Below, piece by piece: positions 1-21,242 of a stretch of DNA of 21,242 nt. How positions within the stretch are numbered: the stretch's first letter is position 1; each line of letters begins with the position of its first letter. The DNA lies in IMG/VR virus record IMGVR_UViG_3300005613_000476, positions 1 through 21,242 of that record; one strand, written 5' to 3'. Source of the DNA: a virus. Below the pieces are notes generated by a model. That model ran no database searches and had not been told where the DNA came from. It saw nothing but the letters and a program-made list of their open reading frames with translations. The position numbers were made by a program, and so were the translations under genes.

Positions 1-205
1 GTTCGGTTCTCGCGGGCCGTGCATTTTGTAATCCTTGAGGGTCCGCTCCATGGGCTTTACGCTCGAGTTGAGGATGTTTCTTTTCGTATTCAGATTTATG
101 AACAAAAGAACCATTCCATTCTTTGAGCATTTCTCGATATGGAAATGCTTGACCGCTTCGGTCTGAAATCGCTTGAGCGTATCTTCCTTTTGCAAATGTA
201 CTCAT
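1..205 (-). CDS. Conserved phage virion-associated protein, C-terminus cut by window edge
   Basis: The reading frame begins at the ATG complementary to 203-205 and runs off the left edge, giving the first 68 residues, which start MSTFAKGRYAQAISDRSG. The stretch containing EWNGSFVHKSEYEKKHPQLE and HGADPQ is a pattern I recall from a small conserved protein encoded beside connector and tail genes in marine podoviruses and cyanophages. Its function is not established, and a virion or head-tail role is inferred from position only. The preceding gene ends TAA at 206-208, directly next to this ATG, so the two are almost certainly co-translated. The protein is rich in charged and aromatic residues and shows no membrane segment. 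Confidence 0.75.
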   Translation of the reverse strand, partial: MSTFAKGRYAQAISDRSGQAFPYREMLKEWNGSFVHKSEYEKKHPQLERKAHGADPQGLQNARPARTE

Positions 206-901
206 TTAGGTTCCTGGGAAATATGTTCTGGGTGATAAGAAGACCGAGGTTCGCTGACCGTTTTCATTTAATGCTCTGGTCATCTCATCATCATAAATCA
301 TTTTTAAATTAGAGGTTAATTGTTGATTAACTTTCATACTTAAATAGTAAGCTAGTCCAGATACCATACAAGGTATAAAAGTATAATAAACATCAGCGGT
401 ATTGGTATAAGCACCCGCATCTTGAATCTTTTTAATGTAATAATATTCCAATTGATAACTAGAACCGGAATGTAAAGAATCCGGTGTTTGATATAAATAA
501 ATCACAGGATTATTTTGTCTATCAACATAATACTGAGAAGGAACACCTTGTGATAATTTGTTAGGAATTGCTGCATAAGTAGAACGATCAATCTTACTAA
601 GTGTTTGATCTACAGGTGCCGCAGGTGTTGAGTTATTGCGATAATACGCTTCTAACACATCACTACAATCAGAAGGGGTTGTATAGTTAGCTTGTCCTTG
701 AACTAAAGTATCTGTTTGTAAAGCTACTTTCCAAAGATGAACGCCTCTATTTCCCCATTCTGAAAATAGGATGTTGAGAGAACGACGAGCGCTTTTGATA
801 TCATATCCCGAACGGGAGCTTTTAATCGCGCAACGCTCGTACGCCTCTTCAATTATATCATCGATTTCTAAATCGAAAGATGTGGTTCCTGATGTTGCCA
901 T
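206..901 (-). CDS. Head-tail connector / packaged-DNA stabilisation protein, P22 gp4-like
   Basis: A 231-residue protein. The N-terminal part (roughly residues 10-55, with EEAYERC, SGYDIKSARRSLN and LFSEWGNRG) resembles the helical core of phage P22 gp4-type adaptors, which bind below the portal ring and close the packaged head. The middle holds a region with VLEAYYRN and PSQYYVDR, and the C-terminus a helix around PCMVSGLAYYLSMK. Length and motif order match homologues I recall from marine podoviruses. Its ATG overlaps the stop of the upstream 102-residue gene (TAATG at 901), so translation is coupled. The placement after capsid genes supports a connector role. Function by family resemblance: likely. 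Exact gp4 homology: not tested. Confidence 0.75.
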   Translation of the reverse strand: MATSGTTSFDLEIDDIIEEAYERCAIKSSRSGYDIKSARRSLNILFSEWGNRGVHLWKVALQTDTLVQGQANYTTPSDCSDVLEAYYRNNSTPAAPVDQTLSKIDRSTYAAIPNKLSQGVPSQYYVDRQNNPVIYLYQTPDSLHSGSSYQLEYYYIKKIQDAGAYTNTADVYYTFIPCMVSGLAYYLSMKVNQQLTSNLKMIYDDEMTRALNENGQRTSVFLSPRTYFPGT

Positions 902-1209
902 TACTTATCGATAAATAAGGTCACCGTTACATTGGAAATGGCTGTTGAGCCAATACCGTCTGCATACAAAACACCATCTTCTGGAAGATTTAATGTTTCT
1001 GTTCCACCGGCTCCTACTTGTACTTTCAAATAAACACCTGTTGTTGTAGACGCAGCAGTAGTTGCCCCTGTTGCGTCTAAAGTGTTGATGATTGCACTTC
1101 CGGAAGAACCAGTAGATTGGACCATTAAACCACGAAGACGTGTTCTGCCTGTAAAGCCAACACCGTCAGTTGTTAATACAACTGGTTTAACGTCTGATTT
1201 ATAGGACAT
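901..1209 (-). CDS. Small beta-rich virion protein, hypothetical
   Basis: A 102-residue protein rich in Gly, Thr, Val and Ser with alternating hydrophobic residues (for example TGVYLKVQVGAGGTETLNLP), a composition typical of small beta-sandwich head decoration or accessory proteins. There is no signal peptide, cysteine or membrane segment. It sits between another Thr/Gly-rich probable virion protein and the gp4-like connector and shares a TAATG junction with the latter. Its C-terminus (DGIGSTAISNVTVTLFIDK) has the look of a domain completing a sheet. A structural role is inferred from composition and position; no specific family is recognised. Confidence 0.65.
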   Translation of the reverse strand: MSYKSDVKPVVLTTDGVGFTGRTRLRGLMVQSTGSSGSAIINTLDATGATTAASTTTGVYLKVQVGAGGTETLNLPEDGVLYADGIGSTAISNVTVTLFIDK

Positions 1210-1211
1210 GA

Positions 1212-1682
1212 TTAACTCCTATTGTTTTCAGATGGTTTTCCGTTATCTGCGACTGTAAATGTGAACACACCTGTAACAGTTCCTGTTCCAGCTGTTGAAC
1301 CCACTTTTCCGTAAACTGTACTGTTTGCAGTTACACCGGCGGCGATTACTTCAGCTCCAGCTGCTCCAGTAATTGTTCCTTTAGTTGCAACAATACACTC
1401 ATCAAAGAATCCATTGTCGTCATCGTCAGAACCAATATCAACAGTTGCGCCTGCACCTGTTGCTGGAACTACAACCTGAAAAGACATTGGAACTGAGCCT
1501 GCTGGTAATACAAATACATCACCAGTTGAAGCACTAGCACCAATTCTTACTGGTGTAGAAGTTGTTGTTGAAGATAAGAAGCTGATGACTTCGGACTGTG
1601 TAATAACCGCAGGTGATACACCTGAAGATTTGTCCTGACCACCATAACTTCTAACTACGCCTTGAAATGTAGTTTTTGCCAT
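1212..1682 (-). CDS. Thr/Gly/Ala-rich virion structural protein, hypothetical
   Basis: A 156-residue protein starting MAKTTFQGVVRSYGG, preceded by a strong Shine-Dalgarno (AGGAGG, 8 bases before the ATG). The N-terminal 'MAKTTFxGxVRS' pattern is one I recall from virion proteins of cyanophages and marine podoviruses that lie beside the capsid gene. The rest is low-complexity Thr/Gly/Val/Ala with an acidic GSDDDDNGFFDE patch around residues 83-94 that could bind divalent cations. Decoration or head-fibre function is inference. It is the first gene after a 122-base non-coding stretch that carries an inverted repeat and a weak promoter-like sequence. Only 2 bases separate it from the following gene. 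Confidence 0.7.
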   Translation of the reverse strand: MAKTTFQGVVRSYGGQDKSSGVSPAVITQSEVISFLSSTTTSTPVRIGASASTGDVFVLPAGSVPMSFQVVVPATGAGATVDIGSDDDDNGFFDECIVATKGTITGAAGAEVIAAGVTANSTVYGKVGSTAGTGTVTGVFTFTVADNGKPSENNRS

Positions 1683-1704
1683 GATTATACCTCCTAGGTT
1701 AAAT

Positions 1705-1749
1705 GTTAATATAGTTTCTAGGCCATCGACTATACGCGTCTATATTAAC
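1705..1749. promoter_or_regulatory. 10-bp inverted repeat in leader of virion gene
   Basis: GTTAATATAG at 1705-1714 and its exact reverse complement CTATATTAAC at 1740-1749 flank a 25-base centre. A second short palindrome (ATAGAAA / TTTCTAT) lies at about 1777-1792. On the minus strand TATAAT occurs at about 1775 with a poor TTGCGC 15 bases upstream, so a weak promoter is possible. The inverted repeat may be an operator or an RNA hairpin in the leader of the 156-residue protein gene. Function unknown. Confidence 0.35.
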
Positions 1750-1804
1750 TAATTTTGTATAGTGGCTAAAATATTATAGAAATTTTTCTATGAGCGCAAG
1801 TAAT

Positions 1805-1999
1805 CTATTTAATTGGAATAAATAAAGGACTCTCATATTTATCTAAATCTCTCCATCTCAATTTTGCCACAACTCTTTTGATACGTTCTTCAATCGATTT
1901 CATCTCGAGAGTTTCCTTACCAGCAGATAAATATTGAGAATTCCACTGAGATTCTAGCTTGATTTTCTCAGCAATAAGGGACTGTGATAGAGCGGTCAT
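1805..1999 (-). CDS. Small hypothetical phage protein
   Basis: A 64-residue, mostly helical, basic protein (MTALSQSLIAEKIKLESQWN...). The ATG has an excellent Shine-Dalgarno (AAGGAGG with 6-7 bases spacing). It is the first gene downstream of the minus-strand promoter at about 2038-2065 and the terminator that follows the major capsid gene, so it opens a separately initiated transcript. I recognise no family. The heptad-like Leu/Ile spacing in residues 5-45 suggests a short coiled coil. It is separated from the next gene by about 120 non-coding bases. Confidence 0.65.
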   Translation of the reverse strand: MTALSQSLIAEKIKLESQWNSQYLSAGKETLEMKSIEERIKRVVAKLRWRDLDKYESPLFIPIK

Positions 2000-2037
2000 T
2001 ATATACCTCCTTCGATATATTACTAAACCGCCTTAAT

Positions 2038-2065
2038 TTTATACTCTTTTTTCCCATAAAGTCAA
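2038..2065 (-). promoter_or_regulatory. Sigma70-like minus-strand promoter with TTTATGGGA box in spacer
   Basis: On the minus strand the -35 is TTGACT (2065-2060) and the -10 is TATAAA (2043-2038), 16 bases apart. The spacer begins TTATGGGA. A second TTTATGGGA copy lies exactly 21 bp upstream (plus-strand TCCCATAAA at 2052-2060 and 2073-2081), two helical turns away. The second copy continues as TTTATGGGATATTCT, identical to 15 bases in the spacer of the plus-strand promoter at 18601. The promoter sits just downstream of the capsid-gene terminator and would drive 1999 leftwards. Confidence 0.6.
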
Positions 2066-2077
2066 GAGAATATCCCA

Positions 2078-2107
2078 TAAAAAAAAGGGCCCGAAGGCCC
2101 CTTTTAA
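2078..2107 (-). terminator. Rho-independent terminator after major capsid gene
   Basis: On the minus strand a GC-rich stem AAAAGGGGCC - TTCG - GGCCC is followed by a run of eight T. The UUCG-type tetraloop and U-run make this a textbook intrinsic terminator. It lies about 20 bases past the stop codon of the major capsid gene (2128) and would end the long late transcript coming from the terminase side. The A-run on the other side gives partial bidirectional symmetry. Confidence 0.85.
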
Positions 2108-2127
2108 AAGTAGTTTTCTAGTACGTA

Positions 2128-3033
2128 TTATGCACCCGGTGAACCGAAGATACCTCTGAAATCAGAGAAACCGAAAGAGTATCTTTCTCTCGCTTTGTAT
2201 CTCATGTTACCTGTGTCAAAGTCACCTTCCATTGCAGTTTTGATAGGTGATCTTTCGAAATGCTTCATACCATTTGGTACGTCTGTCTTAATGAAGAACG
2301 CATCATCATCAGTTAAGTAGTGGTTGACTACATAACCTTGAGGAATCATCCCCATGTTTCTGATTGCGTTAACATCATTGTCAGCTGTACCTACTCTGTT
2401 GGCAGAATTCATTAGTCTGTCCGCAGTGAATTGTAATGCTGAAGGAATGATTAATTTCACACCTTGAGCAGCAATCTTTAGACCTCTCTCATCTGTGAAA
2501 GCAGCAATATCGATTAAAGCTTGCTCTAAAGATGTTTCGTTAAGATCAGCAGATGTTGCTAATTCATTGCTTACAGTACCACTGATAGTTGGGTGAAGGG
2601 TTGAACAAAGTTCTTTTCCATCTCCGCCTAAGAAGTTGGTGTTGAATGCATTGTTTAATACAGAAGCAGCTTTTACTTGCTTTGTATTAGCCATTGATCT
2701 TGCAAGAGCCTTTGTATATCTAGAAGCTAATCTATCATACAAGTTGTCTTCAATTGCTTCCTCAGTGATTGAGAATGCAAGAGCGACTGTCTCGTGTGTA
2801 TAACGAGATGTATATGTCTCTTGTGCTTGATCATATGCGATTCCAGCACCTTCAGCTTTTACTGAAGCGTTACCAAAACCTGATAACATTACCTCTTCTT
2901 CGAATGCTCGATCAGAAGTTTCTGTATCAAAGATTTCAGCGTGCTCGTTTTCGTACCTTTTGTACTCCAGGCCAAATAGTGCATTTAAACCCGGCTCTAG
3001 CTCTTTAGCTAGTTGTGATCTTGAAATAGCCAT
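2128..3033 (-). CDS. Major capsid protein (HK97-fold type)
   Basis: A 301-residue protein with the size and position of the major head subunit. It lies downstream of scaffold and head genes, has a perfect AGGAGG Shine-Dalgarno and is followed by a strong terminator. Visible features are the N-terminal helix with LEPGLNALFGLEYKRYENE, the segment FEEEVMLSGFG...YDQAQETYTSRYTHE (E-loop-like region), a long helix EEAIEDNLYDRLASRYTKALARSM (spine-helix-like) and a C-terminal RYKARERYSFGFSDFRGIFG. These resemble capsid proteins of the Mu gpT-like / marine podovirus group that I recall. It forms the icosahedral shell with the scaffold at 4128-5096. Identity is strong from context and sequence style; the fold assignment is inference. 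Confidence 0.88.
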   Translation of the reverse strand: MAISRSQLAKELEPGLNALFGLEYKRYENEHAEIFDTETSDRAFEEEVMLSGFGNASVKAEGAGIAYDQAQETYTSRYTHETVALAFSITEEAIEDNLYDRLASRYTKALARSMANTKQVKAASVLNNAFNTNFLGGDGKELCSTLHPTISGTVSNELATSADLNETSLEQALIDIAAFTDERGLKIAAQGVKLIIPSALQFTADRLMNSANRVGTADNDVNAIRNMGMIPQGYVVNHYLTDDDAFFIKTDVPNGMKHFERSPIKTAMEGDFDTGNMRYKARERYSFGFSDFRGIFGSPGA

Positions 3034-3045
3034 AATTTAAACCTC

Positions 3046-3603
3046 CTATATTAGCTGTTGACCTTTAGCAATTTTAACAATGAAGTTTTCGCTAGCTGCT
3101 GCTACTTCATTATCTGGATCACTATCAAGTCCCACGATTAACATTTGACCATTTGTTGATGAAGCGAGATCAAGCTTAACACCGGAAATACCGTTTGCGC
3201 TGTCACCTGCTGCATAAATTGCATCAAATGCAGTACCGACAGATGTAATACCTGTAGCAGTACCTGTTGATTTTACTAAGTACAATTGATCAGGATCATC
3301 GATGATGAATGCCTTGATCTTACCTTCAGTAACATTAGTTTGTGTATAATTGTTTCTGAAAGTTGGTTTGCCTGTTGATGGGTCGCTTTCAATTAAGCAT
3401 CCGTTAAAGACACCTAAAATACTACCAGTTGCAGATGATTGTACTGGTACAACGTATCCGCCTGATAAAGCTACCAAGTCACCCTGAAATATTGATGAGG
3501 ACATATTATCCACTATTTCATACTCAGATTGACTTCCAGCTGCATATGCGCCACCAACTTTGCCTAATGGTCTTAAACCAAAGGCTTTAGTTGAGTTTGC
3601 CAT
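3046..3603 (-). CDS. Probable capsid decoration/head protein
   Basis: A 185-residue protein starting MANSTKAFGLRPLGKVGG, a start pattern I recall from a conserved protein encoded next to the capsid gene in marine podoviruses and cyanophages. It is beta-rich (many Val, Gly, Thr and Ser), with QSEYEIVDN, FQGDLVALSGGYVVP and DDPDQLYLVKS segments and no membrane segment. It has a strong AGGAGG Shine-Dalgarno. It lies immediately upstream of the major capsid gene on the same transcript, 12 bases apart. Decoration or head stabilisation is inferred from position, abundance-type ribosome binding site and composition. Confidence 0.72.
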   Translation of the reverse strand: MANSTKAFGLRPLGKVGGAYAAGSQSEYEIVDNMSSSIFQGDLVALSGGYVVPVQSSATGSILGVFNGCLIESDPSTGKPTFRNNYTQTNVTEGKIKAFIIDDPDQLYLVKSTGTATGITSVGTAFDAIYAAGDSANGISGVKLDLASSTNGQMLIVGLDSDPDNEVAAASENFIVKIAKGQQLI

Positions 3604-3656
3604 ATTTTAATACCTCCTAAAGTATATAGCTGGTAGCCTAAGAAATAACTAAGAGA

Positions 3657-4121
3657 TTAGTTTTTCTTTGAGCCACCAAAAGTTACACGACTCTGCCTAT
3701 CTTGGTTGATAGGCATACTTGGGTGCTGTTCCTTCAAGAGATCGTTGTTGACAGCGTCTTCACGGTCTTGCGTTCTTTGTTGATAGTACGCTTCTCGTTG
3801 CTGCGCGAGCTCTTCCGGTATCCTTGCCAGCACAAGGCCACCAACTCCTATCATTCCTGCGTATTTGCCCTCTCTGAGGATTGGATAATTTTCTTCAGGG
3901 TAAGAATCACCACGAACAAATTCCCATCCAGAACGTAATTTTCCAGATGCATTCTTTGTATCGTCTTGACCCATACTCTCGACTCTTATCCAACGTTGAC
4001 GGTATCCGTCAGGCGCAGGGGGTGCGTCTAGTGATGATGGGGGAGTCCAAACTTGAGGTCTAACATCTTTAGCCCTAGTTTCACTCGCGCGAGAAGTCTT
4101 GTCTATTTTTTTATCTTCCAT
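3657..4121 (-). CDS. Conserved head-module protein of marine phages, function unknown
   Basis: A 154-residue soluble protein. Its core includes YRQRWIRVESMG, SGKLRSGWEFVRGD, KYAGMIGVGGLVLARIPEE and a C-terminal MPINQDRQSRVTFGG. I recall this arrangement (W-R/I-x-E, G-W-E-x-V, I-G-V-G-G-L-V-L, P-E-E, then a basic tail ending in TFGG-like) as a widely conserved hypothetical protein between scaffold and capsid genes in marine podoviruses and some cyanophages. It starts 7 bases after the scaffold stop, with a GGAGG site inside the end of the scaffold gene, so expression is coupled. Residues 95-135 form a charged helix. A virion or assembly role is inferred. Confidence 0.7.
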   Translation of the reverse strand: MEDKKIDKTSRASETRAKDVRPQVWTPPSSLDAPPAPDGYRQRWIRVESMGQDDTKNASGKLRSGWEFVRGDSYPEENYPILREGKYAGMIGVGGLVLARIPEELAQQREAYYQQRTQDREDAVNNDLLKEQHPSMPINQDRQSRVTFGGSKKN

Positions 4122-4127
4122 ATGCTT

Positions 4128-5096
4128 TTACGCCTCCTTCGCGATTAATTGTTTCGCATATTCTTCAAGTGGCACACCTAATCGCTTAGCTATTGCTACC
4201 TGTGAGGGTGTGAGTTTCACAGTTCTGCGGCGTCCTGTGGTAGCTGGACGTTTGGCTGATGCTACGGTTTGAGAAGGTTTCTCTTTTGTAGTATTTTCTG
4301 TTGTAGCAAATTTATGGGGAAATTCAAGCTTTATTCTTTTATCTACTTCCGCATAATATTCATCACTACTAGGATCATATCCTTCATCTTCTGTCAACTG
4401 CTTATGAATATCAAAAGCAGTATAAGTCATCGCAGAATCGGTACCAAACCAAGGGTTTTTCTCGGCCCAGGACTCGGCTTTCGGGTCCATTGCTTGAGCA
4501 GCTTGTTTAATGGTCTGAGCATTCGCATACGATTGTTGTTGCTGTTGCTGAGGATAAACAGGCTGTTCTTGAGCAGGTTGTTCCTTTGGTTGACGTGATT
4601 TCACTTGATTAAGTCTAGCAGCATCCATTGTTAATCGTGCTATATCAGTCTGTGCAGCGATTTGGCCGTCTACATCTTGATTATCAATAGCATTTTTTAA
4701 TTTGATTTTTGCTGCTTCTAGATTGGATTGAACTCGATTTTCAAATTCTGATACATAATTTGTATCTAAATCTTTAAATCTTGACTGTAGCTGTCTTTGT
4801 TGTTGAGCTATAGATTGTGCATAAGCAATCGCTTCTTCTTTTTGACGCTCTGCTTCACGCATTTTTCGAGTGAGTTTAGCAATACGTTTTTTAACACCTT
4901 CGCTATACTCGCTAAGTTCATCCTCTTTTTTCTCTTCTTTATCTTCTTGTTCTTCCCCTGAAGCCGTTTGTTCTTCTTGAACAACGTCTAATTCTTCTTT
5001 CTCTTCAACGACCTTCGGTGCATCTAAATCGATTTCCGCGCCTTCGGTCTCGCCAACATCAATCATTGGCTCTTCTCTTTTCAGTTCTTCAGGCAT
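4128..5096 (-). CDS. Capsid scaffolding protein
   Basis: A 322-residue protein with the architecture expected of a head scaffold. It has a highly acidic Glu/Asp-rich N-terminal third (about 1-65), a long charged coiled-coil (about 65-165, with KKRIAKLTRKMREAERQKEEAIAYAQ), a Gln/Pro-rich linker with a run of six Gln near residues 184-190 and a compact basic C-terminal helical segment (KLTPSQVAIAKRLGVPLEEYAKQL). The C-terminus would contact coat subunits in scaffolds of this class. The gene lies two genes before the capsid protein on the same transcript and has a GGAGA ribosome-binding sequence. The protein should be transient in procapsids. The role is inferred from architecture and order; I am fairly sure. 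Confidence 0.82.
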   Translation of the reverse strand: MPEELKREEPMIDVGETEGAEIDLDAPKVVEEKEELDVVQEEQTASGEEQEDKEEKKEDELSEYSEGVKKRIAKLTRKMREAERQKEEAIAYAQSIAQQQRQLQSRFKDLDTNYVSEFENRVQSNLEAAKIKLKNAIDNQDVDGQIAAQTDIARLTMDAARLNQVKSRQPKEQPAQEQPVYPQQQQQQSYANAQTIKQAAQAMDPKAESWAEKNPWFGTDSAMTYTAFDIHKQLTEDEGYDPSSDEYYAEVDKRIKLEFPHKFATTENTTKEKPSQTVASAKRPATTGRRRTVKLTPSQVAIAKRLGVPLEEYAKQLIAKEA

Positions 5097-5113
5097 AGTT
5101 GTCTCCTATGTTT

Positions 5114-5551
5114 TTATATATGGTGAAGGATATCCTCGGGGTTATTGATAGTTCCAAGGACTTCATCATCGTTTAGTAAGCGCACCTCACCACCTTCAAT
5201 TGGTAATCGTGAGCCTGCGTATCTGGCGAAAATAACCCAATCGCCTTCTTTACACCAGGGACCTGATGTAAACTTTTCTGTATCTTGATAACATAGTGGT
5301 CCCATTTTAATAACATAACCACAGTTTGTTGCGATACGTAATTTATCTAAAGATTCTTGTGCAATAATAATTCCACCTTTGGTCCTATCTTTAGGGGTAA
5401 AAGGTAAAACTAATAATCGCCAACCGGATGGTTGTGGTAGTTTTGATACTTGGTCCTCGGTAATATTTTCCGCTCGGACCTGTTTCTTTTCTTCTTCTTT
5501 TTCTTTTTGCTCTTCCTCCCTGTACTTCTCTTGAAGTGCGTACTTAGTCAT
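5114..5551 (-). CDS. GroES-like co-chaperonin (Cpn10/gp31-type)
   Basis: A 145-residue protein. Residues about 37-138 show the GroES layout: PSGWRLLVLPF, a mobile-loop-like segment PKDRTKGGIIIAQESLDK (about 53-70) with the GGIII tripeptide region where GroES binds the GroEL apical domain, then GYVIKMGP, GPWCKEGDWVIFARYAGSRL (the usual K-x-G-D-x-V strand) and EVRLLNDDEVLGTI at the end. The N-terminal 36 residues are an unusual highly charged Glu/Lys extension not present in bacterial GroES. Phage co-chaperonins such as T4 gp31 replace host GroES so that host GroEL can fold the large capsid protein. The position right before the scaffold and capsid genes fits this. It overlaps the upstream gene by 8 bases. 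Confidence 0.85.
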   Translation of the reverse strand: MTKYALQEKYREEEQKEKEEEKKQVRAENITEDQVSKLPQPSGWRLLVLPFTPKDRTKGGIIIAQESLDKLRIATNCGYVIKMGPLCYQDTEKFTSGPWCKEGDWVIFARYAGSRLPIEGGEVRLLNDDEVLGTINNPEDILHHI

Positions 5552-5738
5552 CTTTATGCTCCTTACGATCTAGCAGGTTAGAGAGTTCCTGTTGCGTTTG
5601 TTCAAAGGCTTGCACCTTTCCGATAAGATACTTGTATTTATCCATGCTGTCAACACCTGTCATGATAGTATCTTTGTGGTCTTGTATGACTTCTTTCAAA
5701 TACTTTTGAAGTCGATAAACGACATTTATTTCTTCCAT
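5544..5738 (-). CDS. Small helical phage protein, hypothetical
   Basis: A 64-residue helical protein, MEEINVVYRLQKYLKEVIQDHK..., with the pattern DSMDKYKYLIGKVQAFEQTQQELSNLLDR. Small proteins with this 'YxYLxGxxxAxxxxxxELxxLL' helix occur upstream of head genes in several marine phages as I recall, without a known function. It has a good ribosome-binding site (AAAGGA) and its last codons overlap the GroES-like gene by 8 bases, so the two are translationally coupled. There is no membrane segment and no cysteine. A role in assembly or chaperoning is only suggested by the overlap. Confidence 0.68.
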   Translation of the reverse strand: MEEINVVYRLQKYLKEVIQDHKDTIMTGVDSMDKYKYLIGKVQAFEQTQQELSNLLDRKEHKDD

Positions 5739-5833
5739 AATTTTTCCTTTCGTGTATTTTTATATCATGAACGACCCTAAAACAGAAGCCGAAGATTTAA
5801 CAGTAATTGTAGAATTTGATTTTGAACTACCGA

Positions 5834-6034
5834 CTATTCACTAAGTAGACGGTCTAATTTCTTATTGATTTCCGTAATTTGATTCTTAATAACCGCAATA
5901 TCTTGCATCATTACTTCAACATTATTGGTCTTTTTTTCTAAAGCTTGAATCTTTTCACCCCACATACCCCAAGATACGAGGAAACCACCAATGATGATGA
6001 TATAAGGAGCTGCAAGTTTGATATCAATCTTCAT
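5834..6034 (-). CDS. Small membrane-anchored coiled-coil protein
   Basis: A 66-residue protein with one membrane segment (about residues 8-25, AAPYIIIIGGFLVSWGMW) followed by a heptad-patterned coiled coil to the C-terminus (IQALEKKTNNVEVMMQDIAVIKNQI...). This N-in anchor plus coiled coil resembles small inner-membrane proteins encoded near holins in marine phages, and the 124-residue protein two genes upstream has the same plan. It could be a spanin-like or holin-accessory protein; this is inference. The ribosome-binding site is weak. About 95 non-coding bases follow before the next gene. Confidence 0.68.
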   Translation of the reverse strand: MKIDIKLAAPYIIIIGGFLVSWGMWGEKIQALEKKTNNVEVMMQDIAVIKNQITEINKKLDRLLSE

Positions 6035-6048
6035 ACTTTTTTATACCA

Positions 6049-6267
6049 TTAATGTTCCATTTTGCGAATACTTTTTATAAAAATTCTTCCTTGAATTTCT
6101 TCTAATTCCGCCTCTGCCTCACCACAAGTAATTAATACCGTGGGACCCATATTACGTTTCATTAGACGTTTCTTTTCTAAACAGTCACCAACACCGGTTG
6201 TGTAAGTATGCTCTAGCAGTTCTCCATTACCACTAAATAAACAAAGAACCATCACTACTTTCCACAT
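6049..6267 (-). CDS. Small conserved phage protein with hydrophobic N-terminus
   Basis: A 72-residue protein with a short hydrophobic start (MWKVVMVLCLFSG), cysteines near residues 9, 29 and 49, and a charged C-terminus. The N-terminus may be a weak export signal, and the two downstream cysteines could form a disulphide in the periplasm; both are inference. The ATG (6267) directly follows the TAA of the upstream gene (6268-6270), so translation is coupled. It is sandwiched between two membrane-plus-coiled-coil proteins, which suggests a shared envelope-related job such as lysis. No family name is assigned. Confidence 0.62.
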   Translation of the reverse strand: MWKVVMVLCLFSGNGELLEHTYTTGVGDCLEKKRLMKRNMGPTVLITCGEAEAELEEIQGRIFIKSIRKMEH

Positions 6268-6642
6268 TTAGTGACCGTTCCCATTCGCAAATTGAATATC
6301 TCTTGTTGCATCTTTTAACTTTTCTACATCTTTAGTTAGTTTGTCCACTTGTTCTTCCAAATGCTCTAACATAACTTGAGTGTGTAAATTTTCTTCTAAT
6401 TGTAAAGCGTGTTTTTCAATCATCTTGGCGTTCATCTCAATCAACATATAAATCTCTAAGTTCTTGGGGGTTTGTTCAGCCTTCTTTAACAAGTCAGCTT
6501 CCATTAATTGACGATTAGTTTCTAAGATATTTAATCGCTCGATGACACCGAAATAGGCCCATGCACCTATCACGACGGCAGTCACAATCGAAATTAAATT
6601 TCGAATAGGCATGCCTACTGTTGTTTTGTCACTTATTTCCAT
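6268..6642 (-). CDS. Membrane-anchored coiled-coil phage protein
   Basis: A 124-residue protein. Residues 1-14 are polar and basic (MEISDKTTVGMPIRN), 15-34 form one membrane helix (LISIVTAVVIGAWAYFGVI) and 36-112 a long charged coiled coil (LEEQVDKLTKDVEKLKDATRD). The opening 'MEIxDKTTVGMPIRNLxSI' and 'KKAEQTPKNLE' are patterns I recall from proteins of unknown function in cyanophages and pelagiphages. It probably sits in the inner membrane with the coiled coil on one side. The short coiled-coil membrane protein at 5834-6034 may be its partner. A lysis or entry role is speculation. Confidence 0.72.
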   Translation of the reverse strand: MEISDKTTVGMPIRNLISIVTAVVIGAWAYFGVIERLNILETNRQLMEADLLKKAEQTPKNLEIYMLIEMNAKMIEKHALQLEENLHTQVMLEHLEEQVDKLTKDVEKLKDATRDIQFANGNGH

Positions 6643-6647
6643 TTTTA

Positions 6648-7715
6648 TTAATTAAAAGAACTCATGATACCACCAAAAACATTTTTCATTCTTTGATTAA
6701 TTAAATCATTTACATAAGAATTCATGTAGGCATCAAAATCTTGTTGACTTCCACCAATCGGAGAAGTGTTTCCTGTAACGGGGTTCGTGGGCTGAATTGG
6801 AGCTGGAAGAGGTGTGCCTCCTATTGGCATTTGAGTTCCTGTCCCGTTTGGAAGTTGTGGACTAGGCGTAGGAGGAATCATATTTCCCATAAAAACATTA
6901 TCAGGCACGTTTGTTGTAAAATTAGGATTGGATTCAAGCGTTTTTGGAATATTTGTTGGAGTATATGTTCCTGGACCCATCGGTGTGCCAAGGTTACCAG
7001 GTAGGTCTATTCCGATTGGAGGAGCAGTTCCTCCACCAAGTACCATACCAGGATTCAATGGAAGTTGTGAACTAGGACCAGGAAGAGTTGCATTTCCTAC
7101 AAAAACATTATCAGGCATACCAGGAGGTGTTGGAACTTGTGGTAATCCTGACATAATTCCTGCTGTACTATCTGGACTTTGAATAGCTAAAGGACCGAAA
7201 GCATTATTATAAGCTTCTTGTAAACTAACACCAGGAGCTAATTTAACCATTGCTCCGTATTGTTCCATTGTTGGAATAATTTTTTCACCACTAAAGTTAG
7301 GAGAACTAATAGGCCTTCTACCACCTAAAGTGCCTACGCTTCCAGGAGGATTGTAAGGTGTTCCGTCACCATAAAAATATCCGCCTCGTATTGGTCCATA
7401 ACCTATTTGCACACCTTCTGGAAGGGGCATGCCTACTATTGGCCTTGCCTTTATAGGCTCTAAAGCTCTTCTATTACCTAGGTCATATTGTGAATAATCA
7501 TCTTTATAAGTATTTAAATAATCTTGATAGGCTGAATCAAAAGCTTCTTGATTTGCAAATCTTTTATTAAATCCAAATTCATTTTGAGCTAAAGGTGTGG
7601 TTCGAGGGTCTTTCCTAGGTGGACTTGGTAGTGGTGTTATTGTTGGTGTCATTCCACCCGCTTGTGTTGCAGGGAATTGTCTTATATCTGGTGTAGAAGG
7701 AGAATTACTACCCAT
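6648..7715 (-). CDS. Proline/glycine-rich low-complexity protein, probable virion component
   Basis: A 355-residue protein dominated by Pro, Gly, Asn and Thr. A more ordered patch (about residues 45-90, FNKRFANQEAFDSAYQDYLN...) and a C-terminal amphipathic helix (QQDFDAYMNSYVNDLINQRMKNVFGGIM) flank two imperfect internal repeats of the type PDNVFxGNxxxPxPSxQLP (about residues 200-225 and 271-295). There is no recognisable enzyme motif. It shares its start style (MGSNS.., MGSSS..) and Pro-rich design with the 757-residue protein at 12243, so the two may be related in function. It may be an internal head or flexible tail component; inferred from late-operon position only. Confidence 0.68.
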   Translation of the reverse strand: MGSNSPSTPDIRQFPATQAGGMTPTITPLPSPPRKDPRTTPLAQNEFGFNKRFANQEAFDSAYQDYLNTYKDDYSQYDLGNRRALEPIKARPIVGMPLPEGVQIGYGPIRGGYFYGDGTPYNPPGSVGTLGGRRPISSPNFSGEKIIPTMEQYGAMVKLAPGVSLQEAYNNAFGPLAIQSPDSTAGIMSGLPQVPTPPGMPDNVFVGNATLPGPSSQLPLNPGMVLGGGTAPPIGIDLPGNLGTPMGPGTYTPTNIPKTLESNPNFTTNVPDNVFMGNMIPPTPSPQLPNGTGTQMPIGGTPLPAPIQPTNPVTGNTSPIGGSQQDFDAYMNSYVNDLINQRMKNVFGGIMSSFN

Positions 7716-8000
7716 TTAGCACCTCCATCTCTTTCGAGCTTGTCTAAGTCTTGAATTGGGATCTTTCGCAGCTTTCGGAAATTTTTTCATTTGACCAGCA
7801 GAGCGAGCACAAAAAGACTTTCTTCTTTTTGCTGCTTTACTACCCGGTTTCACTTTACCGGTGACCGCTGTTTTTAATTTAGAACCAGGATTCTCGCGTC
7901 GATAACGCTCGACACCCGCTTTCGTCATCCCCGCACCACTCTTCGTGGACCGGAAATACTTCTTGGTTTTAGGGGGCTGTTTGTCGGCTGTTCTCGGCAT
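7716..8000 (-). CDS. Basic small phage protein, DUF6321-like
   Basis: A 94-residue, extremely basic protein. The core KAGVERYRRENPGSKLKTAV, then KPGSKAAKRRKSFCARSAGQM and a C-terminus RLRQARKRWRC, matches a small conserved phage family I recall as DUF6321 (ENPGSKLKTAVT...KPGSKAAKRRKSFCARS...ALRKWNC). The conserved Cys residues in SFCARS and the terminal RC are visible. The charge suggests nucleic-acid binding, for example DNA condensation in the head, but no function is established. It ends one base before the Pro-rich gene starts. Confidence 0.78.
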   Translation of the reverse strand: MPRTADKQPPKTKKYFRSTKSGAGMTKAGVERYRRENPGSKLKTAVTGKVKPGSKAAKRRKSFCARSAGQMKKFPKAAKDPNSRLRQARKRWRC

Positions 8001-8018
8001 AGTTCTGTTTTACCTTTT

Positions 8019-8270
8019 TCATTTCCTTTTGGCAAATGTTTTGACGTTGGTGGGTTTTGGCCCGGTGTTTCCGGCTGCGCGTTTTCTTCTGACGGCGGAT
8101 TTTTTCTGCGATTCGCTCATCGACCTTGCCTTGGCTAGTGGAACGCACTTCGGATATTTGCGCTTCGACCCTTTTGACCTCCCGCAAGGTTGGTACTTTC
8201 CGTCCTTTTTGGGAGCGCCGATGTCGACCCATTTTTCGGCTACCCATTTTCTTAGTCCATTTTTTGCCAT
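8019..8270 (-). CDS. Basic small phage protein, DUF5872-like (tentative)
   Basis: An 83-residue basic protein. It starts MAKNGLRKWVAEKWVDIGAPKKDGKYQPCGRSKGSKRKYPKCVPLAKA and ends in a Lys/Arg tail (KPTNVKTFAKRK). The 'W-V-D-I-G/ K-D-G-K-x-x-P-C-G-R / R-x-Y-P-K-C-x-P' pattern with two cysteines is one I recall from small marine phage proteins, tentatively DUF5872. The paired cysteines and basic surface suggest a small nucleic-acid or metal-binding fold. It is one of a series of adjacent basic mini-proteins, 2 bases after the stop of the preceding gene. Function unknown. Confidence 0.7.
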   Translation of the reverse strand: MAKNGLRKWVAEKWVDIGAPKKDGKYQPCGRSKGSKRKYPKCVPLAKARSMSESQKKSAVRRKRAAGNTGPKPTNVKTFAKRK

Positions 8271-8272
8271 TG

Positions 8273-8533
8273 TTAACTTTTCGTTGTAACCTTTCGTCGG
8301 TCTGCCATAACACCGCCGCAGGCTTTGGCAATCCCACCTTGATTATAATTAGAAACTTTTTTACGATTTTGTGAAATAGAGTTGACACTCCCTCCATCAG
8401 CTTTTTTCTTCCTTCCTCCTGGTTTGATTTTACCGGAACAAACAGCACTGGCATACATGTTCGCATAAGCAGAAGGATAGACTTTAAATTTTCTTTTCGC
8501 TGCCGCTTTACCTTTTGCACATAATTTTGCCAT
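8273..8533 (-). CDS. Basic small conserved phage protein
   Basis: An 86-residue protein, MAKLCAKGKAAAKRKFKVYPSAYANMYASAVCSGKIKPGG..., followed by a Gly/Lys-rich tail. The motif 'KFKVYPSAYANxxAxxxC.GKI' is one I recall in small proteins of marine phages and large viruses; a family assignment is not certain. Cysteines occur near residues 5, 32 and 72. Its ATG overlaps the stop codon of the 40-residue gene (TAATG at 8533). It is part of a run of basic mini-proteins that may coat or organise DNA; this function is inferred from charge alone. Confidence 0.72.
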   Translation of the reverse strand: MAKLCAKGKAAAKRKFKVYPSAYANMYASAVCSGKIKPGGRKKKADGGSVNSISQNRKKVSNYNQGGIAKACGGVMADRRKVTTKS

Positions 8534-8655
8534 TACTTTTTCCTTTTCCTTGTGACTACAATTTTACCGTCTTTTTCTTGAACTTTCATTCCGGCGTCTT
8601 CGGTATGTTTTTTGAGTTGACGATATTTTTCGGATACGGTTAGTTTTTTTACCAT
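8533..8655 (-). CDS. 40-residue basic hypothetical protein
   Basis: A short frame translating as MVKKLTVSEKYRQLKKHTED followed by AGMKVQEKDGKIVVTRKRKK. Both ends overlap or abut neighbours: its ATG (8655) lies 3 bases after the TAG of the cysteine-rich gene, and its TAA overlaps the ATG of the next gene as TAATG. The downstream gene's ribosome-binding purines (AAGGAAAAGG) lie inside its end. An N-terminal helix followed by a beta hairpin (MKVQEKDGKIVVTRK) is plausible. No family is recognised. The continuous chain of overlaps makes a real gene likely despite its size. Confidence 0.6.
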   Translation of the reverse strand: MVKKLTVSEKYRQLKKHTEDAGMKVQEKDGKIVVTRKRKK

Positions 8656-8657
8656 TA

Positions 8658-8786
8658 CTATTTCCCGTTGTTATTTGTTTCGGTATCTGTGCTCTCGTTA
8701 TTGCCATGATCACATCCGGCACATTCGCACATACAAGTTTGACCGCAGTGACATAAGCAACCACACTTGATGCATCGATCGACCAT
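8658..8786 (-). CDS. 42-residue nine-cysteine protein, metallothionein-like
   Basis: The frame translates with nine cysteines in residues 5-25 (C5, C8, C10, C12, C14, C18, C20, C22, C25) plus His13 and His27, in CxC and CxxC spacing, then a polar Asn/Thr/Glu tail to residue 42. This density resembles metallothioneins and other metal-cluster mini-proteins, which bind Zn, Cu or Cd through thiolates. I do not recognise a specific family. The start is ATG at 8786, 2 bases after the stop of the upstream 36-residue gene. There is no strong Shine-Dalgarno, so coupling is likely. The TAG stop lies 2 bases before the next ATG. The tight fit in the gene chain supports a real gene; metal binding is inference. 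Confidence 0.62.
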   Translation of the reverse strand: MVDRCIKCGCLCHCGQTCMCECAGCDHGNNESTDTETNNNGK

Positions 8787-8788
8787 TT

Positions 8789-8899
8789 TTATTTTTTGAC
8801 GCGTCCGCCTTTTTTCATGAAACCCATTTTGTTTCGAACAGGCTTCGGTAACTTTTTAAGTCCCTTGTTACTTGCCGGAACGGGTTTTAGTTTTTTCAT
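8789..8899 (-). CDS. 36-residue Lys-rich hypothetical protein
   Basis: The frame reads MKKLKPVPASNKGLKKLPKP, continuing VRNKMGFMKKGGRVKK before TAA. The terminal MKKGGRVKK is a sequence style I recall at the ends of small proteins in marine phages. The ATG has a usable ribosome-binding sequence (AGGAGA, 7 bases upstream). It is followed 2 bases later by the cysteine-rich gene. Strong basic charge suggests binding to DNA, RNA or membrane; no function known. Confidence 0.6.
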   Translation of the reverse strand: MKKLKPVPASNKGLKKLPKPVRNKMGFMKKGGRVKK

Positions 8900-8907
8900 A
8901 GTTTCTC

Positions 8908-9321
8908 CTATTTCGTTAAATGTTTAGATTTTTCAAACGTTCGCAAACCCGCCATGCCCAAGAGCGCCATGACTAGTGGCATCAATTGTTCCATGTCGAG
9001 TTGTGGTAACGGCTCTGTTTGAACTTCAAACACTGCTAGAAAGAACACGATAAAATTTTTAAGAACAAATTCCCAAAATATGGCCAATGCTGCACTAAAT
9101 CCAATGAGGGGTCTCCAAGAACGTTGCAGTATACCTGAAATATCGGTAGCTGTAGATTTAGCATCAGCTAAATTGACCTCAATTTGTTTCGCATTGATTT
9201 CGTTTTCTAGCTCTTTTAGTTTGGCTTTAGCAGCTAGCTTTTCCTCTTCACTTGTGTGAACAGAGTCAATAACCTTGCCTACGGTATCTACTAATGAGCC
9301 ACCTAAAAGCTTACTGAGCAT
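8908..9321 (-). CDS. Three-TM holin (GTA_holin_3TM-like)
   Basis: A 137-residue protein. Residues about 20-55 are a charged helix (TSEEEKLAAKAKLKELENEINAKQIEVN) leading to RSWRPLIGFSAALAIFWEFVLKNF and further membrane segments (about 70-85, 86-100 and 112-127, the last MPLVMALLGMAGLRTFEK). The order 'coiled helix - SWRPLxGF - hydrophobic - MALLGMxGLRTxEK' matches the 3-TM holin family first described for the gene transfer agent of Rhodobacter (GTA_holin_3TM), which permeabilises the inner membrane at lysis. No Shine-Dalgarno is visible before the ATG; it begins 1 base after the stop of the 31-residue membrane peptide, so translation is probably coupled to it. Confidence 0.85.
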   Translation of the reverse strand: MLSKLLGGSLVDTVGKVIDSVHTSEEEKLAAKAKLKELENEINAKQIEVNLADAKSTATDISGILQRSWRPLIGFSAALAIFWEFVLKNFIVFFLAVFEVQTEPLPQLDMEQLMPLVMALLGMAGLRTFEKSKHLTK

Positions 9322-9322
9322 T

Positions 9323-9418
9323 TTATAAGTACTGTGCTACAACCCAACCAACAGCTAGTCCGACAACGAACCATCTTTTAACTGGGTGGTCATTCCACAA
9401 TTTTTTAATTTTATCCAT
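9323..9418 (-). CDS. 31-residue single-TM mini-protein upstream of holin
   Basis: The frame starts MDKIKKLWNDHPVKRW and ends with a membrane helix, FVVGLAVGWVVAQYL, then TAA. It has an excellent GGAGG ribosome-binding site 5 bases before the ATG. A basic cytoplasmic N-terminus followed by a single hydrophobic helix gives an N-in/C-out topology. The stop is one base from the holin ATG. The pairing suggests a holin accessory or regulator such as an antiholin, but this is inference; no family recognised. Confidence 0.62.
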   Translation of the reverse strand: MDKIKKLWNDHPVKRWFVVGLAVGWVVAQYL

Positions 9419-9428
9419 ATTTACCTCC

Positions 9429-9593
9429 TTAGTACCATTTGGCACTACGTTTTTTCTCAGACAGCATGCGTCTTTGTCCGCCTACTTGTTGAGTCTGAGT
9501 TTCGTTGGGCTTAGACATCTCTACGGGGATGCCGCCCTTCTTTAAACCATCCTTATTTAAAAATTTAGAATGGTCAATGTTTTTCTTTTCCAT
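9429..9593 (-). CDS. 54-residue polar hypothetical protein
   Basis: The preferred start is the ATG at 9593, because the AGGAGC ribosome-binding sequence lies 5 bases upstream, inside the end of the preceding gene. A longer upstream start (9632) lacks one and overlaps that gene. The product, MEKKNIDHSKFLNKDGLKKG and onward to ...SEKKRSAKWY, is polar, basic and probably disordered. No family is recognised. It is followed 10 bases later by the 31-residue membrane peptide. Confidence 0.6.
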   Translation of the reverse strand: MEKKNIDHSKFLNKDGLKKGGIPVEMSKPNETQTQQVGGQRRMLSEKKRSAKWY

Positions 9594-9594
9594 T

Positions 9595-9765
9595 TTAGCT
9601 CCTTTTCTTGTCTTTTGATAGTCCCGCCTCACTCAAGGCAATCGCAATTGCTTGTTTTTGTGAAGTAACTTTTTTCTTAGATTTACCAATGGGAAGTTTT
9701 CCTTTTTTAAACTCCCTCATGACCTTTGCAACTTTGCGTTGTTTGTCTTTTTTGGTTGTTCCCAT
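9595..9765 (-). CDS. 56-residue DUF6496-like protein
   Basis: The frame reads MGTTKKDKQRKVAKVMREFK, then KGKLPIGKSKKKVTSQKQ and AIAIALSEAGLSKDKKRS. The sequence KVMREFKxGxL...VTSxKQAIAIALSEAG matches the small conserved family I recall as DUF6496, common in bacteria and phages. The start overlaps the portal stop as TAATG (9765), a classic coupling. Its 3' end carries the ribosome-binding site for the next gene. The family function is unknown; the basic N-terminus and KQAIAIALSEA helix suggest nucleic-acid contact. Confidence 0.8.
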   Translation of the reverse strand: MGTTKKDKQRKVAKVMREFKKGKLPIGKSKKKVTSQKQAIAIALSEAGLSKDKKRS

Positions 9766-12233
9766 TATTTATTACTCATTATTTTCATATTTTGCACGCC
9801 CATTTTAGCAAGAGATATCCCTGCACGCAACTGTGCATGTTCATCTTCTTGTTCTAGCTTTTCATCTTTGTGCATTTGGTCTTGTAAGAGCTTTGCACGG
9901 TCAATTTCTAGCTTTTCTTCGGCCTCTTTGCCTTTTCGTTCGTTTTCACGGGCACGGAGGTCTAATTCTTGGCGTTTTAGCTTGGTTAAGGGGTCATCAT
10001 TGACGTCAGAGAAGATACTATTCTCTTCTTCCATGTAATCTTTGGTCATTTCTGCAATTAATTTAGCTTTTCGAGACTCAATCATCACCATCAAGTTCTC
10101 AATTTGCGGTCCAAGCTGTGGATTTTGTTGTAATTGCGCCTGCATTTGTTGCATCTGCACCATTTCTTGAGCAAATTCGAGCTGAATTTGTTCTTGAGCC
10201 ATCAAAGTGATGTGTTCTAAAATATTTTTCTGCAAAGAAGCTGCAATTTGAGGATTATTTTTTACCATCACTGTCCCCATAAAATTTAAGTGAGCATCAA
10301 TGTGTGCTTTATGGTCTTGTTTCGGGAATGCTTGAAATGGTTTAGCAGTCATTGCTTGAATATGTTCCATACTCGGGTCCATTGGTTGTGGTTGTTGAGG
10401 GGGAGGAAGAATCAAATCGACATTTTTCACACCAATCGCTTCATACATACTGCGATAGGCTTGATACAAATTATGAATTTGAGGATTAGTTTGAGCTAAT
10501 TGTAATTGTGTTTGAGCTAAACTAATACGTTGCGCTTGAGAAAAAATATTTGGATCGGCAATCGGTAAAATATCAATACGCTGATCAAAGTCTTGTTGCT
10601 TGATGACTCGCTGTCCTCCGACGACGTCATAAGGATATTCAGGAGGTAAATACAAACTGAACACTCGGGCCAACATTTTAAATTCGTTTTTCAAAGAAAC
10701 ATAGAGCCTCTTATGAATGGATGACATCACACGAGAACCACGTTCTAATAAAGCAATGGTGGTTCCCACGGCCGCGCCTTGATTACCATCCCCGACTTGC
10801 ATATCCGCAATCGATGCAAAGCGTTGTCCGGCTTGCACCACAATACCCATTAATTGTAAAAGGGTAGCGGAAGGTTCTTTAAAGGGTAAAGGTAAAAAAG
10901 CTTCTCGTAAATTTCCATTCGGAGCATCGACATCACGAAACTCACCCGGAGTTAACGATTGAGCGTCATCACGAATACGCAGCCCTCTGACCTTAAATCC
11001 AGAGGGAAGATTAGATAATGTTCCAGCGTCTAGTAATTGGCGGAGAGCTGCTGTAGCGGTTCTAGACAAACCGCCAATCATATGAATTAATCCAAAACCA
11101 TAAAATCCCAATCCAGGCAAAAACTTGAAATGGGTAAAGTAATCAATTCTTGCTTTCTTCATATCTTCGGGATCGTAGTTTCGTTTAATGGATAAGACTT
11201 CTCGACTTCCTTCTTCAATCGTGACAATGTAAGGAAGTTTGATTCCTGTGGGCTCACCCGTCTCGGCGCTCATATCCTCGAATCCTTCGAGGTCTAAGTC
11301 AACGTGACATTCCAATAAGGTATACATATCCGGATCTTTTTCCGTTTTGCGAATACCTTCTAGCTCTCGTTCTTTTTGAGCAATTTCATCATCTTCACTG
11401 TAAGGGTCTCCTAAATCGATATCTCGATAGAAGCCACTCACTTGTTGTTTTCGTAAATCGTTTTTAGAAATATGGACTTTGTGAATAATCGCGTCCGCAT
11501 CGTCAAGCGATGTTGCTGAGTACGGCACTAGCAAATCGTCAGCCGGTACAAATTTAGAAACGGCTCGATTTAAAATCGAATCGTAATACACTTTTTTAAA
11601 AGTGGAACCGGACAAAGGAAGATAAAAAAGCATTTGATCAAATTCGGGTTCATACTCTTTCATCTCTTGCATGAGTTGATAGTTCATGAATTCTTTCACG
11701 CGCTCGGCTTGTTGTTCTTTTTGAGGAGACGGTGCGCCTACTTGTTGAGTACGCACCGGTCCGTTGGCGGGTAATAACTCTTTGTATGCTTGCGCTTGAA
11801 ACTGAGTAACGGCTTCGGCTAACACCGGATGTGTTGCTCCGGATGCGCCTTGAAAAGGTTCGGTTCGGTCTTCGTATTTAAATCCTAATAAATCTAATCC
11901 TTTGGTATAGGTTTGTTCCCAATCCTGTCTCGACATTTTGTAATCGAGATATAAATCTTTTAACTCACTGCCAATCTCATCTAAATACGCTTCTTCTAAA
12001 AATTCCGCTAAATTGGCAAAGTGCTGTTGTCCACCTTCCATGGAAATGGTTTCGGGATCAAAAGAAATTTCGACTCCTCCATCTTCGGTCTCTTCTATCC
12101 GAGGAGGGACTTGATCGAGTTGTTGTTCTTTTTCTAATTCTTCCGTAACCGCCTGCTCTAGTTCGTCACCAGATATCTGCAAGACTGTTTCTTCTTGTAC
12201 CTCATTGGGTAAGGATTTATCTATTTCCGCCAT
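9765..12233 (-). CDS. Portal protein, long P22-like podovirus type
   Basis: An 822-residue protein. Residues 1-95 are acidic. The portal core runs from about 95 (YLDYKMSRQDWEQTYTKGLDLLG) through ATHPVLAEAVTQFQAQAYKELLPANGPVRTQ, FMNYQLMQEMKEYEPEFDQMLFYLPLSGSTFKKVYYD (wing and stem entry) and FKFLPGLGFYGFGLIHMIGGLSRTATAALRQLLDAGTLSN to about 640. A long Gln/Glu/Lys coiled-coil tail (about 690-800, with QEQIQLEFAQEMVQMQQMQAQ) follows, comparable to the barrel-like C-terminal extension of P22-type portals. A dodecameric ring at one capsid vertex through which terminase threads DNA is the family role. The length and gene order (terminase, one protein, portal) support this. Confidence 0.87.
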   Translation of the reverse strand: MAEIDKSLPNEVQEETVLQISGDELEQAVTEELEKEQQLDQVPPRIEETEDGGVEISFDPETISMEGGQQHFANLAEFLEEAYLDEIGSELKDLYLDYKMSRQDWEQTYTKGLDLLGFKYEDRTEPFQGASGATHPVLAEAVTQFQAQAYKELLPANGPVRTQQVGAPSPQKEQQAERVKEFMNYQLMQEMKEYEPEFDQMLFYLPLSGSTFKKVYYDSILNRAVSKFVPADDLLVPYSATSLDDADAIIHKVHISKNDLRKQQVSGFYRDIDLGDPYSEDDEIAQKERELEGIRKTEKDPDMYTLLECHVDLDLEGFEDMSAETGEPTGIKLPYIVTIEEGSREVLSIKRNYDPEDMKKARIDYFTHFKFLPGLGFYGFGLIHMIGGLSRTATAALRQLLDAGTLSNLPSGFKVRGLRIRDDAQSLTPGEFRDVDAPNGNLREAFLPLPFKEPSATLLQLMGIVVQAGQRFASIADMQVGDGNQGAAVGTTIALLERGSRVMSSIHKRLYVSLKNEFKMLARVFSLYLPPEYPYDVVGGQRVIKQQDFDQRIDILPIADPNIFSQAQRISLAQTQLQLAQTNPQIHNLYQAYRSMYEAIGVKNVDLILPPPQQPQPMDPSMEHIQAMTAKPFQAFPKQDHKAHIDAHLNFMGTVMVKNNPQIAASLQKNILEHITLMAQEQIQLEFAQEMVQMQQMQAQLQQNPQLGPQIENLMVMIESRKAKLIAEMTKDYMEEENSIFSDVNDDPLTKLKRQELDLRARENERKGKEAEEKLEIDRAKLLQDQMHKDEKLEQEDEHAQLRAGISLAKMGVQNMKIMSNK

Positions 12234-12242
12234 TTGATTATT

Positions 12243-14516
12243 CTACTTGTTTTTAAATAAAGAAGCAACACCCTGAGACATCGGTCCGCGGTCCGGTGGC
12301 GTCGTTCGGGTTAGATTCATTAAGCCCCCTTGAGCAGCATAACGTCGCACAATATCCTCGGTTCGCGTTGGATCAAATCCAGCGAGCTGAGCATATCGTT
12401 GTAAAAGTTTTTGGTATTCGGTTAATTCGGGTGTGGTATCGGGTGTGGTATCGGGTGTGGTATCGGGTGTGGTATCACCACCGCCTCCTCCACCACCACC
12501 TTGGCCTTGATTGGAAAAATCAATAACACGAGGAACGTCTGCTTCTCCTGTAGGTAATCCTGTTATGGGGTCAATACCTACATCTTCAGCACCTAATGCT
12601 CGAGGGGATGAGGGTTGTGTTACAATAGGGATTGCTTGACCTGTCATAGGGTCAATCCCCACACTTTCAGCACCTAAGGCTCGAGGGGATGAGGGCTGTG
12701 TTGGAAAAGTATAAATTTGAGGATCTCTTACATCAATTGGATCTAATTCGGATACACCAATTCTTTCTACGGGTAGTCCGCCTCCTTCTCCTGTCATAAT
12801 ACTAGGTAATGTTTCCATGGGAATATCTTGAGGAACTAAAGATTGAAAAGGAGCAAGTTCTTCTGCTTGAGAACGACGCATTGCATCATAAGCGCCGGAC
12901 ACGATTCGTGGATCGGTGACCGCTGTTTCTTCTTCTTCCTCTTCTTCTCCTCCGGGTATTATTATATCTTTAAGAATATTAAAAGCTATGGAACCAGGCA
13001 TCACAACTTTTGCTAAGCCTTCGGCTATTCCTGGTGTTCGAACCATTTGAGGAACATTACTTGTAGGGTCCGTGTATTGTATACTATCATAACCGGTAAA
13101 GGCTCTAGCAATATCTCCACCGACTTGTCCGAGTGTCGGAGCGGTTGCGGTCACACCCGGTAATTGTTTAGATAAAATAGTTCGACCTTCTTCATCCTTT
13201 ATTCCCAGATTTGTAAAACTGATTCGGGGAACTCCGTCCGGACCAATGAAGGGTGTCGCGCCGGCCGCTAAGCCTTCCGCAATGGTTGACATATTCTCGG
13301 CATACTTTTCTTTGTCCGCGGGCCGTCTATATTTCGAGCCGACTTCACCGAACTCTTGACCTAACTCTTCAAACGTCTCGGGTCGACTATCTCCAAAAAT
13401 TTTATTAATTTGTTTGTTGGCTTCAACAATCGTATTCGCTTGCGCTTCCGATATTCCGGTGAGTCCCGTGTTACCCGCCATCGCCATGGACTGAGCGGGG
13501 CCCATGGGCTCGTTCATCAACTCACTTACACTTATCGGAGGTGTTGTTACCTCCATTTCTGGAAAGGAACTCTCTACTCCTGGGGGTCCAGAAACTTGTC
13601 CTGTAGGTAATCCGGTCATAGAGTCAATACCCACACTTTCAGCACCTAAGGCTCGAGGGGATGAGGGCTGTACTGGAGGAGGTGCTGTTGTAACAACACC
13701 CATTCCAGGAAAGGAACTCTCTACTCCGGGAGGTCCAATAATGGGAGTAGTTGTTGTTTCTGTTCTTTTTTCTTTAAAAAAAGGATCGTCTAAATATTCT
13801 TTTTGATACTCATCAAACTCTTCTTTAGTAACAGGAGTTCCTAAAATAAAATAATCTTCACCTACTACTTGACCGGGTGCAACGTCTGTTGCAGAAGCAG
13901 TTGCTCCTTTTAAAATTTCTGAAAAAGGAATTTCTTCGACAGGTTGTGCTTTTGCAATGTCAACTAAACTAATAGGAGCTGGAGCTGCCACCACACTCGG
14001 TGGTCCCGCAGGTCCTTTGGGAGCAGGTTTTTCTGCTGCTTTGAGTAACTGATCAATTTCTTTTCCAATTTCCGCCGCTGTTTTTGGTTTGGGTGTGGGT
14101 TTAGGTTTGGGTTTGGAAACAACACTAGGTGGTCCCGCAGGTCCTTTGGATTTGGGTATTGATGGTGGTGTCGGTTTAGGTTTAAAACCTCCACTCGTTC
14201 CTGGTTTAGTTGTTTTAGGTGCGGGTTTAGGTGCGGGTTTAGGAGCAGGTTTAGGTGCAGGTGTGGCTTTCTTTGCAATAGCCTTATCTAATTCTTTTCC
14301 AATCTCCGCTGCTGTTTTTGGTTTAGGTTTACTCCCTCCGCCACCGGATTTTTTAGGAGCGCTTGGAGTAACTTTTTGTTTAAGATTACTACTTCCTTTA
14401 ACAGGTTTATAACCGCCACTGGTTCCTGGCTTCGTTGTGCCGGTTACGGTTTTAGTTTTTTTACCGCCACCGCCGCCACCGCCGCCGCCGGATCCGCCTC
14501 CTGATGAACTACCCAT
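12243..14516 (-). CDS. Large low-complexity Gly/Pro/Lys-rich protein between terminase and portal
   Basis: A 757-residue protein with no recognised domain. It has a poly-Gly N-terminus (MGSSSGGGSGGGG...), Lys-Pro-Ala repeats (KPAPKPAPKPAPKP near residues 84-98), three copies of QPSSPRALGAExVGIDxxTG (near residues 282, 604 and 630), two GPPGVESSFPxM copies (near residues 264 and 311) and a TPDT repeat of four (near 680-693). It ends with an ordered C-terminus LLQRYAQLAGFDPTRTEDIVRRYAAQGGLMN. Its TAG-to-ATG overlap with terminase at 14516 places it in the packaging operon. It may be a virion or ejected protein; inferred from position. Low complexity makes the gene prone to length variation. Confidence 0.7.
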   Translation of the reverse strand: MGSSSGGGSGGGGGGGGGKKTKTVTGTTKPGTSGGYKPVKGSSNLKQKVTPSAPKKSGGGGSKPKPKTAAEIGKELDKAIAKKATPAPKPAPKPAPKPAPKTTKPGTSGGFKPKPTPPSIPKSKGPAGPPSVVSKPKPKPTPKPKTAAEIGKEIDQLLKAAEKPAPKGPAGPPSVVAAPAPISLVDIAKAQPVEEIPFSEILKGATASATDVAPGQVVGEDYFILGTPVTKEEFDEYQKEYLDDPFFKEKRTETTTTPIIGPPGVESSFPGMGVVTTAPPPVQPSSPRALGAESVGIDSMTGLPTGQVSGPPGVESSFPEMEVTTPPISVSELMNEPMGPAQSMAMAGNTGLTGISEAQANTIVEANKQINKIFGDSRPETFEELGQEFGEVGSKYRRPADKEKYAENMSTIAEGLAAGATPFIGPDGVPRISFTNLGIKDEEGRTILSKQLPGVTATAPTLGQVGGDIARAFTGYDSIQYTDPTSNVPQMVRTPGIAEGLAKVVMPGSIAFNILKDIIIPGGEEEEEEETAVTDPRIVSGAYDAMRRSQAEELAPFQSLVPQDIPMETLPSIMTGEGGGLPVERIGVSELDPIDVRDPQIYTFPTQPSSPRALGAESVGIDPMTGQAIPIVTQPSSPRALGAEDVGIDPITGLPTGEADVPRVIDFSNQGQGGGGGGGGDTTPDTTPDTTPDTTPELTEYQKLLQRYAQLAGFDPTRTEDIVRRYAAQGGLMNLTRTTPPDRGPMSQGVASLFKNK
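12429..12476. repeat. Four tandem 12-bp repeats (TPDT codons)
   Basis: Four perfect copies of GGGTGTGGTATC lie end to end on the plus strand and encode (DTTP)4 on the minus strand. Since 12 is a multiple of three, slippage changes length without shifting frame, so copy number probably varies between related phages. Confidence 0.9.
12563..12702. repeat. Pair of about 55-bp direct repeats (PSSPRALGAE unit)
   Basis: Two imperfect copies, about 84 bp apart, share the core 'CAGCACCTAA.GCTCGAGG' and 'GGATGAGGG' and encode QPSSPRALGAExVGIDP. A third copy with the same core lies at about 13613-13671. They are internal duplications in the low-complexity protein gene. Confidence 0.8.
13613..13671. repeat. 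Third copy of PSSPRALGAE direct repeat
   Basis: This copy matches the two at 12563-12702 nearly base for base across 'CACACTTTCAGCACCTAAGG', suggesting recent duplication within the gene about 1 kb away. It lies beside a further duplicated stretch (GGAAAGGAACTCTCTACTCC at about 13561 and 13709), which encodes GVESSFP. Confidence 0.8.
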
Positions 14517-15988
14517 TAGTAATATGTCCTCCGTCTACGTGGTAAGGGTTCATCTTGTTGATCTTCGGGATGTTCAATAAACCCTCCTTGTCTAAATCTC
14601 ATGACTGCTTGAGTCATACTATCGACCAAATCGTCATGGTCGCCATACGGAAATGCTGCGCATTCCTCAATTACTTCTTCCGTAAACTTATCGTCTGTTG
14701 CCCATATTTGCCCTGACTCAAATAGAGGTGCCACGGCATTCACGCGAGCGTGTTTGTCATTTCCACGGCTCGGTGTAAAATTTATAACAGGAATACCCGC
14801 TTTACGCAACTCAAAAGTCAACGGCATTCCACTGGCTTTGCCCTCAATAATCACACTTTCCGGTTGCCAATACTGATATTGCTCTAAAGCCATGCGTTTG
14901 AGCTCGGGAAATTCAAATCGGTCTTTGACGACATCCAGCAAGATTAAATTCGGTCCGCTGTCCTCGGACGGATAAAAGACGCCCCACGTGGTAATAGCAG
15001 AATAATCGGCTGTTTCTTTTTTCAAAAAGGCGGTATCGTAACTTTGAATGACATGATGCAACGGCGGTAATCCTTTCTCCCATATCCTCCACCATTCTCT
15101 TTTGATAATGGAGCCTTCTTCCGCGGTGGGATTTTGCTGATACTGCGCATTCCATTTACCAATCGCCACGGATGCTTTCACCGCTTCTAATTCTTCGAGC
15201 TTCCAATATTCTGGCCATAAGGGTTTATTGGAAGGTAAGATCGCCGGAAACTCAATCACTTCCCATTGATCGGCTTTGGCTTCCTTTTGCGCATTAATGA
15301 GTCGTCCGGTTAAATCTTTCGTGTTCCATCGCGTCATCACCACAATAATAATTCCCCCGGGTTGTAAACGCTGACGAGGACCGGAGGTATACCATTCCCA
15401 AGTTCGTTCCAACGCATTCACGTTCAACGCATCTTGTTCCGAGTGCGGGTCATCAATAATCAATAAATCCGCACCGCGGCCCGTGATGCTTCCTCCGACA
15501 CCCGCGGCAAAATATTCGCCGCCTTCGTTGGTCTCCCAACGTCCTGCTGCTTTGGAATCTTCACGAAGTTTTGTATGAAAAATTTTTTGGTACTCTTCGG
15601 AATCAATTAAGTGTTTCGCTTTACGACCAAAGCGAACGGCTAGTTCCGTTGTATGCGTGGCTTGAATAATTTTTAATTTAGGATTTTTTCCAATCATCCA
15701 TGCGGGCAGGAGGTATGATGAAAATTCTGATTTTGTATGTCTCGGTGCCATATTGATAATGATTCTTTTTAATTCGCCTCGGGCCACCTTATTAAATTTT
15801 TCTGCCATAATTTTGTGATGGGACCCCTCCACAAAATCCGGCCAGACATATTTCACAAACGCCATAAAATCATCGCGGATCGCGGACTCCTTGCGTTTCT
15901 CTTCTAATTTTATTTTATAACGTAAGAATTCTTTTCTAGCTTCGCTAGGTAATTTACTTACATCAATATCTAAACCTTCTATTTGCAT
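14516..15988 (-). CDS. terL: Terminase large subunit
   Basis: A 490-residue packaging motor with ATPase and nuclease halves. The Walker A region is APRHTKSE (81-88), a Thr-containing variant of the usual PPRHGKSE, with Lys86 and Ser87. Walker B is LLIIDD (175-180), and the coupling motif is VVMTRWN (216-222). The RNase-H-like nuclease has D318 (SYDTAF), E382 (IIEGKASG) and DDLVD (452-456). Around 310-330 the ATPase-nuclease boundary is visible. It cuts concatemers and pumps DNA through the portal. The ATG (15988) has only a weak AGAAA ribosome-binding sequence. The gene is the first of the long minus-strand late operon, next to the divergent control region. Confidence 0.93.
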   Translation of the reverse strand: MQIEGLDIDVSKLPSEARKEFLRYKIKLEEKRKESAIRDDFMAFVKYVWPDFVEGSHHKIMAEKFNKVARGELKRIIINMAPRHTKSEFSSYLLPAWMIGKNPKLKIIQATHTTELAVRFGRKAKHLIDSEEYQKIFHTKLREDSKAAGRWETNEGGEYFAAGVGGSITGRGADLLIIDDPHSEQDALNVNALERTWEWYTSGPRQRLQPGGIIIVVMTRWNTKDLTGRLINAQKEAKADQWEVIEFPAILPSNKPLWPEYWKLEELEAVKASVAIGKWNAQYQQNPTAEEGSIIKREWWRIWEKGLPPLHHVIQSYDTAFLKKETADYSAITTWGVFYPSEDSGPNLILLDVVKDRFEFPELKRMALEQYQYWQPESVIIEGKASGMPLTFELRKAGIPVINFTPSRGNDKHARVNAVAPLFESGQIWATDDKFTEEVIEECAAFPYGDHDDLVDSMTQAVMRFRQGGFIEHPEDQQDEPLPRRRRTYY

Positions 15989-16118
15989 TTTCTAAAATGA
16001 ATTTAACACCATAAAGTATCTAAAATCAACACTATAGGTATATATATTAGGATCCCTATTTACAAAAAAGGCTCCTCCCCCCTCTTTAGAAAAAACCAAA
16101 ACCATAAAATCCTTGGGA

Positions 16119-16210
16119 CCCCTCCCTGGGTGGGGTTCAAGATACCCGATGTCACCCTCCCTGGGTGGGGTTAAATTTATATACCCAATGTCACCCCACC
16201 CTGGGTGGGG
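16119..16210. repeat. Three GC-rich palindromic repeats (family A)
   Basis: Copies at 16119-16135 (CCCCTCCCTGGGTGGGG), 16155-16170 and 16194-16210 (CCCCACCCTGGGTGGGG, a perfect palindrome around a central T) are separated by 18-24 bases containing the shared ATACCCRATGTCA. Unit spacing is 35 and 40 bp. The same elements recur at 18461, 18501, 19401, 20463 and 20495, always in intergenic sequence or at a gene 3' end, as in REP-type repeats. Confidence 0.9.
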
Positions 16211-16228
16211 ATAAATCATAATCACGAG

Positions 16229-16267
16229 TGCGACATTCTGTCGCAGTTAAGGTGCGACAATTTGTCC
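16229..16267. promoter_or_regulatory. Two TGCGACA-N3-TGTCGCA operator-like palindromes (family B)
   Basis: Site 1 (16229-16245) is TGCGACA-TTC-TGTCGCA, a perfect 7-3-7 palindrome followed by GTTAAG. Site 2 (16253-16267) is TGCGACA-ATT-TGTCC, one good half and one degenerate half, and abuts the -35 position of the early promoter. Site 1 fits the consensus I recall for RegA/RegR redox regulators of alphaproteobacteria (GNGRCRTTNNGNCGC). Confidence 0.7.
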
Positions 16268-16268
16268 A

Positions 16269-16297
16269 ATTTTAATTTCTGAAGAAAAGTTTATATT
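16269..16297 (+). promoter_or_regulatory. Promoter of first early gene
   Basis: The -10 is TATATT (16292-16297), and a weak -35 (ATTTTA, 16269-16274) lies 17 bases upstream directly after operator site 2. Predicted start is about 16304, immediately before the AGAAAGGATAA ribosome-binding leader. A weak -35 with an abutting palindrome is the layout of an activator-dependent promoter. Confidence 0.5.
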
Positions 16298-16318
16298 AAT
16301 ACTTAGAAAGGATAACTA

Positions 16319-16513
16319 ATGACACACAATTACATTGTTATTGAAACAACAAAGTATGGAAGTACATTTGTTAAAGGTGTTGCTGAAACTCTTAATGATG
16401 CCGAGAAACTTCAAAAGAGTTATATCGCAATCAACGAAGTATCAAAAGCAGTTGATGAGCAACCTGATGTTTCCATTTATGTCAGAGTACTTGATGAAAA
16501 TGGGGAAAGTTAA
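16319..16513 (+). CDS. Early hypothetical protein, 64 residues
   Basis: A 64-residue protein, MTHNYIVIETTKYGSTFVKG..., with an apparent beta-alpha start and the pattern DAEKLQKSYIAIN and DVSIYVRVLDENGES. It is acidic and soluble with no cysteine. The ATG is preceded by the recurrent leader AGAAAGGATAA with 6 bases between AAAGGA and ATG. It is first in the plus-strand cluster, and its last 20 bases overlap the start of the next gene in another frame. No family recognised. As the first early product it is a candidate host-takeover or regulatory protein; this is inference from position only. Confidence 0.72.
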   Translation: MTHNYIVIETTKYGSTFVKGVAETLNDAEKLQKSYIAINEVSKAVDEQPDVSIYVRVLDENGES

Positions 16514-16790
16514 AGCATATTTTACTGAACTCGCTGAAAAGCGAGTTCAGGAACTCCAAGAGGATTTAAACGAGCATTGTTTTACTCTTGGATATAGACG
16601 AGGTGGCTATAATCGTGCAGACGACCTCGATCCTGATAACGAGGAATTTAAAAGACGAATTAACGAAATTCCTCACGAACTGCTTGGATATGATACTCAA
16701 GAGGATTTAATTAATGAGTTAATCAATAATCGAGATGAGCTCTGGGCAGAAGAATACCACGATCAAATGGTAGAAAGTTATTGGGGATAA
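16494..16790 (+). CDS. Early acidic hypothetical protein, about 98 residues
   Basis: I place the start at ATG 16494 (or 16500, MGKVKAYF...), because upstream in-frame sequence lies inside the preceding gene and has no ribosome-binding site. The product is a charged, helical protein (ELAEKRVQELQEDLNEHCFTLGYRRGGYNRADDLDPDNEEF...). It overlaps the preceding gene by about 20 bases in a different frame, so translation is probably coupled. A perfect 11-bp stem with a GAAA tetraloop (16525-16550) lies within its first codons. No family recognised. Confidence 0.65.
   Translation: MKMGKVKAYFTELAEKRVQELQEDLNEHCFTLGYRRGGYNRADDLDPDNEEFKRRINEIPHELLGYDTQEDLINELINNRDELWAEEYHDQMVESYWG
16525..16550 (+). promoter_or_regulatory. 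11-bp hairpin with GAAA tetraloop near gene start
   Basis: CTGAACTCGCT pairs perfectly with AGCGAGTTCAG around a GAAA (GNRA-class) loop, 12 bases after the stop of the first early gene and within the early codons of the second. No T-run follows, so it is not an intrinsic terminator. It could limit re-initiation or be an RNA processing site. Confidence 0.5.
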
Positions 16791-16794
16791 TAAC

Positions 16795-16823
16795 TTGCAT
16801 TATGTGGGATATTCTGGTAGAAT
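16795..16823 (+). promoter_or_regulatory. Promoter fused with a 12-bp perfect inverted repeat
   Basis: The promoter has -35 TTGCAT (16795-16800), a 17-base spacer and -10 TAGAAT (16818-16823) with an extended TGG before it. The repeat GTGGGATATTCT-GGT-AGAATATCCCAC (16804-16830) covers the spacer and the -10, so a dimeric protein bound there would block polymerase. The same GGGATATTCTGG occurs as a single half in the promoter at 18601. The AGAAAGGATAA leader starts 8 bases after the -10. Confidence 0.65.
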
Positions 16824-16847
16824 ATCCCACAAGAAAGGATAAGGACA

Positions 16848-17096
16848 ATGCAAACTGCTGATGTTAAAAAAGAAGAACTCGAAGCATGGTTATCAAGCAG
16901 AAGTGCGTTTACAATAACCTACTTCGCCAAGAAGTATGGCAAGATGATTTCTCGCATGGGTTATTGGAACGATAAGTGCAGAATGTTTTGGTCATCAAGA
17001 GATGTTCAAGCACCTCTTTGTATAACCTACTTTGATGTTGAGAGAAACGATTACAGGACTGCCACTGATATTCGAAGTATCTCAGGAATAGAATAA
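16848..17096 (+). CDS. Early hypothetical protein, 82 residues
   Basis: An 82-residue basic, aromatic-rich protein (MQTADVKKEELEAWLSSRSAFTITYFAKKYGKMISRMGYWNDK...). The AGAAAGGATAAGGACA leader ends at the ATG. The first 40 residues may form a helix-turn-helix-like helical unit (EELEAWLSSRSAFTITYFAKKYG), but this is weak. It has its own promoter fused to an inverted repeat, which suggests autoregulation or a strictly timed role. No family recognised. Possible small DNA-binding protein; speculative. Confidence 0.7.
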   Translation: MQTADVKKEELEAWLSSRSAFTITYFAKKYGKMISRMGYWNDKCRMFWSSRDVQAPLCITYFDVERNDYRTATDIRSISGIE

Positions 17097-17103
17097 GCAT
17101 AGC

Positions 17104-17145
17104 CACAAGCCCTTATGGGCTTGTGAGTATGTTTATAAACATACT
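17104..17145 (+). promoter_or_regulatory. 9-bp hairpin plus 20-bp perfect palindrome before next gene
   Basis: CACAAGCCC-TTAT-GGGCTTGTG (17104-17125) is directly followed by AGTATGTTTATAAACATACT (17126-17145), a perfect 20-bp palindrome. The palindrome centre TATAAA (17134-17139) is 6 bases before the AGAAAGGATAA leader, matching -10 positions elsewhere; the -35 is poor. The first hairpin lacks a T-run. Together they look like a leader hairpin and an operator over the promoter. Confidence 0.55.
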
Positions 17146-17159
17146 AGAAAGGATAAGCA

Positions 17160-17453
17160 ATGAGCAATCAAAAATGTAAAACTTGTGGTCGCCCTGTTGG
17201 TAAATATGGTTATGGTAATCAATCATATTCTGAAGATTTTTATCAAAGGGTTGGAAATGTATCCAAAGATAAATGGCTACAAGCTACAAGCCAATTCAAC
17301 TCTAATTATGACGATCGTTATAAAGAGGTGAGGTGGTCAGTCCCAGCAAATGAAAACTCTCGTGGTTTATTTTGTAGGCAAAAGTGTATGTTCACTTTTA
17401 TAGGACAATACAACGAGCAAATTGCTTCACTTCCTGATTTAATTCAGGTATAA
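17160..17453 (+). CDS. Early Zn-ribbon-like hypothetical protein, 97 residues
   Basis: A 97-residue protein with an N-terminal CxxC (C6, C9: CKTCGRPVGKYG) and a second pair C72/C76 (LFCRQKCMF), consistent with a four-cysteine zinc site bringing the termini together. A polar, Tyr/Ser/Asn-rich middle carries no obvious enzyme motif. The ribosome-binding leader AGAAAGGATAAGCA ends at the ATG. Its last codons contain the promoter of the next gene. Zinc binding is a reasonable inference; nucleic-acid binding would fit but is not shown. No family recognised. Confidence 0.7.
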   Translation: MSNQKCKTCGRPVGKYGYGNQSYSEDFYQRVGNVSKDKWLQATSQFNSNYDDRYKEVRWSVPANENSRGLFCRQKCMFTFIGQYNEQIASLPDLIQV

Positions 17454-17454
17454 T
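17426..17454 (+). promoter_or_regulatory. Promoter inside the end of the Zn-ribbon-like gene
   Basis: The -35 is TTCACT (17426-17431) and the -10 is TATAAT (17449-17454), with a 17-base spacer ending in TTCAGG. The TAA stop of the preceding gene lies within the -10. The predicted start at about 17461 is one base before AGAAAGG. An imperfect dyad CCTGA-N6-TCAGG occupies the spacer. Confidence 0.6.
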
Positions 17455-17475
17455 GTTTGTCAGAAAGGATAAAAG

Positions 17476-18366
17476 ATGACAGATAATAATCGACTAAGAC
17501 TGAACGCAACTAAGCGATCAGCTCTTAAAAAAGAGCATTGGAAAGTTGTACTTCAAACTCCCTGTGAGCAAAAGGATAACTTACTAGATGCGACAACTCG
17601 TTTCTACTCAGCTCAAGAGGATATACATAAAATCTGTGAGAAAGTAGTTGAAGCGAGATTTCCAAAAGCCGATCTTGATGTTATGCGAAAATATAACAGT
17701 GATCGAAGCTATGGAACAACCTTTACAACAATGGATAGTTGCTTTGTTCTAAAGAATGTTGAAGCTGATGCAGATGAAATCAGAGTTAATTTTTCTTTAG
17801 ATGATGATTTATCGTGTGCATTAAATCACGATAGACTATCAGCAAGTGGAAGAAATCCCTTTGCTCACTGTCAGTTGATGTATCAAGGTGGTCAAAGTAA
17901 TCCTCAAATTAATACTGATCGAAGTGCCAACGATAATTGGTTAAGAGAAAACTTTGGTCAGTTTAATATGGGTTATGGTAGGGATAAGGATAATCCCTTT
18001 TCACTTGAGGTTGTAAACACAGGTGGTTGTCATTCCAGAGCTTATCAAGTTCAGGATTGGCAATGGCAATTCGTGTTGGCTTTTGAGAAAGCCAAGACAG
18101 ATGTTATACAGTGTCATAAAGCATACTATGACTATTGTAAAACAAACCAAGACACTATGACAACAGTCATAGACCAAGCTAAATACTTAGATGAAATCCA
18201 AGAGTATTGGACTGACATTGATGAAAGTATTTTAATTAGTGGTGATAACATTTCGACTAATCTCGCAGTTGTATCAGAGGATAGACTAGAGCAGTTGAAA
18301 GCTATGGCACAGAATAGAAGAAAGCCAGATACAGTTGTTGTATCTGGAGTTCAAACTCAAGCATAA
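17476..18366 (+). CDS. Early hypothetical protein, 296 residues
   Basis: This is the largest plus-strand gene. It encodes a soluble 296-residue protein with no recognised motif. Visible features are a basic N-terminus (RLRLNATKRSALKKEHWK), an acidic beta-like middle (NVEADADEIRVNFSLDDDLSC), a Gly/Asn-rich stretch (QFNMGYGRDKDNPF, VVNTGGCHSRAYQVQDWQWQF) and a Gln/Asp-rich helical C-terminus. The own promoter at 17426, the AGAAAGGATAAAAG leader and the intrinsic terminator right after the gene make it a single-gene transcription unit. Such isolated expression is typical of abundant early or middle phage proteins; possible roles include single-stranded DNA binding or host inhibition, without direct evidence. 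Confidence 0.75.
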   Translation: MTDNNRLRLNATKRSALKKEHWKVVLQTPCEQKDNLLDATTRFYSAQEDIHKICEKVVEARFPKADLDVMRKYNSDRSYGTTFTTMDSCFVLKNVEADADEIRVNFSLDDDLSCALNHDRLSASGRNPFAHCQLMYQGGQSNPQINTDRSANDNWLRENFGQFNMGYGRDKDNPFSLEVVNTGGCHSRAYQVQDWQWQFVLAFEKAKTDVIQCHKAYYDYCKTNQDTMTTVIDQAKYLDEIQEYWTDIDESILISGDNISTNLAVVSEDRLEQLKAMAQNRRKPDTVVVSGVQTQA

Positions 18367-18374
18367 AACACTTC

Positions 18375-18409
18375 AAGGTGAGGGGATATCCCCTCACCTT
18401 TTCTTTTTA
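18375..18409 (+). terminator. Intrinsic terminator after 296-residue gene
   Basis: AAGGTGAGGGG-ATAT-CCCCTCACCTT is a perfect 11-bp stem followed by TTCTTTTT. It begins 8 bases after the TAA stop. It separates the upstream unit from the repeat-laden region 18420-18600. Confidence 0.9.
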
Positions 18410-18432
18410 ATTTTCCAAAAAAAATAAGGAAA

Positions 18433-18455
18433 GGAAACAGGCTACAAGCAACTAG
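18433..18455. repeat. Heptad repeat tract (family C, AGCNACA)
   Basis: Three degenerate 7-bp units (GGAAACA, GGCTACA, AGCAACT) precede two family A palindromes. The same heptads occur before the palindromes at 19401 and 20463. Confidence 0.6.
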
Positions 18456-18460
18456 TCCTC

Positions 18461-18517
18461 CCCCTCCCTGGGTGGGGGAAAATCCATATACCCAATTTCA
18501 CCCCTCCCTGGGTGGGG
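18461..18517. repeat. Two GC-rich palindromic repeats (family A)
   Basis: CCCCTCCCTGGGTGGGG at 18461-18477 and 18501-18517 lie 40 bp apart, with ATACCCAATTTCA between. The second is followed by AAAAATTTATAC, as at 20480. The 40-bp period equals the second spacing at 16119-16210, so the pair probably moved or duplicated as a block. Confidence 0.9.
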
Positions 18518-18533
18518 AAAAATTTATACTAGG

Positions 18534-18600
18534 TGCGACAATTTGTCACATTGACTTACAGGTGGTTTTATGTTAGGCGCAGGTGCGACAGTTTGTCGCA
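18534..18600. promoter_or_regulatory. Two family B operator palindromes, each with an abutting -35
   Basis: TGCGACA-ATT-TGTCACA (18534-18550) is followed directly by TTGACT. TGCGACA-GTT-TGTCGCA (18584-18600) is followed directly by TTGACC of the functional-looking promoter. The operator-plus--35 block is repeated exactly 50 bp apart. The upstream copy has no good -10 and may be a relic or a second binding site. Confidence 0.75.
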
Positions 18601-18629
18601 TTGACCTTTATGGGATATTCTGGTATAGT
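18601..18629 (+). promoter_or_regulatory. Strong extended -10 promoter with TTTATGGGA in spacer
   Basis: TTGACC (18601-18606), a 17-base spacer and TATAGT (18624-18629) preceded by TGG (extended -10). The spacer starts TTTATGGGATATTCT, identical to the box upstream of the minus-strand promoter at 2038. The leader AGAAAGG begins 7 bases after the -10. Confidence 0.8.
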
Positions 18630-18652
18630 AGTAAACAGAAAGGATAATGATA

Positions 18653-18877
18653 ATGTCTGATTTACAACACACTATCGAAGAACACGCGGGTGCTGCTGTT
18701 GAAGAAGCAGTCAATGATTATGATTTTGATCCCATCATTGAAGAAGCTATTCACAATTACTTAAATGACAACCCGGATGTTGTTCGATCAGCTGTAAGAG
18801 ACGCTCTGTCTACACTATCTTTAAATGATAGACAGGCTATCAAAGATCTGGTTGAATTATTAAACCAAGAAGAATAA
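18653..18877 (+). CDS. Early acidic helical protein, 74 residues
   Basis: The start ATG at 18653 is chosen over 18647 because it restores the usual 8-base distance from AAAGGA; the earlier ATG would sit only 2 bases from it. The protein (MSDLQHTIEEHAGAAVEEAV...) is strongly acidic and helical, with repeated Glu/Asp and Ala-Val helices and a C-terminal TLSLNDRQAIKDLVELLNQEE. Such small acidic proteins can mimic DNA or bind basic host proteins; that is speculation. No family recognised. It has its own operator-controlled promoter and is followed by a GC hairpin overlapping the next promoter. Confidence 0.7.
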   Translation: MSDLQHTIEEHAGAAVEEAVNDYDFDPIIEEAIHNYLNDNPDVVRSAVRDALSTLSLNDRQAIKDLVELLNQEE

Positions 18878-18883
18878 TTTATC

Positions 18884-18908
18884 TGGGAGGGCCTTGACGG
18901 CCCTCCCA
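18884..18908 (+). promoter_or_regulatory. 10-bp GC hairpin whose loop is the next -35
   Basis: TGGGAGGGCC-TTGAC-GGCCCTCCCA forms a perfect stem 7 bases after the preceding stop codon. Its loop holds most of the TTGACG -35 of the next promoter. No T-run follows. It may terminate weakly or protect the transcript end, and binding at this dyad could control the promoter. Confidence 0.6.
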
Positions 18909-18922
18909 TAAAATACTATAAT
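18894..18922 (+). promoter_or_regulatory. Consensus-like promoter with CCCATAAAAT box
   Basis: TTGACG (18894-18899), a 17-base spacer and TATAAT (18917-18922). The spacer carries CCCATAAAATACTATA, nearly identical to the promoter at 19454 (CCCATAAAATGCTATA), and TCCCATAAA is the reverse complement of the TTTATGGGA box. The AGAAAGG leader begins 6 bases after the -10. Confidence 0.75.
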
Positions 18923-18941
18923 AAAAGTAGAAAGGATAAAC

Positions 18942-19223
18942 ATGGAAAAAGAAAATCTAAAAAAGAACAGCTGGTACCAGATCGACAATGGCCTGGGACC
19001 TATCAGAGCTAAGCTGCTCGAGTCGCCAAGGCAGGGCAGGGGCTGGAAGACAGCACTGTTGATGGACGTTAAAGGATCTGATCGTGGATTCTTTGATGAG
19101 ATTGGCAGCGTCTACCTGGACGACATCCAAAGGCCTTTGAGCTCTGAAGAGATTAGCAATCTAGATCTCTTCCTGTTAACTTTAAAAGCTTTAAAATTTG
19201 ATAGGGTGGGACATGAAATTTGA
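18942..19223 (+). CDS. Early hypothetical protein, 93 residues
   Basis: A 93-residue protein (MEKENLKKNSWYQIDNGLGPIRAKLLESPRQGRGWKTALLMD...) with mixed charge and an apparent small beta-barrel-like first half: WYQI, RAKLL, TALLMDVKG, FFDEIGSVYLDDIQRP. That pattern is compatible with an SH3-like fold, but no homology is claimed. The second half is an acidic helix. It has the AGAAAGGATAAAC leader and its own promoter. Its C-terminus overlaps the next gene start by 11 bases. Codons are more GC-rich than in the genes to its left. Confidence 0.68.
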   Translation: MEKENLKKNSWYQIDNGLGPIRAKLLESPRQGRGWKTALLMDVKGSDRGFFDEIGSVYLDDIQRPLSSEEISNLDLFLLTLKALKFDRVGHEI

Positions 19224-19434
19224 AATAGTTAATCACGGAACGCTGGTCGGGTTCACCCCGGCCAGCGAAGACGCGCAGCAATGGTGGGACGAGCACGTCC
19301 AATGGTGCCCGATGATGGGCGATCAGTATCTGGTCGAATCGCGATACGCGGGCCCGATTCTGGAGGGTATAAAAGCGGCAAGCGACAAGCAACAGGCGGC
19401 CCCCTCCCTGGGTGGGGAAAAATTTGAACGCTAA
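19213..19434 (+). CDS. Conserved small protein with repeat-derived C-terminus, 73 residues
   Basis: The start at ATG 19213 has AGGGTGGG just upstream. The first 57 residues (MKFEIVNHGTLVGFTPASED..., then WWDEHVQWCPMMGDQYLVESRYAGPILEGIKAA) resemble a small conserved protein I recall from phages and plasmids (MKF-IVNHG-xVxFTP...WWDE...VExRYAxxIxxGI). The remainder, SDKQQAAPSLGGEKFER, is translated from heptad repeats and a family A palindrome, so a repeat has replaced or extended the original 3' end. It overlaps the preceding gene by 11 bases. Confidence 0.72.
   Translation: MKFEIVNHGTLVGFTPASEDAQQWWDEHVQWCPMMGDQYLVESRYAGPILEGIKAASDKQQAAPSLGGEKFER
19374..19417. repeat. Heptad tract plus family A palindrome inside a gene 3' end
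   Basis: Units AGCGGCA, AGCGACA, AGCAACA and GGCGGCC (19374-19401) run straight into CCCCTCCCTGGGTGGGG (19401-19417) and AAAAATTTG. This is the same order as at 18433-18517 and 20453-20480, but here it lies within coding sequence. Confidence 0.8.
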
Positions 19435-19437
19435 ACA

Positions 19438-19482
19438 TGCGACAATATGCGCAGTTAAGCTCATCCCATAAAATGCTATATT
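19438..19482 (+). promoter_or_regulatory. Degenerate family B site plus promoter
   Basis: TGCGACA-ATA-TGCGCA (19438-19453) is an imperfect operator. It abuts the -35 GTTAAG (19454-19459), which is 17 bases from the -10 TATATT (19477-19482). The spacer holds TCCCATAAAATGC. This matches the layout at 18584-18629. The AGAAAGG leader begins 11 bases after the -10. Confidence 0.65.
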
Positions 19483-19507
19483 TAATTATCTGTAGAAAGG
19501 ATAAAAG

Positions 19508-19690
19508 ATGAAAACTTTAAAAGTAAAAATAAAAAATGTTTATGGTAAAGAACTGGTTTACCCAGTCTGTCAAGATGCGAAAATTTTCGCTCAGCTCTCC
19601 GGCGCCTTAACGCTCAGTGATGGGGCCCGCCAGCTCATTAAATCTTTAGGGTACAAGCTGGAACAAGTGATAGAAGAGAAAACGCTATGA
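19508..19690 (+). CDS. Conserved small phage/plasmid protein, 60 residues
   Basis: A 60-residue protein, MKTLKVKIKNVYGKELVYPVCQDAKIFAQLSGALTLSDG..., ending in LIKSLGYKLEQVIEEK. The pattern 'NVYGxxxxYPxCxxAxxFAxLxGxxTLxxxxxxxIxxLG' is one I recall as a small conserved protein of unknown function in phages and plasmids. The AGAAAGGATAAAAG leader precedes the ATG. Its stop overlaps the start of the GP88-like gene by 4 bases (ATGA), so the two are translated together and may act together. Confidence 0.75.
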   Translation: MKTLKVKIKNVYGKELVYPVCQDAKIFAQLSGALTLSDGARQLIKSLGYKLEQVIEEKTL

Positions 19691-20295
19691 ACAAAAAAGA
19701 AGCTAATCAAATAACCGGAGGGCTATCGAAGCCCTCCAAGATGCCCGGATATGCCTATAATATACCCGCGACGCGCTGCAAGGTAGGCGCCAAGCTGGCT
19801 AAGGTTCCGGGTTCTGTTTGTCATGGCTGCTATGCCCTGAAAGGCAGGTATCGATTCCGCAACGTGAAAGAAGCATTGGAGCGCAGGTATCAGGCAGCAA
19901 TGAATAATAAACAATGGGTTTTCGGGATGGTTTATTTAATAAATACATCCAAGAAAAAAGAGTTTCGCTGGCACGACTCCGGGGACATCCAGTCCGCGGA
20001 CCACTTACAGCGGATCTTCCAGGTTTGCGAATTGACACCAGAAGTTAAACACTGGCTGCCGACTCGTGAGGCTGGTATCCTTTCTACAATCAAGCCGGAG
20101 GCAGTGCCGTCTAATTTAATTATTAGATTGTCAGCAACCAAGGTAGACGGACCCGCTCCGAAAAGCTGGGCCTGGACATCAACAGTTGTTACCTCCGGCG
20201 CATCGTGCCCCGCTCCACAGCAGGGCAACGAGTGCAAAGATTGTAGACAATGCTGGGACAAGAAAGTTAAAAACGTATCCTATGGCAAACACTGA
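19687..20295 (+). CDS. GP88-like cysteine-rich phage protein
   Basis: A 202-residue protein with eight cysteines (31, 45, 48, 114, 174, 183, 186, 189). Motifs are GSVCHGCYALKGRY (43-55), WHDSGDIQS (95-103), TPEVKHWLPTRE (117-128) and the C-terminal CPAPQQGNECKDCRQCW (174-190). The order C-x2-C, WHxSGD, HWLPTRE, C-x8-C-x2-C-x2-C resembles the family I recall as phage gene product 88 (GP88), whose biochemical role is not known to me. The cysteine set could hold Fe-S or zinc. It is 4 bases overlapped with the 60-residue upstream gene, and its codons are GC-richer than the left early genes. Radical chemistry is possible but unshown. Confidence 0.72.
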   Translation: MNKKEANQITGGLSKPSKMPGYAYNIPATRCKVGAKLAKVPGSVCHGCYALKGRYRFRNVKEALERRYQAAMNNKQWVFGMVYLINTSKKKEFRWHDSGDIQSADHLQRIFQVCELTPEVKHWLPTREAGILSTIKPEAVPSNLIIRLSATKVDGPAPKSWAWTSTVVTSGASCPAPQQGNECKDCRQCWDKKVKNVSYGKH

Positions 20296-20452
20296 TCAAA
20301 GACTCACACCAATGACAAAGATCCTGGCGGACCTCCGCCGGGATTTCTTGGCCCACGAGCCGGGGACCGAGGCCCAGGCAACAAGCTACAAGCTTTACGA
20401 AAAACATTTAAAGCTCCAAGCAACAGGCGTCATGTATGTACCAAAATTTTAG
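20282..20452 (+). CDS. Small hypothetical protein with repeat-derived C-terminus, 56 residues
   Basis: The frame MANTDQRLTPMTKILADLRR continues DFLAHEPGTE and then a tail QATSYKLYEKHLKLQATG translated from in-phase heptad DNA repeats (20377-20432). The start at 20282 overlaps the GP88-like gene by 14 bases; an inner ATG at 20312 is also possible, and neither has a clear ribosome-binding site. The first 30 residues look like a real helix-rich domain. As at 19213, the 3' end is overwritten by family C repeats. Real gene likely, exact start uncertain. Confidence 0.5.
   Translation: MANTDQRLTPMTKILADLRRDFLAHEPGTEAQATSYKLYEKHLKLQATGVMYVPKF
20377..20432. repeat. Eight in-register heptad repeats (family C)
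   Basis: Units of seven bases fit one register across 56 bases: GGCAACA, AGCTACA, AGCTTTA, two decayed units, AGCTCCA, AGCAACA and GGCGTCA. The register is kept through the decayed centre, which argues for an old tandem array rather than chance. Confidence 0.65.
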
Positions 20453-20510
20453 GCAACAGGTCCCCCTCCCTAGGGTGGGGAAAAATTTATACTACCCACC
20501 CAGGGTGGGG
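20453..20510. repeat. Heptads followed by two family A palindromes
   Basis: GGCAACAGG leads into CCCCTCCCTAGGGTGGGG (20463-20480, with one inserted A), then AAAAATTTATACTA, then CCCACCCAGGGTGGGG (20495-20510), then AAAAATC. The 3' copy is a perfect palindrome CCCACCC-A-GGGTGGG. The order repeats that of 18433-18530. Confidence 0.85.
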
Positions 20511-20529
20511 AAAAATCTAGGTGGTCAAA

Positions 20530-20580
20530 AATGTCGCACCTAGAAAATAATAATATCTTTATGGGATTTTCTGGTATAGA
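20530..20580 (+). promoter_or_regulatory. Half operator and promoter giving a near-leaderless transcript
   Basis: TGTCGCACCT (20532-20541) is one half of the family B site. The extended -10 TGG-TATAGA (20575-20580) has spacer TTTATGGGATTTTCTGG and a poor -35 (AATATC). With a start 6-8 bases after the -10, transcription would begin at about 20587, at or just before the ATG at 20589, and no AGAAAGG leader is present. Confidence 0.6.
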
Positions 20581-20588
20581 GTCTACCT

Positions 20589-20996
20589 ATGACCAAAACA
20601 CCAAAAACGATTGTTCATGTGAACCAACACATGATCAAGTACAACCAGAAACACGGCACGGAGTTTCCGGTTCTCACAGTGAAGCACCGAGGCAAGACCT
20701 ACTACGCTCACCAGGTCATTTATCACGATGGTTGCCAAACCATCTACCAACCAGAGAAGCCGCTGAGCTGCGGAGCTGTCTGCTGGATCGAGACTCACGG
20801 AGACGTGACTCTCTTCGACTGGACCGCGGTCCACAAAGAACCCCACCCGTCCCTCAAGCAGGAGCGCAAGACGCTGCGCCGGCTGGGTTCGCTGTCCTGG
20901 ACGGGCAGCGAGGTGGGAGAGCTGGTCAAGAATGCCGACCCGCGGTTCGATACCGAACTTCGTCAAACCATCGATCATTTCGAAGCTGCCCAATAG
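20589..20996 (+). CDS. Conserved phage/plasmid protein, 135 residues, possibly leaderless
   Basis: A 135-residue protein. The first 75 residues (IVHVNQHMIKYNQKHGTEFPVLTVKHRGKTYYAHQVIYHDG..., then PLSCGAVCWIETHGDVTLFD) match a small protein I recall from phages and plasmids (HVNQHxI...N...PVLTVK...YAxxVxI...LSCGAxxWIET). Function unknown. The remaining 60 residues (from about HKEPHPSLKQERKTLRRLG) are not part of that pattern and come from strongly GC-rich DNA, perhaps a later addition. No ribosome-binding site lies before the ATG, and the upstream promoter would place the 5' end at it. The stop lies in the terminator loop. Confidence 0.7.
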   Translation: MTKTPKTIVHVNQHMIKYNQKHGTEFPVLTVKHRGKTYYAHQVIYHDGCQTIYQPEKPLSCGAVCWIETHGDVTLFDWTAVHKEPHPSLKQERKTLRRLGSLSWTGSEVGELVKNADPRFDTELRQTIDHFEAAQ

Positions 20997-21016
20997 GGCA
21001 GCTTAAATTTTTAATT
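20983..21016 (+). terminator. Terminator overlapping the stop codon
   Basis: AAGCTGCCC-AATA-GGGCAGCTT is a perfect 9-bp stem followed by AAATTTTTAATT. The TAG stop codon of the 135-residue gene is in the loop and stem, so the coding end doubles as a terminator. Confidence 0.75.
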
Positions 21017-21242
21017 CCTACAGGCGACAAGCAACGAGCCACAAGCGACAAGCGACAGGCGTCAAGCGACCAGCTCTTCAAAAAATTTTTTCACGTTTTC
21101 CCATCCGGCGACGAGCGGTGGGTGGGTGGGCCCACAGGCGACAAGCTCGCGGATCGCGGACCCCGCATAAAGATTAGGGGACCGTGGACCGGGGGTCTTG
21201 ACTAGGATATAGCTCCCATTCGGATGCTTCGTATGGAACGCG
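21005..21242. other. GC-rich repeat-bearing end of window without a gene
   Basis: I see no supported gene in these 238 bases. They contain a heptad array (21023-21075), a G-run series GG-T-GGG-T-GGG-T-GGG (21117-21130) and several GGACC-type short repeats (about 21150-21195). A gene may start at the ATG near 21234, but too little is visible. Confidence 0.55.
21023..21075. repeat. Seven-unit heptad repeat array (family C)
   Basis: Consecutive 7-bp units GGCGACA, AGCAACG, AGCCACA, AGCGACA, AGCGACA, GGCGTCA and AGCGACC run in one register, the clearest array of this family. The core GCGACA also forms the half-site of family B operators, which may be coincidental. Confidence 0.8.

Follow-up and report, generated by a model that had tools for sequence, protein, structure and literature searches.

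The window analysed here is the whole of a virus record of 21,242 bases, and the locus of interest is a short open reading frame (ORF) on its minus strand, at 8658-8786, which starts with an ATG at 8786, ends with a stop at 8658, and encodes a protein of 42 amino acids, MVDRCIKCGCLCHCGQTCMCECAGCDHGNNESTDTETNNNGK. The cysteines lie at positions 5, 8, 10, 12, 14, 18, 20, 22, and 25, and the minus-strand translation bears out the original prediction of nine cysteines within 21 residues (5-25), with CxC and CxxC spacing. The plus-strand frame over the same interval is interrupted by a stop. The predicted gaps of two bases on either side are also present, with the upstream ORF of 36 amino acids ending at 8789 and the downstream ORF of 40 amino acids beginning at 8655. 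The features of the locus and of the surrounding genes are as follows.

8658..8786, minus strand: metallothionein-like ORF (Cys9His2) of 42 amino acids, recognised by ORF reading, relatives, and conservation
8706..8774, minus strand: conserved core, residues 5-27, C-x2-C-x-C-x-C-H-C-x3-C-x-C-x-C-x2-C-x-H, the proposed metal ligands (11-sequence alignment)
8789..8899, minus strand: lysine-rich ORF of 36 amino acids, directly upstream of the Cys gene (ORF list)
8533..8655, minus strand: ORF of 40 amino acids, directly downstream of the Cys gene (ORF list)
8908..9321, minus strand: holin of the GTA_holin_3TM family (PF11351, E 6.3e-12; phrog_3427 holin, E 1.2e-26)
8273..8533, minus strand: basic protein of 86 amino acids, a frequent neighbour of the family (phrog_27331)
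8019..8270, minus strand: basic protein of 83 amino acids, a frequent neighbour of the family (phrog_23735)
9765..12233, minus strand: portal protein, the anchor of the head module (phrog_1216, E 1.1e-75; 66.4% identity to Pelagibacter phage HTVC027P)
5114..5551, minus strand: GroES co-chaperonin-like gene, the far border of the usual interval of the family (PF00166 Cpn10, E 7.7e-9)
14516-15988, minus strand: terminase
2128-3033, minus strand: capsid gene (domain match)

This order of genes, with the holin, portal, GroES, scaffold, and capsid, supports the late-operon context that had been proposed for the ORF. Beside the holin, at 7716-8899 on the minus strand, lies a row of very small basic proteins (phrog_27331, phrog_23735, and DUF6321), which is partly shuffled between near relatives.

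Copies of the leader TAGAAAGGATAA, at 16304, 17145, 17461, 18928, and 19493, immediately precede the starts of rightward genes and form a uniform ribosome-binding leader, which is absent from the minus-strand Cys gene. A 34-nt repeat around CCCTCCCTGGGTGGGGAAAAATTTATA occurs eight times between or near the rightward genes in the 15800-20600 interval (at 16116, 16151, 16191, 18458, 18498, 19398, 20461, and 20491), and is possibly a regulatory or packaging repeat of the phage. Four partly palindromic, operator-like repeats of 22 nt, similar to AGGTGCGACAATTTGTC, occur in the divergent right arm, at 16250, 18531, 18581, and 19435. A member of the Gene product 88 family (PF17338, E 1.6e-28) is encoded on the plus strand at 19687-20295. 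Promoters and terminators are no more numerous in the window than in its shuffles.

A density of at least eight cysteines per 21 residues was reached by none of the 65,411 ORFs of at least 30 amino acids in 300 copies of the window generated by a first-order Markov model, and by two of the 194 ORFs of this size in the real window, that is, 8658-8786 on the minus strand and 10042-10170 on the plus strand. The latter is a chance-looking ORF of 42 amino acids, antisense to the portal gene, and antisense Cys-rich ORFs of this kind recur among the relatives. Cysteine density was rejected as proof of a gene, because the antisense ORF equals the count of nine. Given that the cysteine count left the question undecided, the relatives were fetched through the neighbouring genes, without the Cys protein as bait: phage contigs were recovered by the portal, the holin, and the protein of 83 amino acids, and were then scanned for Cys-rich ORFs.

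The contigs fetched in this way provided 27 distinct proteins, including that of the window, which share the arrangement C-x2-C-x-[CH]-x-C-H-C...C...C-x-C-x2-C-x-H. Seven cysteine columns and the central histidine are invariant in all 27, under a starting regular expression that itself required cysteine at most of the columns and either cysteine or histidine at one. One alignment column is cysteine in 17 proteins and histidine in the other 10, an exchange that resembles the usual swap of metal ligands, while another is cysteine in 23 and alanine in four, all of which have additional cysteines elsewhere; the last histidine is retained in 26 of the 27. A profile search of the same loci (E<0.1), which tolerates the loss of ligands, as in the second member found in contig L387, with histidine at a further cysteine site, added only one type of chance-looking antisense ORF, in four copies. 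Loci chosen by Cys-containing patterns in the later scans of IMG/VR were excluded from the evidence on cysteine invariance. In the alignment of 11 sequences, the residues C5, C8, C10, C12, H13, C14, C18, C20, C22, C25, and H27 are invariant, as is K7.

The comparison of synonymous and non-synonymous changes, which had been suggested for the relatives, was restricted to the cores with the same spacing as that of the window. Among 10 distinct core DNAs from the neighbour-fetched loci, no amino-acid change was found at the cysteine codons, where the pS of 1.23 is a site-counting artefact of two-fold codons, and the non-cysteine codons have a dN/dS of 0.14 (JC). The codons left free by the search pattern have a dN/dS of 0.24 in 69 cores among the matches listed. 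This codon pattern shows purifying selection on the family. Neither a loss of the cysteines in related contigs nor a frame broken in near relatives was found when sought, with the pattern being kept across the 27 proteins, and a 66%-identical version in the near relatives. At the sequence level, it is the conservation in the relatives that distinguishes the 8658-8786 ORF from the antisense ORF at 10042-10170, and the former is a real, conserved gene.

The nearest relatives (L006, L007, and L009) have approximately 96% DNA identity with the window over positions 10500 to 8951, and carry a version of the protein of 32 amino acids, 66% identical, directly after the holin. The ORF of 36 amino acids that separates the holin from the Cys gene in the window does not do so in these relatives; the cassette of small genes has been reshuffled among close relatives, with a Cys gene nonetheless being kept. 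The gene lies near the holin in 22 of the 67 distinct holin loci fetched through neighbours, and immediately after it in 19, where its start coincides with or adjoins the holin stop codon; these 67 loci are what remains of 89 holin ORFs once duplicates and loci with less than 400 nt downstream are removed, with both causes being pooled. The Cys gene precedes the holin in L076, L077, and L081, and in many contexts of the family no relative of the holin lies within 3.5 kb.

The family was extended by further scans of IMG/VR, based on alignment (the best 80 of 106 relatives) and pattern, followed by an iterated profile, which recovered at least 235 family ORFs and at least 99 distinct proteins in 417 sequences. 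These represent at least 131 distinct contexts, told apart by the DNA up to 60 nt from the ORF, and one type of contig may therefore be counted repeatedly. At least one head or lysis neighbour of the type found in the window (portal, GroES, scaffold, capsid, holin, or small basic genes) lies within 3.5 kb in 129 of the 131 contexts among the matches listed, and the exceptions are L293 and L307, although tiny basic ORFs are arrayed in much the same way in the latter. A portal relative, matched over at least 150 residues, co-occurs in 127 of the 234 member loci among the matches listed. Its identity to the portal of the window is 50-60% in 77 of these loci, and over 90% in 18, and, given that most of the accompanying portals are only 50-60% identical, the family spans divergent phages. 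Contig L387 has two different members, at 2184-2384 and 3024-3212 on the minus strand, one of which is poorer in cysteine and richer in histidine.

The presence of the gene is patchy. No family member was found in 17 of the 19 portal-fetched loci with a complete interval from portal to GroES, or in the five isolate regions fetched, which include those of HTVC027P, HTVC023P, and 023Pt_psg01, and the gene is therefore not essential. Searches of 50,697 phage records by tblastn, using the proteins of the window, L007, L160, and L258, returned no credible match; a mycobacteriophage match at E 9 and, with L233 as the query, a single plasmid match at E 7 were both attributed to chance. The effect of the low-complexity filter was controlled by running tblastn with and without it on the collected loci, at equal database size. 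The filtered search recovered 211 of the 234 family loci with the protein of the window, 220 with that of L007, and 211 with that of L258, but only 13 with the divergent L160 type, for which the negative result in the phage records is therefore weak. Ten pattern-bearing stretches were found in the genomes of species, one of them a relative, on the MAG contig L417. This contig (PAHC01000028.1), binned in a Rhodobiaceae MAG, carries the Cys gene within 1739-6332, together with a portal, a holin, and the small genes seen in the window, and is read as a phage contig for this reason; a cellular origin was rejected, as the contig is apparently phage DNA in a bacterial bin.

The carrier itself appears, from its head module, to be a podovirus similar to HTVC023P and HTVC027P. 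The portals of HTVC027P, HTVC023P, and 023Pt_psg01, the HTVC023P-type pelagiphages, are 51-66% identical to that of the window (tblastn), and the head module of the carrier, with its related portal, GroES, and capsid, follows the same order of portal, small genes, GroES, and capsid. The difference is the family member itself, which is found in the window, but in none of the regions retrieved for the three pelagiphages.

Metallothioneins are textbook metal buffers in animals, plants, and some bacteria, and have few or no aromatic residues. The beta domain of the animal forms (M3Cys9) places approximately nine cysteines within 20-25 residues, with CxC and CxxC spacing. Metallothioneins are described, in PMC10119931, as small, Cys-rich proteins, with clustered CC, CxC, and CxxC motifs, and the same paper presents the bacterial metallothionein SmtA as a protein of 56 amino acids with a Zn4Cys9His2 core.

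The phage family resembles these proteins in its small size and its abundant cysteines, clustered as CxC and CxxC, as well as in the scarcity of aromatic residues and the candidate ligands conserved in the 27 neighbour-fetched proteins. Over the 99 members among the matches listed, length varies from 29 to 71 amino acids (median 42), with a median of 26% cysteine, and between seven and 14 cysteines per protein. Exactly two histidines are present in 82 of these 99, the net charge is negative in 94, and aromatic residues are absent from 70 and number one to three in the other 29, with none in the protein of the window. A larger form, with an N-terminal extension similar to CEGCDxLCxKCE, has 13 cysteines, as expected if the metal capacity is extendable. 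The chain has no hydrophobic core and, as read from its sequence, no apparent signal peptide, and nine cysteines are an odd number for the formation of disulfides.

The protein of the window and SmtA of Synechococcus are both small, with nine cysteines and two histidines as candidate ligands, whereas the phage family is shorter, and concentrates its cysteines in a single 21-residue core, with CHC and CxCxxCxH. It is also encoded by phages, in a head and lysis operon, and has no Pfam or NCBIfam match at the cut-off. The beta domain of the animal metallothioneins shares the density and spacing of its cysteines with the phage protein, which differs in having two conserved histidines and a single domain, and no sequence relationship between them was found. 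The curated Pfam cut-off, zinc-finger families included, was reached by neither the protein of the window nor 13 relatives; one of the latter, the divergent L197, matches Metallothionein family 5 (PF02067) over 26 residues at E 0.011, with 16.3 bits, below the curated cut-off of 25, and the protein of the window and the other 12 relatives are unmatched. NCBIfam provided no match above its cut-off for the protein of the window and seven relatives, PHROG no significant match for the Cys protein, and a sequence search of the PDB no match at E<=10. A structural model of the relative L233, built from 20 aligned rows, has a mean pLDDT of 72.9, a pTM of 0.40, and almost no secondary structure, and Foldseek found no PDB match at E<=10 with this model of middling confidence. 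Such a weak fold would be expected of a metal-dependent chain in its apo form, yet gives no support. The view of the product as a metallothionein-like phage protein thus holds for the conserved Cys/His pattern and the composition, by which it looks like a metallothionein, but does not extend to membership, by sequence, of any known family.

The ORF probably encodes a phage-specific, metallothionein-like metal-thiolate protein, which would act as a late-infection metal buffer of the head and lysis operon. Given the Cys9His2 ligand set of SmtA, the exchange of cysteine and histidine, and the lack of a hydrophobic core, a protein with a cluster of Zn(II), or else of Cu(I), is proposed, in which the short chain would wrap its nine cysteines and two histidines around a metal-thiolate cluster. 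The analogy with SmtA makes three or four Zn(II) the probable load, with Cu(I) as an alternative. The protein is probably produced together with the head and lysis proteins, and the position of its gene beside the holin and the head genes is the reason for proposing a late buffering role. In the reducing cytoplasm, this buffer would capture the metal freed during the turnover of the host proteins, which would then neither poison the late steps of the infection nor be lost to the metalloproteins of the phage. Both the binding of metal and the choice of ion are conditional elements of this proposal, as are late expression and cytoplasmic buffering. The late genes of phages generally serve the formation of the virion and lysis, according to PMC12753301, which describes the temporal classes of HTVC027P as mosaic, and contains no report on the Cys gene.

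The protein might, instead, be a compact adaptor similar to a zinc knuckle or zinc finger, with two or three structural zincs, which binds a partner protein or a nucleic acid, in the tuning of late gene expression, for example. The spacing and the residues K7, T/S17, E/D/G21, and A23 (window numbering) are more conserved than the storage of metal alone would need, and the one-site swap of cysteine for histidine fits a discrete zinc site equally well. Even so, the prevailing negative charge and lack of aromatic residues are unusual for binders of nucleic acids, the varying number of cysteines is more typical of metallothioneins, and no zinc-finger family of Pfam was matched at the cut-off, which leave this alternative unlikely. 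A role in the virion, as an internal or joining mini-protein that carries metal and is packaged with the neighbouring small basic proteins, would account for the usual position of the gene among small basic genes of the head module, between the portal and GroES or the scaffold, and the acidic tail of the protein could pair with these basic neighbours. This too is quite improbable, however, considering the patchy presence of the gene and the fact that the block is not purely structural, since it is shared by the holin. The close junction of the gene with the holin stop in 19 of the 67 loci would suit a modulator of the timing of lysis, co-translated with the holin and perhaps sensitive to redox or metals, but the intervening gene in the window, the loci with the Cys gene upstream of the holin, the many contexts with no holin nearby, and the lack of a membrane segment in the protein of the window, as read from its sequence, make this reading very doubtful. 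A functionless chance ORF, for which the abundance of short ORFs in the window and the portal-antisense ORF offer precedents, is hardly credible in the face of the conserved ligand pattern, the purifying selection, the synteny, and the retention of the gene through the reshuffling of the cassette.

Phage metallothioneins may have been discussed before. No report of a phage-encoded metallothionein was found in a literature search of titles and the first parts of abstracts, with most of the subscription literature lying outside its reach, and priority is not established. The words "metallothionein", "cysteine", and "zinc" are absent from the main text of the survey of HTVC023P-type phages (PMC9599517), and the small size of the protein and the lack of a database entry for the family would account for its having escaped notice so far.

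The metallothionein-like reading lends itself to a broader, tentative extension, in which abundant marine podoviruses would own phage-born metallothioneins that commandeer the zinc or copper of the host late in the infection, or load metal into the particles or the lysate. If this were true, the recycling of trace metals in the sea would be steered by phage lysis. A widespread phage family of this type would show that viruses manage the metals of the host cell, would link phage lysis with the cycling of trace metals, and would offer a very small natural metal-cluster fold for study, while the definition of the family brings the question of the metal within reach of a synthetic peptide of 32-42 residues. 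The protein of this marine phage belongs to a large, well-conserved family of phage mini-proteins that seem made for holding ions such as those of zinc or copper, and this suggests that the phages in question may act on the metals of their host cells.

Follow-up and report, generated by a model that had tools for sequence, protein, structure and literature searches.

Probable composite promoter cassettes before single small genes of HTVC023P-type pelagiphages

A succession of short motifs precedes a small gene of unknown function at 18653–18877 of a viral DNA fragment and recurs before other small genes nearby, which raises the question of whether the motifs form a regulatory unit and whether such a unit is mobile. 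The stretch analysed here (the window) is a complete IMG/VR record of 21,242 bases (IMGVR_UViG_3300005613_000476). Its terminase gene shares 72% DNA identity with that of phage 023Pt_psg01 and 70% with that of Pelagibacter phage HTVC027P, which places the window, on this sequence identity, as a fragment of an HTVC023P-type pelagiphage relative. Phages of this type are considered among the most abundant pelagiphages, and the SAR11 bacteria that pelagiphages infect are abundant too. Structural genes and the terminase are read leftward from 1–16.0 kb, and an array of small genes, divergent from the terminase, is read rightward from 16.1–21.0 kb. Pfam and PHROGs named only the structural genes and the GP88 gene (19687–20295), which is the sole array gene with a Pfam name, besides two PHROGs of unknown function, and the fragment has no replication module.

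The first-pass annotation had placed ordered pieces at 18433–18660, 19374–19508, 20453–20591 and 16119–16319, and both the positions and the order were borne out. Heptads, if present, are followed by GC palindromes, an AT stretch, a TGCGACA-N3-TGTCGCA operator, a promoter with TATGGGA or TCCCATA in its spacer and, usually, a AGAAAGGATAA leader. The features are as follows.

16119–16211, plus strand: three GC palindromes (element B) at 35- and 40-bp spacing, no heptads
16229–16269, plus strand: two TGCGACA operators, at 16229 and 16253
16305–16315, plus strand: AGAAAGGATAA leader of the gene at 16319–16513
16795–16842, plus strand: stand-alone promoter and leader
18375–18400, plus strand: intrinsic terminator of the upstream 296-aa gene, AAGGTGAGGGG-ATAT-CCCCTCACCTT with a T-rich tail (11 pairs; -20.5 kcal/mol, z -3.85)
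18439–18453, plus strand: degenerate heptads AGGCTACAAGCAACT
18460–18478, plus strand: element B, CCCCCTCCCTGGGTGGGGG, first of a 40-bp tandem pair
18501–18529, plus strand: second copy of element B, plus AAAAATTTATAC
18534–18550, plus strand: operator TGCGACA-ATT-TGTCACA, abutting TTGACT
18584–18600, plus strand: operator TGCGACA-GTT-TGTCGCA, abutting the -35 TTGACC
18601–18629, plus strand: sigma70-type promoter TTGACC-N17-TATAGT with extended -10 (TGG) and TATGGGA in the spacer (10/12 matches)
18637–18647, plus strand: leader/ribosome-binding site AGAAAGGATAA, likely start ATG 18653
18653–18877, plus strand: small gene behind the main cassette, unknown function
18884–18939, plus strand: promoter in a hairpin, GGGAGGGCC-TTGAC-GGCCCTCCC, with TATAAT and leader downstream (z -4.09; 11/12 matches)
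19374–19394, plus strand: three heptads
19401–19429, plus strand: element B plus AAAAATTTGAAC
19438–19453, plus strand: imperfect operator TGCGACAATATGCGCA beside a weak -35
19464–19504, plus strand: TCCCATAAAATGC-TATATT extended -10 and AGAAAGGATAA leader of the gene at 19508–19690
20452–20510, plus strand: one heptad and two copies of element B at 31-bp spacing
20532–20580, plus strand: half-site of the operator (TGTCGCA) and a TTTATGGGATTTTCTGG-TATAGA promoter without leader; ATG 20589
21018–21146, plus strand: heptads plus a single copy of element A (GGGTGGGTGGGCCC, core at 21124), located at the array's 3' end and overlapping the end of an opposing VRR-NUC-like coding region

Element B, CCC[ACT]CCC-(T/TA/A)-GGGTGGGG, has eight copies in the window (16120, 16155, 16195, 18462, 18502, 19402, 20464 and 20495) and none in 200 dinucleotide shuffles, and the seven copies of the leader compare with a shuffle mean of 0.00. 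Within 16.0–21.2 kb, TGCGACA occurs six times, once inside a coding region (17589), against a shuffle mean of 0.24, and TTTATGGGA or its complement occurs four times against 0.08; two or more heptads in succession are found six times against 0.01. Hexamers resembling TTGACA-17-TATAAT precede the leader, with 11/12 matches at 18894 and 10/12 at 18601. The parts are of uneven quality: -35 hexamers are poor in two of the four cassettes (19438 and 20532), and heptads are weak at two (about two at 18440, one at 20452). The cassette is not a fixed whole: at 16795, 17426 and 18884, core promoter and leader stand by themselves, lacking GC element and operator. The leader sequence represents a conserved ribosome-binding site, AAAGGA plus TAA, and is not cassette-specific. 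At 18884–18922, a strong GC hairpin behind the upstream gene has the -35 in its loop, a possible terminator-promoter fusion. Around 20575–20589, a putative -10 TATAGA stands 8 nt before the ATG of the gene at 20589, and this transcript may be leaderless.

About 220 loci were then fetched via the terminase, the 296-aa gene, the GP88 gene and DNA patterns; with the 93-aa gene as query, the sole match was L003, a close relative carrying the same cassettes as the window. The relatives keep the order of the pieces, so that the proposed refutation, unrelated orders in related genomes, failed, and the claim of a recurrent, ordered regulatory unit before single small phage genes was supported. Around 106 non-redundant sites of element A, heptads lie upstream and immediately downstream, the -35 at +25 to +50 and the leader at +50 to +175, all on one strand. 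Relative to 256 non-redundant AGAAAGGA leaders, the peak for GC elements lies at -160 to -60, that for heptads at -100 to -40, and that for DnaA boxes and operators at -80 to -40, with TTGAC[AT] at -60 to -20 found 134 times in forward and 14 times in reverse orientation. Around both sets of sites the pieces are far rarer on the reverse strand, and of the heptad steps located up to 90 bp upstream of a -35, which 52 of 197 promoters have, 145 are forward and one is reverse.

The spacing is similarly constrained. Of the 17-bp spacers, 51% contain TGGGA or TCCCA, usually at offset 4, compared with 2.8% of random 17-mers. Operator and -35 are contiguous or 1 bp apart in five of six non-redundant cases. 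The full TGCGACA-N3-TGTCGCA palindrome also occurs in more distant relatives, often abutting TTGACA. DnaA boxes (the TTATCCACA nonamer), of which none was seen in the window's own cassettes, stand upstream of the -35 in relatives, for instance as TGTGGATAAC-TGGG-TTGACA; their distance from it is 5 bp in five of eight forward and 19 bp in four of ten reverse non-redundant cases. The place just upstream of the -35 holds heptads, a TGCGACA operator or a DnaA box. In a wider set, 231 of 289 non-redundant promoters had none of these three recognised motifs, so this slot is not universal.

The order of the pieces stood, but the composition of the unit is not fixed, as the GC element (A, B or none) and the site upstream of the -35 are alternatives. 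Most relatives carry element A (GGGTGGGTGGGCCC; GGGNGGGTGGGCCCAYAGGC) in place of palindrome B, which was found in three contigs only (the window, L003 and L113). In these relatives A is embedded in heptads and followed by a DnaA box, a TGCGACA site or heptads alone, and then by TTGACA, TCCCATA/TATGGGA, an extended -10 and the leader. A search of viral contigs for the exact B pattern gave eight matches, of which L003 alone is related and the rest look like chance. A more distant relative (L204) has a third type of GC element, (G)TGGGNCCCGCCCACAGG, before TGCGACA operators at 7271, 8785 and 9194. At the end of the opposing gene, VRR-NUC-like by eye (21062–21241, minus strand, in the window; 5142–5651 in L003), the window has A and L003 has B, and the C-terminal residues differ.

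Two simple identities for the GC elements were rejected. The GC elements do not look like intrinsic terminators, as the palindrome has no U-tract after it on either strand. A host-derived repeat was discarded as well, the long form of A being viral (present in 63 viral stretches) and a related pattern matching one contig in 84,980 GTDB genomes. That contig (PBPX01000001.1, in an Actinomycetota MAG) carries element A and a window-type phage terminase at 70% identity, and is therefore probably a misbinned phage contig.

Could the repeats instead be selfish or neutral, with heptads arising by slippage and GC elements spreading by gene conversion like REP or MITE sequences, and no regulatory role? 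Heptad number does vary between relatives, and the distance from A to the -35 favours 7-bp steps (13, 20, 27; 15, 22), which is what gain or loss of entire heptads would produce. The type of GC element is also mostly uniform within a genome and differs between relatives, and the window's A falls within the end of the opposing coding region. Neutral repeats would not, however, be expected to show the 145:1 strand bias, the fixed spot before the -35 or the confinement to the array, where A is restricted to one strand in 9 of 9 copies in a 55-kb record (G002) and 5 of 5 in 50 kb of 023Pt_psg01. The arms of palindrome B are moreover kept between the window and L003 while its centre changes (T, TA, A). 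Selfish or neutral repeats appear a quite unlikely explanation.

The suggested mobility of the cassette is hinted at by individual pairs of phages but does not reach significance over the whole set. Across 66 contigs, 408 of 721 homology endpoints (57%) fell in the 28% of array length that is intergenic. Relative to random intergenic positions, endpoints showed no concentration at heptads, GC elements or leaders (z 0.4–2.0), and GC-bearing junctions were not more variable than others (Fisher p 0.42–0.55), gene calling by script in these shuffling tests being crude. The intergenic excess could nevertheless reflect promoter, terminator and GC/heptad elements acting as homology patches or insertion units that swap genes or their control, as promoter early stem-loop (PeSL) cassettes may do in T4-like phages, and some pairwise comparisons fit such exchange. 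Between the window and L095, whose 296-aa genes are 95% identical, homology stops at the stop of that gene (18365) and at heptads (19394 and 20453) and restarts at gene starts or leaders (18938, 19493 and 19687) or heptads (21018); one of the two phages has A and the other has B. Two contigs that are 99.2% identical overall (L102 and L103) differ between the -10 box and the leader after the 296-aa gene, and gene order in the array varies between relatives. Faster intergenic divergence alone, however, yields endpoints of this kind, and together with the null results at the elements themselves this leaves a mobile cassette as a somewhat unlikely explanation.

I consider it probable that the motifs form a composite single-gene promoter cassette of HTVC023P-type pelagiphages, in which accessory genes are read singly by host RNA polymerase and tuned by an upstream slot. 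Every small gene of the array would possess its own host-type (sigma70) promoter, TTGACA-N16/18-(TGn)TATAAT, whose spacer contains TATGGGA or TCCCATA, and a strong ribosome-binding leader of its own, AGAAAGGATAA. A regulatory slot near -45, directly upstream of the -35, would hold heptads (AAGCNNC), the 17-bp palindrome TGCGACA-N3-TGTCGCA or a DnaA box, and further upstream would lie a lineage-specific GC-rich element (A, B or none). The sequences show that the parts are conserved and exchangeable and that their order, strand and spacing are kept; binding proteins, the sign of regulation and the role of the GC element I infer from this layout. Host RNA polymerase would transcribe each gene separately, and timing would be set by a protein that occupies the -45 slot and touches the polymerase: a phage regulator in the case of TGCGACA, or host DnaA in the case of TGTGGATAA, the latter a reading taken from the consensus nonamer only. 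Such a protein would more likely be an activator where the -35 is weak, and the weak -35 by the operator at 19438 favours activation. The spacer site may be a second site, of repressor type, and a second, repressing site is suggested by inverted repeats over the -10, such as the perfect repeat TGTGGGATATTC-TGGTA-GAATATCCCACA at 16803–16831 (z -5.25), similar to repeats in L024 and L133. The GC element might be a further oriented protein site or an insulator against upstream transcription, which is a guess. The regulator of the TGCGACA and GC sites is putative, and the B-type contigs are fragments.

Silencing of the array by a phage repressor bound to the B palindromes and TGCGACA would be a different use of similar sites. 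It recalls cluster A mycobacteriophages, whose stoperators (asymmetric sites at which a repressor halts elongation) are likewise many, dispersed, intergenic and lineage-specific in sequence; dispersed palindromes in short intergenic regions, in tandem at 31–40 bp spacing, would fit. The window sites, unlike stoperators, are tied to promoters at fixed distance, with TGCGACA abutting the -35 on its upstream side and not overlapping the core promoter, and no integrase or repressor appeared in searches of the fragment or in the isolate annotation examined. A stoperator-like system is accordingly very unlikely. Morons of lambdoid phages resemble the genes served by the cassettes in having their own promoter and terminator, and differ in lacking a shared repeated cassette.

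Parallels to the composite promoter cassette come from two further systems. In cluster K mycobacteriophages, single genes are preceded by ESAS/SAS elements, which combine a promoter, an inverted repeat whose sequence is specific to the subcluster, and a conserved leader (Pope 2011, PMC3203893; PMC11373665). As in the window, these are dispersed, intergenic, single-gene units with a sigma70/SigA-type promoter, an inverted repeat (ESAS) and a start-associated leader (SAS), and the consensus of the repeat depends on subcluster as A and B do on lineage. According to these accounts, however, the ESAS repeat lies within a 46–47-bp promoter motif, whereas the palindrome here abuts the -35 upstream; heptads, GC elements and DnaA boxes are not among the elements that these accounts describe, and host and sequences differ. 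The leader is AGAAAGGATAA, and the SAS consensus GGGATAGGAGCCC was not found just upstream of starts; the likeness is a functional analogy only. PeSL cassettes of T4-like phages are promoter-terminator composites implicated in gene shuffling (Arbiol 2010, Comeau 2014, as cited in PMC4503421), described as lying between small genes in variable regions. The hairpin with promoter at 18884–18939 is formally alike, an intergenic composite of promoter and stem-loop terminator, and a terminator at 18375 lies upstream of the main cassette; the likeness is by description, not sequence, and the window adds upstream elements. The cassettes thus work like ESAS/SAS and PeSL but have a leader that is not SAS, which makes them a variant of a known cassette type; the idea has been described before, and the composition found here seems to be new.

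A further reading is that the slot is interchangeable: one core promoter would accept heptads, a phage operator or a host DnaA box at -45, a lineage-specific GC element would spread through a genome's cassettes by conversion, and genes would be re-timed by swapping the slot. This I regard as speculative and, on balance, unlikely.

No promoter motifs of pelagiphages were found in the literature search, and the papers examined on HTVC023P-type phages do not mention promoters; the literature examined likewise gave no mapped transcription start. A link to expression that supports the composite single-gene cassette is offered by the cultured phage HTVC027P, in whose whole genome heptads run straight into TTGACA at two promoters only, those of gp34 and gp33. 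These two genes make up the whole of an extra temporal expression cluster that peaks 6–9 h post infection (infection RNA-seq, PMC12753301), and gp33 is a homologue of the window's GP88 gene at 55% identity. The match is correlation, not proof: gp33 lies next to gp34, and their position, not their promoters, may account for the timing that they share. With a concrete promoter grammar, the timing of transcripts in SAR11 infections could be predicted from sequence, and the heptad promoters of gp33 and gp34, together with the DnaA-box promoters, would show whether the host replication initiator or phage regulators time the accessory genes.
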